Below, in pieces: positions 1 through 64,000 of a stretch of 64,000 bases of DNA. The stretch comes from Pseudomonadota bacterium (GTDB lineage Bacteria; Desulfobacterota; Binatia; Binatales; Binataceae), in the NCBI GenBank assembly GCA_021323945.1, contig JAJPKA010000002.1:124001-188000 (forward strand), written 5' to 3'. Under the pieces are notes generated by a model. That model searched no databases and was not told the DNA's origin. It was given only the letters and a program-made list of their open reading frames with translations. The first letter of the stretch is position 1. Each line of letters opens with the position of its first letter. A program made the position numbers and the translations under genes.

Positions 1-997
1 GCCCGCCGTCGGGATTGACGGGCAAGGGCCCATCCAGATCGAAAAAGCCCTCGAGCACGTCTTGCCATGCGGTTCCTCGGGGGCTGAAGCCGAGGTCCTC
101 ATATAAAACAAGTTCAGTCGGCGTGAAGCAGTCATGCACCTCGGCCAAACTCACCTGTTCGCGCGGATTGGTTATGCCAGCCTGTGCATAAGCGTCGCGA
201 GCGGTCGCGACAACTTCGGGGAAGGTCGTGAAATCATAATCCTGTGAAAGTGGACCCTCGGCCGGACCGGCGACAAACGATAGTGCTTTGATGTATATCG
301 GATTTTTACAATACTTGTGTGCATCTTCGGCGCGGACCACAATTGCGGCCGCGGCGCCATCGGAAACTCCTGAGCAATCCATAATGCAGAGCGGATCGGC
401 GATCTTCGGGGAATTTTTAATCGCCTCAATAGGAACTTCCTTTTGGAACTGAGCTTTGGGATTGCGAGCGCCGTTTTTGTGGTTCTTCCATGCTATGCGT
501 GCCAGGACATCGCGGCCTTTTTCCGGATCAAGCCCGTATTTTTTAAAATAAGCTGGCGCCAGCAAAGAGAACAGCGCTGGCGGCGTCATATTGGCCGGAG
601 TTCCATCGTTAGGTGGGTTGGTCACCACCAATCCAGAAAAGCCCGAATCTTTGAGCTTTTCCACCCCAATTGCCATAACACAGTCAAAGGCGCCCGAAGC
701 CACCGCATAGCAAGCTTGGCGCAGTGACTCTGAGCCGGTCGCGCACATATTTTCGACTCTTGTGACGGGCTTGTATTGAATCTTGAGTGGTTCGCTGAGA
801 GTTAGGCCCGAAATTCCCGAGCCCATCGTGCCCAGCCAGTACGCATCAACGTCGTCCGGCTCGACGCCAGCCGATTCGTAGGCGTCGTATGCGGCTTCGA
901 CCAGCAAGTCCTCGGCGCTTTTGTCCCAATGCTCGCCGAACCTGGTGCAGCCCATCCCGATTATTGCAACACGGTCTTTGATCCCTCTGCTGGCCAT
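1..997 (-). CDS. Thiolase family protein (acetyl-CoA acetyltransferase/SCP2-type), C-terminus cut by window edge
   Basis: Translating the minus strand from the ATG at 997 gives an uninterrupted frame to the window edge (about 332 residues), so the last ~60 residues are outside. The N-terminus AIIGMGCTRFGEH is typical of SCP-x/SCP2 thiolases. The nucleophilic cysteine is about residue 85 in ENMCATGSES, and the conserved histidine lies in LAEVHDCFTPTEL near residue 300. The visible end (LPVNPDGG) is where the C-terminal GHPIGA motif should begin. The start is supported by a strong purine-rich ribosome site (GAGGAGGAAAGG) just upstream. The gene lies 17 bp behind the HMG-CoA-synthase-like/DUF35 fusion and is surely cotranscribed with it. 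The expected role is thiolytic cleavage or condensation of acyl-CoA in the cytoplasm. The substrate (fatty acyl, sterol side chain or acetoacetyl) cannot be assigned. Confidence 0.9.
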   Translation of the reverse strand, partial: MASRGIKDRVAIIGMGCTRFGEHWDKSAEDLLVEAAYDAYESAGVEPDDVDAYWLGTMGSGISGLTLSEPLKIQYKPVTRVENMCATGSESLRQACYAVASGAFDCVMAIGVEKLKDSGFSGLVVTNPPNDGTPANMTPPALFSLLAPAYFKKYGLDPEKGRDVLARIAWKNHKNGARNPKAQFQKEVPIEAIKNSPKIADPLCIMDCSGVSDGAAAAIVVRAEDAHKYCKNPIYIKALSFVAGPAEGPLSQDYDFTTFPEVVATARDAYAQAGITNPREQVSLAEVHDCFTPTELVLYEDLGFSPRGTAWQDVLEGFFDLDGPLPVNPDGG

Positions 998-1014
998 CCT
1001 TTCCTCCTCGGCAG

Positions 1015-2421
1015 TTAGCGTTTGGGGCGTGCCTTCCAGAAGTAATTATGAATCCCGTCAGCGGTAAATAGGCGGCGAAAGGTCATCTCGACCTCGTCGC
1101 CAATCGCGACTCTTTCGGGTTCACAATCGGTCATTTCGCATAGAAACCGCCCGCCCCCAACGAAATCTACGACCACGTTTATGACAGGTGGGTTGAGCGA
1201 ATAGGCCAATCGGTCAAACGCATACGTGGCAATGCGTCCCGCACGATCGGCAAACTCGTACGGCTCCATTTTGTCGCGCACGCGGCATTTCACGCACACC
1301 CGTTGTGGTGGCAGCTGAGGCGTGCCGCACGCCGTGCATCGCGAACCGATAAGACCGTACTTCCATTTCTCGGCCCGAAGCATTGGCGGGGCCGCGGGTC
1401 GTTCGGGATCCGGTCGACGTGGGGGCTCGGTTGGCAGGATCTCGCGCCATTTCAGATAATTCGCGTAGGAAACATCGCCCTTGGACTCGATCATACTCCC
1501 GGTTGAATGGATCGGTCGGAAACCGGCAGCAGCCTCGGTGATTCTCAGCACTAAAGCCTCGGCCCCGTCAGCAACCGACGCGAGCAGAATGCGGTCACCG
1601 GGTCTGGCTGACTGCAAGGCCCCAGCCAGCATCAGACCCGGATGTGCTGCGCCGGTCTGGCCGACTGTGAGCGCGAAGTTGTCGCTCATTTGAGCAGGGT
1701 TTAATTTGATTGCGCGCGCAAACTCGTCTACCGCGCGCGGATTGGGAGCGTCCAGAATTACCCGGGTGAAATCTCCTGGGCGCGTGCCAGACTTCTCGCA
1801 GATAGCCGATACCGCCCTCTGAAACAGAGGCAGATATGCTTGAGTTAGCGCGAAGCGTTCTTCCCATGAGTGAGCAAACCGCTCACCTGGCGCACGCCAT
1901 GTATCAAGAAATTCGCGGGTAAAAGAGGCCGTTGCCTCGACCTCGGCGATAACTCCCTGATTACCCACAATAAACGCCGCCGCCCCATCCCCCGTCTGTT
2001 GCTCCAGCCGACCTTCCGGAGCCGCCAGCCTTGTATCGGCCATCGTAACTGCGGCACAGGTACCCGCCTTTGCGGTATCGATCGCTTGAAGCAGTCCCGA
2101 TAAACCCGCTCGGGTTGACCCTGTAAGATCGACGGCTCGAATTTCGACCGGGAGCCGAACAGCGGCGCCAATAATCGCGGCATTGAGTTTCTCACCGTAA
2201 GGCGGGGTGGTAGTGGCAAAAAAGAGCGCCTGAGGCGACGTTCCAGGAGCTGCCTTCAAGGCGTCGCGCAGTGCCTCGACCGCCATCGAGACGCTGTCTT
2301 CATCGAAACTTGCCACCGCGCGTTCACCGCGTCCGCTCGGGACACCCAGCACCCCAGCGATAGCCGAACGCTTGAGGCGGCGGTAGGGGATATAAGAGCC
2401 GTAAGAAACGAGACCAACCAT
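1015..2421 (-). CDS. HMG-CoA-synthase/KAS III-like domain fused to DUF35 Zn-ribbon OB-fold domain
   Basis: This 468-residue protein has two parts. Residues 1-300 follow the hydroxymethylglutaryl-CoA synthase fold (VGLVSYGSYIPYRRL start). Residues 345-468 are a DUF35 module with a rubredoxin-like zinc ribbon (C362, C365, C376, C379) followed by an OB fold (GRIATYAFDRLAYS...VINVVVDF). In the synthase part the usual catalytic cysteine position reads DLTGSTRAG, i.e. Thr103 instead of Cys, and the region that normally carries the catalytic His reads ILDAPNPRAV with no His. It therefore may not perform the normal Claisen condensation. DUF35 proteins are acyl-CoA-binding partners that bridge thiolases and HMG-CoA synthases in archaea and serve thiolases or hydratases in sterol degradation. 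Here the module is fused and the thiolase follows immediately. Function is inferred; the domain assignment is firm. Confidence 0.85.
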   Translation of the reverse strand: MVGLVSYGSYIPYRRLKRSAIAGVLGVPSGRGERAVASFDEDSVSMAVEALRDALKAAPGTSPQALFFATTTPPYGEKLNAAIIGAAVRLPVEIRAVDLTGSTRAGLSGLLQAIDTAKAGTCAAVTMADTRLAAPEGRLEQQTGDGAAAFIVGNQGVIAEVEATASFTREFLDTWRAPGERFAHSWEERFALTQAYLPLFQRAVSAICEKSGTRPGDFTRVILDAPNPRAVDEFARAIKLNPAQMSDNFALTVGQTGAAHPGLMLAGALQSARPGDRILLASVADGAEALVLRITEAAAGFRPIHSTGSMIESKGDVSYANYLKWREILPTEPPRRPDPERPAAPPMLRAEKWKYGLIGSRCTACGTPQLPPQRVCVKCRVRDKMEPYEFADRAGRIATYAFDRLAYSLNPPVINVVVDFVGGGRFLCEMTDCEPERVAIGDEVEMTFRRLFTADGIHNYFWKARPKR

Positions 2422-2465
2422 GCCCGCATTAAAAGCCCTTTAGAGCCTAGCGTCAACTCAAGCGA

Positions 2466-3500
2466 TTAGCCTAACTCGGCTCGCACAATCGCTGTACCAA
2501 GGCTCAACGCCTGGAGTTTCCTGAACGCGATGTCACGGGGCAAGTACTTCATCCCGCAGTCGGGCGCCGGTATCAGGTTTTCGGCCGAGGTGTAGCGAAG
2601 CGCATGGCGAATTCGCATCGCTACCTCTTCGGGTGTTTCACGTCGGCTGTCCTCGATACTAATTACCCCCAGGATAATCTTTTTTCCTGAAAGTTCTCTG
2701 AGCACTCCCAGATCCAGCTGCGGTTGTGCGGCTTCGATCGAGATTTGCTCCACCGCTGCGTCGGCCAATTCGGGAAGAAACGCGTATTGTCGTGGCTTAT
2801 TTTTCACCAGTTGAGCATAACCAAAGCATAAGTGGACGACCGTCGGTCCAGAAATCCCTTCGAGAGCCCGATTGATTGCCGCAACCGCATAATGTCTGGC
2901 TCTGTCGGGATCCATCCTCAGCCATGGTTCATCTAGTTGCAGAACGTCGGCTCCGGCCCTTTTTAGATCATGTGCTTCCTGATTTACTGCTGATGCCAGG
3001 TCCATCAGCAATTCGCCAAAATCCTGATAGAACTCGTTCTTGGCTTGCTGAGCCATCGTGAAGGGACCGGGCAGTGTGGCTTTGATTATGTGGCTGGTAT
3101 TGGCGCGCAGAAATTGAACGTCGCGGACTTCGACCGCCCGCGTGCGGCGAATTTTGCCGACTATGCGCGGAACCAGGATCTCTCTTCCCGCTCGCTCGAT
3201 GACTCCCGGTACTTCCGCATCGATTCCCTCCAAGGCAGTGGTGAACCGATTCGAATAGCTTTCGCGCCGGATTTCGCCATCCGTCAGGATATCGATCCCT
3301 GCCCGTTCCATCTGTCGGATCGATAATACGGTCGCGTCATCCTGTGCTTGTTCGAGAAATTCCTCCGCCACTCGCCAGAGCTCTCGCGCGCGGATCCGCG
3401 GAACCCCGACATCCGTCAACTTTTTGCGGTCGATCAACCACTCGGGCTGCGGGTAGCTGCCGACAACAGTGGTCGGAAAAAGCGTGGGCGCCTGTTTCAT
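2466..3500 (-). CDS. MetE C-terminal-like (cobalamin-independent methionine synthase family) methyltransferase
   Basis: At 344 residues this is the short, single-barrel form of the methionine synthase II family, lacking the N-terminal half of full-length MetE (~750 residues). It starts with FPTTVVGSYPQPEWL, the classic family signature. Zinc ligands are visible as H223 and C225 (VVHLCFGY), a glutamate near 256 and C315 (PAPDCGMKYL). DEPW at 190-193 matches the substrate-binding Asp-Glu. Short homologues of this sort occur as core methionine synthases, as methylthiol or epoxide:coenzyme M-type transferases, and as uncharacterised catabolic proteins, so the acceptor is not determinable. It is the first gene of a minus-strand group leading into the HMG-CoA-synthase-like and thiolase genes (44 bp gap), and is divergent from the amidohydrolase across a 181-bp intergenic region. 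Confidence 0.85.
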   Translation of the reverse strand: MKQAPTLFPTTVVGSYPQPEWLIDRKKLTDVGVPRIRARELWRVAEEFLEQAQDDATVLSIRQMERAGIDILTDGEIRRESYSNRFTTALEGIDAEVPGVIERAGREILVPRIVGKIRRTRAVEVRDVQFLRANTSHIIKATLPGPFTMAQQAKNEFYQDFGELLMDLASAVNQEAHDLKRAGADVLQLDEPWLRMDPDRARHYAVAAINRALEGISGPTVVHLCFGYAQLVKNKPRQYAFLPELADAAVEQISIEAAQPQLDLGVLRELSGKKIILGVISIEDSRRETPEEVAMRIRHALRYTSAENLIPAPDCGMKYLPRDIAFRKLQALSLGTAIVRAELG

Positions 3501-3681
3501 TCGACTGCTCCTCGAGGGCTGGGCCGGAGCTTAGAAAACGGACCTACCGAACAGTACCATTTTAGGCGGTAGTTGCCATCGCTTGTAGATCGCGCTCGGC
3601 CGTGTCAGAAGGTAGCCAATAATGATGCCGGAGCGTGATTCTGATCTAATCTTCGATTTGATCTGGAGTTGAGGTTTCTCG

Positions 3682-5133
3682 ATGTCGACTAAGGTTAAAT
3701 CTAAATCGGCTGAGATTCGCCAACGCCTGGGGCATCCCGTGATCGACTCCGATGGGCATTGGCGCGAGTTCGAGCCAATTGCGATGGACTATCTGGAAGC
3801 CACAGCAGGCCCCAAGGTGGTCGAACGCTGGAACTCCCGCCTGCGCGCCCTTGGTGAGGGGGATTTCCTCAGGATGACCAGACAGGAGAGGATCGATCGT
3901 CGCGCTGGTCAACCGCCATGGTGGGCGTTACCAGTCAAGAACACACTGGATGTCGCAACCTCGTTCCTTCCGCGTTTGCTCCACGAGCGACTGCCCGAGA
4001 TGGGGTTGGATTTTGCGGTACTGTATCCGACTCATTGTCAGCTTTTTGCCCCATACCTCGGCGATGAGGAATTGCGCAGGGCCGGGTGTCACGCTTTCAA
4101 CCAGTATGCTGCTGAAACTTGGGCAGAATTCGGCGACCGCTGTACACCCGTTGGGGTTGTTCCGATGCATACGCCGGAAGAGGCAATCGCCGAACTCGAG
4201 CATTGCAAAGCACTCGGCATTAAGGCGGTCGCTCTGGGCAGTTTGATACGGCGCTCGATTCCAGCTGCCGAGAGAATGGGTATCAGCCGCCGTTATGCAT
4301 GTTGGCTCGATGTGCTGGGTATCGACAGTGATTATGACTACGACCCGGTTTGGCGCAAATGTGAGCAATTGGGCTACGCGGTGACGTTTCATTCTGCAGC
4401 GGAGAACTATGGGCTTCGCAATTCGATCAGCAACTTCGTTTACAATCACATTGGTCATTTCGGTGAGGCCGGCAACGCCGTCTGTAAAGCGCTCTTTTTG
4501 GGAGGCGTGACGCGCCGTTTCCCCCGGCTCAAGTTTGCTTTCCTTGAGGGCGGCGTCGCATGGGCTTGCAGCCTGCTCGCAGATTTGGTGTCGCATTGGG
4601 AAAAACGGAACGCCGTCGCGATTCAAGAACTCAATCCGGCTAACTTGGATCGGCAGGCTCTCCTGGGTCTTTTTCGACAATACGGCGGGGAGCCGCTTGC
4701 CAGTCGCTTTGCTGAGTTCGAACGCTGGTATAATCAGGGCATGGGACACGCGGCGCCAGAAAACCTCGACGATTTCGCGCGCGCCCTGATCCGAAATAAG
4801 AAGGATATCTGTGACCTGTTCGTGCCCAACTTCTTTTTCGGCTGCGAGTCCGACGACCCCACTGTTACTTACGCCTTCTCAAAGGCCAATCCGTTCGGCG
4901 CAAAACTCGGAGCTGTTTTGAGTTCGGACATCAGTCATTTCGACGTCCCCGACATGACCAAAGTACTTGAAGAAGCCTGGGAGTTAGTAGAAGACCGAGG
5001 TCTGTCCGAGGAGGACTTCTACGCCTTTACCTTCGTCAATGCAGTCAAGCTCTGGAGCAGTCTTAATCCTGATTTTTTCAACGGTACCGTGGTTGAACAC
5101 GAAGTGAAGCGGGTTATGTCCGAGGCGATTTAG
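3682..5133 (+). CDS. Amidohydrolase family protein (Amidohydro_2, TIM barrel)
   Basis: A 483-residue protein with the ACMSD/amidohydrolase-2 pattern. The first metal motif is IDSDGHW at 21-27. A histidine follows in VTFHSAAENYG, and a late aspartate in LSSDISHFDVPDM. Members hydrolyse or decarboxylate carboxylated substrates using one divalent metal, and a large clade of long (~400-480 residue) members is common in actinobacteria and uncultured proteobacteria with no assigned substrate. The ATG at 3682 begins a hydrophilic leader before the first strand. It stands alone on the plus strand, divergent from the MetE-like gene. The family call is firm; the reaction is unknown. Confidence 0.88.
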   Translation: MSTKVKSKSAEIRQRLGHPVIDSDGHWREFEPIAMDYLEATAGPKVVERWNSRLRALGEGDFLRMTRQERIDRRAGQPPWWALPVKNTLDVATSFLPRLLHERLPEMGLDFAVLYPTHCQLFAPYLGDEELRRAGCHAFNQYAAETWAEFGDRCTPVGVVPMHTPEEAIAELEHCKALGIKAVALGSLIRRSIPAAERMGISRRYACWLDVLGIDSDYDYDPVWRKCEQLGYAVTFHSAAENYGLRNSISNFVYNHIGHFGEAGNAVCKALFLGGVTRRFPRLKFAFLEGGVAWACSLLADLVSHWEKRNAVAIQELNPANLDRQALLGLFRQYGGEPLASRFAEFERWYNQGMGHAAPENLDDFARALIRNKKDICDLFVPNFFFGCESDDPTVTYAFSKANPFGAKLGAVLSSDISHFDVPDMTKVLEEAWELVEDRGLSEEDFYAFTFVNAVKLWSSLNPDFFNGTVVEHEVKRVMSEAI

Positions 5134-5375
5134 AGAAGCTGCGCTGTTGACTAACCCAGAGAGGCACCACCGCTTCGCTCTGGCTCTTGCGCTGGTGCTT
5201 TCGTGACGTTAGCTAACCACATAGGACTAAGTTTGGTCGAATGGCCGTGAGGTTCGCCCTCGGACCGCCATCTGCTAACTCTCGCCGCGGGACTTTTGAG
5301 AAGTCGACACGAACCGAGTCGCTAGGTGTGAAAACCAAAACGCTCCAGGTAGTCGGTTGAGATGCGGAGGGACTT

Positions 5376-6913
5376 GTGCTAGCCAGCGTGATGTCCAGTG
5401 CGATCGCCGGGGTCGACGCGTTTCCAGTCGAGGTCGAGGTTGACTGCGGCAGTGGCGCGCCAAGCTTTCGGATGGTGGGGCTGCCGGAAGGAGCGGTTCG
5501 CGAGGCTTTCGACCGTATCAAATCAGCTATACGGAACTCTGGTTATGCCTTCCCGAGCGGCCGAACGACCGTCAACCTGGCCCCAGCTGATACCCGCAAG
5601 GAAGGCTCTGCCTTTGATTTGCCAATGGCACTTGGCATCCTCGCCGCGGCGAACCACGGGACTCTCGCAAACCGCGACCGCTTAGCCCGCTACCTTGTGC
5701 TTGGAGAATTGGCGCTCGACGGGAGGGTTAAAGGCGTGAAAGGAGCCCTCCCCAGTGCCTTGCTGGCTCGGTCTCTACGCCTAACCGGAATTGTGGTGCC
5801 GCGCGAGAATGCCGCCGAGGCTGCGGTGGCAGGTGAAGGTGTGGCAGTTCTTGGGGTCGACACGCTCCGCGAGGTCGTCGAATTCTTTGATGGCTGCCGT
5901 GAGATTGCGCCCACCGCGATCGACCTCAATGCAATTTTCGAGGACGCCAGCCGCTATGACCTTGATTTCAACGAGATCAAAGGCCAGGAACAGGCGAAGC
6001 GTGCCTTTGAAGTCGCTGCCGCGGGCGGCCACAACATCCTAATGATAGGCCCGCCCGGGTCCGGGAAGACTATGCTGGCTAAGCGTCTTCCCACTATCTT
6101 GCCGGCGATGACTTTCGATGAAGCAGTCGAGAGCACCAAGGTCCATAGCGTCGCAGGGATGCTGGATGGTCGAGCGCTGATCGCAACACGCCCGTTTCGT
6201 TCACCTCATCATACAATTTCCGATGCCGGGCTTATTGGTGGTGGTCCGTTCCCGCGCCCTGGCGAGGTAAGCCTGGCACATAACGGTGTCTTGTTTCTTG
6301 ACGAGCTGCCAGAATTTCGCAAAAACGTGCTAGAAGTCTTGCGGCAGCCGCTCGAAGACCTGCGCATCACTATCGCGCGGGTAATGGGTACCGTAACCTT
6401 CCCAGCCAGCCTCATGCTCGTAGCGGCGATGAACCCGTGCCCTTGGGATTCTACACCGATTCTCAGCACGAATGCTCCTGTACCCCGGTTATGATCGAAC
6501 GGTACCGGTCGCGCGTTTCGGGGCCACTACTCGACCGGATTGACATCCATATCGAAGTGCCTGCTGTCAGATATCGAGATTTGGTCGACAAGAGCCGCGG
6601 CGAGAGTTCCGCTGCCATCCGGGAGCGAGTCAATCGAGCGCGCCAGGTACAGCTGGCTCGCTTTCGGAATACCAAGCTGTATTGCAATGCCCAAATGGGG
6701 GCACGTGAACTGCAAGCCTGGTGCGGTGTAGATTCGGCGGGTGAACGGTTGCTTGAGCTCGCGGTAAATCGGCTTGGACTAAGCGCGCGAGCGTATACGC
6801 GCATCCTCAAGGTGGCCCGGACCATCGCCGACCTAGATGCCAGCGACCGTATTGAGGCGGCGCATCTGAGCGAAGCAATACAGTACCGTTCCCTAGACCG
6901 CATGAGAGTATAA
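5376..6913 (+). pseudogene. comM: comM/YifB-type AAA+ Mg-chelatase-like ATPase, broken by a single-base frameshift
   Basis: ComM is a hexameric helicase that promotes branch migration during natural transformation. Its domains are in order: an N-terminal LonC-like domain ([17 protein letters not shown]), Walker [11 protein letters not shown], Walker [12 protein letters not shown], and a C-terminal Mg_chelatase_C region (SGPLLDRIDIHIEVP ... LDRMRV). The reading frame stops at 6494 with an aberrant tail and resumes in the next frame from about 6437. Exactly at the break the invariant NPCPCG zinc motif reads NPCPW in one frame and LGFYTD in the other; adding one base after 6445 restores NPCPCGFYTD and a protein of 512 residues, the normal length. 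The start is the GTG at 5376, preceded by CGGAGGGA. Either a recent pseudogene or a sequencing error. Confidence 0.88.
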
Positions 6914-7060
6914 AGTAAAATGTTCGACGCTCGATCGAGGGCAAGCTCTGAACCGTTGACAAAATTACGACCCTGACTTAGCCTCGGATCTCCGGAGAGA
7001 TCTAGTCTATTTTGAATGAGCGGCTAAGGTCGCCTTGCTCGCCTGTGTAAGTTCCAAACC

Positions 7061-8398
7061 ATGTTCGACACTCTGAGCGATCGACTCGAAAGCGTTTTTA
7101 AAAAGCTCAGAGGCCAAGGCCGGATTACTGAACGCAACATCGAGGACGCGCTGCGCGAAGTGCGGTTGGCTTTGCTCGAAGCCGACGTGAATATCCGCGT
7201 GGTCCGCGACTTCGTCGACCATGTTCGGCGCAAAGCTCTCGGCCAGGAGGTGCTCCGTTCCTTAACGCCTGAACAACATCTTTTGAGATTTGTGGCTCGT
7301 GAGCTGTGTGAAGTTATGGGGGGACGGGCCCGGGAGCTCGACCTTAAGGTAAAGCCCCCAGTCAAGCTCATGGTCGTTGGTCTGCAGGGCTCGGGCAAAA
7401 CGACCACTTTGGCAAAGCTCGCTCTGTTTTTGAAGACTCAGCGCAAACGCAATCCCTTGATGGTATCGACGGATGTGCGCCGGCCCGCCGCAATGGAGCA
7501 ATTACAAGTTCTTGGCACCCAATGCGGCATTCCGGTCATGGAAAGCGCGGCTGATCAGGATCCGATCGAGATTGCAACGCGCGCCCTCGCTAAAGCTGAA
7601 GTGAGCGGTAATGATGCGGTGCTGTTCGACACCGGCGGGCGATTGCAAATCGATGAGCAGCTGATGGACGAGCTGACGCAGCTCAAGGCGGTTATCCAGC
7701 CTCACCACGTCATCCTGGTTGCTGACGCGATGACCGGTCAGGATGCGGTCAACGTCGCCCAGGGCTTTCATGACCGCTTGCAACTGTCCGGTGTGATTCT
7801 GACCAAACTGGACAGTGATGCTCGCGGGGGTGCTGCCTTATCGGTTCGCGCGGTTACGGGAGCTCCCATCCTGTTCGTTGGCACCGGCGAGAAACTCGAG
7901 GCATTGGAAGTATTTCACCCTGACCGCCTCGCCTCAAGAATCCTAGGCATGGGTGATATGTTGAGCCTGATTGAAAAGGCTCAACAGAATTATGATCAGA
8001 AGCGCGCCAAAGAACTCGAACGAAAACTCAAGAAAAACGAATTCACCATCGGAGACTTCGCGGAGCAGCTCAAAACCATCCGCCGCATGGGATCGCTCGG
8101 CGAACTGCTGGGAATGATCCCGGGGTTAAAGAAGTTGGCGGGTGCCGCTGATTCCGAAGAAGCGAAGCGAGAGATGGTGCGTATCCAGGCCATTATCGAC
8201 TCCATGACACCGCAGGAGCGCGAAAACCATCTTATCCTTAATGCGCGGCGGCGTGCTCGCATCGCCGCCGGCAGCGGTACTTCAGTCCAGGATGTTAACC
8301 GGTTCATCAAGCAGTTCGATCAAACTCGCAAGATGATGAAGAAAATTACCCGAATCGGCGGTGGGCAGGCGATGATCCGGGGTCTAGGACTTGGCTGA
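7061..8398 (+). CDS. ffh: Signal recognition particle protein Ffh
   Basis: A 445-residue SRP54-type GTPase that binds SRP RNA and signal sequences and delivers ribosomes to FtsY at the membrane. The N-domain four-helix bundle (MFDTLSDRLESVFKKLRG) is followed by the G domain with GLQGSGKTTT (P-loop), DTGGRLQIDEQLM (G3 region) and TKLDSDARGG (G4), then the methionine-rich M domain (FAEQLKTIRRMGSLGELLGMIPG, MTPQERENHLI, RRARIAAGSGT) that contacts RNA and signal peptides. It is full length and begins with ATG at 7061. It leads the ribosome-maturation cluster rpsP-khpA-rimM-trmD, an arrangement common in many phyla. Confidence 0.98.
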   Translation: MFDTLSDRLESVFKKLRGQGRITERNIEDALREVRLALLEADVNIRVVRDFVDHVRRKALGQEVLRSLTPEQHLLRFVARELCEVMGGRARELDLKVKPPVKLMVVGLQGSGKTTTLAKLALFLKTQRKRNPLMVSTDVRRPAAMEQLQVLGTQCGIPVMESAADQDPIEIATRALAKAEVSGNDAVLFDTGGRLQIDEQLMDELTQLKAVIQPHHVILVADAMTGQDAVNVAQGFHDRLQLSGVILTKLDSDARGGAALSVRAVTGAPILFVGTGEKLEALEVFHPDRLASRILGMGDMLSLIEKAQQNYDQKRAKELERKLKKNEFTIGDFAEQLKTIRRMGSLGELLGMIPGLKKLAGAADSEEAKREMVRIQAIIDSMTPQERENHLILNARRRARIAAGSGTSVQDVNRFIKQFDQTRKMMKKITRIGGGQAMIRGLGLG

Positions 8399-8507
8399 TC
8401 CTGATGGTGCCTATCTTTTTGGTTGAATGGAGGCGCGGAAGAAGGACGTCACTTCGCAAAAGTTTTAAGAGGCAGCTAATGTTACCCAAGGAGAATACTG
8501 AACACGC

Positions 8508-8753
8508 ATGGGACTCGTGATCAGGCTGCGTCGTCAGGGCAGCCGAAAGAAGCCTTTTTTTCGTATCGTGGTCGCAGATTCGCGGTTCCCCCGCGACGGC
8601 CGCTTTGTTGACCAGATTGGTACTTATAATCCTTTGCTTGATCCGCCCAAAGTGACCTTGAAAAAAGGGCAGGCCGATTTTTGGTTGAAATCCGGCGCCA
8701 AGCCCAGTCCAACCGTAAAGAGGCTTATGCAACTAGCGTCGACCACCACCTAG
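8508..8753 (+). CDS. rpsP: 30S ribosomal protein S16
   Basis: An 81-residue small-subunit protein with the S16 signature GLVIRLRRQGSRKKPFFRIVV followed by GRFVDQIGTYNP. S16 binds 16S rRNA early in 30S assembly. An AAGGAG ribosome site lies about 14 bases upstream of the ATG. It sits 109 bp after ffh and 32 bp before khpA, so it is part of the same transcription unit. Confidence 0.98.
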   Translation: MGLVIRLRRQGSRKKPFFRIVVADSRFPRDGRFVDQIGTYNPLLDPPKVTLKKGQADFWLKSGAKPSPTVKRLMQLASTTT

Positions 8754-8785
8754 ACCACCTGACCCGAGAAGCAACGGAGCCAGCC

Positions 8786-9022
8786 ATGAAAGAACTTGTC
8801 CAGTTTCTGGCCCGACAATTAGTTAACAATCCAGACGCAGTGGAAGTAAAAGAGACGCAAGGCGATACCGCTTCGGTCCTTGAGTTGCGTGTCGCTAAGG
8901 AAGACCTCGGTCGCGTCATCGGCAAGCAAGGACGTACTGCTAAGTCCATTCGCACCATCCTTAACGCAGTCGCCTCGCGTACCAACCGAAAAGTCGTTTT
9001 GGAAATCATCGAAGAAAAATAG
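8786..9022 (+). CDS. khpA: KH-domain RNA-binding protein KhpA
   Basis: A 78-residue single KH-domain protein of the KhpA (YlqC) family, which binds RNA, often as a partner of KhpB, and influences cell shape and sRNA-based regulation in Gram-positives. The diagnostic GxxG loop is in LGRVIGKQGRTAKSIR. I chose the ATG at 8786 (MKELVQFLARQLV) because it gives the usual family start; the same frame is open further upstream but would overlap rpsP. Position between rpsP and rimM is the conserved location for this gene. Confidence 0.95.
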   Translation: MKELVQFLARQLVNNPDAVEVKETQGDTASVLELRVAKEDLGRVIGKQGRTAKSIRTILNAVASRTNRKVVLEIIEEK

Positions 9023-9046
9023 GCTGAATTCCTTAAATTCTGATCG

Positions 9047-9589
9047 ATGCCAGAAATTACGGCTGAAGCTGGACGGTTTCCCCCTGAGCTGATTCGCATT
9101 GGTTACGTCATCGGTGCTCACGGAGTCCGTGGCGCTGTTCGTATCAGGTTGGACAACCCCGATTCGACCGTGCTGTCCTCGGTCCAGACCCTCGTCATCT
9201 CCAAGGATCGACATTGGACCGAATATTTCGTGATCGGGGCTCGGCTCGCAGGTCGCGGAACATTCAAGGTGCACCTACAAGGCCTCGATACTGCTCAGCA
9301 GGCCGCGGCCTTGCGTGGTGCGCTCGTCATGGTAGGAACCCATCAACTCCCGGCGAAGAACGTTCGTGAATTCTACTATTTCGAAACGATCGGCTGCGAG
9401 GTTGTGACAACCTCAGGTTCGGCTGTCGGCAAAGTGGAAGACATCTTTTCGACCGGTGCCAGCGAAATCTTGGTAGTGCGAAATTGTTCTGCCGAACATC
9501 TCGTTCCGGTTATCGAACCCATCGTAAAGGAACTCGATGTGCTGAGCCGCCGCATCGTAATCGAAGCGGTCCCAGGCTTGCTCGACTGA
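9047..9589 (+). CDS. rimM: Ribosome maturation factor RimM
   Basis: A 180-residue 16S processing factor that binds S19 and aids 30S head maturation. The N-terminal RimM barrel begins IRIGYVIGAHGVRGAVRI, the family hallmark. The C-terminal PRC-barrel part starts near residue 103 (FYYFETIGCEVVT) and ends with VPVIEPIVKELDVLSRRIVI. Length and order are normal. It is 24 bp after khpA and upstream of trmD. Confidence 0.97.
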   Translation: MPEITAEAGRFPPELIRIGYVIGAHGVRGAVRIRLDNPDSTVLSSVQTLVISKDRHWTEYFVIGARLAGRGTFKVHLQGLDTAQQAAALRGALVMVGTHQLPAKNVREFYYFETIGCEVVTTSGSAVGKVEDIFSTGASEILVVRNCSAEHLVPVIEPIVKELDVLSRRIVIEAVPGLLD

Positions 9590-9706
9590 AACTGGCCGTC
9601 GGCTCGACAATCAGGGGACGTCAGGTTGCCCCCATACATGCGCAGGCCGCGTCCGGTGCCTGCGCGGGTTGACCGCCAGCCAAGAAGATCGCGGAGTGAG
9701 CTAAAG

Positions 9707-10483
9707 ATGGAATTCCACGTAATTACTATCTTTCCAGAAATGTTCACGGCGTTAAACGTTGGTCTTCTTGGCCGGGCCCAAGCGCGGGGTTTAATTAAAA
9801 TTTACACCCACAATCTCCGGGAGCACGGATTGGGTAATCATCGGCAAATCGACGATTACCCTTACGGTGGCGGTAGCGGGATGGTAATGCGGCCGGAACC
9901 GTTGGCGGCGGCCATTGACCACGTGATTGCCCAGTCTCCAGGATTGCTGAAAATCCTTCTCACTCCCCAAGGCGATAGCCTCAACCAAGCTATGGTCCGC
10001 GAATTTGCGCGATGTTCGCAGGGCCTGTTATTCATCGCGGGCCGCTACGAGGGCATCGACGCGCGAGTCTCAGCCTTGGTCGATCGCGAAGTTTCGATCG
10101 GTGATTATGTCCTTAGCGGTGGCGAGTTGGCGGCGATGGTTGTCATTGAAGCAGTGGCGCGTTTGGTCCCCGGCGTCCTAGGTAATCCGGAATCGCTGAC
10201 CGAAGAATCTTTCGGGTCCTCTGGCCTGCTGGAATACCCCCATTTCACAAGGCCGGAAGAGTTTCGCGGGATGCGTGTACCAGAAGTCCTGCTGAGTGGC
10301 GATCATCGCCGTATCCGGGCATGGCGTGAAGCCGAGGCACGCAAACGTACTGCGCAACGACGTGACCAACCCCGTAGACTGCCGGACACTTACGACCCAA
10401 GCGATGCACGATCCGGCCCGTCGCAAGCCGACGCCAACTCGAGCCCATGTGGCCCAGCCAACCGCGGCACGCTATCAACTTAG
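9707..10483 (+). CDS. trmD: tRNA (guanine37-N1)-methyltransferase TrmD
   Basis: A 258-residue SPOUT methyltransferase that makes m1G37 next to the anticodon, preventing +1 frameshifting. It contains the family strings FHVITIFPEMF, IDDYPYGGGSGMVM and the trefoil-knot SAM site GDYVLSGGELAAM. The frame is open from 9626, but the ATG at 9707 gives the canonical start and has GGAG about 10 bases upstream, so I use it. The C-terminal ~40 residues after RAWREAEARKRT are low complexity and longer than usual. Downstream the expected rplS is absent; a SPOUT methyltransferase follows instead. Confidence 0.97.
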   Translation: MEFHVITIFPEMFTALNVGLLGRAQARGLIKIYTHNLREHGLGNHRQIDDYPYGGGSGMVMRPEPLAAAIDHVIAQSPGLLKILLTPQGDSLNQAMVREFARCSQGLLFIAGRYEGIDARVSALVDREVSIGDYVLSGGELAAMVVIEAVARLVPGVLGNPESLTEESFGSSGLLEYPHFTRPEEFRGMRVPEVLLSGDHRRIRAWREAEARKRTAQRRDQPRRLPDTYDPSDARSGPSQADANSSPCGPANRGTLST

Positions 10484-10532
10484 TTGGCCGCTTTGACACG
10501 GCGCTCCGCGGTCGTGGCCACTAATACAAACA

Positions 10533-11096
10533 ATGTCGGGTCTCTTCGTTTGCTTAATTCACTATCCCGTGCTTGATCGCAACGGCCGCGTTGTGACCGC
10601 CGCCATCACCAGCCTTGACCTCCATGACATTGCTCGCTCGGCTCGAACCTATGGGGTTCAGGCGATGTACGTGGTGCACCCTGTCGCCTCGCAGCGGGAA
10701 TTTGCACTGCGGGTGATCGATCATTGGCGTCTGGGTTATGGCAGACTCTACGATTCGCGTCGACGCGAAGCCCTTGAACTAATTGAAGTGGTACCGGACC
10801 TGGAGGGCGCACTGCGAGCCAGCGAGAGCGTCGCCGGGGTTGCTCCACTTCTGGTGTACACTTCCGCTCGAGCCTCTGGCGGCGTCTCCTGCGCACAGTT
10901 GCGCGCCCATTTGGACAGTGCCACTAGCCTACCGCTTATGCTCATGTTTGGGACGGGCTTTGGGCTTGCGCCTGTTATGCGCGAGCGGGCGGACCTCGTG
11001 TTGAACGCAATAAGAGGGCCTGGCGATTATAACCATCTGTCCGTGCGTGCCGCCGCAGGTATTATCCTGGACCGTCTCGTCGGACGAGAAAGATAG
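10533..11096 (+). CDS. SPOUT-class RNA methyltransferase (PF09936-type)
   Basis: A 187-residue protein with the SPOUT knot region at the C-terminus (PLMLMFGTGFGLAPVM ... GPGDYNHLSVRAAAGIILDRL), where the glycine-rich loop and the NHLSVRAA string match SAM-binding knots. The N-terminal part (FVCLIHYPVLDRNGRVVTAAITSLDLHDIARSARTYGV) matches the family found directly behind trmD in delta-like proteobacteria and Aquificota. The RNA target is unknown to me. It lies 49 bp after trmD and appears to end the operon. Confidence 0.85.
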   Translation: MSGLFVCLIHYPVLDRNGRVVTAAITSLDLHDIARSARTYGVQAMYVVHPVASQREFALRVIDHWRLGYGRLYDSRRREALELIEVVPDLEGALRASESVAGVAPLLVYTSARASGGVSCAQLRAHLDSATSLPLMLMFGTGFGLAPVMRERADLVLNAIRGPGDYNHLSVRAAAGIILDRLVGRER

Positions 11097-11157
11097 GAGC
11101 GGTCCGATCAGCGCGTCCCTACATTTCATCGGACACCAGTACCGTAGGACCGTTCCT
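11095..11157 (+). terminator. Probable Rho-independent terminator of the ffh-trmD operon
   Basis: AGGAGCGGTCC at 11095-11105 pairs with GGACCGTTCCT at 11147-11157 (11 pairs, one G-U), and a pyrimidine-rich tract (CTTCTTTCTTTCC) follows. A competing shorter stem uses GTCCGAT with ATCGGAC at 11128-11134. The loop is long (about 41 bases), so this is plausible rather than certain. Confidence 0.4.
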
Positions 11158-11253
11158 CTTCTTTCTTTCCGTCTTGTTCCGGAAAAAACCTGAGGCACAG
11201 CTCGAAAACCATAGGGAGCGACGCAAGATCCGATATTCGGCTGGCGCCAGGTA

Positions 11254-11973
11254 TCATCGGGAGCGCAGATATTGACTTATCAGATAAATCAGCAACATCC
11301 CCGCGGTCGTCGCGACGCCGACCACCGGAGAGTCGTGTTCGCGGGCTTCTGGCAATAGATCCGACGCGCCAATATACAAAAACGCACCGGCAAAAAAAGC
11401 CAGCAACCAGCTCAGAAGTGCCTGTCCGCCTCGCATGGGCAAAGCACTGAAAGCCCCGAGGATGGGTGCGGTGGCATCGGCGATGAGCCATTGCACTGCG
11501 CGCTTAACCCCACTGCCGTGCGCCAAAACGACTGTTACCGTATTGAGCCCATCGCTGAAGTCATGCGCGATGACTGCCAGTGAAATCAACAGGCCCATCT
11601 GAAAATTCGTTTGAAACCCGACCCCGATCGCGAAACCATCCAAGAAACTGTGTATTGACAAGCCGGCTGCGGCAATTATCCCGAACTCCTCAGGATGCAC
11701 TCCGGTCTGGTGGGCATGTTCTCGGCTTCGATGCAATGCAGTTAGGCGTTCCAGTCCGAAAAAAACCAGAAAACCAACGGCAACCATCGGCATCACTGGC
11801 GTTTCGGTACCACCGACATCGAAGATCTCGGGAATGACGTCGAACAGTACAACCGCGATTACCGCACCCGAGCTGAACCCCAATAGCAAGTGCAAACGGT
11901 CGCGCAGGCGAATGGCCGCTAGTCCGCCGAAACAAGTTGAGACGAAGGTAAAACATGCAAACAGTATTGCCAT
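11254..11973 (-). CDS. ZIP family divalent metal transporter
   Basis: From the ATG at 11973 the protein has 239 residues and about eight hydrophobic segments, the normal ZIP size. Metal-site helices show HSFLDG (H108, D112) and HDFSDG (H137, D141), equivalent to the HNxxD and HExPxD motifs that form the transport site. A cytoplasmic histidine-rich loop (HRSREHAHQTGVH, 81-93) fits a metal-sensing or chaperone loop. The frame is open to 12198, but the added 75 residues are basic, lack a signal peptide and look non-coding, so I start at MAILFACFTF. Likely uptake or export of Zn, Fe or Mn across the inner membrane. It is convergent with the trmD operon. Confidence 0.88.
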   Translation of the reverse strand: MAILFACFTFVSTCFGGLAAIRLRDRLHLLLGFSSGAVIAVVLFDVIPEIFDVGGTETPVMPMVAVGFLVFFGLERLTALHRSREHAHQTGVHPEEFGIIAAAGLSIHSFLDGFAIGVGFQTNFQMGLLISLAVIAHDFSDGLNTVTVVLAHGSGVKRAVQWLIADATAPILGAFSALPMRGGQALLSWLLAFFAGAFLYIGASDLLPEAREHDSPVVGVATTAGMLLIYLISQYLRSR

Positions 11974-12198
11974 CTCTCGGTCCCCGCCCGCGCCTGACGC
12001 TACTTTGGTATCACACCATAGTGAACACGGTCTGCGCGTTCGGATTTGGTTGGTGGTTACCAGAAAAATCGGCCTCCAGAAGTGTCGGTCGAAACCCGCC
12101 AGCATCGACCACGATAACCTTAGATTTTTTGTATTTGCGCCTCGCCACGACAAATGCCGCAGCCGCGCGTACTTCCGCATTTGACTACTCACCGGCAT

Positions 12199-12827
12199 AG
12201 GAAGGCGTTAAGTCCGTCTGGTGTCCGTTTATCATGCCTTTTGGCCATCCGGAGCTCGACATGTCGCAGCGCTCATTTCACATCAATACCTGGCTGAGAG
12301 ACATCGAATGCTCAATTCTTTCTTTGCCGGCTTGGCCCCACCAAAACTGATAATTTTTTTCCATTTACGATCCGATCGTCGGCGAGGCACTTGGCGTTCA
12401 GGCGAGAAAAATTAGGGGGAGTGTTTCGTCCCTGCTGTCTGCCGCCCGAGTTGGGAAAAAGCTGCAAGTTAGGAACCCCTCGTAGGCCCTGCAAACGGTG
12501 AGACCGCCGGCGCAGAACCAACTATTATAAATGCGGGTATCCGCCAATAGCCTCCACAGTGGACGAGAGTGACCCGCATACGAGTAACCTCCCCCTTAAC
12601 AGGGCCGCATTTCTCTCACCACTCAAGCAGCTAAAAGGGCGCGGCGCAGCGAAAAATTGAAGTGGTCTGCTTTAGGACCTTGATGGCACCGCAGGTGAAA
12701 TGTGATTAGGCGTGTTATACCAGCCCGTCCAGCCGATAGGGCAAACGGTTACACATTCCATCGCACAGCTGAAGTGCTTCGCGCCTAGAGGACTCGCCGT
12801 CAAGGAACGATGATGGATGTTTGTGAA
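12199..12827. other. Intergenic stretch without a recognisable gene
   Basis: About 630 bp between the start of the ZIP transporter and the end of the histidine kinase, both on the minus strand. Short frames here have no family resemblance and no ribosome site. I see no tRNA-like cloverleaf and no recognisable riboswitch core. It must hold the ZIP promoter and perhaps the kinase terminator. Confidence 0.5.
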
Positions 12828-15194
12828 CTAAGAGAGCCCCATATGCTCCGCTTCGGCCTGAGCCAAGACCGGCATAATGGTCATGGTTTGTGAGGCCGCG
12901 CAGGTATTAATGGCTTCCAATAAAGCCGCTTTTTTCAAGGGCTTGCTCACGTGTAGATCAAAACCGGCCTCTCTGCTACGCCGGACCGCGTCAACATCTG
13001 CTGAGGCCGTCAGCGCCACGATTGGGATCGGATAGCGCTTTAGCTTTTGTTCCCAGCTACGAATTTCCCGAACCGCCGCGTAGCCGTCGACAACCGGCAT
13101 CTGGATGTCCATAAAGACTATATCGTAATGAGTTGCCCTGAACTTGCTGACGGCCTCTTGACCGTCTTCTGCGAACTCAACCAAATGGGGCGAGCCTTTC
13201 ATGTACGCCTTGATCAGTTCACGGTTATCCGGAGAGTCATCCGCAAAGAGAATTCGCAGCCGCATCTGTCCCTGAAACGCCTCTGCCCGATTTGCCCGGG
13301 TGTTGGCTGCGTGCTCAACGGGACCTCTCGATTCCGGCTGGCCGAGAACTGCTGCGACCGCCTCAACCAGTTCGCTGCGCTTTACGGGTTTGACCACATA
13401 GGCCCCGACGTTTAACGCTTTTAGCCTCATGGTCTCCGCCTTCGGAATGCCACTCAGCAGCATCATGACGAATCGTTTCGCATCCTCAGCCGTCTGCTCC
13501 ACCACCTGGTAACCGTCGATGTCGGGCATACAGCTGTCTAGAATGATGGCGTCAAAGGGTTTGGAGTGCCGTCGCGCCGCGCGAATTAGCTCGATTGCCG
13601 TGATGCCTGACTCAGCGACACTGACCATCGCACCTCGTTCTGCAACAAGCATACGGACCGCCTCACGACTGGCCTCATTATCATCCACTATCAGGATTTT
13701 GCGACCCGAGAGGTCCGACAGCTGCTCGCGTGGCGGCAGTGTCTGCGAGTGAATCGGAAAGCGAATGCCGAAGCGGAATACGCTACCCACACCGGGTGTG
13801 CTCTCGAGCGCGATCTGACCATCCATGAGAGCGACTAATCGGGCGACGATCGCAAGCCCTAGACCAGTGCCGCCATAACGGCGCGAGGTTGAGGAATCGG
13901 CCTGGCAAAAGGGCTCGAACACGGAGTCCAGTTTGTCTGCAGGAATTCCGACACCGCTGTCACGCACCTCGAAGCGCAACAGCCCCGGAATTTCCCGGTC
14001 GGTCTTCAAACGGATCAGGACCTGGCCGATTTCAGTAAACTTTATCGCGTTCCCCACCAAATTCATCAGTATTTGTCGCAGTCGGAGCGGATCACCCTCA
14101 ACCGTCTCGGGAACGTCGGAGTCGATTTGTCCAACTAATTCCAACTGCTTTTCGTGAGCTCGAATCGCAAGTGTCTCCAGAACTCGCTCGACCACTTCGC
14201 GCGGAGAAAAGAGGGTGCGCTCCAGACTGAGATGGCCACTTTCGACTTTGGCCAGATCAAGGATGCTATTGATCAATTCAAGGAGTGCGTTCCCATTGTT
14301 GATGATCGTGTTCAGGTAGCGGCGCTGCTCCGAATTCAGTTCGGTCTCCGCCAGAACATCTGCCATTCCGAGCACCGCATTCATTGGCGTGCGGATCTCG
14401 TGGGACATGGTTGAAAGGAACGCGGACTTGGCATTTGAGGCGGCGAGAGCCGCTTCTCGCGCGGCGATCAGTTCCGTCTCTGACCGCTTGAGTTTGTCGA
14501 TATCATGCTCAATTTCTCGTCGATATCGCCCGCCATATATAGCGCACAATTGACGTATGGCGGCGCCGGCCGTCAGTGCGACCCAATGCGTGAACAAGAT
14601 CGGGTCATGGGTCGGCGAGAGGGCCGCGAAGGCGCCAAGGCTCAGCAGCATCCACGCACTAGCTGCTGCCTGCCAACCGAAACTCCAGGGCAACAGCGAG
14701 GTCACACCGAGCGAGAGCACCAGCAAATCGACAAAGAACTGATCTGCTGATTCATCGCTAATTCCAAGCACTGTGGTGAGCGCGGTGACAGCGATGGTGA
14801 TTATGAAAGCAATAACTTGCCACCGTCGTTCTAGGCTCGGGCAATAACTCACAGCGAAAAGTAGGCTGCCTAGAACGATGCATGTCCCCCGCAGGGCGAG
14901 ATGCGAAGCCAGAAGGGAGTGACTATGCTCGCCTAATACGGACGCGATCTCGAAAAAAATGATAACCGCGCCAGATGCCCGAATCAGCCCGGCTGGCCAG
15001 GCGACCAGGTTTGTCTTCGAGGAGCTGTCGACAGCCTTACCACGATCCGAGTTGGCTTTGGTCGGCGATTGCGACAGACTGCTTTTATCTGCAGCACGGG
15101 CAGAAACGTACGAAGCCCGGGCTGAGGCAGCTCTGTTCAAAGCGCGTTCAGGTAGAGGACTAGACAATGCTGATTGAACCCGGGAAATGTCCAA
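12828..15194 (-). CDS. Membrane hybrid histidine kinase with two receiver domains
   Basis: A 788-residue sensor kinase. Residues 66-215 contain about five or six hydrophobic segments forming a membrane sensor of no type I recognise. The HisKA domain carries the phosphoaccepting His265 in MSHEIRTPMNAVLG. The HATPase_c domain follows with NLVGNAIKFT (N box), DSGVGIP (G1) and GGTGLGLAI (G2). Two receiver domains come next: KILIVDDNEASRE with phosphoacceptor in ILDSCMPDIDGY, and RILFADDSPDNRE with VFMDIQMPVVDGY. There is no output domain and no Hpt or response-regulator neighbour, so the partner is encoded elsewhere. The assigned TTG start at 15194 precedes a 60-residue Ser/Ala-rich leader and is uncertain. 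Confidence 0.92.
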   Translation of the reverse strand: MDISRVQSALSSPLPERALNRAASARASYVSARAADKSSLSQSPTKANSDRGKAVDSSSKTNLVAWPAGLIRASGAVIIFFEIASVLGEHSHSLLASHLALRGTCIVLGSLLFAVSYCPSLERRWQVIAFIITIAVTALTTVLGISDESADQFFVDLLVLSLGVTSLLPWSFGWQAAASAWMLLSLGAFAALSPTHDPILFTHWVALTAGAAIRQLCAIYGGRYRREIEHDIDKLKRSETELIAAREAALAASNAKSAFLSTMSHEIRTPMNAVLGMADVLAETELNSEQRRYLNTIINNGNALLELINSILDLAKVESGHLSLERTLFSPREVVERVLETLAIRAHEKQLELVGQIDSDVPETVEGDPLRLRQILMNLVGNAIKFTEIGQVLIRLKTDREIPGLLRFEVRDSGVGIPADKLDSVFEPFCQADSSTSRRYGGTGLGLAIVARLVALMDGQIALESTPGVGSVFRFGIRFPIHSQTLPPREQLSDLSGRKILIVDDNEASREAVRMLVAERGAMVSVAESGITAIELIRAARRHSKPFDAIILDSCMPDIDGYQVVEQTAEDAKRFVMMLLSGIPKAETMRLKALNVGAYVVKPVKRSELVEAVAAVLGQPESRGPVEHAANTRANRAEAFQGQMRLRILFADDSPDNRELIKAYMKGSPHLVEFAEDGQEAVSKFRATHYDIVFMDIQMPVVDGYAAVREIRSWEQKLKRYPIPIVALTASADVDAVRRSREAGFDLHVSKPLKKAALLEAINTCAASQTMTIMPVLAQAEAEHMGLS

Positions 15195-15590
15195 GCGAAA
15201 GCGGTGCCATTCCGCATACGTGCATCCGCTCTAAAGGGATGGGCTTTATTACGCTTCATCCACTTCGATTGAGCGGCATTGTTCCGCGGGTTTCGGCCAC
15301 TGAGGTCGCGCCCGCCTTAACCGACTCGATTTCGTGCACCAATGGATCGTCATTCGATCCGGTTTCGTTTTGGCACACTTAGGTGAGCGTACGTCGCAAT
15401 TTGATACTTCAGCGTCGAACGCTCAGAAACGAGAATTGATTTCGCGGGTCACAAAACGGGCGACAGAAAAAATGGCGGTTCGCGGCGTTTGAACTGTGCC
15501 CAAAAGGGGGTGAAATGATGCGCGCCGACAGGTTAAATTGACGCCTGCCGAAATCGTTTGATAGCATCCGCGCCGAGCATGGAGCCACCA
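15195..15590. other. Divergent intergenic region, no gene seen
   Basis: About 395 bp separating the histidine kinase (minus) from the flavin reductase (plus). It should contain both promoters. No convincing coding frame or structured RNA was found. Confidence 0.5.
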
Positions 15591-16067
15591 ATGTCAATCG
15601 AGAAGAACGAATTGCGTCGCGTTATGGGCCACTTCGCTACAGGTGTGACGATCATTACGACTATCTCGAAGGACGGTACGCCTTATGGCTTGACGGCGAA
15701 TGCCTTTATGTCAGTCTCCCTTGAGCCGCCACTGTTACTTATCTCCGTCGACAAAAAAGCCGAAAGTTACCCCTATTTCGAACAGAGCAGGGTTTTTACG
15801 GTCAATATTCTTCGAGATGACCAGGAAGCTCTGTCCCGCAAGTTCGCGGTCAGCGGTGGCAACAAATTTGAGGGCGTCGCTTACCATCGTGGCGCTAACA
15901 ACGTACCCATTCTTGAGGACACGCTGGCTCATATCGAGTGTCGCCTCTATGCGACCTACGACGGCGGCGATCATACCCTTTACTTAGGTGAAGTACTTGA
16001 GGCCCAAACGCGCGAAGGCAAACCCCTACTGTTCTACAGGGGAGGGTACCGCTCCTTCTCTGAATAG
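15591..16067 (+). CDS. Flavin reductase family protein (FMN-binding split barrel)
   Basis: A 158-residue flavin reductase-like protein. The motif MGHFATGVTIITT, then GLTANAFMSVSLEPPLLLISV, and the C-terminal GDHTLYLGEVLEA string are typical of HpaC/DIM6-type NAD(P)H:FMN reductases that feed reduced flavin to two-component monooxygenases. I chose the ATG at 15591, which has GGAG six bases upstream; the frame is open to 15558 with a TTG. LLM-type monooxygenases at 23074-24135 and 44965-46134 could use reduced flavin but are not adjacent. Confidence 0.92.
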   Translation: MSIEKNELRRVMGHFATGVTIITTISKDGTPYGLTANAFMSVSLEPPLLLISVDKKAESYPYFEQSRVFTVNILRDDQEALSRKFAVSGGNKFEGVAYHRGANNVPILEDTLAHIECRLYATYDGGDHTLYLGEVLEAQTREGKPLLFYRGGYRSFSE

Positions 16068-17051
16068 AGAACTCGCTCCAAAGCAGGTGAATCGCTTCGA
16101 AATTTAGAGGTTCGTGTCGGCGAAACTGGTCAGCTTACTCACCAGGCAATCTACGCAGGCACCGTCTAACCGGGATGAAAGTGCGTCCTGAATTGCTGTG
16201 TTCTCACGCGCACAACGAACCAGACAATGCCCGTTGGGCAGTGGAGGACTTCAAGGCTGGATCGCCAAATCGGCTAGCGACTGCGAGACAATGATGAGGG
16301 CAGCTTTGATCGGACTCGACAGCTCTCCGACACTAACCGGACGTCACCAGAGACTTATAGCAATCCCTCTTCTCCCAGGGCGGGGCTATGGCGCCCCTGC
16401 AGTTTGGGGTATAAACGCCGCCAGTCGGGAAGTCATAACGCCTGGCAAGCTCGATGGTCAGTTCCGAACTACAGCGCTTGCGATGCCCCCAACAGACAAG
16501 GGTGCGATAGTGAAATGCGAGATCAATCGCATGGAATCGTGCATTCGACCTTCTACCAGCGAGCAACGCTCAGTAAGTAGGCAATTACCATTCGAACTCC
16601 AGACAAGTGATTTCGATTGTGGTTTTAAAGTCCCTCGCCGGGTGATAGACGGCAATCTTAGGCTGAAAGTGCCAAGCAGGACTCGCGCAACTAGGGTGCC
16701 GAGCAGACTGACAGAGCCAATAATGCAGATAAACGAGTTCGAGCATGGTCAGCTGCCGCGACCGGCGAAAAACCGAAATAGCGACGGGGTTAGGCTGATC
16801 GAAAATTTGTTCGAAGAGTTACCCGCGCTTTACCCCGCGCTGAAAGATGTGCGACGAGGGCCCCCAAGCGTAATTTGGTAAAGAATTCTCCAAAAAGTCG
16901 GTAACTGAACCAATTCAAGCACGGCTTTCGCCTTGCCGATGCTGAAGCTGCGAAGATAAACGTTATGACGCGGCTGACGAAGTGGCACGGCAATGGCTAC
17001 AAAAAGCTCAGACGGCCTAAAAATGCCGTCGAGGAAGAGAAGGAGAAGGAT
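16068..17051. other. Long intergenic region with one unsupported frame
   Basis: Nearly 1 kb without a credible gene. An open frame at 16198-16881 (227 residues, plus) has no hydrophobic core pattern or family resemblance, and neighbouring frames are similarly open. I cannot tell whether this is decayed sequence. No tRNA or repeat was recognised. Confidence 0.4.
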
Positions 17052-17342
17052 ATGAAGCGACCTGTTTCCCTGTTGACGGCGGCGCTGTTCGCGGGAGCGC
17101 TCGCGGCGCCGGCCCTTGCCCAGAGCCCAGCTACCGAGGCTTCACCCGCAGCTGCGCCCAGCATGGCCGCACCGGCCAGTGAGATGTCCCCGGCTGCCGA
17201 AGCATCGCCAACAGCGCACCATCATCGACGCCATCGCCTGCGACATCGGAAGCATCATGCAGAAAGCGCGACCAGCCCCTCGAGCGAGATGTCGCCCAGC
17301 GGTGGAGAAGCCTCACCTTCCGCCGCGCCAAGCGGTTACTAA
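17052..17342 (+). CDS. Small secreted Ala/Ser/Pro-rich protein with a His/Arg patch
   Basis: A 96-residue protein with a clear Sec signal peptide (MKRPVSLLTAALFAGALAAPALA, cleavage after ALA) and a low-complexity mature part. Short imperfect repeats of the form EASP and SEMSP recur, interrupted by a basic patch HHHRRHRLRHRKHH. An AAGGAG site precedes the ATG at 17052. Such proteins are periplasmic or cell-surface and rapidly evolving; the His cluster could bind metal. I recognise no family. A terminator-like run is not obvious downstream. Confidence 0.65.
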   Translation: MKRPVSLLTAALFAGALAAPALAQSPATEASPAAAPSMAAPASEMSPAAEASPTAHHHRRHRLRHRKHHAESATSPSSEMSPSGGEASPSAAPSGY

Positions 17343-17513
17343 GCTTGCGCGAACTGTGCTTTGAACAGGCGCCCGTCCGCCTGGCGCACCCAATTGGCGC
17401 GAGAGCGGGCGGGGCGCTGCTTTTATGAAGAGGCCGTTATGGTCAAGTCTCTCAATCATAACTTATTACTTGCCACGTAAATTCTGTTACAATCGGCATG
17501 CCCCCGGACGGAT

Positions 17514-18248
17514 ATGCGGGGCTGGGCGACGTTGCTTAATTGCGGTAAGTCAACCGGTGTGCTGTTTTCACTTGCCGTGCTGGTGTGGTTGCTATCGCCA
17601 TCTGCACGTGCAGTAGATACCGTCGCGCGCCCCTTTGACGACGAGATCTGTGATAGCACGGCCGATTTTTTTCTTGGAGCAGAAAACTACTCTCAGGCTA
17701 TCCGGCATCACTTGGCGCTCGTCCGAGAAGATCCAAACAACGCCTTGGCTTACTACCACTTGGGGTTCGCCTATGGGATGGTTGGTGATCATGAGCGGGA
17801 ACTCGACGATTATCAAAAGGCGGTTGAACTAGGTCTCAGCAGGTGGGACCTCTTCTTGAACTTGGGACTGATCTACGTTGAGGCGGGTAAGCTAGACTCG
17901 GCCCGGCAGCTGTTTCAACTTGCTGAATTATTGGCGCCATACCGCCCTGAAGTTCACTTCAACCTTGGGGTGCTTGACGAGCGTTTGAGGATGTACCGCA
18001 ATGCTGAGCAGGAGTTGCTATTTTCGTTAGCGCTCGACAGCGATGAGAAGGAGACCCACAATAGTCTCGGGGTTGTTTATGCGGAAAAAGGCGATTATCA
18101 GCGCGCGTACCAGGAGTGGACGGAGCTGATCAAACATTTTCCGGATTATGCTCCTGCTCGCGCCAATCTGGCCATCTTGAAGCAGCGCAAAGGTGCTGAG
18201 ATCCAAGGACCCGCTCGGCTGACTAGTGGTCTTGCCGCGGTGCACTAG
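17514..18248 (+). CDS. Exported tetratricopeptide-repeat protein
   Basis: A 244-residue protein with an N-terminal hydrophobic signal (VLFSLAVLVWLLSPSARA) followed by about five TPR units, for example NNALAYYHLGFAYGMVGDHE, WDLFLNLGLIYVEAGKLD and KETHNSLGVVYAEKGDYQ. TPRs mediate protein-protein contacts; in the periplasm they often assist envelope assembly or lipoprotein complexes. It precedes the DD-carboxypeptidase by 78 bp on the same strand, which may link it to peptidoglycan maintenance. No specific family name is justified. Confidence 0.85.
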   Translation: MRGWATLLNCGKSTGVLFSLAVLVWLLSPSARAVDTVARPFDDEICDSTADFFLGAENYSQAIRHHLALVREDPNNALAYYHLGFAYGMVGDHERELDDYQKAVELGLSRWDLFLNLGLIYVEAGKLDSARQLFQLAELLAPYRPEVHFNLGVLDERLRMYRNAEQELLFSLALDSDEKETHNSLGVVYAEKGDYQRAYQEWTELIKHFPDYAPARANLAILKQRKGAEIQGPARLTSGLAAVH

Positions 18249-18326
18249 CTACTGCTTGTGGATGTTGGCGGGCCTTCGCCAATGGTAAATCGGCATCAGT
18301 GCTTTTCCTAGTGGAGGTGGGGGCGG

Positions 18327-19628
18327 ATGACGGCACGATGGCGTCGAATAGCCGAATTCGGTGTGGCTTGGGGTCTGAGCCTGATAATTGTTGCAGTGCA
18401 GGCGACCCAGGCGACCGCTGCCCGAACCCGCCGGCGACATCATCACTACCACCACCAGCTGTCCAGCTATCATCGGCCGGCCTATAAGAGTTCCAGACCT
18501 GTTCCACTTTATCATGCTGCGTTGGTTGAAGACGCCGACAGCGGTACGATTCTCTACTCGTACAATCCTACCTTGCGATGGCCGCCCGCTTCGATGGCTA
18601 AAATGATGCTGCTGCTGGTGGCTGAAGACCAGATCAAAGCCGGTCGGGTTTCTTTAAATGACCCGGTGCGGATTTCCGAGCGCGCAGCACTGACAAAGGG
18701 CTCTCACTTGGGGCTCCGTGAAGGCCAGATCTACCCGCTAGGCGAGCTGATGAAGGCGGCGCTCATCCGATCAGCCAACGATGCGGCCGTCGCCATTGCC
18801 GAAAAGATTGCCGGGTCTGTTGAGGCCTGCGTCCGGATGATGAACAACAAAGCGCACGAACTGGGCATGTATGATACCTATTACGGCACGGTTGACGGCC
18901 TGCCGCCGATCCCAGGCCACGATGTCGACTACACCACGGCCTTCGATCTAGCTCTCTTGGCACGTGCCATCATTCGCACAACCGACCTGCTGGAGTGGTC
19001 ATCGTTGGAGGAGGCACCCTTTAATGGTGGAGTCACGATGCTTCATAACACCAACCGTCTAATCGGACATCTCGACGGGTGCGACGGGCTCAAGACCGGC
19101 TTCACCGTCTCTGCTGGTTTCAATCTCACTGCGACGGTCAAGCGTGGCGACATGCGCCTGATATCTGTCGTGCTAGGCGCCCCCTCAAACCGTGAGCGTT
19201 TTGCTCAGAGCGCGCGTTTGCTGAGCTGGGGGTTTGCCAATTTCGATCGGATTCAGGTTCTTCGCCGAGGTGAACCGCTGCCTGTTCAGGTTCGGCTGCC
19301 GTCCGGCGACACCATCCAACCCGTCTCAGATAGCGACATTGCTGTCGTGATTCCCAAAGGCCGGATCCCGGATGTGAGACTGAGATATGACATTCCGACG
19401 TGGGTCAGCGCACCGGTCGCAAACGGTGAGCCGATAGGTCACGTAACCGTACTGGATGGTGGCGACATACTGACCACTGTCGATGCCATTTGCCCTACAA
19501 AGACTGTCGGACAGGTTCAGCCAGTTACCTCCGCCTTGGGCACATCTTCAGCACTACAATTGCGTAGCGGCGACCAAACATTTTATGGTTCTGCCGAACG
19601 AAACAATGCTTCAGGAGCCAGTCGATGA
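18327..19628 (+). CDS. D-alanyl-D-alanine carboxypeptidase (PBP5/DacC family)
   Basis: A 433-residue low-molecular-weight penicillin-binding protein that trims the terminal D-Ala of peptidoglycan stem peptides. Catalytic motifs are S89-M-A-K92 (PPASMAKMM), S149-A-N151 (RSANDAA) and K256-T-G258 (LKTGFT). An N-terminal signal segment lies at residues 10-30, followed by an odd HHHYHHQ stretch. The C-terminal PBP5_C-like beta domain begins near residue 310 (QVLRRGEPLPVQV), but no amphipathic membrane anchor is evident at the end. GGAGG sits a few bases before the ATG at 18327. Its stop overlaps the start of the arginine-rich microprotein. Confidence 0.94.
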   Translation: MTARWRRIAEFGVAWGLSLIIVAVQATQATAARTRRRHHHYHHQLSSYHRPAYKSSRPVPLYHAALVEDADSGTILYSYNPTLRWPPASMAKMMLLLVAEDQIKAGRVSLNDPVRISERAALTKGSHLGLREGQIYPLGELMKAALIRSANDAAVAIAEKIAGSVEACVRMMNNKAHELGMYDTYYGTVDGLPPIPGHDVDYTTAFDLALLARAIIRTTDLLEWSSLEEAPFNGGVTMLHNTNRLIGHLDGCDGLKTGFTVSAGFNLTATVKRGDMRLISVVLGAPSNRERFAQSARLLSWGFANFDRIQVLRRGEPLPVQVRLPSGDTIQPVSDSDIAVVIPKGRIPDVRLRYDIPTWVSAPVANGEPIGHVTVLDGGDILTTVDAICPTKTVGQVQPVTSALGTSSALQLRSGDQTFYGSAERNNASGASR

Positions 19629-19747
19629 CTTCTACATCACGACGCCGCAACCGACGTCTTCGCCGGCTCTCAGTCAAGCGCAGACGAGATCCTAGGCAGG
19701 TGAAAGCTCGCCGCCGCCGGATGCGCCGTCGCCGGATTCGAGCCTAA
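19625..19747 (+). CDS. Arginine-rich 40-residue microprotein overlapping dacC stop
   Basis: The ATG at 19625 overlaps the TGA of the carboxypeptidase in the four-base ATGA arrangement, typical of translational coupling, and opens a 40-codon frame ending in TAA at 19745-19747. The predicted protein is MTSTSRRRNRRLRRLS... with 20 Arg and 2 Lys of 40 residues and only one aspartate (no glutamate), so it is extremely basic. It has no signal peptide and no hydrophobic segment. Comparable tiny basic proteins bind nucleic acids or are ribosomal-type, but I cannot assign a family. Its reality rests on the overlap, the in-frame biased composition and the frame ending cleanly before the next gene. Confidence 0.45.
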   Translation: MTSTSRRRNRRLRRLSVKRRRDPRQVKARRRRMRRRRIRA

Positions 19748-19870
19748 CGGTATCGGTTACGACTCGCGCCTGACGTCGAGCCGGGCACAGTTATCCCCTG
19801 CTCTCGGCGTCCCGAGCCGTCCCGCGAACGAATAAGAAGCGCTATAGGAAGAGCTGTAAAGGAAAATGTG

Positions 19871-20986
19871 ATGGCGAAGGCGCGAGCGGCGGTTCAGGTC
19901 GGACCCAAGCATTACGAGATCCGAGAGTTCGAAATCCCCAAGATTGGTACCAACGACGCCCTTATGCGGGTCGAAGCGTGTGGCCTGTGCGGCAGCGATG
20001 TCGACCAGTACGATGGCAAACTCGACGCGATGGGTCTCATCTTACCTGTTATTCCTGGACATGAGCCAGTTGGCATCGTTGAGGAGATCGGCTTCGAAGC
20101 TGCGCGCCGATGGGGAGTAAGGGTAGGCGACCGTGTGGCAATCGAACCGACTCTCGGCTGCGGGCGATGCCGCGCTTGCATGACAGGCAATTATCGAAGG
20201 TGTCGCGTCGGTCGACCGGGTACCAGGCTGACCGCTTGCGGCTTCATCCCCACGTCGGTTGAGCCTTCCCTCTGGGGAGGAATCGCTGAATACATGTATC
20301 TCGACCCTAATGCAGCAGTACATAGGATTGCCCGTGACATCCCCGCCGAACTCGCCGTTTTGTTTCAACCTCTTGCCGCGGGCATCAGCTGGGCGCATCG
20401 CGAGCCAGGTACCCGGATCGGTGACACAGTTGTAATTTTTGGCGCGGGTCAGCGCGGCTTGACCTCGGTCATTGCCGCGCGCGAAGCCGGCGCCCGCTCA
20501 GTCTTTGTGGTCGGGCGTCGTCAGAGCGCTCATCGTTTGGCGCTGGCGCGCACTTTTGGCGCCGATGAGATCATTTTCAGTGATGAAGACGTCGTTCAAC
20601 GCGTGCGTGCATTGACACATGGCGAAGGCGCCGACGTGGTCCTCGACGTTACTGCGGAAACACTGACACCCGTCACTGTGGCGATCGACATTGTACGGCC
20701 CGGCGGAACCATCGTTCTGGCCGGCGTCAAGGGGCCTGGGGCTCAATTGCAGGGCATCGAACACGATCGAATTTTCGCCAAGGAACTGACCATCAAGGGC
20801 GTCAAGAATGCCGATTTCCTTTCATTTGAGATCGCCGTCAGGCTGATTGAATCGGCAAAATATCCGCTCGAAAAGATGCATACGCACAGTTTCGGATTGG
20901 CGGATCTCGAGCAGGCGCTGCTCACGCTCGCTGGACGAGTCCCGGGCGAGAATGCGATCAGTGTGTGTATCGATCCTGCGCTTTGA
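19871..20986 (+). CDS. Zinc-dependent alcohol dehydrogenase (MDR superfamily)
   Basis: A 371-residue medium-chain dehydrogenase. The catalytic zinc site is formed by ACGLCGSDVDQYDG (Cys) and PGHEPVG (His-Glu). The structural zinc site is CGRCRACMTGNYRRC. The Rossmann part contains VVIFGAGQRGL, typical for NAD(P) binding. It oxidises or reduces an unidentified alcohol/aldehyde in the cytoplasm. The ATG at 19871 is three bases inside a possible GTG; AAAGGAA lies upstream. A cyclase-family gene follows 59 bp downstream, suggesting a shared pathway. Confidence 0.92.
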   Translation: MAKARAAVQVGPKHYEIREFEIPKIGTNDALMRVEACGLCGSDVDQYDGKLDAMGLILPVIPGHEPVGIVEEIGFEAARRWGVRVGDRVAIEPTLGCGRCRACMTGNYRRCRVGRPGTRLTACGFIPTSVEPSLWGGIAEYMYLDPNAAVHRIARDIPAELAVLFQPLAAGISWAHREPGTRIGDTVVIFGAGQRGLTSVIAAREAGARSVFVVGRRQSAHRLALARTFGADEIIFSDEDVVQRVRALTHGEGADVVLDVTAETLTPVTVAIDIVRPGGTIVLAGVKGPGAQLQGIEHDRIFAKELTIKGVKNADFLSFEIAVRLIESAKYPLEKMHTHSFGLADLEQALLTLAGRVPGENAISVCIDPAL

Positions 20987-21045
20987 AACCGCTTCCCGCC
21001 AAGGGTTTCTCGGCAGGAGAACTTCCGCCAGGAGGTGAGCAGTGT

Positions 21046-22007
21046 ATGGCTGACAAGACAATCAGCGAGGTATTAAAGGACGCGCCTCGCAATTGGGGGC
21101 GATGGGGAGCGAACGACGAAATCGGCGCGTTAAATTTCCTCACCAGTGAGGAAGTATTGCGCGGCGTCAAAGCCGTGAAGCAGGGTCGTGTTTTTATGCT
21201 AGGAGTGCCAGTCGCGCGTCCTCAGGGTGATCCAACTCACCCGATTCGGTCCCAACCGATCCATACCCTGACGATGGACGAGGGTTTCTATCTCAGTGGA
21301 CGAGCTAAGCCTTTTCCCGGCGGGCTGAAGTATTCCGACGATGTTATTACTATGTTTCCTCAAAGCACCACGCAGTACGACGCACTCGGACACGCGTGGT
21401 ATGGCGATCACCTTTATAACGGCTATGATCCGAAGACAACGATTGGCGGATTGCAGAAATGCTCGATTCAACCGATAGCTGAACACGGCATAGTCGGACG
21501 CGGAATCCTGCTCGACGTGGCCGCTTTAAAGGTAAGAAGCATCTCGACCGAGGCGAGGGCGTGACCCTGACTGACCTGCTCAATACGGCTAAACGCCAGG
21601 AAGTCATGATCGAAAAACACGATATCCTCGTTTTACACACCGGATGGCTCAACCGCTATTACGAAGAAGGGCCACAAGCGCTCTTTCCACCAGGGGTCGA
21701 TTATGATGAGCCGGGTCTCGAATATAGTCGCGATCTGGTGGAGTGGTTTCACGAGATGGAGATCCCTTCGATCAGCGCCGACACGATTGGCTGCGAACAG
21801 GGTGTCAACCGCGAGTTGGGCAGCGTTGGCTTGCTGCACGCTGCTCTGCTGTGCAATTTAGGCGTAGTTTTTAACGAAATCGTCTGGCTAAAAGACTTGG
21901 CCGATAGTTGCGCGGCTGACCGCCAATATACCTTCCTCTTCGCCGGTGCTCCACTCAAGTTGGTGTTTGGGTGTGGCTCCGCAGTGAATCCGATTGCGAT
22001 CAAGTAA
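21046..22007 (+). pseudogene. Cyclase family protein (kynurenine-formamidase-like), single-base frameshift
   Basis: The ATG at 21046 (with AGGAGGTGAGC upstream) begins a cyclase-family (PF04199) protein: WGANDEIGALNFLTSEEV, then TQYDALGHAWYGDHLYNGY with the metal-binding Asp/His set. The frame ends at 21564 and continues in another frame from about 21533 (TLTDLLNTAKRQEVMIEKHDILVLHTGWL ... SADTIGCEQG). At the break ALKVRS replaces the expected ALKGKKHLDRGEGVTLTD; one extra G in the GG at 21531-21532 restores it and gives a normal 320-residue protein. The substrate of this branch is unknown. Either an error in a G run or a genuinely split gene. Confidence 0.85.
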
Positions 22008-22048
22008 TCGAACCTGTATGAGGTCTCCTGTGCGCAGTTCCAGGCAAT

Positions 22049-23019
22049 CTACACGTCGCCCTTCGACGTAGCTGCAATGGCAGCTGCAGTACGGAGTTCA
22101 CCCAAATGTATTTTCGATAGATCGAATTGCTCTAGAGAACGACTCATTTTCTCAAGCGCTGCCTGACAGGATGGTATATTCTTGCGTGCTCGAGTGAGAG
22201 GATTGCATCGGGCGACAATATACTGCTTCAGATAAGGATGGATTAGGCCGCGCTTTTTAGCCTGCCTTGTCAGCTCGTTTAGCAAATCATCAGCCTTTTC
22301 AACTTGGGCCGCGCGCCGTTTCCGTTCTTCAAAGGCGGTGGTAAGCGGCTCATTCAAAAATTGATCGACACGGCTCAACAACGGCGCATAAACGGCGCCG
22401 GGAAACCGCGGTTTTTTTCGTATACAAGCCCCAGCGTCGCAAAATGTGGCCGTTCAAATTCAAACGCGAGGGCTCTTTCTGCTGTCCCGGGAGAGTTGGC
22501 AAGCTTGGCTCGGTACATGCGGGCCACTTCCAAGGCTTTGTCCCGCAAATTGTGAGCCTTTTCTGTATTGAGTGCGAGGATTTGATATGCCACGTTCAAT
22601 TCGGGGATGAGGATTGCTGGAAGCGTGTTAGCCCCGAGTTGAACCGCTGCAGCCCGCCGATGATTCCCATTGGGGATCCAATACTTACTGGGTCCGGCCC
22701 GTACCGCCACGATCGGTTCCGTATATCTGCCCAGTTTCTTCATCACCTCCAGCAGACGAGTCGTGTGCGTCCGGGAGAGATCTCGCTGAAAGGGCGTCGG
22801 CTCGACCAACGCAGCAGGAAGCAAGGCAAAAAGATGCCAATTCTGGCCGATCGGCTCCTGAAAAGCACAAAGCGCAGCACCGCCTTCGGATTCCACCTGT
22901 GCTGCGATTTCCCTGACAGCAGGGGGCGCTGATGTCCCGCTCGGAAAAACGCGCAAACCTCCCATGCCTAACGGCAGTTTATCGTCCCCTGGGTCGCGCT
23001 GAAAAGAGTTGATGAGCAA
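22049..23019 (-). pseudogene. ParB N-terminal-domain protein, single-base frameshift
   Basis: The first part (22375-23019) shows a ParB-like domain: LVEPTPFQRDLSRTH near residue 75 and PNGNHRRAAAVQLG (ParB box II-like) near 117. It breaks at GFPAPFMRRC. The following minus-strand frame contains LLSRVDQFLNEPL, which directly continues the fold. The junction reads cccggcgcc; one added G gives GFPGAVYAPLLSRVDQ and a 323-residue protein. Homologues of this size occur as orphan ParB-domain proteins away from parA; they are not the chromosomal partition ParB and no parS site was found here. The TTG start at 23019 is uncertain; an ATG at 22965 is an alternative. Confidence 0.75.
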
Positions 23020-23073
23020 AAGGCTACTGAAGATTAATCCTCTTCCACTTAGGTTTGCGCTGCATGCTCTCGT

Positions 23074-24135
23074 CTACTTAAGCCCACAGACCGCCGGCAT
23101 TACCTTAGCCGCAAAACGCTCCATAGCCGCCATTACTTCTTTATGAGGTATCAGTCCTCCGGGATTGAACCAGCAGACGAGCTGGTTTATTCGTGCACCT
23201 TCGTGGATTTTATTGATGCGTTCAATGCATTGTTCGGCTGCGCCGAACACCCCCATCGTTTCGCATACTTCCTCCCAACCGATTCGGGCGGCTCGTTCGC
23301 GCACCTGCCGGAGATACTGATATGATGCTTCATACTGACCCCGGCCTCCGGCCTTGGCTTGCTCACCAATGGTTCGAAAATAATGCATTAGAGAGGGTTC
23401 GAATTGCATTCGTACCTGCTCGATGCCCTCACCCGCAGTGACGAAAAAGAGCGCTGCCACGTCCCGAATCTGCGCGTCATGAGCAGCGCGCCGGAGCGCC
23501 TCACGATACCTGCCTACATGCTCGAAGAAGCCCGGCATCGGGTTGATCGGTGATGCCACCAGGATGTCGTAGTTATGAAGACCCGCGAATTCCGCAGTCT
23601 CCCGACTATTGGCAGCAATTCGCACTGGAGGATGCGGCTTCTGTAGCGGCTTTGGTGCGACTCCGGTCTCAGGAAACTTAAAGTATCGACCGTGGTGCGC
23701 GAAATGATCTTTGGTCCACGCCTCGATAATCACTTCAAGTTCCTCTTCGAAGCGGGCACGGCTTTCTTCACGGCATACGTCAAAGCCTTGGAAGTGGAGC
23801 GCAATAGTGCCCCGGCCGACGCCTACGTCCAGGCGGCCCCCTGTCAGAATATCCGCGACCGCCGTTTCCTCCGCAATGCGCAAAGGGTGATGGAAGGGCA
23901 GCAAGATCACGCCTGTGCCAAAACGGATCCGGCGCGTTCGTTGCGCGGCAGCCACCGCGACCAAAAGCGGCGCGGGCATAACCGAGAAAGCACGGAAGAA
24001 ATGTAGCTCTGCCAGCCACGCCACGTCGTAGCCGAGCTGGTCGGCGAAGACGATCTGGTCGATGGTCTCCTGGTAGCGTACTGCCTCGGCTTGATGGGGA
24101 GCACATGGTAGCTGATAGAAAAGACCAAAGCGCAC
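23074..24135 (-). CDS. LLM class flavin-dependent oxidoreductase (luciferase-like)
   Basis: A 353-residue bacterial-luciferase-family barrel. It begins MRFGLFYQLPCAP, has RIRFGTGVILLPFHHPLRIAEETAVADILTGGRLDVGVGRG, the FMN/F420-binding signature, and KPLQKPHPPVRIAANS in the middle. Members use reduced FMN or F420 for oxygenation or hydride transfer. The GTG start at 24135 follows AAGGAGAG. It is last in a minus-strand series after the Amt gene (114 bp gap), though functional linkage to ammonium is not expected. Confidence 0.92.
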   Translation of the reverse strand: MRFGLFYQLPCAPHQAEAVRYQETIDQIVFADQLGYDVAWLAELHFFRAFSVMPAPLLVAVAAAQRTRRIRFGTGVILLPFHHPLRIAEETAVADILTGGRLDVGVGRGTIALHFQGFDVCREESRARFEEELEVIIEAWTKDHFAHHGRYFKFPETGVAPKPLQKPHPPVRIAANSRETAEFAGLHNYDILVASPINPMPGFFEHVGRYREALRRAAHDAQIRDVAALFFVTAGEGIEQVRMQFEPSLMHYFRTIGEQAKAGGRGQYEASYQYLRQVRERAARIGWEEVCETMGVFGAAEQCIERINKIHEGARINQLVCWFNPGGLIPHKEVMAAMERFAAKVMPAVCGLK

Positions 24136-24249
24136 TATTCTCTCCTTAACGTCGACCTCTCGTTAGGGAGAGACTTACTAGATCAAGCGCTTGCTGCCAA
24201 ATTCTCAGGCTGACTGACCGGCGCTCTCGACGAGCACGTGTTGCAAAGC

Positions 24250-25623
24250 TCAGACGTTGGGATAAGCCTCGCTGCCCATTTCCAGTGCATCGAGGCCGTT
24301 CCATTCAACTTCGGCTGGTACCCGATTACCCACTGTGCGGTCGAGCAGAACGAAGAACGTCATCGCCGCACCGAAAATCAGAATCAGGTTAGCAGCGATG
24401 CCGACAAGTTGAGCAATCAACTGACCCAGATCTCCCGTAATCAGGCCCCGCACCGGTCCGGAGACGCCGTTCCATCCGTCGCCGTAACTTCCATCGGCGA
24501 AGATGCCTACTGCCAACGCCCCCCACAAGCCACACACCAGGTGAACAGCGATGGCACCTACCGGGTCATCGATGCGAAGACGTTGCTCAAGGGTGCGAAC
24601 GCCACTAACCACCAGAAAACCGGCGATAACCCCGATCAGCACCGCCGATGCGGCCGAAACGAAGGCACATGACCCTGTGATTGCAACTAAGCCCCCCAGT
24701 AAACCGTGGCAGGCCATCGCTATATCCGGCCTATTGTAACGGAGCTGCAAGTACAGGATCGCGGTAAGTGAGCCAGCCGCCGAAGCCAGCATCGTGTTAA
24801 CGGCCACCGCCGCGATCTGTGGATCGGAGCCCGCCAGCGTAGACCCGGTGTTCAAGCCGAACCAGGCAAATGCGAGTATGAGGGTGCCGCTCATCGCCAA
24901 AGGCAAGTTGTGACCAGCGATCAGTCCAATGCCCCCATCTCGGCGAAATTTCCCGATCCGAGGCCCCAGCACCATCGCGCCGGCCAATGCAGTTACCCCG
25001 CCGGTCATGTTCACCACCGTAGCACCGGCAAAATCAACATGCCCATGGCCGAGGCCAAAATTAACGCCCAACTGCGCCAGCCAGCCCCCGCCCCAGACCC
25101 AATTTGCATACAATGGGTAAAGAAACATTGACATGAAGAATCCGTAAAGCATGAACGCGGAAAATTTCCACCTTTCCGCCATTGCGCCAGTCGGAATCGT
25201 GGCGGCCACGGTCATGAATACACTCGCAAACAGAAACATCGCTTGGCTGGCCGCGTCATGACTTACGGCTAACAAGGCAAATTTCTCGAGGCCAATCAGC
25301 CCGAACCGATGCCCTGCAAAGTACAAACCCAGTTCCCGATGGGCTAGACCGAACGCTCCCAGCGACGGCCACTGTTGGACCCCTCCCACCATAAAGCCGT
25401 AGCCGGTCAGCCAGAAACCAAGCAGACCCACCGGATAGATGATGAGGTTCATGGCCATCGTGTTCACCGCGTTCTTGGCTCGGGTTAGGCCTGTCTCGAG
25501 CAACCCAAAACCGAGTTGCATCAACATTACGAGAAACCCCGCAAACAGCACCCAGGCAAGGTTAAAGCTAACGACTATCGCGCCCGCCCGCGCTTGCTCC
25601 AGCGTCTCTACACCGAGTGTCAT
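24250..25623 (-). CDS. amt: Ammonium transporter (Amt/MEP family)
   Basis: A 457-residue protein with about eleven membrane segments. Family strings include LVMLMQLGFGLLETGLTRAKNAVNTMAMNL near the N-terminus and VDFAGATVVNMTGGV. The second pore histidine is kept (H361 in IAVHLVCGLWGAL), but the first twin-His position is N205 in TVVNMTGG where AmtB has His168. It would conduct NH4+/NH3 across the inner membrane. No adjacent glnK is present. It follows the Ser/Thr kinase gene on the same strand (89 bp). Confidence 0.93.
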   Translation of the reverse strand: MTLGVETLEQARAGAIVVSFNLAWVLFAGFLVMLMQLGFGLLETGLTRAKNAVNTMAMNLIIYPVGLLGFWLTGYGFMVGGVQQWPSLGAFGLAHRELGLYFAGHRFGLIGLEKFALLAVSHDAASQAMFLFASVFMTVAATIPTGAMAERWKFSAFMLYGFFMSMFLYPLYANWVWGGGWLAQLGVNFGLGHGHVDFAGATVVNMTGGVTALAGAMVLGPRIGKFRRDGGIGLIAGHNLPLAMSGTLILAFAWFGLNTGSTLAGSDPQIAAVAVNTMLASAAGSLTAILYLQLRYNRPDIAMACHGLLGGLVAITGSCAFVSAASAVLIGVIAGFLVVSGVRTLEQRLRIDDPVGAIAVHLVCGLWGALAVGIFADGSYGDGWNGVSGPVRGLITGDLGQLIAQLVGIAANLILIFGAAMTFFVLLDRTVGNRVPAEVEWNGLDALEMGSEAYPNV

Positions 25624-25712
25624 ATTCCCGTCAGCAAAAAAACAAGTTTGAAAGCAGCGTGAGGATCAAGGGGACCGACAAAACACCACGACTGAATTCG
25701 GGCCGTCTCCAT

Positions 25713-26729
25713 CTATCTCGCCTCAGCATGCGACGGATTGTGCACGCCGAAATTTGCTGCTGGATAACGGTTTGCCAGCCAGATCAGGAAACCAAACACT
25801 GCGGCCAGAGAAACGAAGAAGAAAGCTCCCCAGAAAATACGTTTCACCCGCAGGCTCGCGAGGCTGCGCGGGTGCAGTCGCCTTGCTCGCCCCGTTACGA
25901 CTACCTGATTGGGGTCAGCGAGATCTCGCAGCATCTCTGAGGCGCTCTGGTAACGGTCACGTGGCTGACGCGCGATAGCGTGCAGGATTAGCTCTTCGAG
26001 ATGAGGATCAAAATCCGCCCGGTAACGAGAAGGCGGTTGCGGATCTTCACTGCTCTTAGCGCGCATAATTGCATAAACATTCTCGCCGGCAAACGGCAAT
26101 TTGCCGGTTAGGAGCTCATAAAGGATGGTCCCCAGCGCATAGATGTCGGTTCGCGCGTCCCCGCGCCGTCCGCTGATCTGCTCGGGCGCCATGTAATCCG
26201 GCGTTCCGATGGTGGACGACAGGCCTGACCAGGTCAGTCGCCGCGCAGACTCATCCAAGGCGATACCGAAATCCATGATTTTAACCTGTCCGCTTTCTGT
26301 CACCAGGATGTTCTCGGGTTTCAGATCGCGATGGACAATGCCCTGGCCATGCATATAAACCAACGCGCTACAGATCTGACGTGCGATATCGAGTGCGCTA
26401 GCGGTGTCGAACACGCCTTTATCCCGCATCATCGCACGCAGGGAAATCCCATTGACATACTCCATCGCAATATACATCCGGCTTTTTCGCTGCGGGCGCA
26501 GCACACGGATAATATTGGGATGGTCGAGTCGACGGCCGATCTCTTCCTCACGTTGGAAGCGGCCATAAAACACCACGTCGCTTTCGAACTGCAGATAGGG
26601 GACCTTGATGGCGACGATCTCGCCGGTGGTCAGATCGCGGGCCTTGAAGATTGAGGCCATGCCGCTGCGTGCAAGCAACTCGGTAAGCTCGTACTGGTCG
26701 AGCTTTTCGCCAACATTGACCTCACGCAT
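25713..26729 (-). CDS. Membrane-anchored Ser/Thr protein kinase (Hanks type)
   Basis: A 338-residue eukaryotic-like kinase. The phosphate-binding loop is degenerate (LLARSGMASIFKA instead of GxGxxG). The ATP-anchoring Lys42 is in VAIKVPY, the catalytic loop is H133RDLKPEN, the DFG motif is at 153-155 and APEQ is in the activation segment. One transmembrane helix near 298-318 follows the kinase domain, with a short periplasmic tail and no PASTA repeats. The kinase lies 91 bp downstream of a PP2C phosphatase gene, a common pair in reversible signalling. Confidence 0.94.
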   Translation of the reverse strand: MREVNVGEKLDQYELTELLARSGMASIFKARDLTTGEIVAIKVPYLQFESDVVFYGRFQREEEIGRRLDHPNIIRVLRPQRKSRMYIAMEYVNGISLRAMMRDKGVFDTASALDIARQICSALVYMHGQGIVHRDLKPENILVTESGQVKIMDFGIALDESARRLTWSGLSSTIGTPDYMAPEQISGRRGDARTDIYALGTILYELLTGKLPFAGENVYAIMRAKSSEDPQPPSRYRADFDPHLEELILHAIARQPRDRYQSASEMLRDLADPNQVVVTGRARRLHPRSLASLRVKRIFWGAFFFVSLAAVFGFLIWLANRYPAANFGVHNPSHAEAR

Positions 26730-26820
26730 TCTAGTGCCGCGAGTAACCTCTGCGGCACGTTATCATCCGCCTTCTACGGGATTCAATGCACCAAGGAGCC
26801 AGACCCTGCGAAATTGGGCA

Positions 26821-27702
26821 TCAGCTATGCCGCCGAAATAAAGACGCCATGCGGGCGCGCCAACCAGGACTAATCTGAGCTGAACCTTGTTTCCAATTAA
26901 GAATCGCAACCGTCAGGTTGTCGGGCGTGCCTCGTCGGTTGGCAAGCTCGATGAGCCGCCGGCAGGCTGCTCTGGCATCTAGACCGCGAGTCTCTCTGCA
27001 CAGTTCATCGTCGGCGATCACGTTGTACAGGCCGTCACTACATATCAGCAGCTGGTCGTTCTGCTCCAATGGGAGTTTGAGCCGATCCACCGCCACAATC
27101 AATTCATGTCCTAGACAGCGGCTCAGAACTGAGCGGTCCGGATGATAACGTGCCCTGGCAGGACTCATTAAACCCATTCGCACGCGCTCTTGTATCACCG
27201 TGTGATCCTTCGTGATCTGTCGTATTTGCCCGTCCCGAATGTGATAAATGCGACAATCACCAACATGTGCAGCGTACAGAACGCCGCCACTTACGACAGC
27301 CGCTGTGAGTGTAGTGGCCATACGGCGCAGTTGAGGCACCGTCAATGCGCGATTATGTATTTCGATATTAGCCTGTAAGACGGCGCGATGCAGCCGTTTG
27401 GCCGGACCCCAGCCCGCGGGACTTTCACTAAAGGCGCGCAAAGTTACCTCGATCGCCTGCGCGCTGGCGATCTCGCCCCCTTCGTAGCCGCCGACTCCAT
27501 CGGCGATTGCGAAAATGACGCAATCATCACTCTCCAGGCAACTGCCGCAGGCGTCTTCGTTGTTGGCGCGGTCGGTTCCCGCGTCACTCAGCAGAGCAAG
27601 GTCGAATGCCGGCGCCTCGATCGTCGCCCGGGCCTTGGAGGCGAGGGCCCCAGCGTGGCCGGAAAGTACTTCTCTTCGCTGCTTGACCATACATGCGGTC
27701 AT
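26821..27702 (-). CDS. PP2C-family Ser/Thr phosphatase
   Basis: From the ATG at 27702 about 293 residues of a metal-dependent phosphatase. Motifs are LLSDAGTDRANNEDACG (first Asp-containing motif), FAIADGVGGYEGGEIAS, AAHVGDCRIYHIRDGQI and LLICSDGLYN. It should oppose the neighbouring kinase. The frame is open upstream to a GTG at 27762, but that codon lies inside an inverted repeat, and the AGGG site upstream of 27702 favours the later start. Confidence 0.92.
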   Translation of the reverse strand: MTACMVKQRREVLSGHAGALASKARATIEAPAFDLALLSDAGTDRANNEDACGSCLESDDCVIFAIADGVGGYEGGEIASAQAIEVTLRAFSESPAGWGPAKRLHRAVLQANIEIHNRALTVPQLRRMATTLTAAVVSGGVLYAAHVGDCRIYHIRDGQIRQITKDHTVIQERVRMGLMSPARARYHPDRSVLSRCLGHELIVAVDRLKLPLEQNDQLLICSDGLYNVIADDELCRETRGLDARAACRRLIELANRRGTPDNLTVAILNWKQGSAQISPGWRARMASLFRRHS

Positions 27703-27731
27703 GAAAGCCCTGGTGCGCTTTACAAGTTGCC

Positions 27732-27762
27732 GTGCGGATCCGCCTTTGAACCGGATCCGCAC
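27732..27762 (-). terminator. Perfect 11-bp inverted repeat (hairpin)
   Basis: GTGCGGATCCG at 27732-27742 and CGGATCCGCAC at 27752-27762 form a perfect 11-bp stem with a 9-base loop, between the permease stop (27815) and the phosphatase start. No T run follows on either strand, so it may be a transcript-stabilising or partial terminator hairpin rather than a classical one. Confidence 0.5.
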
Positions 27763-27814
27763 TTGCGCGCTTTTGACGCAACCAGCAAAGGTAACCTTGG
27801 TGCGCGATGTCAGA

Positions 27815-29476
27815 TCACGCGGGGCGTTCCATCAGCACTGTCTGCCGGCCCCGGCGGCGCGAGTTGCGAGTGAAATAGATAGCTCCGTACACACCCCAAA
27901 TTATTGAGAACGCAACAGCCAGAAGCGGTTCCTTTGCACTGCCGAGCCCCTCGAGCGGGCCGATGATATAGAAAGCCAGACAAGCAAAATTTGCCAGCGC
28001 TCCGAAAATCGGAACGATCATATGTTTGAAGCCGTTGAATTCGTGATGTTCGCGAAAGGCAACTATGCAAATGATATTGGTCAAGCCATAAAGGACAAAC
28101 GTTCCAAAGTTGGACAACAAAGTTATTAACAACAGGCCGTTAGGTAGCGACGATAGCGTTGCGTTGGAACCAATACCCATTGCATACCAAATGTTGTGCG
28201 GCAGGCTGGCGATCGTTTTGTCGTCAGGTGCTGAACCACCGCCGAAGAATAGAAGCGCCGCGAACGCGCCCAACACTGCAGAAATCGTTGCCAGTGTCCA
28301 GATGGCGCGATATGGAGTAAGGGTCTCGCCATGCAGCAGCCCAAAGTGTTCTGGCACCTCCTCATCCCGGCCCATCGCGTAGGTAACGCGCGCGCCGGTG
28401 TTCATGCAGGCAAGCGTGGTCCCAATCAACGCCAGGAACACTGTGAATGCCTCGATCAGCATGAACGCTTGGCCGTGTCCTCCGAGCAAGGCATTGCCAA
28501 CAATAGTCATAATGTCGCCGATCGGGGCAGCGGAACTTTTTGCGTCGTTAAGACTGTACGCGCTGTTCAGGAAATAGTTAGCGGCAAAATACTCGATTAG
28601 GTACATGATGAGGCATTGAATAGTTATCGATAAGAGCACGCCTCGTGGAATGTCTTTTTTGGGATTTCTTGCTTCCTCCCCTAACGACGTAACCGACTCG
28701 AATCCGACCAAAAGTAATATTGCAATAGTCGCCTGCAGCATTGTCCAACTCAGCCGGTGTGGAACGATTACCGACAGTGCGGTCGGATGCGATGGCGAGT
28801 CACCAGTTAGCGCGTAATGCAAGATCTTCTTGGTACCGTCAAGTGCAATACCAGTCGAGCCCTCAGGATGGCCGAGGCGATATGAGATGGCCAGCGCCGA
28901 AAACGACAGCAGGGCACAAATCTGGATGATGTTGATCGCGAGATTGACGTTGGTCGAACCGGTTACGCCCTTGAATGCGATCCAGGCCACCACATAGGCA
29001 AACACCACTGCCACCACCGCCATAAACACTGGACCCGGTACCGTCGCGTTTAGGATGGTCGGCGCCAGTTGCCCGATAATGTAACCGACCATCACGCCCA
29101 TCGTTGCCACCATCACACCGGGATACACCCAGTAATAGAGATGCGACGACCAGCCAATGACAAACTTTGCGATCCGCGAAAAACGGTACGCACGCGTTGT
29201 GTTCAGAAATGCCTGTTCGGCAAACAGGTAAGAGCTCCCTGCGCCTGGAAAAAGCTTGGATAACTCCGCGTAAGATATGGCGGTTGCATAGGCCAGCAGC
29301 AGAGCGAAAACGATTCCGGACCACATCGCCAACCCCGAGGGAAAAACATAACCCGCTTGGATGACAAACGTGATCCAGAGAAACGCTCCGGGCGCGATCA
29401 GCGCCATTGCGTTGACGGTGACGCCGGTCAGCCCCAGCGTTGGTTGCATCTTAGGTGCTTCAGTCGCCGCAGCCAT
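27815..29476 (-). CDS. APC-superfamily amino acid permease
   Basis: A 553-residue inner-membrane transporter with about twelve to fourteen hydrophobic segments. The first helix motif LTGVTVNAMALIAPGAFLWI contains the unwound glycine region of APC permeases, and LLLVGFESVTSLGEEARNPKKDIPRG matches the conserved GFE(S/A)-x-EE region in TM6. Substrate is not determinable; long members of this type include putrescine and amino-acid importers. A good GGAGGAG site precedes the ATG at 29476. It is first in the permease-phosphatase-kinase-Amt set. Confidence 0.9.
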   Translation of the reverse strand: MAAATEAPKMQPTLGLTGVTVNAMALIAPGAFLWITFVIQAGYVFPSGLAMWSGIVFALLLAYATAISYAELSKLFPGAGSSYLFAEQAFLNTTRAYRFSRIAKFVIGWSSHLYYWVYPGVMVATMGVMVGYIIGQLAPTILNATVPGPVFMAVVAVVFAYVVAWIAFKGVTGSTNVNLAINIIQICALLSFSALAISYRLGHPEGSTGIALDGTKKILHYALTGDSPSHPTALSVIVPHRLSWTMLQATIAILLLVGFESVTSLGEEARNPKKDIPRGVLLSITIQCLIMYLIEYFAANYFLNSAYSLNDAKSSAAPIGDIMTIVGNALLGGHGQAFMLIEAFTVFLALIGTTLACMNTGARVTYAMGRDEEVPEHFGLLHGETLTPYRAIWTLATISAVLGAFAALLFFGGGSAPDDKTIASLPHNIWYAMGIGSNATLSSLPNGLLLITLLSNFGTFVLYGLTNIICIVAFREHHEFNGFKHMIVPIFGALANFACLAFYIIGPLEGLGSAKEPLLAVAFSIIWGVYGAIYFTRNSRRRGRQTVLMERPA

Positions 29477-30484
29477 TAGCTCTCCTCCAGCTCGCTACAG
29501 AACTGCAAATCGCGCCTTCGGCGATCGCGTGCCTTGAAGCAACCGGAGTGCCAGTTAGAGGCTGCCAGCCATCCGGTGATGTGCGACAATGGCCTGCTAT
29601 CTAATTGGGCAACCGCACAATTGCTTATCACCCCTCGGCGCGATTTTCAGCATGAATTCGCTGAAGCTCCTCGACGCTCGTTCAGTCTGCTTGTTATCAG
29701 GATGTTTGCGATCGAACTCGACTGGATCAGTTGAGAGTGGCTCACAGACTGCGATGCGGCGAGTCGAGTCGTCACATCGGCAGGCCGAAACTCCAGCGGA
29801 TGTCTGAGCGCTGGCTGCTCAGCAAAGCCGCTCCCCAGCCTCACCAGCGGCCGATAGTCAGAACGAGATATTGGCGAACCATAAACTGTGAAAGGCAAGG
29901 TCTAATTCTGCGGCGCTGGTCACGCTCAATTTCACGCGCCAAACCGAAGAGTGCGGCATCTTGCCAGTCGTCCACACAGCGCTGAGATTGCTTTCAGCGC
30001 CTGGCCAGCGCTGAAGCGACGGTTCGGGCGCTCCTCAAAAACGTCCTTTGAAGCTTCGGTTGTATGTTCGAATCGAAATGACGGTCAGCCCGATAAGTTG
30101 TGCCTTGGTTGCGGAGTGGGACTGCTACGGTGCTTTAATCGCGCGCACTATGCTAGTCGAGCCGATCTACGACGCTCCACGAGGGATAAATGGTTTCTCC
30201 CTCGCTTGATTGTCAGGTCGATTTTCTCGACCAACGCAATGCCCGTAGACAGGCGTTCACCGGTCCGGAGCAACAGTCGAGTCGGACTGATTCGTCAGTC
30301 GGGGCTACTTGGAGTTGCTCTAACTACCGCTTTATCGCGACTCAGTCGTCGGTTGTACGCGCCCGGGCACTTGTCAACCTTTCCCGATGCTGGTCGCTGG
30401 GATTGGCGTCGTGCGAGAGGCGTTTGTAGCAATGACTACCAAGTCTTGAGTCTTTGGCTGAAAAAGACTCTGCACATCCGGCCG
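29477..30484. other. 1-kb intergenic region, no supported gene
   Basis: Between the permease start and the transaldolase end. An open frame at 29951-30532 (193 residues, plus) has no family resemblance and a basic, Ser/Arg-rich composition like a chance frame, and its end runs into the transaldolase antisense. No tRNA, repeat or phage remnant was recognised. The permease promoter must lie here. Confidence 0.45.
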
Positions 30485-31135
30485 TTAAATGTGCTGTTTC
30501 GTCTTGTTCCAATCACACAGAAAGTTTTTTAGCCCAATGTCCGTGAGAGGATGTTTGACGATTTGCTTGATGACGTTGAAGGGCAGAGTAGCAATGTGAG
30601 CGCCGACTTCGGCTGCGCGGAGCAGGTGATGAGGCGAACGAACAGATGCGACCAGCACTTGGGTTGCAAAACTATAGTTCTTGAATATTTTGACGATTTG
30701 CTCGACAAGGCAGAAGCCGTCCTGACCGATATCGTCTAAGCGGCCGATGAAGGGAGAAACGTAGGCCGCGCCGCATTTGGCTGCCGCCAAGGCTTGTAGC
30801 GGCGAAAAAATTAAGGTTACATTGACCGCAATCGAGCGCCTACACAACGCCCTGGTAGCTTTAAGTCCCTCAACCGTAAGCGGACATTTTACAACGATCT
30901 TCGGGTCGAGCTGCGCGAGTTTTTGCCCCTCTTCCACCATGGTTGCTGCTTCTTCGGCAACCACTTCCGCATTGATCGGCCCATCAACAATCTGACACAG
31001 CTCGCGCAAAACGTCCGCGTAGGGACGGCCGGTCTTGGCAATCAAGCTGGGATTGGTAGTAACGCCGTCGACCAATCCCCAATCGCAGGCTTCCCGGACC
31101 TCCTCGGGCTCGGCTGAATCGATGAAGAACTTCAT
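30485..31135 (-). CDS. Transaldolase (TalC/fructose-6-phosphate-aldolase type)
   Basis: A 216-residue single-barrel transaldolase-like protein. It starts [34 protein letters not shown], and the Schiff-base lysine is K83 in [46 protein letters not shown] continues the barrel. It transfers dihydroxyacetone units in the pentose phosphate pathway. Its ATG overlaps the folK stop by 4 bases, so translation is coupled. Confidence 0.96.
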
Positions 31136-31689
31136 CGTGTAAGTACCTCTCGGGTGGACGCCGGTCGCAATAAATCGGCCCTTGCCAAGCTTACTCGCTG
31201 GGGCGATTTGAGCCCCGCCAATAGTTCGGAAATCGAGACGTTGAGCTCCGGATGAATCAAGGCCGGCGCCAGTTCTGCCATGGGCGCTAACACAAAGCGG
31301 CGTTCATGAAGGCGCGGGTGCGGAACAGTCAGTGTCGACGTATGAATGATCTCCCGATCAAAAAAAAGCAAATCCAGGTCGATCGTTCGAGGCCGATACT
31401 GACGAGGGGCGGCGCGAGCGTTGCGCCGCTTTGATGGCCTGCGGCCCATCTTGCGTTCAATGCTCAGAAGACGCCGCATCAGCACATCGGCCGCCAGCTC
31501 GGTCTCCAGTTCAACCACGCCGTTGAGAAACAAACCCTTGACCTCGCCTACCGGCTCCGTTTCGTAAATCGAAGAAAGACGGACAATACGACTCTGTGGC
31601 AGTAACCCGATCTGCTGAATCGCCTGCCGATAATTAGCGACCCTGTCGCCGAGATTAGTCCCTAATCCGATGAAAGCCCGATGGGGCAT
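31132..31689 (-). CDS. folK: 2-amino-4-hydroxy-6-hydroxymethyldihydropteridine pyrophosphokinase
   Basis: A 185-residue HPPK that pyrophosphorylates the pterin before dihydropteroate synthase in folate synthesis. The N-terminus [19 protein letters not shown] and the metal-binding signature [13 protein letters not shown] are both complete. It lies 8 bp after the dapL-like gene and overlaps the transaldolase start by 4 bp. No other folate gene is nearby. Confidence 0.95.
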
Positions 31690-31697
31690 CCTCGCCG

Positions 31698-32864
31698 CTA
31701 TATCCGAAGCGCCTTGATTCGCTTCACTGCTTCACGTAATCGCTCACTCGGTACAGTTAGCGAGAAGCGAACGTACCCCTCCCCGCTTTTTCCAAATCCT
31801 GAACCCGGTGTAATCACCACACCCGTTTCCCTCAGTACGCGCTCGGCAAAGGATGCAGAAGTATAATTGCTGGGCACGCTGGCCCAGATGTAAAAGGTGG
31901 CCCGAGGCAATTCGCACTCAAGCCCAATTGAGCGCAACGCGTCCACCATCAGGTCGCGCCGTTCTTGATAGATAGCGCAGTACCGCTTGACGGAATCATC
32001 GGAACCTGTCAGCCCGGCGATGGCGGCTTCCTGGACCGCCTGGAACACACCCGAGTCAATATTGGTCTTTACGGCGCCGAGCGCGGCGATCAGTTGAGAA
32101 TTCCCGACCGCAAATCCCACGCGCCATCCGGTCATCGAGTAGGTCTTGGACAACGAATGGAATTCTATGGCGCACTCTCGAGCGCCCTCGACCTCGAGCA
32201 CGCTGGGTGCTCGATAGTTGTCGAATGCAATTTCCGAATAGGCAAAGTCGTGGGCCAGAATAATTTCGTGTGCCAGGCAAAATTGTACAGCATGCTGCAG
32301 AAAGACCTTGTCTGTCGTGGCTGCAGTGGGATTGTTCGGGTAGTTGAGCCACATTAATTTTGCGCGGCGGGCAACCTGCGCCGGAATCCGGCTCAAGTCT
32401 GGCAGAAAGGCGTTTTCTTTCCGCAACGGCATAAAATAGGGTTCCCCACCGTTGAACACACAACCCGAGTAGTATACCGGATACCCGGGATCAGGTATCA
32501 GCACGATATCTCCCGGATCGAGCACAGCGACAGGAAAATTTGCAATGCCCTCCTTCGAGCCAATCAGCGCGCATGCCTCGGTTTGAGGATTGAGAGACAC
32601 CTCAAAACGTGATTGGTACCATTTACTGACGGCTTCGCGGAAACGATCCAAACCCTGATAATCTGGATAGCGATGGTTGACGGGCGACTCGACTGCTTCC
32701 TGGCACGCCTTGACGATGTTTGGTGGTGTCGGCAGGTCGGGGTCACCGATTCCGAGGCTGATTACATCGACCCCTCGGTCCTGCATCTCGCGCTTAAGCC
32801 GATCCAACTCGGCGAAGAGATAGGGGGGTAAGCGGCTTAATCGGGACGCGACCTTGATCTGCAC
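31698..32864 (-). CDS. LL-diaminopimelate aminotransferase-like PLP enzyme
   Basis: A 388-residue fold-type I aminotransferase. IKVASRLSRLPPYLFAELDRLK is the usual DapL opening, followed by LGIGDPDLPTPP, NHRYPDYQGLDRFREAVS and the PLP lysine in HSLSKTYSMTGWRVGF. It may convert tetrahydrodipicolinate to LL-diaminopimelate for lysine and peptidoglycan, but close relatives act on other amino acids. I start at the GTG at 32864 because it matches family N-termini; a TTG six codons upstream keeps the same frame. It heads the dapL-folK-tal operon. Confidence 0.88.
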   Translation of the reverse strand: MQIKVASRLSRLPPYLFAELDRLKREMQDRGVDVISLGIGDPDLPTPPNIVKACQEAVESPVNHRYPDYQGLDRFREAVSKWYQSRFEVSLNPQTEACALIGSKEGIANFPVAVLDPGDIVLIPDPGYPVYYSGCVFNGGEPYFMPLRKENAFLPDLSRIPAQVARRAKLMWLNYPNNPTAATTDKVFLQHAVQFCLAHEIILAHDFAYSEIAFDNYRAPSVLEVEGARECAIEFHSLSKTYSMTGWRVGFAVGNSQLIAALGAVKTNIDSGVFQAVQEAAIAGLTGSDDSVKRYCAIYQERRDLMVDALRSIGLECELPRATFYIWASVPSNYTSASFAERVLRETGVVITPGSGFGKSGEGYVRFSLTVPSERLREAVKRIKALRI

Positions 32865-33213
32865 GTGCTCAGAAGGCTCCAAAAATTTCGAGATGCCGAA
32901 CTATTAACACACTTTAACTCGGTTCGAAACGGCCTCAGTGCGTGCGGCAAACCCGTCCCAATCTGCTGGTTGAACCATCACCAGATATAATCTCTGCTTG
33001 CGGAACGACCTTTCGGATGTTAGTAATTCTCCCGTTTGTTTACCGATAATGGGTCCGCGTGGATGAGCCGGCGCAGTCTGGTTCGACTGCGCCCCACGGG
33101 CGCTGCGGCGCCGCTACCCCTGTGCGACATCGGTAGGGGCGGAGAACGGCCCCCACTGGTTTACCCATGAAGGGACCGGGTTTCGAGTGCAGCCGTGACC
33201 TGAATGAGCGACG
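32865..33213 (+). promoter_or_regulatory. Divergent promoter and structured leader upstream of act operon
   Basis: About 350 bp. A TATAAT at 32986-32991 is a good -10 for plus-strand transcription, although no clear -35 with a 17-base spacer is visible. The downstream leader holds a perfect 9-bp hairpin (33070-33078 with 33085-33093, 6-base loop) and a further GC-rich stem around 33112-33139. This would give actA a leader of about 200 bases. Confidence 0.35.
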
Positions 33214-33726
33214 ATGAACCGCGTAATAATCCCTATTGCTTTGCTTCTGTTTGCAGGTGGAGTTGTCACGGTTGCTTTCTCGCAACGCCCCTGGGCACCG
33301 CGTTCCGATGTCGAACAGCCAATCCCGTTTAGTCATCGGGTCCATGCCGGAATCAACAAGATTCCGTGCCAGTACTGCCACGAATACGCCCGAAGGTCGT
33401 CGATGTCTGGGGTGCCGCCGGTTGAACGCTGCGTCGGCTGTCATGGCAGCGCTCTGCTCGGTGGGATTCAGCCGATTACCCGGCCGTGGACCGACCACCG
33501 CCAACCACCGTTCGAGATTCGCTGGAATAGAGTCTACGCCCTACCCGACTTCGTAAAGTTTGTGCATAAGCCCCACATATGGGCAGGCGTCGCGTGCCAG
33601 GAATGCCACGGACCGGTTGAGACCATGGACCGGGTAGTGCCCGTTTACGAAATTAATATGGGTTTTTGCATCGATTGCCACGTCAAGCGCGGTGCGACCC
33701 AGGAATGTTTTGTGTGCCATCACTGA
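33214..33726 (+). CDS. actA: Alternative complex III subunit A, pentahaem cytochrome c
   Basis: A 170-residue protein with an N-terminal membrane anchor (IIPIALLLFAGGVVTVAF) and five CxxCH haem sites at about 52 (CQYCH), 73 (CVGCH), 128 (CQECH), 152 (CIDCH) and 165 (CFVCH). Five haems and this size match ActA of the quinol:cytochrome c oxidoreductase called alternative complex III. It passes electrons from the Fe-S protein ActB to downstream c-type acceptors on the periplasmic face. The operon start is directly followed by actB 13 bp later. Confidence 0.95.
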   Translation: MNRVIIPIALLLFAGGVVTVAFSQRPWAPRSDVEQPIPFSHRVHAGINKIPCQYCHEYARRSSMSGVPPVERCVGCHGSALLGGIQPITRPWTDHRQPPFEIRWNRVYALPDFVKFVHKPHIWAGVACQECHGPVETMDRVVPVYEINMGFCIDCHVKRGATQECFVCHH

Positions 33727-33739
33727 GCGAGGAATCGAA

Positions 33740-36715
33740 ATGTCAGAGGGGCTATCGAGGCGGTCATTTATCAAGCTCGCGGCCACGGCCGGAGCGGCTG
33801 CCGCGCTCCCGGGGTGTGAACCAGCGGCGCGCAAGATTATTCCCTATGTCGTTCCGGACGAAAACGTAATCCCCGGGGTCCCAACTTTTTATGCGACTAC
33901 GTGCAACGAATGCCGGGCCGGCTGTGGGATTGTCGCCAAAGTGCGCGAAGGGCGGGTGATAAAGCTCGAGGGCAATCCGGCCGACCCGATCAGCCAAGGT
34001 TCAATTTGCGCGCGCGGGCAAGCCGCCCTGCAGGGGCTATACAATCCCGACCGTCTCGCCACGCCAATGACTCGTCGGGCAGACGGCTCTCTGCAGGAAA
34101 TCTCCTGGGAGGAAGCCATCCATCAGTTTAATGCTCGCCTGCAGAGCGCTGCGCAGTCTGGAAAGAATCGAATCGCGTTTATCGGCTCCTCGCAAGGGCC
34201 CGCACTGGACAACATTACCCGGCTTTGGCTCCAGACCTGGGGTTCAGAAAGACTGGTGTTTTGGGAGCGGATCGGTGAGGAAGCCGCGCGCGCCGCTGCG
34301 CAGGCGTGTTTCGGCCGACGCGACCTGCCCATTTATCGATTCGACCTCGCTGAGGCGATTGTCTCCTTCGGTGCGGATTTCCTGGAAACTTGGGGCTCGC
34401 CCGTGGAATATGCCCGTCAATATGCCGAGTTTCGCCGACCGAAATTGCGCAATGGCACACTGTCAATCGGCAAATGCGCTTATATCAGTCCTCGCTTAGG
34501 CACCACCGGGGCACGGGCTGACCGTTGGGTTCAGGCCTATCCAGGTACCGAGGGCCTGGTCGCGATGGGTGTCTTGAACGCAATCGTAAATCAGGGATGG
34601 TTTGCGCGCGATACAGAGATTGACCTGGGAGCGCTAAAGGAATTCGTCAGTGGCTACGATCCTCACAGCGTGAGCGAAGCGGCCGGCATTCCGGTGGAGG
34701 TAGTCACCAGCCTCGCTTCGTGGCTCGGCCAATCCAACAGTGCGCTGGCAGTTGCCGGTGGCGATGATTTGCAAACTTATATTGCCGCCTATCTGCTTAA
34801 CGCGGTTACCGGTAACCTCGGCCGCACTCTGGTTTTTCTCGAGGATTCGCCCCCCGAGGCGCTTACGCCACCACAAGACGCAGCCGAGGTCGTGCAGTCC
34901 ATCCATGATGGCCAGGTCGACGTGGCAATTGTTGCGGGAGGCGCTAACCCAGCCTATTCGATGCCAGCCGCGTGGAACGTGGCCGCGGCACTCAAACGCG
35001 TGCCGTTTTTGATATGGATGGGCGAGGTTCCCGACGATAGCGCGCAGGCCGCTCACCTGCTTATCCCGACTCACCATCCACTCGAGACTTGGCGTGACAG
35101 TCATCCCCGTGCTGGTGTTCACCAGGTTGGCCAGCCGGTGATGCAGCCCGTTTTCGACAGCCGCCCACTTCATGACATCCTGATCCAGTCCGCGCATTTG
35201 GCCGGCGGCACTGCGGGTCAGCAAATTCCCTGGGAAAACTCTGCCGATGCGGTTAACGCGGCCTGGCAGCAACTGCAGAGCAAGCTTGCGCCAGACACGA
35301 ATCCGACCGAGTTCTGGAGTCAAGCCCTCCGCACCGGTGGCGCGTACCAAGAGGCCCAGGCGCGTAAGGTTACGCTTGATCAGGCAATCCTCCGCCGGAA
35401 GCTGCAGTTCCGTTCGGCCGCCCCCGAGAATCTGATGCTAGCTGCCTTCCCGCATATTTTTCTTTACGACGGGCGTGGGGCCGATAAGCCCTGGCTCCAG
35501 GAAATTCCCGAGCCCGTAACCCAGATCGTGTGGGATACCTGGATCGAAATGCATCCAGAGACCGCGCGCCAGATCGGCCTCAAACAGAATTATGACACTC
35601 GCTACCTCTACGCTGGAATCAACGTCGTCGAAGTGAGTACTCCTAACGGCAGCTTTGAAGCTGCCGTCCACATCACGCCGTTGGTCAGGCCCGGCGTCTT
35701 AGCCGTTCCCATCGGCCAGGGCCACTCGGCCTATGGGCGCTATGCCAAGGACCGTGGCGTCAATCTCTGGGCCTTTTTGCCAGAGGCCAGCCGCAGTGTA
35801 CCGGTCCAAGTTCGGCTGACCGAAAAGCGCTACATGCTTACCACGCCGCTGGGCAACAGCGACATGATGGGGCGTTCGGTGATTGAGGCGATGAGCCTGG
35901 AAGAACTCACCGCCGGTAAACAACCCGAGGTTGAGCGTGAGGCTCAAGAAGAAATGCCATCTGGGCCGTACGAGATGTACGATCCAATTCGATACCCGGG
36001 CTACAAATGGGGCATGACGATCGACGTCAACGCCTGCACCGGTTGCAGTGCCTGCGTTGCCGCATGCTACGCGGAGAATAACCTGGCGATCGTGGGCAAG
36101 GAGCGCGTTCAGGAAGGCCATATCATGTCCTGGCTGCGGATTGAACGTTTCATCCCGTCCCCCGAGGAAGCCCATAAGGCTCCCAATCTCTATCTCGCTC
36201 CGATCCTTTGTCAGCATTGTGACCACGCACCTTGTGAACCCGTCTGTCCGGTATTCGCTTCGGTGCATACCCGCGAAGGACTAAATGCGCAAATCTATAA
36301 TCGTTGCATCGGTACGCGTTTTTGCGAAAACAACTGCCCCTACAAAGTTCGGCGCTTCAACTGGTTCGCTCCTGAGTGGCCCGAGCCGATGCACCTCCAG
36401 CTCAATCCCGATGTGACCGTGCGTGGCGCCGGGGTGATGGAAAAATGCACCTTCTGTATTCAGCGCATCACTGCAGCCGAGATCGACGCTCGCACTGAAG
36501 GGCGGGAGTTAAAAGACGGGGAAGTCATCACCGCGTGCGCACAAGCATGCCCCACGCGAGCCATCACCTTTGGTAATCTCAATGACCACAATAGTGCGAT
36601 GGTGAAGCGGCGAGTCGAGAACAAACCGCGAGCCTACACGATGCTGCCGCAGCTGAACGCATTGCCGCAAATCACCTATTTGCGCTCAATTTATCACACG
36701 ACGGAGAACTTGTGA
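33740..36715 (+). CDS. actB: Alternative complex III subunit B (molybdopterin-like plus Fe-S domains)
   Basis: A 991-residue ActB, a fusion of a MopB-type domain and a polyferredoxin domain, with a twin-arginine leader LSRRSFIKLAATAG. The first part contains a C-x2-C-x3-C...C cluster motif (C55, C58, C62, C90). The second part, from about 755, has NACTGCSACVAACY, CQHCDHAPCEPVCP, CIGTRFCENNCPY, CTFCIQRI and CAQACPT, enough for four clusters. It is periplasmic after Tat export. The ATG at 33740 is the natural start (upstream frame would duplicate the end of actA). It ends overlapping actC (TGATG). Confidence 0.95.
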   Translation: MSEGLSRRSFIKLAATAGAAAALPGCEPAARKIIPYVVPDENVIPGVPTFYATTCNECRAGCGIVAKVREGRVIKLEGNPADPISQGSICARGQAALQGLYNPDRLATPMTRRADGSLQEISWEEAIHQFNARLQSAAQSGKNRIAFIGSSQGPALDNITRLWLQTWGSERLVFWERIGEEAARAAAQACFGRRDLPIYRFDLAEAIVSFGADFLETWGSPVEYARQYAEFRRPKLRNGTLSIGKCAYISPRLGTTGARADRWVQAYPGTEGLVAMGVLNAIVNQGWFARDTEIDLGALKEFVSGYDPHSVSEAAGIPVEVVTSLASWLGQSNSALAVAGGDDLQTYIAAYLLNAVTGNLGRTLVFLEDSPPEALTPPQDAAEVVQSIHDGQVDVAIVAGGANPAYSMPAAWNVAAALKRVPFLIWMGEVPDDSAQAAHLLIPTHHPLETWRDSHPRAGVHQVGQPVMQPVFDSRPLHDILIQSAHLAGGTAGQQIPWENSADAVNAAWQQLQSKLAPDTNPTEFWSQALRTGGAYQEAQARKVTLDQAILRRKLQFRSAAPENLMLAAFPHIFLYDGRGADKPWLQEIPEPVTQIVWDTWIEMHPETARQIGLKQNYDTRYLYAGINVVEVSTPNGSFEAAVHITPLVRPGVLAVPIGQGHSAYGRYAKDRGVNLWAFLPEASRSVPVQVRLTEKRYMLTTPLGNSDMMGRSVIEAMSLEELTAGKQPEVEREAQEEMPSGPYEMYDPIRYPGYKWGMTIDVNACTGCSACVAACYAENNLAIVGKERVQEGHIMSWLRIERFIPSPEEAHKAPNLYLAPILCQHCDHAPCEPVCPVFASVHTREGLNAQIYNRCIGTRFCENNCPYKVRRFNWFAPEWPEPMHLQLNPDVTVRGAGVMEKCTFCIQRITAAEIDARTEGRELKDGEVITACAQACPTRAITFGNLNDHNSAMVKRRVENKPRAYTMLPQLNALPQITYLRSIYHTTENL

Positions 36716-38079
36716 TGGCAGCCGCCGTTGAGACCGACCTCCAGCCCCGCTACATCGACGTCGATCGTCAGGTTCAGCGCGCGATGGCTCCCGGCGGTTT
36801 GACTTATTGGCTTTGGGTGCTGTTTTGCGCCTTCCTGACCGCCCTCGGCATCGGCTTTTGGACTAACCAAGTATATAAGGGCCTCGGCGTAACTGGTCTG
36901 ACCGAACCCACGATGTGGGCACCGTATATCACGAATTTCGTCTTCTGGGTTGGTATTGCACACTCGGGGACCCTAATCTCGGCGATCCTGTTTCTTTTCC
37001 GTACCCGATGGCGAACAGCGATCTACCGCTGTGCAGAAACGATGACGGTCTTCGCAGTGGCAACCGCCGGGCTTTTCCCGCTGATTCATTTAGGTCGCCT
37101 GTGGTTTTTTTATTTCGTGGTCCCCTACCCGAACGAACGCTACCTGCAGCCTGATTTCCGCTCACCACTGGTCTGGGACTTTTTTGCAATCGGAACCTAT
37201 CTCACCATCAGCACCGTGTTTCTGTTCACCGGGCTGATTCCCGATTGTGCCAATGCGCGCGAGGTGGCGACCGGCTGGCGCAAGACCCTTTACAGTATCT
37301 TTTCCTTCGGCTGGCAAGGGACCGACCGGCAGTGGCGCAATTTTCAGATGGTCTACCTGCTATTGGCAGGTTTCGCCACCCCTCTGGTCCTGTCGGTGCA
37401 CAGCGTGGTGTCCTGGGATTTCGCGATGACTCAGCTACCCGGATGGCACAGCACGATCTTTGCGCCGTATTTTGTCGCCGGCGCGATTTTTTCCGGCTGC
37501 GCACTGGTACTAACCCTGATTATCCCGATACGCAAGTTCTGGAGGCTGGAGGACGTAGTGACTATTTGGCATCTCGACAATCTTGCCAAAATTGTCCTGT
37601 TCACTTCGCTGATCATAACGTATTCCTATAGCGTCGAATCGTTCATGGTATGGTACTCGCAGGATCCGCTTGAACTGGCTACTTTCCACCAACGCTACTT
37701 CGGGCCGCAAGGTTACTTTTTCTGGATCATGGTGGTCTGCAACTGCGTCATTCCACTTCTGCTGTTCAGTCCTCGCGTGCGCACCAACACCGTGTGGCTG
37801 TTCATCATCTCTATCTTTGTAAACATCGGAATGTGGCTGGAGCGTTTCGTCATCATCGCCGGCTCACTCGCTACCAATACCATGCCGTCGCAATGGCGCT
37901 TCTATACGCCGCACGTGACTGAAATAGTAATCACCGCGGCGAGCTTCGGATGGTTTCTGATGAACTTCTCGTTATTTGCCAAGTTCATGCCGATCGTCTC
38001 GATGACCGAAATGAAAGAAGGAATAAGCTGGCTGCGGCAGGCGGTTCGCACACGTTATCCCTACAGGAAAGCAGCATGA
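36715..38079 (+). CDS. actC: Alternative complex III subunit C, NrfD-like quinol-binding protein
   Basis: About 454 residues and ten membrane helices of the NrfD/PsrC family. GGLTYWLWVLFCAFLTALGIG begins the first helix, and VFWVGIAHSGTLISAILFLFR matches the ActC quinol region; MVYLLLAGFATPLVLSVHSVVSWDFA follows. It oxidises quinol and passes electrons to ActB. The ATG at 36715 overlaps the actB stop, and the 3' end overlaps actD in ATGA. Confidence 0.95.
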   Translation: MAAAVETDLQPRYIDVDRQVQRAMAPGGLTYWLWVLFCAFLTALGIGFWTNQVYKGLGVTGLTEPTMWAPYITNFVFWVGIAHSGTLISAILFLFRTRWRTAIYRCAETMTVFAVATAGLFPLIHLGRLWFFYFVVPYPNERYLQPDFRSPLVWDFFAIGTYLTISTVFLFTGLIPDCANAREVATGWRKTLYSIFSFGWQGTDRQWRNFQMVYLLLAGFATPLVLSVHSVVSWDFAMTQLPGWHSTIFAPYFVAGAIFSGCALVLTLIIPIRKFWRLEDVVTIWHLDNLAKIVLFTSLIITYSYSVESFMVWYSQDPLELATFHQRYFGPQGYFFWIMVVCNCVIPLLLFSPRVRTNTVWLFIISIFVNIGMWLERFVIIAGSLATNTMPSQWRFYTPHVTEIVITAASFGWFLMNFSLFAKFMPIVSMTEMKEGISWLRQAVRTRYPYRKAA

Positions 38080-38618
38080 GCGAAGTCGCGGTAATTTCGA
38101 CCTTCGGCAATGACGACGATTGTGCGCGCGGAATTCTCGCTTTGCACCACGCCCGCATCCACGATTTCCGAGCTTTCTTTCCGTTCCCGAGCGAAAAGAT
38201 CATCGAGGCGGTGAATCATGTCCGCGGCTGGGGCCGCAGTCCGGTTCGGTACTGGCAGCTCTTTGGCGGAATAATTGGTGTGCTAAGCGCAATCGCGCTG
38301 ACCTTCGGTACGTCGTGGGAATGGAACCTGATTGTGGGTGGCAGACCGATCATTTCGGTGCCGCCCTACATAGTCATCATGTTTGAGCTGATGATTCTAA
38401 TTGGCGGCCTCTCAGGTCTTACCGGGTTTTTCCTGCACAGTCGCATGCCGGTGTTCGATCCTCTGCCTGGCTACCGTTCACGCTTTAACGAAGATAAGTT
38501 TGGGCTGGTCGTCGAATGTGATGAGACTGCCGCAAGTAGAATTGAATCGGTCCTGCGCGACGCCGGCGCCGAAGAGGTTACGCGAGAAGCCCTCGAACCT
38601 GTCAGAGATAATCACTAG
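38076..38618 (+). CDS. actD: Alternative complex III subunit D (DUF3341)
   Basis: A 180-residue DUF3341 protein with two membrane helices (LFGGIIGVLSAIALTFGTSW and PYIVIMFELMILIGGLSGLT) and a conserved FPFPSEKIIEAVNH and FVLH-like region. It starts with the ATG overlapping actC. It is a peripheral-membrane structural subunit of alternative complex III. The next gene starts 35 bp later; the usual small monohaem actE between actD and actF is missing. Confidence 0.93.
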   Translation: MSEVAVISTFGNDDDCARGILALHHARIHDFRAFFPFPSEKIIEAVNHVRGWGRSPVRYWQLFGGIIGVLSAIALTFGTSWEWNLIVGGRPIISVPPYIVIMFELMILIGGLSGLTGFFLHSRMPVFDPLPGYRSRFNEDKFGLVVECDETAASRIESVLRDAGAEEVTREALEPVRDNH

Positions 38619-38653
38619 CTCGCGAGTACAGATACACTGAGACAATCCTGAGT

Positions 38654-39892
38654 ATGGAAAAGGCAGCAACTTCTCGTGAACCGGCTTCTTTAGGGGCGGC
38701 AGCTGTCCGCTCCCTGCGCGAACCCGTACAAGTCAACTGGGCGCCACTGACGACGCTCGGCATGGTACTGATTGTGATCGGAATTGCTGGCTTCGTGTTG
38801 GCTTTGAGTCTCGGCCGCAGCCAGCGAGTTTGGGAGATCTGGCTGGTCAATTTTCTGTATTTCAATGGTATTGCGCAGGGTGGGATCGTCTGCTCCGCCG
38901 CGTTTTACCTGACTCAGGCGCGATGGGCAGGGTCTACCCACTACCGGATGGCTGAGGCTTTCAGTCTTTTTCTGGTGGTGGGATTTATTCTTTTCTGGGG
39001 AGTGTTCATTGGCCGATTATCGATCTTCCCTTGGATTCTCCATCCATCGCCCAAACAGCAGATTTGGCTTAACACCCCCTTTCTTTTTGCCCGCGATGGA
39101 TTTGCCCTATTGATAATGACCGTGGCCAGCCTGTGGTTCGTGACACTGTCCCGCAGTCAAGAGGCTCGCTCATGGGCCAGCCGCTTCGGTGAAATCGATA
39201 TGCCGCCAGTGGCTATTCGGCGGCTCGCGCCGATCGTGGCAATACTTTATTGCGTGGTCTACTCGCTGCTGGCATTCGACCTGATTATGTCGCTTTCCCC
39301 CAAGTGGCACAGCACCTTATTCGGCTGGTGGTATTTTGCAACGGATTTTTGGAGTGCGACCGTCGCACTCGGTCTGATGGCGGCGATTTTCCGACGCCTG
39401 TTCGGTCCCGCCACTACCGCCACCGCGCCCGGAGTGCTCCACGACATTGGCAAAATGATCTTCGCCTTTTCAATCTTCTGGGTATATACGGGGTTTGCTC
39501 AATACCTGGTCATCTGGTACGGCGATATCCCCACCGAGACCTTCTTTATCGTCCAACGGTTCTGGCATCAGCCTTGGACCCTGTTATCCTGGTCGACTCC
39601 GATTCTGATCTGGGTGATCCCGTTCCTCGTACTCTTGGGAGTCCGGCCCAAGCGAACTCCGGCAATACTGGGGACGGTTTCATTGCTGGGTCTTATTGGC
39701 GTCTGGATTCTGAACTTTGTTCTGGTAGTTCCCTCGTTGTCCCGCGACCAGCTTCCCTTTGGTTGGATTGAGTTGACCATCACGGCTGGGTTCCTGGGTG
39801 CCTTTCTGATCTGCGCAATACCGGGACTGAAGCGGGTGGCAACCGCAGCCTTTGAGCCGGTATCAGCTGAGCTGCAGCCCCGAATGGAGTAG
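38654..39892 (+). CDS. actF: Alternative complex III subunit F, NrfD-like membrane protein
   Basis: A 412-residue membrane protein with about ten helices, related to but distinct from ActC. Family strings include WEIWLVNFLYFNGIAQGGIVCSAAFYL, FLFARDGFALLIM and FWGVFIGRLSIFPWIL. It forms the second NrfD-like half of the quinol oxidoreductase core. The ATG at 38654 follows a short 35-bp spacer. It ends 5 bp before coxB. Confidence 0.93.
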   Translation: MEKAATSREPASLGAAAVRSLREPVQVNWAPLTTLGMVLIVIGIAGFVLALSLGRSQRVWEIWLVNFLYFNGIAQGGIVCSAAFYLTQARWAGSTHYRMAEAFSLFLVVGFILFWGVFIGRLSIFPWILHPSPKQQIWLNTPFLFARDGFALLIMTVASLWFVTLSRSQEARSWASRFGEIDMPPVAIRRLAPIVAILYCVVYSLLAFDLIMSLSPKWHSTLFGWWYFATDFWSATVALGLMAAIFRRLFGPATTATAPGVLHDIGKMIFAFSIFWVYTGFAQYLVIWYGDIPTETFFIVQRFWHQPWTLLSWSTPILIWVIPFLVLLGVRPKRTPAILGTVSLLGLIGVWILNFVLVVPSLSRDQLPFGWIELTITAGFLGAFLICAIPGLKRVATAAFEPVSAELQPRME

Positions 39893-39897
39893 GATTG

Positions 39898-40941
39898 ATG
39901 ACGGCACCTTTGCGGAGATCTGCTCTGGTCAGCGCCCTGGCTGTGACCACCGCAGTTGTTGTTGGTGGGTGTAAGCCAAGCAGGCCTTATCCTCTCGACA
40001 CTCTGGCACCAACCTCCGATCTGACCAAAGCCTTTTACGACCTCTTTGTCGAGGTCACGGTTCTCGATATCATCGTTTTGATCGTCGTAGTCGCCGCGTT
40101 GTTTCTGGCTATTGCCTTTTTTTCCACTCGGACAGGCGCGGCACGGCGACCCTCGGTCAAGCACTCCGATATGTACCTGGAGATGGCTTGGACGATCATC
40201 CCGGCGTTGATTCTGTTGGCGATCACGGTTCCGACCGTCCGCACTATCATAAAAACTCAGCCGTACTCGTGGCCCAAAGACGCGCTGCCGGTTGAAGTGA
40301 TTGCCCATCAGTGGTGGTGGGAGTTTCATTATCCGACGTTGGGGGTGGAAACTGCGGATGAAGTCCATATTCCGACTGGCCGGGTAATCCATTTCGAATT
40401 GTTTTCGAAGGATGTGATTCACAGCTTCTTCATGCCTCAGGTTGGCGGTAAACGCGATGTTATACCCGGACAGGAAAATCAGATAACTCTGGTAGCGAAT
40501 GTGCCGGGTGAATACTATGGACAGTGTACGGAGTTTTGCGGAGATTCGCATGCGAACATGAGGTTTCGGGTCTTCGTCCAGTCGCCGGCGGATTTTCAGG
40601 AGTGGGTGAAACATCAACTGGAACCGCCAGTGAAGCCGACCTCCGGCCCGGCTGCTGCGGGAGCAAAGGTTTTCGCCAATGCGCCGTGTGCGATTTGTCA
40701 CACGATCCGGGGAGTCTCAGGCTTTTCCAAGCAATATACCTATGGTTTTCGCGGACCTGACCTGACCCATTTCGGCAGCCGTACAACTTTGGCGGGTGCC
40801 ATCATGGACAATACTCCTCAGAACGTGGCGGTGTGGATCCGTAACCCGGATGAAGTTAAGCCGGGCGCCAACATGCCGACCCTCGGCCTCAGTGGTCGCG
40901 AATTGAACGAATTAGTCGCTTATTTGGAAGCCTTGAAGTAG
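39898..40941 (+). CDS. coxB: Cytochrome c oxidase subunit II with C-terminal cytochrome c domain
   Basis: A 347-residue lipoprotein-type subunit II (lipobox GGC, Cys25) with two helices (FVEVTVLDIIVLIVVVAALFL; MAWTIIPALILLAITVP) and the CuA domain. CuA ligands are in QCTEFCGDSHANM with an earlier His in VIHSFFMP. The C-terminal cytochrome c domain has CAICH and a Met in GANMPTLG, making it a caa3-type subunit. Electrons from ActA could enter at this haem. An ATG at 39898 is preferred over TTG three bases earlier. Confidence 0.96.
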   Translation: MTAPLRRSALVSALAVTTAVVVGGCKPSRPYPLDTLAPTSDLTKAFYDLFVEVTVLDIIVLIVVVAALFLAIAFFSTRTGAARRPSVKHSDMYLEMAWTIIPALILLAITVPTVRTIIKTQPYSWPKDALPVEVIAHQWWWEFHYPTLGVETADEVHIPTGRVIHFELFSKDVIHSFFMPQVGGKRDVIPGQENQITLVANVPGEYYGQCTEFCGDSHANMRFRVFVQSPADFQEWVKHQLEPPVKPTSGPAAAGAKVFANAPCAICHTIRGVSGFSKQYTYGFRGPDLTHFGSRTTLAGAIMDNTPQNVAVWIRNPDEVKPGANMPTLGLSGRELNELVAYLEALK

Positions 40942-40949
40942 GACAGACC

Positions 40950-43412
40950 ATGGCTGCGCAACCAAGACCCTTATATGTACGCGAGCTCAGTTATCTCGAA
41001 GGCGGCGGTATCTATGGTTGGTTAACGACAATCGACCACAAGCGAATCGCGGTGCTCTATGGAGTCACGGCGCTCGTGATGCTGGTGCTCGGGGGATTCG
41101 AGGCGCTGATGGTGCGCACTCAGTTAATGGTCCCGAACAATCATTTTCTGACCGCGCAGCAATACAATCAGTTCTTCACGATGCATGGTTTGACGATGAT
41201 TTTTCTCGTCATCATGCCCCTGGAGACCGGGTTTTTTGGCAACTTTCTCATCCCCCTTCAGATCGGGGCGCGGGATGTCGCCTTTCCCCGCCTGAATGCA
41301 CTTAGCTACTGGATTTTCCTGCTCGGTGCCATCACCATCAACCTCGGCTGGATTTGGGGTGGGTTGCCCAACGATGGCTGGTTCGGCTACGCCAATCTGA
41401 CCGAAAAATTCTACTCGCCCGGTCTCAATATTGACTTTTATGATGTGGGCCTGTTGATCCTCGGCGTTTCGTCGGTAATGAGTGCGCTTAATTTCTTCGT
41501 CACCATCATCAATATGCGCGCTCCCGGGATGACCTTCTTCCGCATGCCGATGTTTATCTGGTCGCTGCTAGTTACGACCATCCTCATCCTGCTCGCTTTT
41601 CCCGCGTTGACGGTGGGACTGATCTTCCTCTTCATGGATCGGTACTTCGATACGCACTACTATCGCGTGATTGCGGGGGCGACGCCCATCCTTTGGCAGC
41701 ATCTGTTCTGGATCTTCGGCCATCCGGAAGTCTACATAATGATCCTGCCGGCTTTTGGCTTGATCTCCGAAATCATTCCTGTGTTCTCCAATAAGCCGCT
41801 GTTCGGCTATCCGATGATGGCTTATTCGCTAATCCTCATCGCATTTTTGTCCTATGGCGTCTGGGGCCATCATATGTTCGCTACCGGCATGGGGCCGATT
41901 GCTGACAGCACGTTTGCAATCACCTCGATGCTCATCGCAATACCCACGGGGATTAAGATCTTTTCTTGGGTTGCGACAGTATGGGGCGGCCGGCTCCAAT
42001 TTTCAACGGCCTTTCTGTTCGCTCTGGCCTTTGTGATTCAGTTCACCATCGGCGGCCTGAGCGGCATTATGCATGCCAGTCCTCCGATCGACCTCCAGCA
42101 AACCGATAGCTATATTATCGTCGCCCATTTCCATTACGTGCTTGGACTAGGCGCACTTTTCGCCATCCTTGGAGCGTTGTACATGTACTGGCCGAAGATC
42201 ACCGGCCGCATGCTCAACGAGAAGCTGGGCAAACTGAACTTCTGGTTGGCGGTTTGGTCGTTCAACGCGACATTTTTCCCGATGCACTTCCTCGGTGAAC
42301 TCGGCATGCCCAGACGCATTTATACCTATGCTCCACATATGGGTTGGGATTTTTGGAATTATTGGGAAACGATCAACGCTTACATAATTGCCCTTTCGTT
42401 TGTTGTTCTGGCGATCAACGTCTGGTGGAGCCTGAGATACGGTGAGCGCGCTACTGACGATCCGTGGGATGCCCGCACTCTTGAGTGGTCAGTTCCAACA
42501 CCGCCGCCGGTTTACAACTTCGCAACGGTGCCAACGGTTACCGCGCGCGATGCTTTCTGGGTAGCTAAGTATGGCAGCGTCGAGGCAACCGGACTGGAAC
42601 CCGTCAACGTTGCTGCAATAGCCCCGTCGACAGCCCCGGACCCGGGCAAGATCCATATTCCCGCACCATCGTTATACCCAGTGCTGATTGCTTTGGGGCT
42701 CTTTGGAATGGGAATCGGAGTGCTCGTCGAGTGGTATCGCGTTGTTCTCATCGGGGCCGCCCTGATGGTAATTTCGGCAATTTCGATGGCTTTCGAATAT
42801 CCAACATGGGGGCGTGAAGACCCGCATGCGGTAGCTGAAAGCTTTCTCGGTTTGGATAGCCGCAAAATCGGCATCTGGAGCTTTATCGGTTCGGAATGCG
42901 TTTTCTTCGCGAGCCTCATTTCCACTTATATGGTTTATAAGGCCCGCAGCACAGGACCCTTCGACGCTGACATCTTGAATATTCCGCTGACCTCCTTCAG
43001 TACGTTTATTCTCTTGATGTCTAGCCTGCTGATGGTCTTGGCGCTGGCCGGCTATCAACGTAATGACAAATTTTGGGGCACTTTCTGGCTCATTGGTACA
43101 GCAATCTTTGGCTGCATCTTCCTTGGGGGCCAGGTCTACGAATTTGGCGATTTCTGGCTGAATGAAGGTATGCTATTCAACAGCAACCTATTCAGTCAGT
43201 GTTTTTACACTCTAGTCGGCTTCCACGGGTTCCACGTCTTTATTGGAGTTTGTTGGCTCTTGACGCTAGCGGTCGCGGGGATCAGAGGCAAAATCGATAG
43301 CAAGAGATCACTGGCGGTCGAGATTGGTGGCCTCTACTGGCATTTTGTCGATATCGTGTGGGTAGTAATTTTCACTTTGGTGTACCTGATGAGGACAATC
43401 AAACACGCATGA
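40950..43412 (+). CDS. coxA: Fused cytochrome c oxidase subunits I and III (A1-type)
   Basis: An 820-residue fusion. Residues 1-540 are subunit I: haem a ligand H79 (MHGLTMIF), Cu-B/Tyr site GHPEVY at 257-262 with the A1-type glutamate, WGHHMF at 305-310, and HFHYVLG for haem ligands. Residues ~570-820 are subunit III: IWSFIGSECVFFASLI, FNSNLFSQCFYTLVGFHGFHVFIGV and GLYWHFVDIVWVVIF. Together with coxB it is a complete proton-pumping caa3-type oxidase. Fusion of I and III is known in Thermus and some other phyla. It follows coxB by 8 bp and overlaps the next gene in ATGA. Confidence 0.96.
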   Translation: MAAQPRPLYVRELSYLEGGGIYGWLTTIDHKRIAVLYGVTALVMLVLGGFEALMVRTQLMVPNNHFLTAQQYNQFFTMHGLTMIFLVIMPLETGFFGNFLIPLQIGARDVAFPRLNALSYWIFLLGAITINLGWIWGGLPNDGWFGYANLTEKFYSPGLNIDFYDVGLLILGVSSVMSALNFFVTIINMRAPGMTFFRMPMFIWSLLVTTILILLAFPALTVGLIFLFMDRYFDTHYYRVIAGATPILWQHLFWIFGHPEVYIMILPAFGLISEIIPVFSNKPLFGYPMMAYSLILIAFLSYGVWGHHMFATGMGPIADSTFAITSMLIAIPTGIKIFSWVATVWGGRLQFSTAFLFALAFVIQFTIGGLSGIMHASPPIDLQQTDSYIIVAHFHYVLGLGALFAILGALYMYWPKITGRMLNEKLGKLNFWLAVWSFNATFFPMHFLGELGMPRRIYTYAPHMGWDFWNYWETINAYIIALSFVVLAINVWWSLRYGERATDDPWDARTLEWSVPTPPPVYNFATVPTVTARDAFWVAKYGSVEATGLEPVNVAAIAPSTAPDPGKIHIPAPSLYPVLIALGLFGMGIGVLVEWYRVVLIGAALMVISAISMAFEYPTWGREDPHAVAESFLGLDSRKIGIWSFIGSECVFFASLISTYMVYKARSTGPFDADILNIPLTSFSTFILLMSSLLMVLALAGYQRNDKFWGTFWLIGTAIFGCIFLGGQVYEFGDFWLNEGMLFNSNLFSQCFYTLVGFHGFHVFIGVCWLLTLAVAGIRGKIDSKRSLAVEIGGLYWHFVDIVWVVIFTLVYLMRTIKHA

Positions 43413-43750
43413 ACGAGCACGCAGCAGAAGGCGCGGTCGGACGCGCTCATCCGGTCGAAGAGCATCATCCGCAGGCGCCAACCTATATTGTTGTCGCAAT
43501 TATCCTGACCATCCTAACTGCATTCGAAATTGGCGTATTTTATGCCCCATTTCTGCAGGCGATACTGGTACCACTTCTAATTATCCTTGCAATTCTAAAG
43601 TTTATCCTCGTCGCTGCCTTTTACATGCATTTGCACTTTGATAGCAGGGTTTACTCCGGACTCTTCTTGTTCCCATTGGCGTTGGCAGCTTTGATTGTCT
43701 TTTCACTGATGTTGCTGTTTTATTCGCTGGGTGAACATACGGCATTGTGA
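43409..43750 (+). CDS. Cytochrome c oxidase subunit IV family (CoxD-like) protein
   Basis: A 113-residue protein with three hydrophobic helices (PTYIVVAIILTILTAFEIGVFY and two more) and KFILVAAFYMHLHFDSR, the COX4_pro motif. A small structural subunit that stabilises the oxidase. Its ATG overlaps the stop of the fused subunit I/III gene. Confidence 0.9.
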   Translation: MNEHAAEGAVGRAHPVEEHHPQAPTYIVVAIILTILTAFEIGVFYAPFLQAILVPLLIILAILKFILVAAFYMHLHFDSRVYSGLFLFPLALAALIVFSLMLLFYSLGEHTAL

Positions 43751-43788
43751 CTGCGCTTGCTTTCCGTGTGGATTCTCAAGTCCCTCTT

Positions 43789-43806
43789 GTTTCTTCTTGA
43801 AGAAAC
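43789..43806. promoter_or_regulatory. 18-bp near-perfect palindrome between subunit IV gene and ctaG
   Basis: GTTTCTTC at 43789-43796 and GAAGAAAC at 43799-43806 are an exact inverted repeat with a 2-base centre, too tight for an RNA hairpin but typical of a dimeric protein binding site. Confidence 0.35.
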
Positions 43807-43923
43807 TCGATGACATAATGCTGTTGTCGAAGGATTCAGCTGTCGCGCGGCATTGAGGTAGATCATCGGTGAAAATCGTAAACCCACGCCTGCGCGGCGA
43901 AGCGGATGTAGCCGCTTCTGATT

Positions 43924-44730
43924 ATGTGGCAGGCTGATTTAGCGCCTCTGGCCGCTTTGATCGTACTGGCAGCGGCTTATATTGGAAGTTCGCTGAGCTT
44001 AAGGCAGCTTCCGACCGGACGGCAAGGGGCGGGTTTCGTCGCTGCTTTGGTGGTGATTTGGCTTGCGATCACTGGTCCACTCGATCAGTTGATTCGCGAA
44101 CGTTCATTTGCGGCCTACATTTTCCAACAAATGCTGCTCGTATTCATCGTGCCGCCTCTCCTGCTGCTGGGACTACCGGGATGGATGTTGCGGCCCCTGA
44201 TGCTGCATCGCTTGGTACGCCCCGTAGCCCGCGTGCTCACGCGACCGCTCGTCGGTTTTCTGCTGTTTTCAGCAGTATTCACCCTGATCCACTACCCGAC
44301 GGTTTGTGACCGGGTGTGTCACGTGGATCCGTTCTACGGCAACTTACACGCGGTTTTGCTGTTCGTGGGAGTCTTGTTATGGTGGCCGCTCTTAAGCCCG
44401 TTGCCAGAGTATCCGCGCATGACTTACCCGATGCAGATCATGTATCTGTTTCTGCTGATGATTCCGATGACCGCGGTCGCGGCTCCCATCACGCTGGCCA
44501 ATTCGATTCTTTATGTATTTTATGTCGGAGGCACTCATCCCTTCGGGCTCACCCCGATGGCCGACCAGGTCCTGGGGGGGTTGATAATGTGGGTCGGACA
44601 AGGAATCTATATTATTTGCGTTTTTACCGCCATTTTTTATCGGTGGTCGCTCCGCGATGATCAGGAAGAGCCCCCCATAAACCGCGAGCCGATCCCGAGA
44701 CTCACTACCTTCGCAATCCATCATCGATAA
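43924..44730 (+). CDS. ctaG: Cytochrome c oxidase assembly factor, caa3-type CtaG
   Basis: A 268-residue protein with about seven membrane helices of the CtaG (DUF1405-like caa3_CtaG) family, containing LVIWLAITGPLDQL, FAAYIFQQMLLVFIVPPLLLLGLPGWML and CHVDPFYGNLHAVLLFVGVLLWWPLL. Needed for copper insertion/assembly of caa3 oxidases. It closes the respiratory block, separated from the subunit IV gene by 173 bp containing the palindrome. Confidence 0.9.
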   Translation: MWQADLAPLAALIVLAAAYIGSSLSLRQLPTGRQGAGFVAALVVIWLAITGPLDQLIRERSFAAYIFQQMLLVFIVPPLLLLGLPGWMLRPLMLHRLVRPVARVLTRPLVGFLLFSAVFTLIHYPTVCDRVCHVDPFYGNLHAVLLFVGVLLWWPLLSPLPEYPRMTYPMQIMYLFLLMIPMTAVAAPITLANSILYVFYVGGTHPFGLTPMADQVLGGLIMWVGQGIYIICVFTAIFYRWSLRDDQEEPPINREPIPRLTTFAIHHR

Positions 44731-44964
44731 ACCTGGTGCGTAGAACCGCATCCACCCAGGCATCTTTGGCAGCCCCACGATGCGGATTTGTCGTCGGAGT
44801 GGTAGCGAGCAGTTTCTTCGACGCCTAATGAAAAATCCCTCGCGGTCGGACAACGGTAGCTGTACCGATTTTTGCAGGCCCGTGAGCCCGACCACTGGTT
44901 AAAGTAATCCCAATCCGGAATCACGGATGATAGGCCAGGTAAGTAAAAAAAGGAGCCGAACGCG

Positions 44965-46134
44965 ATGAAGACATCGCTCTTCTATCTTCCCAGCGTAGGT
45001 GACCAAGCCCAGATCGAGCAGGGAAGAGCCGGACTACGGCCCGAGCTCTATGCGCAAATGCTTCGAGAAGTAAGCGAACAAGCCAAATTGGCTGACCAAC
45101 TAGGGTACGATTCAATTAACTTCACCGAGCATCATTTTCATGTCGAGGGTTTCGAATTATCTGACAATCCAATAATGCTCGACCTTTTCATTGGGATGCA
45201 GACCACGAGACTGCGGGTAGGACAGCTCGGCATCGTGCTGCCCGCCAACAATCCCATCAGGGTTGCCGAGGATATCGCCCTCCTCGATCATATGACCGGT
45301 GGTCGTGCCAACGCCGGGTTTGCGCGCGGATATCAGCGTCGCTGGGTGGATATCATGGCGCAGCAGACTCACGGCATTCATGGCGCGTTGCCACATCAGC
45401 ACGACGAGATCGATGCGGCCAATCGAGCCGCGTTCGAGGAATGCTACCGGATCATTAAGCAGGCTTGGACCGGAGAAGCACTAAGCTTCCAGGGGCGTTA
45501 CTGGCGAGTACCCCCGGGCGACACTCCCTGGAATCTCGAAGCGACTCGAAAGTGGGGATTGGGAGTCGAAGAAGGGATTGTTAAGGCGGTTAGTGTTGTG
45601 CCTAAGCCGTTGCAGAAGCCCCATCCACCGGTCTTTCAACCGTTCGCGTCTTCGGAGCGTAGCATACGCTGGTGCGCTGCCGAAAACGTGACAGCCGTGT
45701 TGCCTCCGCTTTTTCCTGACTACGAATTCCGCCTATGCGAGCTATACGCAGAAGTATCAGGCAAAAGTCTGGGTCAGGGAATGGGAGTATTGCGTGACCT
45801 CATAATTGCCGACACTGACGAGGAAGCTAAGGATATCTGGCGTCGTAGTGGGTATTTCTGCGGCCGCGAGTGGTTTGAACCGTTCGGTTTTTCCAAGGGA
45901 CTCGAAGATCCCAAAACACACGAGCCCCCCGATCTCTTTGAGCACAGCTTAGCCCTGGTCGGCAGCGTCGACACAGTTACACGCCAGTTGGAGCGACTCC
46001 TTGAACGCTTGCCAGTTCGGTGGCTTTTCGCCTGGATGTACAATGGCCTTATACCCCATGACCGCCTAATGAAAATTATCGACTTGTTCTGGACCAAAGT
46101 GCTTCCGCGAGTCACCGACCCGACATCTGCCTAG
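44965..46134 (+). CDS. LLM class flavin-dependent oxidoreductase
   Basis: A 389-residue luciferase-like protein, longer than the one at 23074-24135. Signature stretches are AKLADQLGYDSINFTEHHFHVEG, RLRVGQLGIVLPANNPIRVAEDIALLDHMTGGRANAGFARGYQRRW and KPLQKPHPPVFQPFASSE. AAGGAG lies 10 bases before the ATG at 44965. It may oxygenate a ring or ketone with FMNH2. An SDR and a CoA-transferase follow on the same strand, but gaps of 226 and 140 bp make a single operon uncertain. Confidence 0.92.
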   Translation: MKTSLFYLPSVGDQAQIEQGRAGLRPELYAQMLREVSEQAKLADQLGYDSINFTEHHFHVEGFELSDNPIMLDLFIGMQTTRLRVGQLGIVLPANNPIRVAEDIALLDHMTGGRANAGFARGYQRRWVDIMAQQTHGIHGALPHQHDEIDAANRAAFEECYRIIKQAWTGEALSFQGRYWRVPPGDTPWNLEATRKWGLGVEEGIVKAVSVVPKPLQKPHPPVFQPFASSERSIRWCAAENVTAVLPPLFPDYEFRLCELYAEVSGKSLGQGMGVLRDLIIADTDEEAKDIWRRSGYFCGREWFEPFGFSKGLEDPKTHEPPDLFEHSLALVGSVDTVTRQLERLLERLPVRWLFAWMYNGLIPHDRLMKIIDLFWTKVLPRVTDPTSA

Positions 46135-46360
46135 GCCAAGACAAAAGTTGCATGGCAGTGTAAACTCGCTGCGACTGTGGCTGCAAACAGATATCACCTT
46201 TGGTGCGGTGTAAAACCTAATGCAGCCCGTTCATTTGGTAGCACCAGCTAATCGTTCATCCACCGACTTTGGCGGTTACAACCGTGGGCGAGAAGAGCTT
46301 GGAGAAGCGTTAATCTAGTGTCAGCCTCAACTTGAAGAAAAGTACGCGCGAGGATCAATC

Positions 46361-47206
46361 ATGGGGAAATTGGAAGGAAAAGTCGCAGTGATCACCGGCG
46401 CCGCTAGCGGAATGGGCCGTGCGACCGCGATACGCTTCGCTAGGGAAGGAGCCGCGGTGGTCGTCGCCGATCTGAATTCCCAGGCCGGAGAAGAGACTGT
46501 CGCAGAGATTGCAGCGGCCGGTGGACGTGCAGTTTTTCAACATACCGATGTAAGCAGCGATAGCGCGCTGAAAGCCCTGTTCGATCGTGCGGTAAGCGAG
46601 TATGGTCGACTGGACATCACCTTCAACAACGCTGGTATCGGTGGCGCTACAGGCAAACTTACCGACATCAGTTCCGAGGATTGGGACAAAACGTTCGTAA
46701 TTCTAACCCGCGCGGTGTTTCTGGGTATCAAGTATTCGATCGAGCCGATGCGTAAAGCCGGCGGTGGTTCAATCATTTCGACCGCATCAGTCGCGGGTCT
46801 GCGGCCTGCAGCGGGACTCCACGCCTACAGCGCAGCCAAAGCAGCCGTGATTAGCCTGACGCAGAGCGCAGCGATAGAGCTCGGCCACGATTTCATCCGA
46901 GTTAACTGCATTTGTCCCGGCGGAGTGGTTACCCCGCTCGTTTATCGCGGAATGCGGGGAGGTGAGGAAGAAGCTCGGCGCAATATGGCACGGGCACAAC
47001 CGATTCCGCGTGCCGGCAGACCGGAAGATATCGCCGCCATGGCCACCTTTTTAGCAAGCGATGAAGCCGAGTGGATTACTGGTGCGGCAATGGTAGTCGA
47101 TGGTGGCATGAACACTGGAAATGCGCGACTAAACTTCGCTCCCGGCTTCTCCGGCCCCTCGTTTCTGCGGCCCGATCGCTCCAATGAACCCCCCCGGACC
47201 AGGTAA
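46361..47206 (+). CDS. SDR family oxidoreductase
   Basis: A 281-residue classical short-chain dehydrogenase. NAD(P) binding GKVAVITGAASGMGRATA, NNAGIGGAT, and the catalytic set Ser in ISTASVAGLRPAAG, then Y-S-A-A-K. ADDI. The C-terminus has an extra ~25 residues after the usual DGG end. Substrate unknown; located between an LLM monooxygenase and a CoA-transferase. Confidence 0.93.
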   Translation: MGKLEGKVAVITGAASGMGRATAIRFAREGAAVVVADLNSQAGEETVAEIAAAGGRAVFQHTDVSSDSALKALFDRAVSEYGRLDITFNNAGIGGATGKLTDISSEDWDKTFVILTRAVFLGIKYSIEPMRKAGGGSIISTASVAGLRPAAGLHAYSAAKAAVISLTQSAAIELGHDFIRVNCICPGGVVTPLVYRGMRGGEEEARRNMARAQPIPRAGRPEDIAAMATFLASDEAEWITGAAMVVDGGMNTGNARLNFAPGFSGPSFLRPDRSNEPPRTR

Positions 47207-47346
47207 CCTCGAGATCTGTTCGGCTCTTGCCCTAGTTTTCGCGGGCGCCTCTTGTTCAAAACGCCGCGCGGCTCATTGAGGCAGGCATCAACCGTGGCCC
47301 TGGTTCAACCAGTTACCGTCCGCATTTTGAACGGCGGCGTGCCCCC

Positions 47347-48609
47347 ATGGGCGGCGAAGATGCCGCGACGATGAAGGAGATAGCAGTAAACGAGCTCGAT
47401 TTGGCTAAAATCATTCGCACCGGCGACCATGTGGTCTGGGGCGCGGCGCCGCCAACTTTGGTGGCAAAACTGATCGAGCAACGTCATCGTCTTGGTCCGA
47501 TTGAAGTGTTCCTTGCCGGGGGGCGAATTCGCCCTGAAGAAGCCGATGTGGTCAGGTTCACTAGCTTCGGTGCGATGGGCAACAGAGCGCTGGCCAAAGC
47601 CGGTGCGCTTAATGTTATTCCAGCTCATTTATCGGCATTAAATCCGTGGTTTGAGACAGGATTATTGCGCGCAGACGTGGTGTTGCTGCATCTGAGTGCA
47701 CCGGATGAATGCGGCCAATACAGTTTCGGCACTGCCCATGATTATGCGCCGGCCGCCATTCGCAATGCTCGGATGGTGATCGCTGAGGTTAACGATCAGT
47801 TGCCGTGGACATTTTGCGAGCCTGCGGTGGATCCGACTCGAATCGACATTCGAGTGCGCACATCGCGACCGCCAGGGCGAATGACACCCGAGCCGATTGG
47901 TCCTGTGGAGCGACAGATCGCGTTTCACGTTGCGCGTTATATTGACGATGGGAGCACCATTCAGATCGGCATTGGAGCAATCCCCGACGCCGTCCTGGAC
48001 ATTCTCGGCGATCGGCGGGATCTGGGGGTCCATTCCGGTTTAATCACTGACCGTGTCGCTGCCCTGATCGAGCAAGGCGTAATAACCAACTCGCTCAAGC
48101 CGGTGGATACCGGGAGAACAACCACCGCCATATTAGCTGGTGGCACTCGGCTCTTCTCACTTGCTCATAAGAATCCTGCTATCCGCCTCCACAGTTACGC
48201 TCACACGCATAATGCTCGGGTTTTGTGCCGGCTGGACAAATTCGTCGCGATAAATTCAGCGGTTGAGGTCGATCTGACAGGACAGGTAAACGCTGAAGTG
48301 GCTTCCGGAATCTATGTCGGAGGAACTGGGGGCCAGGGAGACTTCGTTCGTGGTGCAATGCTGGCGGCGAGAGGACACTCTATAATCGCCTTGCCCTCAA
48401 CTGCGCGCGATGGCACCGTCAGCAGGATTGTGTCGGTTCTAAAAGATGTGCCCATTACAACTCCTCGCAGCGACGCTGATATTGTGGTTACCGAGTTTGG
48501 TGCCGCTGAATTACGCGGCCAGCCGCTGGACGAACGAGTTCGGCGAATGATTGCCATTAGTCACCCAGGTTTTCGAGAGCAACTTGAGCGCGAAGCTCGG
48601 GCACTATGA
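47347..48609 (+). CDS. Acetyl-CoA hydrolase/4-hydroxybutyrate CoA-transferase family protein
   Basis: A 420-residue family I CoA-transferase (AcH/4HB type). HVVWGAAPPTLVAKLIEQ opens the first domain, GSTIQIGIGAIPDAVLDIL the second, and GLITDRVAALIEQGV and GGTGGQGDFVRGA identify the class, with the catalytic glutamate in the VDLTGQVNAEVASG region. It moves CoA between short acids, probably activating a catabolic intermediate. The ATG at 47347 is followed by an alternative at 47371. Confidence 0.9.
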   Translation: MGGEDAATMKEIAVNELDLAKIIRTGDHVVWGAAPPTLVAKLIEQRHRLGPIEVFLAGGRIRPEEADVVRFTSFGAMGNRALAKAGALNVIPAHLSALNPWFETGLLRADVVLLHLSAPDECGQYSFGTAHDYAPAAIRNARMVIAEVNDQLPWTFCEPAVDPTRIDIRVRTSRPPGRMTPEPIGPVERQIAFHVARYIDDGSTIQIGIGAIPDAVLDILGDRRDLGVHSGLITDRVAALIEQGVITNSLKPVDTGRTTTAILAGGTRLFSLAHKNPAIRLHSYAHTHNARVLCRLDKFVAINSAVEVDLTGQVNAEVASGIYVGGTGGQGDFVRGAMLAARGHSIIALPSTARDGTVSRIVSVLKDVPITTPRSDADIVVTEFGAAELRGQPLDERVRRMIAISHPGFREQLEREARAL

Positions 48610-49002
48610 GCACAGCTAGCGTTAAGCTCAGGCACGATCAAGTTTCAGCTTGCGGCAACCGGGTGCCTTACCATAACGCCACTGCTTTCTGCAGCCATTT
48701 TAAGACTCTCGACACTATTGTTGCTGACAAGCAAATAGCAGCCTGATAAGTGTCGCATTCAATCAACGCTGAGCGCCAGGTCGGTTCAGGCGTCATGCGA
48801 CTCTAGCCTATCGGCTGCAGTAGCGAAGACCGCGTTGACTCTCAACTAGTAAGTTTCGCCGAAGCTTCTTTCCCGGAGCCTGTTAATGTCGCTTGAGACA
48901 AACTTAATAGTCCGACCTTTAGACGAACCGAGGTATCATCCGGGGATAGTGCGTCTGGCAACTTGGTTGTGAAAGTTGCACCGAGAGTTGCACGCGACTT
49001 TT
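48610..49002. other. Intergenic region without recognised gene
   Basis: About 390 bp between the CoA-transferase end and the end of the convergent PrpF-type gene. I see no family-like frame, tRNA or clear terminator stem. Confidence 0.5.
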
Positions 49003-50160
49003 TCAGCCGAAGAGCGCAGATGGCTCAATGTAGATTGCGCCCGCCATCAGTCGGCGCGCGGTCCGGTAAACGGTCGCATGCTCAGCTCGCCATGCGCCAC
49101 CCGTACACTGAACCGACGCCGCGACAACGGTAACTCCCGAGGGATGGGCAATACGTATCGGGTCGCCCGGCTTGATCGCCGGGCGCGTGACTCGATGCGC
49201 CAATGTGCCCTCGATTCGCGCCGCTACCGCCAAGCACATGGCACCCGTGAGCGGAATCGCTCTATGAGGCTGTCCAATAGAAATCATTCTGACCGTCACG
49301 TCAGCGGCTGAGGACGAAAGTATCTCTCCGGAAAGAGTGCGCGTGACGCACGGTGGCGATATTATTGCGATTTTTGGAACACTCGGTTTGGATGCGGCCT
49401 CTGCAGGGCTGTCGGCAATACCCATCTGCTGACTGGCCGCGACTCGAATCGATTCCAGCCTTTTTAATAACTCTGGATCAGCTTCCAGTTCCTCGGGTAG
49501 TTCGGTCCCATTCATGCCTATTGCTTCAGCGGTCACGAAGACGCAGGGATTGGCTGCGTCGACCAATGAAGCTTCGATCCAACTGTTCATCATTTCAATC
49601 CGATCAACCGGCCTCCCGGTTGGAAGCAACCTGCCAGTAACCGAACCTCCGGGGTCCACAAAATCTAGGCGTATCGGCGCTCCTCTGCCCGCGACTCCTG
49701 GGACTATGAGATCGCCTTCAACTGCTGCATTACCGTCCTCCAATGGGAAACGCGAGACGATAATCTTGTGTGTATTCGTGTTATGAATACGTACGATAGC
49801 CTCTGCTCCGTCTGCTCTGGCCAGTCCCTCGTCGATGGCAAACGGTCCGACCGCCGCGGACATGTTGCCGCAGTTGCCGCTGTAATCAACTAAGCCGGTT
49901 TTCGTCTCAATCTGCGCGAAAGTGTAGTCAACGTCCGCATCAGCCCGCGTCGGTGGACCGACGATACATACCTTTGACAGTGACGATAGACCACCACCCA
50001 TTCCGTTCAATTGACGTCCGGTAGGGTCAGGGCTGCCGAGAGCGTTTGCAAAAATGCGGTCCCGAATCGTCCGATCTTGTGGCAAGTCTTGTTCGAGAAA
50101 CATTATTGCCTTGCTCGTGCCCCCACGCATGAATACGGCGGGAATTCTCAGTTGCTTCAC
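49003..50160 (-). CDS. PrpF-family 2-methylaconitate/oxalomesaconate isomerase
   Basis: A 385-residue PrpF protein. It begins QLRIPAVFMRGGTSKAIMF, with the family RGGTSK, then NGMGGGLSSLSKVCIVGP and the VDYSGNCGNMSAAVGPFA string. PrpF isomerises 2-methylaconitate, while GalD of the same family tautomerises 4-oxalomesaconate after gallate ring cleavage; the nearby LigB/LigA genes make the second use attractive. The GTG at 50160 has AGGAG six bases upstream, better than the GTG at 50181. It is convergent with the CoA-transferase. Confidence 0.88.
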   Translation of the reverse strand: MKQLRIPAVFMRGGTSKAIMFLEQDLPQDRTIRDRIFANALGSPDPTGRQLNGMGGGLSSLSKVCIVGPPTRADADVDYTFAQIETKTGLVDYSGNCGNMSAAVGPFAIDEGLARADGAEAIVRIHNTNTHKIIVSRFPLEDGNAAVEGDLIVPGVAGRGAPIRLDFVDPGGSVTGRLLPTGRPVDRIEMMNSWIEASLVDAANPCVFVTAEAIGMNGTELPEELEADPELLKRLESIRVAASQQMGIADSPAEAASKPSVPKIAIISPPCVTRTLSGEILSSSAADVTVRMISIGQPHRAIPLTGAMCLAVAARIEGTLAHRVTRPAIKPGDPIRIAHPSGVTVVAASVQCTGGAWRAEHATVYRTARRLMAGAIYIEPSALFG

Positions 50161-50315
50161 GTATGGCTCCTGCTTCGACACTTCTTATAGACAATTTGTC
50201 TCCGTCGACATCGGCACTAAATGAAAACTCCCCGAAGTCGCACAAGAGGACTCGACGCCTTCGCCCCGCCTCGCGTAAACTTAAAGGTGTGGTTGGTCAT
50301 TTCGAAGGTGGGGTG

Positions 50316-50807
50316 ATGGCTCGTCCCGGTTCGAGTTTACAGTATCCCGGCTTGGCCATCGTGTTCGTAGCTTGTCTGCTCTTTAACGGCCCGCAGGTCT
50401 ACGCGCAAATGAACTCCCAGCCTCAGATGGGGCCCGAGGCCGGGAGCGAATTGAATGGTACCGGACCGGTCGCACCGCCGCAGCCAACCAACGCCATGCC
50501 ACCGCCAATCCAGAATTTGCATATTCCTGAACCGGTCCGCGGCTCCATGATTGTTACGCCTCCTTATGGCTATGCACCGCTGAGCGTTGGATTCTTTGTG
50601 CTTGCGAACGATCCGGAAGGAATCGGCTTCCTGACCTATTCCTGGAACTTCGGAGACGGTACGGTCTCCTCATTGCCACCCGAGCTGTACATCACTCATA
50701 CATATCAAAAACCCGGCAACTACGTTTGCGAGCTGACGACGACCACCATCGACGGTCGCAAGACCAGTTTCTTTCAGGGAGTTATCGTTAAACCTCCCGC
50801 GCATTGA
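50316..50807 (+). CDS. Exported PKD-domain protein
   Basis: A 163-residue secreted protein. Signal peptide (YPGLAIVFVACLLFNGPQVYA) then a Pro/Gln-rich linker and one PKD domain with SWNFGDGTVSS and THTYQKPGNYVCELTTTT. PKD modules mediate surface and carbohydrate interactions. The ATG at 50316 was chosen because it immediately precedes the signal sequence. Divergent from the PrpF-type gene. No specific partner is apparent. Confidence 0.82.
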   Translation: MARPGSSLQYPGLAIVFVACLLFNGPQVYAQMNSQPQMGPEAGSELNGTGPVAPPQPTNAMPPPIQNLHIPEPVRGSMIVTPPYGYAPLSVGFFVLANDPEGIGFLTYSWNFGDGTVSSLPPELYITHTYQKPGNYVCELTTTTIDGRKTSFFQGVIVKPPAH

Positions 50808-50853
50808 AGAGGTGCAGCAAGATTGCACTTTAGGATCGGTCTCAAAATCAGAC

Positions 50854-51576
50854 TCAGAACTTTTCTTTGAATGGACGGAGCTCCAATTCGTTAGTCCAGG
50901 CGCTCCGGTCTTGATGTGCTAGATGCCAGTAGGTTTCGGCGATTGCCTCAGGCTTCAGCAGGTCTTCATCTCGCAACTGGGGATAGCCGCGCCGAACACC
51001 GGGGGTGTCGATTGCACCGTCAATATTTATCCAGGCCACGTGGATTCCACGCGGGCCTAGGTCACGTGCCAACGATTGAGCCAAGCCGCGCATTGCGAAC
51101 TTAGCCGGGCCGAAGGCAGCCGAACGAGGACCTGCTTTAACCCCGGCAGTCGCGCCGGTAAATAACATTACACCGTTTCCACGCTTAATCATCGCAGGTG
51201 CAACCTCTTTTGCGCACAAAAATGCGCCGAGAGCGTTTACCCGCCATGCGGCCTCAAACTGCTCGATGCTGATGTCGAGGATATTCCCCCACGTCCCGCT
51301 GCCGGCGTTGTATAGGAGAACTTGGACGTCACCGAGCTGGTCGCGAATCGCCGCGAAAGCGGACGCGACCTCGCCGGATTTGCCGACATCGGCTGGAGCC
51401 TCGAGCGCGGTTGCGCCGCCAGCACGAATTTCGTCGGCCAACCTTCTCAAGTAATCGGCCTTGCGTGCGATCAACGCAATTTGGTAGCCCTGGGCGAAAC
51501 GCCGAGCCAGAGCTGCTCCGGTTCCAGGTCCAACCCCAACAACTACTGCAACAGGTTGTTGCTGCGTCTGTGTCAT
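50854..51576 (-). CDS. SDR family oxidoreductase
   Basis: A 240-residue SDR from the ATG at 51576 (GGAG 8 bases upstream). The cofactor motif is VAVVVGVGPGTGAALARRF, with YNAGSGTWGN. It lacks the canonical YxxxK: the expected site reads FGPAKFAMRG, with Phe instead of Tyr. It may thus be an altered or non-catalytic SDR. It ends the five-gene ligB-ligA-hydrolase-hypothetical-SDR operon. The frame remains open to 51657 but the added leader overlaps the previous gene. Confidence 0.87.
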   Translation of the reverse strand: MTQTQQQPVAVVVGVGPGTGAALARRFAQGYQIALIARKADYLRRLADEIRAGGATALEAPADVGKSGEVASAFAAIRDQLGDVQVLLYNAGSGTWGNILDISIEQFEAAWRVNALGAFLCAKEVAPAMIKRGNGVMLFTGATAGVKAGPRSAAFGPAKFAMRGLAQSLARDLGPRGIHVAWINIDGAIDTPGVRRGYPQLRDEDLLKPEAIAETYWHLAHQDRSAWTNELELRPFKEKF

Positions 51577-51619
51577 GTCATTGCTCCAGAGGGACAATTC
51601 AAGGCCCGCTCCAGTCGAA

Positions 51620-52567
51620 TCAGAAGCTAGAAGTGGATCGGCTGACAGGCTCGTCATGTTTAACGCAGCTTACCTGGCCGTTTTTCACCATAAATTGCGT
51701 CCACATGCCGAACATGGATGCCTCTAAAGGATTCTGTGAATACGGGTTGTGCAGCACCAGCGCTTGCAAATCAGACCCACAGGCGAATTCTGCCAGTCCA
51801 ACGACCGCACTAATCCTGGTAAAGCGCGCCGACCCGCCGAGTTGCCTCAGAAAGTTGCCTTCCTCAACTAAGCGCGCGGTATCGAAGCCCGCTTGCATGT
51901 CAGTCTCACGCTTCTCTCCGTAGAAGGCCCGGATCAGGGCAGTGGTCCAGCCTTCTGGGACAATCGACGGTAGTGGTTGAATCTCAGGTAGCCCTATCAC
52001 AAGCACGTTTCTTCGGGCTCGAACAAATTGCCGATTGGCTGAACGTAACGCGGCCCTCATGGCCACTGCGGCCAGGTATGTGTGCAATCTGTTGCGAGAG
52101 AGCGTCGTTTGATGCTCCCCGTCGCCAAAGCCGGGGAATCGAGGTGATTTCACTTCCAAGCCGACGTCACCTTCCTGCCGTCGGATACCAAACTCCAATA
52201 CCCGCCCACCTCGGCCCGAAGGCCGTGGTACCAGCTGGAGCTGCAACTCTGACGAGAAAGCCCAACAGGTCATGCACTCCGCCAATGCTGAACGGAACCC
52301 GTCCTCATCAATTCCGGTGAGCCGGCTTTTAAGCTCCGTCCCATATGGTTCTTCAAACATTCCCGCAGAAACGGCACTGGCTACCCAACGGGCCCATCGC
52401 TCCCGCTTCAACTTATAAACATTTCCTCCTGCGTCTGGCCGATCGCCCGGCCCAAAGGCTGACGACAGGACTCGCCACCGAAACTCAGCCGAAGGTGAGT
52501 GCATGGCGCACTTTCGGAGCCGACTCAGAATCTCGTCGGTGAAAATCTTGGCGAGTACGTCGGTCAC
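51620..52567 (-). CDS. Hypothetical protein with possible PD-(D/E)XK nuclease-like core
   Basis: A 315-residue soluble protein of no family I recognise. A stretch near 123-142 (RVLEFGIRRQEGDVGLEVKS) resembles a nuclease core: E125 or D134 followed by E138-V-K140. Later segments (RRNVLVIGLPEI; RISAVVGLAEFACGSDLQALVLHNP) are alternating strands. It sits fourth in the LigB-LigA operon, 57 bp behind the hydrolase. The GTG start at 52567 has only a weak ribosome site. A catabolic location for a nuclease-like protein is unexpected; the nuclease reading is a tentative motif resemblance. Confidence 0.6.
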   Translation of the reverse strand: MTDVLAKIFTDEILSRLRKCAMHSPSAEFRWRVLSSAFGPGDRPDAGGNVYKLKRERWARWVASAVSAGMFEEPYGTELKSRLTGIDEDGFRSALAECMTCWAFSSELQLQLVPRPSGRGGRVLEFGIRRQEGDVGLEVKSPRFPGFGDGEHQTTLSRNRLHTYLAAVAMRAALRSANRQFVRARRNVLVIGLPEIQPLPSIVPEGWTTALIRAFYGEKRETDMQAGFDTARLVEEGNFLRQLGGSARFTRISAVVGLAEFACGSDLQALVLHNPYSQNPLEASMFGMWTQFMVKNGQVSCVKHDEPVSRSTSSF

Positions 52568-52624
52568 GGCTCAACGAAAGTTCTTGACCGGGGGATGCCC
52601 AATTTCCTGTGACACCGGAGCTGA

Positions 52625-53506
52625 TTACATGAGATATCGCTCGAACCAGCGGCACGCCAGGCTCGACGATTCCTCGAACCACTTGCCGGAATAGATTTCG
52701 TAATGGGTAATAGGCAAAATTACCAGCTTCTTTGGCTCACGCGCTCTCTCGTACAATTTCTCGTAACCCTCAATAGGGCATGGCGCATCATCACGGGCGC
52801 CGATCAGAAGCAACGGCCGGGGGGAAATCCGGTCAACGACCTCAATTGGCCGATATTCTAGAGCCTTTTCAATGGTCTCCCAGGACAGGTCGGCCATCCG
52901 GCGTGGGGGCGCATTTTTGAAAGCTTGCTCGGTAAACGCGCGGGTCTGCGGATCACGGAGCATTTCAAGCGGCCCGACCCGCTCGCCCCTCCCCTCCAAT
53001 ACTCTCCGACGCCGGTCCGCCGCCAATTTGCGCATTAAATCCATCCGTTCGCTGTAGGTACGGCAGCTAAGGAAGAGTCTCTCCGCGGCATCGTAACCAA
53101 CTTGCCCTACCACCGCCTTTACACGCATATCCAGAGCAGCGACATAAGGGGCGTGTCCGCCGCCGTAACTGGTGCCCCAAAGCCCAAGTCTATCGGCATC
53201 AACTTCTGGCTGAGCTTCCAGGAATGTCAGAGCATTGCGAATGTCGTCGACCTGTTCGAGCGGCACTAATCGCCATTTCGCTCCCTCGCTTGGTCCCCAT
53301 CCACGATAGTCGAAAGTCAGGACAACGAAGCCAGCGTCAGCGAACACTTTCGCGTAGTCAGGAAGGATCAGCGAGCGGACTCCCGTGAAACCTTGACATA
53401 GCACAATGCCTGGACGCCGCTCGCCCGGTTGGAGCCGGTCCGGAAGGAACAGGTCGCCCTCGATTTGTGACCCTTCGCTAAAGAACTTCACAATCCGTTT
53501 CTGCAT
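52625..53506 (-). CDS. Alpha/beta hydrolase
   Basis: A 293-residue hydrolase. GTSYGGGHA holds the nucleophile Ser113, and the later LLLIGARDDAPCP and ITHYEIYSG supply the Asp and His. The CQGFTGVRSLILPDYAKVF segment forms the oxyanion region. It belongs to the dienelactone-hydrolase/X-Pro-peptidase-like group. Third gene of the minus-strand extradiol dioxygenase operon, so it probably acts on a ring-cleavage product or ester. Confidence 0.88.
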   Translation of the reverse strand: MQKRIVKFFSEGSQIEGDLFLPDRLQPGERRPGIVLCQGFTGVRSLILPDYAKVFADAGFVVLTFDYRGWGPSEGAKWRLVPLEQVDDIRNALTFLEAQPEVDADRLGLWGTSYGGGHAPYVAALDMRVKAVVGQVGYDAAERLFLSCRTYSERMDLMRKLAADRRRRVLEGRGERVGPLEMLRDPQTRAFTEQAFKNAPPRRMADLSWETIEKALEYRPIEVVDRISPRPLLLIGARDDAPCPIEGYEKLYERAREPKKLVILPITHYEIYSGKWFEESSSLACRWFERYLM

Positions 53507-53563
53507 GGACCTATCCCCTTTTTGGCTAAAATGCCGCTCCTCAAAGTCTCGCGATGAACGCGC

Positions 53564-53839
53564 TTAGGCCTTTTGAGTCCTGACCTCGTCCTTCTGATTT
53601 AACGCCGCTATATACGCCCGAATGTTGGTACCCATCGCCATAGACGAAGTTAGCAAGAGTAACGGATTGATACCCATGTCGTACAAAGAGCGCACACTCC
53701 AATTTCTGATCGCTTCTGTCTCTGCATCATCGAGCTTATAGTTCGGTAGAACCGATCCAAGGTCGGTGCGACAGCGGCGTGCAAGCGCTGCATCGCGTGC
53801 GATGTCTCGTAAGAGGCGACTGACTTCGTACTGGCTCAT
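53564..53839 (-). CDS. Protocatechuate 4,5-dioxygenase alpha-subunit (LigA)-like protein
   Basis: A 91-residue helical LigA-type protein, the small partner of class III extradiol dioxygenases. SQYEVSRLLRDIARD, WSVRSLYDMGINPLLLLTSSMAMG matches the region covering the LigB active site. GGAGG lies directly before the ATG at 53845 and six bases before the in-frame ATG at 53839, so I take the second as the start. It follows the LigB-like gene by 42 bp. Confidence 0.88.
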   Translation of the reverse strand: MSQYEVSRLLRDIARDAALARRCRTDLGSVLPNYKLDDAETEAIRNWSVRSLYDMGINPLLLLTSSMAMGTNIRAYIAALNQKDEVRTQKA

Positions 53840-53881
53840 GTGCATCCTCCAAAAGCAACTGGCAGCGTACCCCCGGGGCGC

Positions 53882-54733
53882 TCAGTTTTTCATCTCTGGA
53901 GTCCGACTCCATACCATGACGCCGATCCCGCATCCGGGTATCGGTTCGTATGCAAGGCTGTTAGCGCTGAAGCTGGATGGCATGGCGCCGGCTACAGCCA
54001 GCCAATCACGTATCTCCTGACCACCATTGCCTGCGACAGCCTCGAGTTCCTCAGGCTTTGCATATCGGGCCAGGATTTCGTCCTTCCGCCCCTCAATCAG
54101 GCTAGTCACGAACCAGCGATCGAACTCCTCGTTGACTCGGCCCATACCCGGCGAACCCACCCAGTGGGATAAGCCTCCCGTGCCAAGGATCGCTACTTTT
54201 TTCTCTTTGGGCCAGCGCTCAATAGCCTCACGCACAAAGGCCCCTACCTGGGTACACCGCTTTAGACTCGGCATTGGCGGCGCAAAGGCGTTAACCACGA
54301 TAGGTACAATGGCCAAGTTCCAGTTCGGTGTCAGATAGGAAAGTGGTACGACTTCCGCGTGATCCAGTGGCAGATCAGCCGAGGAGGAGAAGTCTACTCC
54401 GTTTTCCAAGCCCTCGCTCACCAGGAAACGACCCAGCTCGCCGTCTACCCTCACTTTGACTTTCGGAATCTTTAAATACTCGTTGATAGGGCCCTCGGCC
54501 CAGTCTCCAACCGCAACTAAGAACGGCGGCAAGTTATCGAAGAAACAGCGATCGAAGTGATCGCTGGAGAAGATCACGATTACATCAGGCCGTGCCTGCT
54601 CGAGGAGTGAACGCGCCTGGGCGAAGCCAGTGCGGATATGGTTCAACTGACTTTCGTTTATGCCCTTAATCATTGATGGGTTCGCCAGATTAGGCGCATG
54701 TGACGCCGCGATTCCAATTACAATTTCGGCCAT
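53882..54733 (-). CDS. Class III extradiol ring-cleavage dioxygenase, LigB-like
   Basis: A 283-residue catalytic subunit. Expected non-haem iron ligands are H12 (GIAASHAPNL), H59 (IFSSDHFDR) and E240 (GGQEIRD), with the acid-base H190 (GTGGLSHWVG), each within five residues of LigB numbering (12, 61, 242, 195). It should split the ring of a protocatechuate-, gallate- or catechol-like substrate with O2. Leads the minus-strand operon and is divergent from the VOC dioxygenase across 281 bp. Confidence 0.93.
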   Translation of the reverse strand: MAEIVIGIAASHAPNLANPSMIKGINESQLNHIRTGFAQARSLLEQARPDVIVIFSSDHFDRCFFDNLPPFLVAVGDWAEGPINEYLKIPKVKVRVDGELGRFLVSEGLENGVDFSSSADLPLDHAEVVPLSYLTPNWNLAIVPIVVNAFAPPMPSLKRCTQVGAFVREAIERWPKEKKVAILGTGGLSHWVGSPGMGRVNEEFDRWFVTSLIEGRKDEILARYAKPEELEAVAGNGGQEIRDWLAVAGAMPSSFSANSLAYEPIPGCGIGVMVWSRTPEMKN

Positions 54734-55014
54734 GGAGTGTCTCCCGCTTTTGAGAACGAGTTCCTTGGAACAGCCAGGTTTTCCGGAGATTCAGAAATTG
54801 GCGACCGGCGCTGGTCTTTTGGCATGTCAATAAAAAGAGAAGCTACTGTCTCATACAAGGTAATTTCTGCTAACGCTAAAACGTCTCTCGTGTCAAACGG
54901 CTCAACCCAGCAACGTCTCATTGACCGTCCGCAAATTTCGCGATAGGCCAGAGTCGAGCGGTTTGACCTAACGGCAATTCGGCTTGGCGCCATCAGCGTT
55001 CAAGGAGGAGCCAA

Positions 55015-55605
55015 ATGAGCCTCGAAACAGCGAAGGGCAATGCGCTTCGCCCAATTGCGCCGGCGAAGCTTTCGCACGCGGTGCTGCGCACCACTCGGCT
55101 GAAGGAAATGGTGCAATGGTATAAGACCGTCCTCAATGCCGAAGTTCTCTATCAAAACGAGTTCCTGGTGTTCATGACATATGATGAGGAACATCATCGG
55201 CTAGCGTTGGTGCAAGTTCCGGGCTTGGTCGAGAAGCCGAAACGCTGTGCCGGTCTCGACCACCTTGCTTTCTTTTACTCAACGTTTGGCGACTGGATTG
55301 AAACCTACGAACGTTTGAAGAACGCCGGCATTCTTCCTCGCGTTCCAATTCATCACGGTCTCTCGATGTCCCTGTACTATCGCGATCCGGACGGCAATGG
55401 AGTCGAGCTATCGATAGACAACGTCGAGCGATCTGAATGGCACGACTGGATGCGCCATCAATTGGGCAAAAACCCACTGGGGGTTAGCTTTGACCCTGAC
55501 GAACTTGCGCGCAAATATCATGCTGGGGTGCCCGAGTCGGAACTTCGGCGCTACGAATCCGGTTCAGCCAATAACTCGGATATACTCAGCCGTCTGCTGG
55601 AGTAA
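55015..55605 (+). CDS. VOC-family protein, type I extradiol dioxygenase-like
   Basis: A 196-residue VOC protein. The 2-His-1-Glu iron site is complete: H21 (LSHAVLRTT), H83 (LDHLAFFY) and E131 (GNGVELSID). Single-module length suggests a small dioxygenase or a glyoxalase-like enzyme. The start ATG is at 55015 with GGAG upstream. Convergence of this and LigB on the same catabolic block is notable. Confidence 0.9.
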   Translation: MSLETAKGNALRPIAPAKLSHAVLRTTRLKEMVQWYKTVLNAEVLYQNEFLVFMTYDEEHHRLALVQVPGLVEKPKRCAGLDHLAFFYSTFGDWIETYERLKNAGILPRVPIHHGLSMSLYYRDPDGNGVELSIDNVERSEWHDWMRHQLGKNPLGVSFDPDELARKYHAGVPESELRRYESGSANNSDILSRLLE

Positions 55606-55801
55606 ACGCGGCTTGGTCTCGGCAGCAGCGGTCGAACACACGGCGGGCCAGTCACTAGACAGGGCGGCATAGTTGATTACGCCAGCTATCAAGCGTCCCT
55701 GTCTCGCGACGCGTGCCGCGAGTCAGGAGATGTAGGAAAAGCAAACCAAAGCTTTTCCGTTAACTGACAGTCAAATTGAACAGCCATAGAGGAGCATTGT
55801 C

Positions 55802-56716
55802 ATGGCCGCTTCCGCAGCAAAGCAATTTGAACACGAGATCGAGATCGAAGATGTAGAATACCTTCGCCACGGCGATACACCGCTACTTGCTCGACTCTTC
55901 AAGCCTCGAGGGAATGGCCCTTTTCCGGCTGTTGTTGAACTCCACGGTGGGGCGTGGTGCCTTGGTGATCGTCTCCAGGATAGCTCGATTAACGAACGAC
56001 TGGCTCGCAGTGGTATTTTAGTTGCCGCCTTGGACTTTCGCGTACCGCCTGTGGCCTCCTATCCGGGTTCGGTGATCGATATCAACTACGGAATTCGCTG
56101 GCTCAAGCGCGAGGCGGTGGCTCTTTCCACTCGTCCTGACATGATCTGTACTTTTGGCATCTCGAGCGGCGGTCATTTGGCGATGTTGGTCGGTATGAGG
56201 CCGAATGATCCGAGGTATAGTGCGATTCCACTTGCCGGTTCAGCCGCGGACGCAAGGGTGCGCGGGGTGATTATGGGCGCACCAGTCATCGACCCATTGG
56301 GACGGTACCGTTACGCCAAGCAACTCAAAGAAAGTGGCCAGCCCTATCCTGAATTCGTCGATTTGGTGTTGCCGCTTCACGATAAGTACTGGAAAAACGA
56401 AGATCAAATGGCCGAAGGAAGTCCAGTCGCGATATTGGAAAGAGGCGAGGCGGTTGAGCTACCGCCCGTCCTCTATATCCAGGACTCCCGCGACATTGTT
56501 CACCCGCGACCCCAGCTCGAGCGATTCGTTGAGCTCTATCGTAGAGCGGGCGGTCATGTCGAGCTTGAGTTCGCGGAAGGGGCCGCCGATGCGTTCGTGC
56601 CACGCAATCCGCCTGCGGCTGTCGCGCGAGCATTTGAGCGGCGCGACCCCGCATCGCCACGAGCTCAGTTAACCGTGGAAAAAATGATCGCTTTCGTCCG
56701 TCAGCATACGAGTTGA
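55802..56716 (+). CDS. Alpha/beta hydrolase of the HSL-like esterase group
   Basis: A 304-residue esterase. HGG at 48-50 (VELHGGAWCLGDR) is the oxyanion-hole motif and Ser121 lies in FGISSGGHLA. An aspartate is available in IQDSRDIVHPR. The usual GAxHxF histidine motif reads EGAADAFVPR, with Asp where His is expected. It overlaps by frame and strand, and leads directly into the carboxymuconolactone-decarboxylase-like gene 62 bp later. Substrate unknown. Confidence 0.86.
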   Translation: MAASAAKQFEHEIEIEDVEYLRHGDTPLLARLFKPRGNGPFPAVVELHGGAWCLGDRLQDSSINERLARSGILVAALDFRVPPVASYPGSVIDINYGIRWLKREAVALSTRPDMICTFGISSGGHLAMLVGMRPNDPRYSAIPLAGSAADARVRGVIMGAPVIDPLGRYRYAKQLKESGQPYPEFVDLVLPLHDKYWKNEDQMAEGSPVAILERGEAVELPPVLYIQDSRDIVHPRPQLERFVELYRRAGGHVELEFAEGAADAFVPRNPPAAVARAFERRDPASPRAQLTVEKMIAFVRQHTS

Positions 56717-56778
56717 GCCGCGCCAGTAAGGCGCATCGCTCGGCCCGTTCTGCCTTTCCTTCGCACGGAGAATTACCA

Positions 56779-57417
56779 ATGGGGAATCGCGTCAGGCAGG
56801 TAAGTCTCGTCGAGGCGCCGCCCGAAATTCGCGCTATCTATAAGCAAGTCTTCGGTGATCGTGACCCTGTTAAACAACCAGGGACCGCAACAGGGTCGCC
56901 GGGTGATTATTGGACCACGCTCGCACTGGTGCCCGATCTGCTCAAGATGTCTTCTGACATGCTGTTCGCGCTGCTACGGTCAGATCGCAAGCTGCCAGCG
57001 CGATACCGCGAGCTGGCTATCCTGCGCACTGCGATCATGGGTGATTGTCGATTCGAGTATTCGCAGCATCTGAAAGTCGCGCGCTCTGTCGGAATTCCAC
57101 CAGCGAAGCTTGACGCGATTAAGGGATGGACAACGTCTAGCCAGTTTGATGATGCGGAGCGAGCGGTAATGGCCGCGGCCGACGAACTAATTGGGCGGAA
57201 CTTGGTTGAGGACGCTACTTTTTCGGCCTTGAAGCATCATTTTACCGATGAACAGATCGTCGAGCTGTTTTATGTAATTGCGACCTACCGAATGCATGGG
57301 ATGATGGTGCGTGCGTTGCATCTGGAATTCGACACCGATACCACCGCACGAATGGAAGAGGTTCCTGGCCCCGAGGTTAACATGCCCAATCTTTCAGTCA
57401 CGCCGAAAAGCTCGTAA
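56779..57417 (+). CDS. Carboxymuconolactone-decarboxylase/AhpD-fold protein
   Basis: A 212-residue AhpD-fold protein. RYRELAILRTAIMGDCRFEYSQHLKVARSVGI contains the CMD helix pair. The AhpD redox CxxC is absent: only C is followed by RFEYSQH, so this is a decarboxylase-like or structural member rather than a peroxidase component. The ATG at 56779 has GGAG 8 bases upstream; the upstream frame overlaps the hydrolase stop. Fits an aromatic-degradation setting. Confidence 0.85.
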   Translation: MGNRVRQVSLVEAPPEIRAIYKQVFGDRDPVKQPGTATGSPGDYWTTLALVPDLLKMSSDMLFALLRSDRKLPARYRELAILRTAIMGDCRFEYSQHLKVARSVGIPPAKLDAIKGWTTSSQFDDAERAVMAAADELIGRNLVEDATFSALKHHFTDEQIVELFYVIATYRMHGMMVRALHLEFDTDTTARMEEVPGPEVNMPNLSVTPKSS

Positions 57418-57550
57418 CCAAGAAGGCTGCGAATCGGCATCGTCACCACCGCGCTATCACATCCAAGCCGCTGCGTGGCTTAACGTTGTTGTTTTCAGGA
57501 AAGTTCGGCGATCAAGCGATTAACCACCACTCAGGTTCGGGAGAGAGCAT

Positions 57551-58315
57551 ATGGCAGGGATACTCGAGGGCAAAGTTGCACTGATCACTGGAGCCGGCTC
57601 CGGTATCGGCCGAGCAACCGCGAAGATTTTTGCCCGCGAGGGCGCGCATCTCATGATCATCGACGTCGCTGCCGTGGCTGCACAGGAAACACTGGAGGCC
57701 GTTAGGCAACTCGGCGCCAAGGCTCTTTGCCTAAAGGCCGACGTTTCAAATGCAGCTGAAGTCGAAGCCGCGGTGGCGAGAACCGTTTCAGAGTTTGGGC
57801 GCCTCGATTGCGCTTTCAATAATGCTGGTATCGAGGGAGAGCCCGCCCTGACCCATAAGTGCAGTGAAGCCAATTGGAATCGCGTCTTGGCAATCAATCT
57901 GACCGGAGTCTGGCTTTGCATGAAAGCGGAGATTGCTCAAATGCTCAAGCAGGGGCAAGGTGGCGCGATTGTCAACACGTCCTCGGTTGCCGGGATAGCG
58001 GGCGCCATCGGGGGCCCGGCTTACGTCGCATCGAAGCATGGCGTGGCTGGCTTGACCAGAGCCGCGGCCCTCGAATATGGGCGCTACAAGATTCGCGTCA
58101 ACGCAGTTTGCCCGGGACCCATCCGTACCCCGATGCTGGCCAGGCTGATGCAATTCACCAAAGACGCTGAGGATCGCATGGTGCGCTCGGAGCCTCTCAA
58201 GCGACTGGGTGAGCCAGAGGAGATTGGAGAAACCGTAGCCTGGTTGTGTTCGGACCGAGCTTCGTTTGTGACTGGCCTCCCCATGCCAGTGGACGGCGGC
58301 TTCTTCGCACAGTAG
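57551..58315 (+). CDS. SDR family oxidoreductase
   Basis: A 254-residue classical SDR: GKVALITGAGSGIGRATA, NNAGIEG, Ser in NTSSVAGIAGAIGG, then Y-V-A-S-K. It ends PMPVDGGFFAQ. The best-conserved of the four dehydrogenases in this region. GGGAGAG precedes the ATG. It is convergent with the TenA-like gene. Confidence 0.93.
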   Translation: MAGILEGKVALITGAGSGIGRATAKIFAREGAHLMIIDVAAVAAQETLEAVRQLGAKALCLKADVSNAAEVEAAVARTVSEFGRLDCAFNNAGIEGEPALTHKCSEANWNRVLAINLTGVWLCMKAEIAQMLKQGQGGAIVNTSSVAGIAGAIGGPAYVASKHGVAGLTRAAALEYGRYKIRVNAVCPGPIRTPMLARLMQFTKDAEDRMVRSEPLKRLGEPEEIGETVAWLCSDRASFVTGLPMPVDGGFFAQ

Positions 58316-58402
58316 CGGTTTCCTTTTTACTGACTCATCATCGGTGTCGACGGAACTCGTGACGGCTGTCCGCGCGTTGGGCCCCGTCACATTGCTATGG
58401 TC

Positions 58403-59068
58403 CTAAGCCATGTTTGCGGTTTCGGCCATCGCGTCCCAAAACAGGAGCTCATAACTTTGGAGCATCCGCGCTGCGCGAGTGATCTCGGTTGCACGCACAC
58501 CACGGTCTAAACCATCCTGGATGACTTCAAGACCGGCATCACTGTCAGCAACTGAGGCGAAGAAATCGAAAAAAGTTAGATCGTCCGGCCTGAAGCCGTA
58601 CTTTTGCTTAAGTGCGGAGCTCATCTTGCCGCAATTGACGCCCCACGCTGGGAAATTGATAGAAATCGCGGCCGCGAATTCAGCGTCAGAACCGTACAAG
58701 GCCAACCAGGCAAAAAATGCACTGTAAGCAAATGCGGCCGGCAGTGGCTCTGAGGCCTCGATCGTTTTGCCGTCAATGGCCAATGCTTGGACAAATGCCC
58801 CCAACTTCTGCAAAGCGTTGCTTTCTCCTTCCAGTACATTCAAAAGGTAGGATCTGCTGCGCAGGTTGCCGTGTCGCGTTATCAGCAGAGCGACGCTCCG
58901 GAGGTCACTGCGGATGATGTGGTGCTGTTGAAGGGCGAAATTCGTCAGTGACTGGCGCGGCACGCGACCCTGCTCGAGAGCCGCTACATAGCGGTGCCCG
59001 ATTATCCTCTCATGGAGGGGTTTCAGCTCCATTCGGAGATTCTCGATCAACTCACGTGCACTTGGCAT
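58403..59068 (-). CDS. TenA/PqqC-like helical oxidase-fold protein
   Basis: A 221-residue helical protein of the haem-oxygenase-like (TenA/PqqC/CADD) superfamily. LHERIIGHRYVAALEQGRV, LQQHHIIRSDLRSV and the C-terminal LLFWDAMAETA give the fold. Candidate di-iron ligands are glutamates and histidines in LNVLEGESNAL and HHIIRSD, but I cannot show a full set. Roles range from thiamine salvage to redox cofactor synthesis. Convergent with the preceding SDR. Confidence 0.7.
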   Translation of the reverse strand: MPSARELIENLRMELKPLHERIIGHRYVAALEQGRVPRQSLTNFALQQHHIIRSDLRSVALLITRHGNLRSRSYLLNVLEGESNALQKLGAFVQALAIDGKTIEASEPLPAAFAYSAFFAWLALYGSDAEFAAAISINFPAWGVNCGKMSSALKQKYGFRPDDLTFFDFFASVADSDAGLEVIQDGLDRGVRATEITRAARMLQSYELLFWDAMAETANMA

Positions 59069-59852
59069 AACCCATAGTCTCTTCGGAAAATCGTTGCTGG
59101 ATGTGTAGAAACTCTTGCACCTATTATACCGTTATTTCTACTGAGCGTTTTCTCCAATGCTCTGTCGGCCAGTGCTTGCCGTTGGCTCCCCGCCTCCACC
59201 AGACAGGCCACTTACCAGCATCAATAGTGCGACGACGCTCAACCGGGCATGCCCCCACAACTGTTCCAAGTCAGAGATGGGTGAGCTGCGGTCGAGGCGG
59301 CACTCGAGGTTTCGAAGCCGATTGCACCTATGATATTCCGCGAACAAACTCGCAGCAAAAAATCCTCGCGCCTAGTCTCACATAAGCGGCCGGTCCGGCT
59401 CAGACCAAACGCGATTCCCGAACGCAGGGCGCAGTCAATCGTGTGCGGCAATTAGTACATAACCGGAGTTTCGAGGATTCCCCACAGGCAGGCTGTCATC
59501 GGGGACCCAAGCTTCGATGTAATAGGCTGTTAAATCGACGACCCGACGGCGAACTTTTTCTTCAGATACGGGCTAAGAGCTCTGGAGCACTCAGCCAGTA
59601 TCAAGAACTTGTCGGCCAGTTGGGCGTCTTAAAATCGGGATAGAGGCTTTTCCTTACTCGTAAGGAGCGACATTTGGCCACTAAGCAAATATCATGGTTC
59701 TACGTCTTGCCTGGTGGTCAAAAAACCGCCCCGACCGGATCAGCTACAATGGGCGCGCCGTTTTATTTTCACCAGCGACCAGCGTTAAGATGCGCAGAGA
59801 GCAAAATGACACGCAATTGCGGGAAGGCATATCTCCCGACAGGAGGAGCGGC
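59069..59852. other. Intergenic region without recognised gene
   Basis: About 780 bp, divergent between the TenA-like gene and the deacylase gene. Short frames are not gene-like. It should contain two promoters; none could be fixed. Confidence 0.5.
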
Positions 59853-61562
59853 ATGCAATACGATATTGTTATTCGCGGCGGCGTGGTGATCGACGGCTCG
59901 GGACTACCACGCTATCAGGCCGATGTAGGGATCGCTGATGGCCGCATTGCTACCATCGGCAAAATCGCCGACGGCGGACGTGAAGTCATCGATGCCGAGG
60001 GGCACGTTGTCGCGCCCGGGTTTATTGATGGTCACACCCATATGGATGCCCAGGTTTTCTGGGATCCCCTCGGCACCTGCTCATGCTGGCATGGTGTTAC
60101 GTCGGTTGTGATGGGAAATTGTGGCTTTTCGCTCGCTCCCTGCGCAGAGAAGGATAAGCTGCTAGTTATGCGCAATCTCGAGCGCGCCGAGGACATCTCT
60201 CCTAGCGCAATGGAGGCCGGTATCAGATGGTCGTGGACGACTTTTGCTGAATATCTTGATGCCGTTGATCGCTTACCCAAGGGCATCAATTACGCTGCCT
60301 ATGTTGGACACTCTGCACTTCGTACTTACGTAATGGGCGAGCGCGCGTTCGATCAAGAGGCCAATTCCGAGGACCTCTCAGCCATGAAACGAGAGCTGCG
60401 CAACGCGATCAAGGCCGGAGCCGCAGGTTTTAGTACGTCGCGCACCAGCGCCCATCAGACTCCGGACGACCGCCCAGTCGCGAGCCGTCTTGCCAATTGG
60501 CAAGAAGTGAGGGAGCTGGTCGGTGTCATGGGAGAGCTGGGAGCAGGAGTGTTTGAAATCGCTCAGGAAGACGTCCCAACGCGCGAGCGGCTGCACGACT
60601 TTCTGGCCCGCATGAAGTCCTTGGCTTTGGAAACCGGTGTGCCAACCACCTTTGGCGTTGTCTATTTTCGCAAGATGCCGCACATCTGGCGTGCTTTCTA
60701 TGAACTGGTCGACGATACCGTCGCAGCTGGTGGCAAAATGTTAGTCCAAGGGACCAGTCGCTGGATTAGCACGCTGCTCTCATTCGAGAGTACGCTGCCT
60801 TTCGACAAGGCGCCGGTCTGGAGCGAAATTCGGAAGCTTCCTTTAGCGGAACAGGAAAGCGCGGTGCGAAACCCAGGGATTCGAGCCCGCCTTATCGAAG
60901 CTGCTCGCGAGTACATGACCAAGCGCCACAACATCGTTGGTGCTGAGGCGCGCCCCCCCGACTTCGAGTATTTCTTTGTTCTCGATAAGCCAATGCCGCC
61001 GTACCGATCGGTCGCTGACATCGCCAGGGAACGCGGCCAGGATCCGCTCGAAGTAATGCTGGACCTCGCGTTGGAGAAACACCTCAAGCAGTTTTTCATT
61101 CAGCCAATTGTCAACGAGGACCAGGATGTTGTGCTCGCGATGATGCGCCATCCGCGATCGGTCGTTACCTTCTCTGATTCCGGCGCCCACGTGTCGCAGA
61201 TCATGGATTCGTCGATCCAGACCCACCTGTTAGGCTATTGGGTCCGTGAACGACAGGCGCTGACACTTGAACAGGCGGTCCGTAAGATAACTTTTGACTT
61301 GGCAACGTTCTGGGGTTTGAAGGGACGTGGCTTGCTCCGCGAAGGTAATTGGGCGGATGTAGTTATTTTTGATCCACAGGCCGTGGCCCCGCAAATGCCG
61401 ACTTTAGAATATGACCTGCCTGCTGGCGCCCGTCGCCTCAAACAGAAGGCTACTGGTATCAAAGCCACTATCGTAAATGGCCAAGTGCTGTTGCGAGATA
61501 ATGAACATACGGGGGTCTTCCCGGGCAGGTTACTTCGTGGTCCGTTGGCAGCAACCGCCTGA
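59853..61562 (+). CDS. N-acyl-D-amino-acid deacylase-like amidohydrolase
   Basis: A 569-residue D-aminoacylase-type amidohydrolase. The zinc motif is GFIDGHTHMD (H61, H63), a metal-ligand cysteine occurs in MGNCGFSLAPC (C90), and FSDSGAHVSQIMD holds the late Asp. AGGAGG precedes the ATG at 59853; an open upstream extension of 53 residues lacks gene character. Such proteins also hydrolyse other cyclic amides, so the name is a family label. Confidence 0.92.
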   Translation: MQYDIVIRGGVVIDGSGLPRYQADVGIADGRIATIGKIADGGREVIDAEGHVVAPGFIDGHTHMDAQVFWDPLGTCSCWHGVTSVVMGNCGFSLAPCAEKDKLLVMRNLERAEDISPSAMEAGIRWSWTTFAEYLDAVDRLPKGINYAAYVGHSALRTYVMGERAFDQEANSEDLSAMKRELRNAIKAGAAGFSTSRTSAHQTPDDRPVASRLANWQEVRELVGVMGELGAGVFEIAQEDVPTRERLHDFLARMKSLALETGVPTTFGVVYFRKMPHIWRAFYELVDDTVAAGGKMLVQGTSRWISTLLSFESTLPFDKAPVWSEIRKLPLAEQESAVRNPGIRARLIEAAREYMTKRHNIVGAEARPPDFEYFFVLDKPMPPYRSVADIARERGQDPLEVMLDLALEKHLKQFFIQPIVNEDQDVVLAMMRHPRSVVTFSDSGAHVSQIMDSSIQTHLLGYWVRERQALTLEQAVRKITFDLATFWGLKGRGLLREGNWADVVIFDPQAVAPQMPTLEYDLPAGARRLKQKATGIKATIVNGQVLLRDNEHTGVFPGRLLRGPLAATA

Positions 61563-61587
61563 CCGTACCGCTGTGAAGGGGGCGACC

Positions 61588-61621
61588 ATCCGGGGCGCCG
61601 GAAGCAGTCTGGCGCCCGGAT
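61588..61621 (+). terminator. Probable intrinsic terminator after the deacylase-like gene
   Basis: ATCCGGGGCGCC (61588-61599) pairs with GGCGCCCGGAT (61611-61621), an 11-bp stem with one bulged G and an 11-base loop, followed by TGTGCTC. The T tail is weak. Confidence 0.45.
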
Positions 61622-61733
61622 TGTGCTCACGTTAGTAGATGTCCCAACCAGAATTGGTTGCGCATTTCTCGTTCGATGTGAATGTCGGTAGCGTGATCGA
61701 TGAGGGTTTAGCGCTCTTTAAAGGATACCGCTC

Positions 61734-62279
61734 ATGGAACAGGAAGTAGTCCGGCTCAAAGTACAACCGCTTACAGCCGAAGCGTTCCGTCCGTATGGCC
61801 ATATGTTGGAGAGCAAGCACCCTTTGTTTCCAGAGGTTGAACCAGGCGAGGGGCGCGTCGCAATTGAATTGTTGAAATTAAAGCGACCAACCAACCCACG
61901 TCGGATCAGCATGATGGCCACCCACTTTTCCTATAATCAAACGTTCATTCCGCTCCGCGGTACGATGGCTCTGGTAGTTGCGCCCGCGCCTCGCAACCGG
62001 AATGAGGGCCACGATCGATACGAGATCGATTACGCGCAGCTAGCAGCCTTTTTTGTCGAACCCGGGCAGGCAGCGTTTATCGAAAAGGGGGTGTGGCATT
62101 ACGCCGTGGCGCTCGGCCACGAATGCGAATTCATCAACATTACCCGCAAAAACCCCGGGGAAGGCACTAGTCGCGTCGACGAGGAAATGGGCATGGACAA
62201 GATCCCTTCGATGCGACCCTACGTTGAAGTGTTGGACTTCCGCCAACGCGATCATCGCGTAATCGAACTGGAACTTTGA
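61734..62279 (+). CDS. Ureidoglycolate lyase (AllA) family protein
   Basis: A 181-residue AllA-like cupin. KVQPLTAEAFRPYGHMLES opens the domain, SYNQTFIPLRGTMALVVAPA and GQAAFIEKGVWHYAV match the family, with His at the expected cupin position. AllA splits ureidoglycolate to glyoxylate and urea, but there is no allantoin pathway nearby, so the assignment is by family. Transcribed alone. Confidence 0.87.
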   Translation: MEQEVVRLKVQPLTAEAFRPYGHMLESKHPLFPEVEPGEGRVAIELLKLKRPTNPRRISMMATHFSYNQTFIPLRGTMALVVAPAPRNRNEGHDRYEIDYAQLAAFFVEPGQAAFIEKGVWHYAVALGHECEFINITRKNPGEGTSRVDEEMGMDKIPSMRPYVEVLDFRQRDHRVIELEL

Positions 62280-62581
62280 TCACCCCGATCTGCTCGAGAT
62301 CATCGCAGGTCCGCAGAAGCGCGACCCACCAGGACGCGCCTTCCGCACGACATGGTAGCGAGGCTAACGCGCCAGAAGCATTGGGCGATGTGGGCCCGCG
62401 AAGTCTGTCAATCGCTTTGGCTGCTTCAGGATACGCCCCAGCGTGATTAACAGAACTACCAGCAGCACAACAACTTTGAGGTAGGAGCTGGCGGATGGTC
62501 GCCGACGAGGTTTCCGGCCCAAGCTAGCCACAGGATAAGCTACTCAGCAACAGCTATTTGGCGGCTTGATGAGCATATTCT
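62280..62581. other. Short intergenic region, nothing recognised
   Basis: About 300 bp between the AllA-family gene and the end of the convergent flavoprotein gene. No supported frame or RNA was found. Confidence 0.5.
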
Positions 62582-63784
62582 CTATAACGACCCATGCAAC
62601 AAGAATCGCAATGCCGCGCGCGTGATGGACATCTCGTCGAGTCCCCTTGCGCCATTATACCAGTCCACTGCGATTCGTTGTAACCTGCTGCTGGACCTGG
62701 CCAACCGAAAGTAAAACCTGTGATGAGGACCGTAAAAGCGTCTGGCCGCAAAAGCCAGGCGCTTGAGCTTGCGGCCGATCATGCCTTGGTGAAGCTTGAG
62801 TCCATATGCGTCCAATGCTGTGTGATCGCCATCGAGGTAGCGAGCAATGGCTGCGCCAGCGAGCCTTCCGTGTTCCAGTGCGTATGAGATGCCTTCTCCC
62901 ATTAGGGGATCCACGCCAGCTGCGTCGCCCGCTAGGATCACGCGTCCATGCGTATAACGATCGCTCGGGTCGTACCATCGAATCGGGAATGATTTAATCC
63001 TCAGCCGCACGCCGTGAACTCGCGAGGAATTGAGCTCCGGGAAAGCGACGTGGAGTTGCCTAAGCAGCTCCGACATCATCACCGCCCTGGCTCCGCCTGG
63101 ACTTTGGTCGTAGATGCCCAGGTTTAGATGCGGCTCGCCACTAATCAGACACGGAAATGACCAACAATACCCTCTGACACCGGCTGCGACACAGTTGAAG
63201 TTGAACCGGTAACCGTCTTTGAATCCCTCTGCCTGGCGGTCAGGTACAGGAAGTTCGACAATCAGGGCGCGACCGAGGTTGTGTTTTCCTTGGCCGAAAA
63301 CCGAGGTGCGCACTCGGCTTCCGCTACCGTCAGCACCAACGAGCACGCGACTCTCGAATGAGCCTTGTGTGGTTTCGACGCCGACCTTGTACTTGTCCGC
63401 TCGGACGGCTAGAACGCGGGTGTTATCGATTATTTCCAAACCCGCCGCCTGAGCGTGCTCCAGCAGCATTGCGTCGAACTCGTCGCGGCGGATGATGGTG
63501 CACAGAGGATCACTCGATGGCTCTAAATTGATTCCTCCTACCTCGGTGACCGCGCTTCCTGCAAAGACCCGCACGGCCGGCACCTGCACTGATACGCCAA
63601 GCGCGCGAAGGGTGGTGATTACGCGCGGAATCAAACCGCCGGCGCAGACTTTCGGCCGTGGGTGGCGCGCTCGCTCAATAGCCGCGACACAGCCGCTCAA
63701 CTGGGGCCGCAATTGAAGTAGGTGAAGCGCGGTTACCAATCCCGCCGGTCCTGCACCTGCAATAATGACGTCATACTTTTTCAC
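62582..63784 (-). CDS. Geranylgeranyl-reductase-family FAD-dependent oxidoreductase
   Basis: A 400-residue flavoprotein. The dinucleotide motif is YDVIIAGAGPAGLVTA, the central VGADGSGSRVRTSVFG and ILAGDAAGVDPLMGEGI are the family GD motif. Members reduce isoprenoid side chains of chlorophyll, menaquinone or archaeal lipids, or are halogenase relatives. The GTG start at 63784 gives the right N-terminus. A terminator-like stem lies upstream at 63838-63861. Confidence 0.9.
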   Translation of the reverse strand: MKKYDVIIAGAGPAGLVTALHLLQLRPQLSGCVAAIERARHPRPKVCAGGLIPRVITTLRALGVSVQVPAVRVFAGSAVTEVGGINLEPSSDPLCTIIRRDEFDAMLLEHAQAAGLEIIDNTRVLAVRADKYKVGVETTQGSFESRVLVGADGSGSRVRTSVFGQGKHNLGRALIVELPVPDRQAEGFKDGYRFNFNCVAAGVRGYCWSFPCLISGEPHLNLGIYDQSPGGARAVMMSELLRQLHVAFPELNSSRVHGVRLRIKSFPIRWYDPSDRYTHGRVILAGDAAGVDPLMGEGISYALEHGRLAGAAIARYLDGDHTALDAYGLKLHQGMIGRKLKRLAFAARRFYGPHHRFYFRLARSSSRLQRIAVDWYNGARGLDEMSITRAALRFLLHGSL

Positions 63785-63837
63785 GGCTGGTCGCCGCAGC
63801 GAGAATGGCGGGCTTTCGGGTCTGGAATAAGGCTGCG

Positions 63838-63861
63838 GGCGGGCCTATGCCTCAGCCCGCC
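63838..63861 (-). terminator. GC-rich hairpin after htrA-like gene
   Basis: GGCGGGC (63838-63844) and GCCCGCC (63855-63861) form a perfect 7-bp stem with a 10-base loop, in the space just past the protease stop (minus strand). No long T run follows, so it may be a weak terminator. Confidence 0.4.
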
Positions 63862-63890
63862 GCACGAAATCTTTTGGATAGTTGCGTCCG

Positions 63891-64000
63891 TTAACCTTGC
63901 GGACTGATGACCGTGTATAGAGTTGCATTGCCGCGCTGAACAAGCAGCAGCGCCTGTGACTTGTCCTTTTGCGCCTGGCGCGCGATCGCTGCGAATTCGT
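63891..64000 (-). CDS. HtrA/DegP-type serine protease, C-terminal fragment
   Basis: Reading the minus strand from the window edge gives FAAIARQAQKDKSQALLLVQRGNATLYTVI ending at a TAA at 63891-63893. The ALLLVQRGNATLYTVI string is the C-terminal strand pattern of the last PDZ domain of Do-family periplasmic proteases. Only about 35 residues are inside the window. The assignment rests on this short end alone. Confidence 0.55.
   Translation of the reverse strand, partial: EFAAIARQAQKDKSQALLLVQRGNATLYTVISPQG

Follow-up and report, generated by a model that had tools for sequence, protein, structure and literature searches.

The locus described here raises the question of what an ammonium transporter (Amt) still does when the first of its two pore histidines has been replaced by asparagine. 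The window, meaning the whole stretch of DNA analysed, is 64,000 nucleotides long and comes from an uncultured bacterium. The variant Amt was found in two genomes only, that of the window and that of one congener. Its gene occupies positions 24250..25623 on the minus strand and encodes an Amt/PF00909 ammonium transporter-like protein of 457 amino acids, as defined from the open reading frame, profile matches and a predicted model. The first-pass annotation had named an AmtB-type ammonium transporter, leaving the strand unstated, and the profiles bear this out: the protein is a full-length Amt that matches PF00909 with 352 bits (cut-off 23.2) and TIGR00836 with 357.8 bits (cut-off 343.3). An AlphaFold model built from a 50-row alignment (pLDDT 94.3, pTM 0.93) superposes on AfAmt-1 (2b2f) with Z 58.1 and an rmsd of 1.3 Å over 390 residues, with 6eu6 and Sd-Amt1, both of them sensor Amts, and AmtB next in rank. 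In this predicted model the Amt fold takes up residues 8-457. A domain search of the protein returned PF00909 alone, with no fused signalling or output domain, and the chain ends at residue 457 with an Amt tail. By homology the protein is an Amt, and its sequence lacks two hallmarks of the classical twin-His/Phe-gate kind.

These hallmarks were located by alignment with solved Amts and with E. coli AmtB. The AmtB H168 site, the first pore histidine, is N205 (AAC, 25009..25011), and the AmtB H318 site, the second pore histidine, is retained as H361 (CAC, 24541..24543), exactly as had been proposed from the sequence at first pass. Three phmmer alignments to solved Amts, 6eu6 and Sd-Amt1, pair N205 with the first pore histidine, and the alignment that includes E. 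coli AmtB sets N205 on H168 and H361 on H318. The change is larger than first claimed, as L257 and H306 accompany N205 in the same two proteins. L257 (TTG, 24853..24855) stands at the AmtB F215 site, the inner Phe-gate, and H306 (CAC, 24706..24708) at the AmtB S263 site at the cytoplasmic exit, a position that is Asn in each of the 28 other-genus orthologues. The AmtB I110 site is V139 (GTG, 25207..25209), and is Thr in the family orthologues from other genera that cover it. All five codons are read from the minus strand. Since the pair formed by the first histidine and exit sites is N205/H306 in the genus and His/Asn in the other-genus orthologues, the His/Asn pair has been swapped.

The remainder of the conduction path is familiar. 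The external binding site of AmtB (W148, D160, S219) is kept as W177, D197 and S261, and the outer gate F136 (AmtB F107 site) and W254 are also kept. Phe is thus found at the F107 site and replaced by Leu at the F215 site, and the first pore histidine is replaced by Asn and not by the Glu of the Mep1/Mep3 type. We placed S263 near the exit according to PMC3647058; in the simulations described there, the AmtB residues H168, H318, Y32, S263 and I110 hydrogen-bond the substrate.

The rarity of these residues was evaluated using 283 other Amts. This set was assembled by similarity to the window Amt and includes only part of the phylum- and class-level matches, so that its own clade is sampled best and Amts at large are not represented at random; sequences that duplicated another exactly or were fragments contained in it were removed, and near-identical ones were kept. 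At site 205, His is present in 273 of the 274 other Amts with a residue there (nine are gapped, all of them fragments), and the sole exception, with Asn, is the congener. Site 257 is Phe in 274 of 275, the only Leu again being that of the congener. Site 306 is more variable (277 sequences: 246 Asn, 26 Ser, 3 Thr, 1 Ile and 1 His), and the single His is from the congener. The combination of N205, L257 and H306 is matched by the congener alone among the 283. The two proteins are 80% identical, and the genus comprises these two genomes in the set.

An orthologue with at least 67% identity is present in 30 of the 41 family genomes, and all 28 orthologues from other genera (23 + 5) have His, Phe and Asn at sites 205, 257 and 306. 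Each of the three changes corresponds to one base (CAC/CAT to AAC, TTC/TTT to TTG, and AAC/AAT to CAC/CAT). A large Amt clade with Asn had been named as a finding that would undo the interest of N205; no such clade was found beyond the genus among the 283 aligned sequences. The other objection raised, that the AAC codon is a sequencing error, was rejected: the separate assembly of the congener has the same codons at 205 (AAC) and 257 (TTG) and also encodes His at 306, and an identical AAC codon in two separate assemblies makes an error very unlikely. Judged from these sequences, Asn at the first pore histidine is beyond chance. In two other Amts a pore site is changed (Gln at the H318 column in L085, His at the F107 column in L141); we set both aside as unreliable because they are pieces of split reading frames.

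Among the matches listed in searches of the open-access literature we found no description of a natural Asn at the first pore histidine or of the triple combination. Within their available portions, neither Asn nor asparagine occurs in PMC3647058 and PMC9040831, Asn does not occur in PMC10794816, and asparagine does not occur in PMC10433425.

In the phylogenetic tree the window and congener Amts form a group within the 31-tip clade of the family, and both groupings have a support of 1.0. Of 234 family-invariant Amt columns, ten are changed in both genus members, compared with 2 of 524 for the neighbouring kinase, phosphatase and permease taken together, a count that leaves out one gap (Fisher test, p = 2e-4). 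Four of the ten, at the H168, F215, S263 and I110 sites, belong to a six-residue conduction-path set made up of the five substrate-bonding residues of PMC3647058 and F215 (hypergeometric test, 3e-5, or 6e-4 using an 11-residue conduction-path set instead; both on 223 invariant Amt columns and with residue sets chosen after the changes were seen). Based on the sequences sampled, the changes are one genus-level remodelling, restricted to the genus.

Between the window and congener Amts, dN is 0.127 and dS about 1.8; because dS is saturated, the ratio of about 0.07 is known only roughly. For the same pair of genomes, dN is 0.136 for the kinase, 0.145 for the phosphatase and 0.062 for the permease. 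The low dN suggests that the protein was kept under constraint after the changes, as far as a saturated dS can show.

A reading under relaxed constraint would have the transport carried out by a second, canonical Amt while the window copy drifts with little function left. Other contigs of the window genome do carry a PII gene and a second Amt, whose four pore sites read H/F/S/H. The window Amt departs at 25 of the 234 family-invariant columns, at 15 of them alone, and of the 31 tips only that of a fragment is longer than its own. Moreover, at 12 of 18 other-genus loci an Lrp/AsnC-type regulator and a glutamate synthase large subunit are encoded downstream on the same strand, about 0.2 to 4.6 kb from the Amt; these neighbours are absent beside the Amt in the window and the congener, where glutamate synthase is found on other contigs. 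However, the reading frame is open in both genomes at the dN and dS given above, the congener departs alone at just 3 invariant columns, and the binding-site and pore residues W177, D197, S261, F136 and W254 are kept. A further Amt is likewise present in many other genomes of the family, yet these keep H and F in the orthologue of the window Amt. We consider loss of function by drift unlikely, while giving it real weight.

The reading we favour, to which we assign about an even chance, is that the gene encodes an Amt paralogue that still functions, with a conduction path rebuilt in the genus ancestor, gating and deprotonation being altered and conduction retained. In that ancestor the inner gate Phe would have become Leu and the first pore His would have become Asn, and a His would have been gained at the cytoplasmic exit site. 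With one histidine lost at the first site and one gained at the exit, the pair would lie one step nearer the cytoplasm, so that two pore histidines would be kept, at the H318 and S263 sites. A smaller gate residue and the lack of a first-site His could make ammonium deprotonation less strict, or move it later in the pore, and this may alter affinity or coupling and perhaps permit partial passage of NH4+.

Our grounds for this preference are published data on H168, twin-His and Phe-gate mutants. AmtB with the single substitutions H168A or H318A supports growth on ammonium and does not take up methylamine (PMC3647058). In AtAMT1;2 the inner gate mutant F271A shows full transport with lower isotope discrimination, read as NH4+ slippage (PMC6856177). 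The suggestion made at first pass that Asn may alter coupling is plausible in so far as H168 substitutions change mechanism or selectivity (PMC3647058, PMC9040831), but the argument does not depend on N205 alone, as the Phe-gate and exit changes accompany it.

Other mutants point the opposite way. EcAmtB F215A gave neither growth on ammonium nor methylamine uptake, and of 14 earlier engineered histidine variants H168E alone moved methylamine (PMC3647058). With AmtB H168D or H168E, growth of yeast at 1 mM ammonium was not restored within 3 days, or at most weakly, and the ammonium Km of these variants is near 13-14 mM as compared with 0.8 (PMC9040831). Useful transport may therefore have been lost in the window Amt as well, and in our analysis the growth results for EcAmtB F215 and H168D/E are the strongest arguments against retained conduction. 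EcAmtB F215L is partly rescued by W148L (Discussion of PMC6856177); the window Amt retains Trp (W177) at the W148 site.

The gene neighbourhood offers further evidence on function. Upstream of the Amt gene, and also on the minus strand, are a Ser/Thr protein kinase (PF00069) whose C-terminal part includes a hydrophobic stretch (25713..26729, after a gap of 89 bp), a PP2C-type Ser/Thr phosphatase (PF13672; 26821..27762, gap of 91 bp) and an amino-acid permease of the APC type (PF13520; 27815..29476, gap of 52 bp), all three assigned by domain match. The usual glycine loop of protein kinases is GxGxxG; in 20 sequences, the window kinase and its relatives, this loop reads ARSGMAS. We compared 19 related loci with wide flanks, out of 29 other family genomes with an orthologue. 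The kinase and phosphatase accompany the Amt in all 19, with the kinase adjoining, and the permease does so in 18, the contig of the nineteenth ending first.

A wider survey covered 169 loci and 41 more (L227-L267), and it undercounts the gene set because many loci had short flanks. It includes two further family genomes (L033, L213, both among the 169) with the kinase and phosphatase at the Amt. Outside these orthologue loci, the set was found in one Phycisphaerales contig (L064), with the kinase and phosphatase on the opposite strand, and, without the permease, in one genome from another family of the class (L235); in L068, L080 and L090 nothing beyond a weak, isolated kinase match was found. 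No description of a kinase/PP2C/Amt gene cluster was found among the matches listed from the open-access literature. The run of permease, phosphatase, kinase and Amt, often followed by the Lrp/AsnC regulator and glutamate synthase, is possibly a phosphorylation-controlled nitrogen-uptake cluster, in which the adjoining kinase and phosphatase would regulate the Amt.

The same genes could instead serve a receptor, in which the pore no longer conducts usefully and the protein binds ammonium and signals, perhaps via the adjoining kinase and PP2C phosphatase; a sensor had also been suggested at first pass. In line with this, the two genes are constant partners of the Amt, the solved structures closest to it in sequence belong to sensor Amts (6eu6 and Sd-Amt1), and F215A abolishes AmtB function (PMC3647058). 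However, the kinase and phosphatase also accompany Amts with normal pores and are thus no mark of a sensor by themselves, and the window protein consists of the Amt fold with no fused output domain. The sensor Ks-Amt5 retains both the twin-His and the Phe-gate (review PMC10433425), and in ScMep2 H194E and H348E signalling was lost while transport seems functional (PMC9040831). We regard a purely sensory role as rather improbable; this reading and decay of the window copy share most of the probability that remains beside the favoured one. Taken together, the sequences make it probable that the window Amt handles ammonium, by transport or by sensing, through an altered mechanism.

Downstream of the Amt, on the same strand, is a luciferase-like monooxygenase (PF00296 by domain match; 23074..24135). 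It adjoins the Amt in the window and the congener and is not adjacent in the 18 other loci, which have at most distant homologues elsewhere (30-33% identity); many relatives have other genes in its place. This association, specific to the genus among the loci compared, would fit a rebuilt pore that conducts another amine or a cation. Twin-His variants of AmtB and Mep2 let yeast use them for K+, and those of AmtB complemented yeast without ammonium and K+ transporters at limited K+ (PMC9040831). Yet H168D and H168E singly gave no K+ current in proteoliposomes (PMC9040831), and the loss of methylamine transport in the single H168A mutant (PMC3647058) also speaks against a changed substrate. The external binding site is kept in the window Amt, and the monooxygenase reached the cut-off of no NCBIfam model among the best 25 of 29. 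We therefore find a change of substrate very unlikely.

Elsewhere in the window, two overlapping plus-strand open reading frames in different frames (20965-21564 and 21561-22007), the second matching only model positions 75-141 of PF04199 (Cyclase), may represent a Cyclase gene split by a frameshift. Another frameshift is possible at 5376-6494 and 6437-6913, which we take to encode a YifB/ComM-like protein apparently split over two overlapping frames. The genes at 33214-44730 presumably form a run resembling alternative complex III, with cytochrome oxidase genes after it, as judged from the sequence.

Why both histidines and the Phe gate are retained in nearly all Amt pores is debated, and the evidence considered here comes mostly from engineered mutants and from the fungal Glu variant. 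A natural Amt, apparently under selection, that lacks one histidine and one gate Phe and has a histidine elsewhere is a ready-made test of what deprotonation, coupling and selectivity require. We speculate, at a likelihood well short of even, that this Amt represents a third natural way of conducting ammonium, in addition to twin-His and Glu-His pores: the histidine pair would have moved from the H168/H318 to the H318/exit sites, the inner Phe gate would have been removed, protons would be released nearer the cytoplasm, and a Ser/Thr kinase and a PP2C would be dedicated to setting the flux.

Compared with E. coli AmtB and other twin-His/Phe-gate Amts, the window Amt has the same fold, external site, outer gate F136, W254 and H361, but differs in its first pore Asn, inner gate Leu and exit His. 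It shares with fungal Mep1/Mep3 (PMC9040831, PMC3647058) a natural replacement at the first pore histidine, for which Glu is the only common natural variant (PMC3647058); it has Asn where these proteins have Glu. The inner Phe gate of the window Amt is changed too. Ks-Amt5 (6eu6) and Shewanella Sd-Amt1 (8qj3, 8qj4, 8qpf), its nearest solved relatives by sequence, are tied to signalling, whereas the window Amt has no fused kinase or output domain, and Ks-Amt5 keeps the pore residues that the window Amt has changed (PMC10433425).

The run of permease, phosphatase, kinase and Amt genes is a candidate bacterial case of Ser/Thr phosphorylation controlling nitrogen permeases. In yeast, permeases such as Mep2 are under the control of the Npr1 kinase. 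Unlike the yeast system, the bacterial run, with its putative role in regulation, includes its own PP2C, but in both cases ammonium and amino-acid permeases are found together with Ser/Thr phosphorylation genes.
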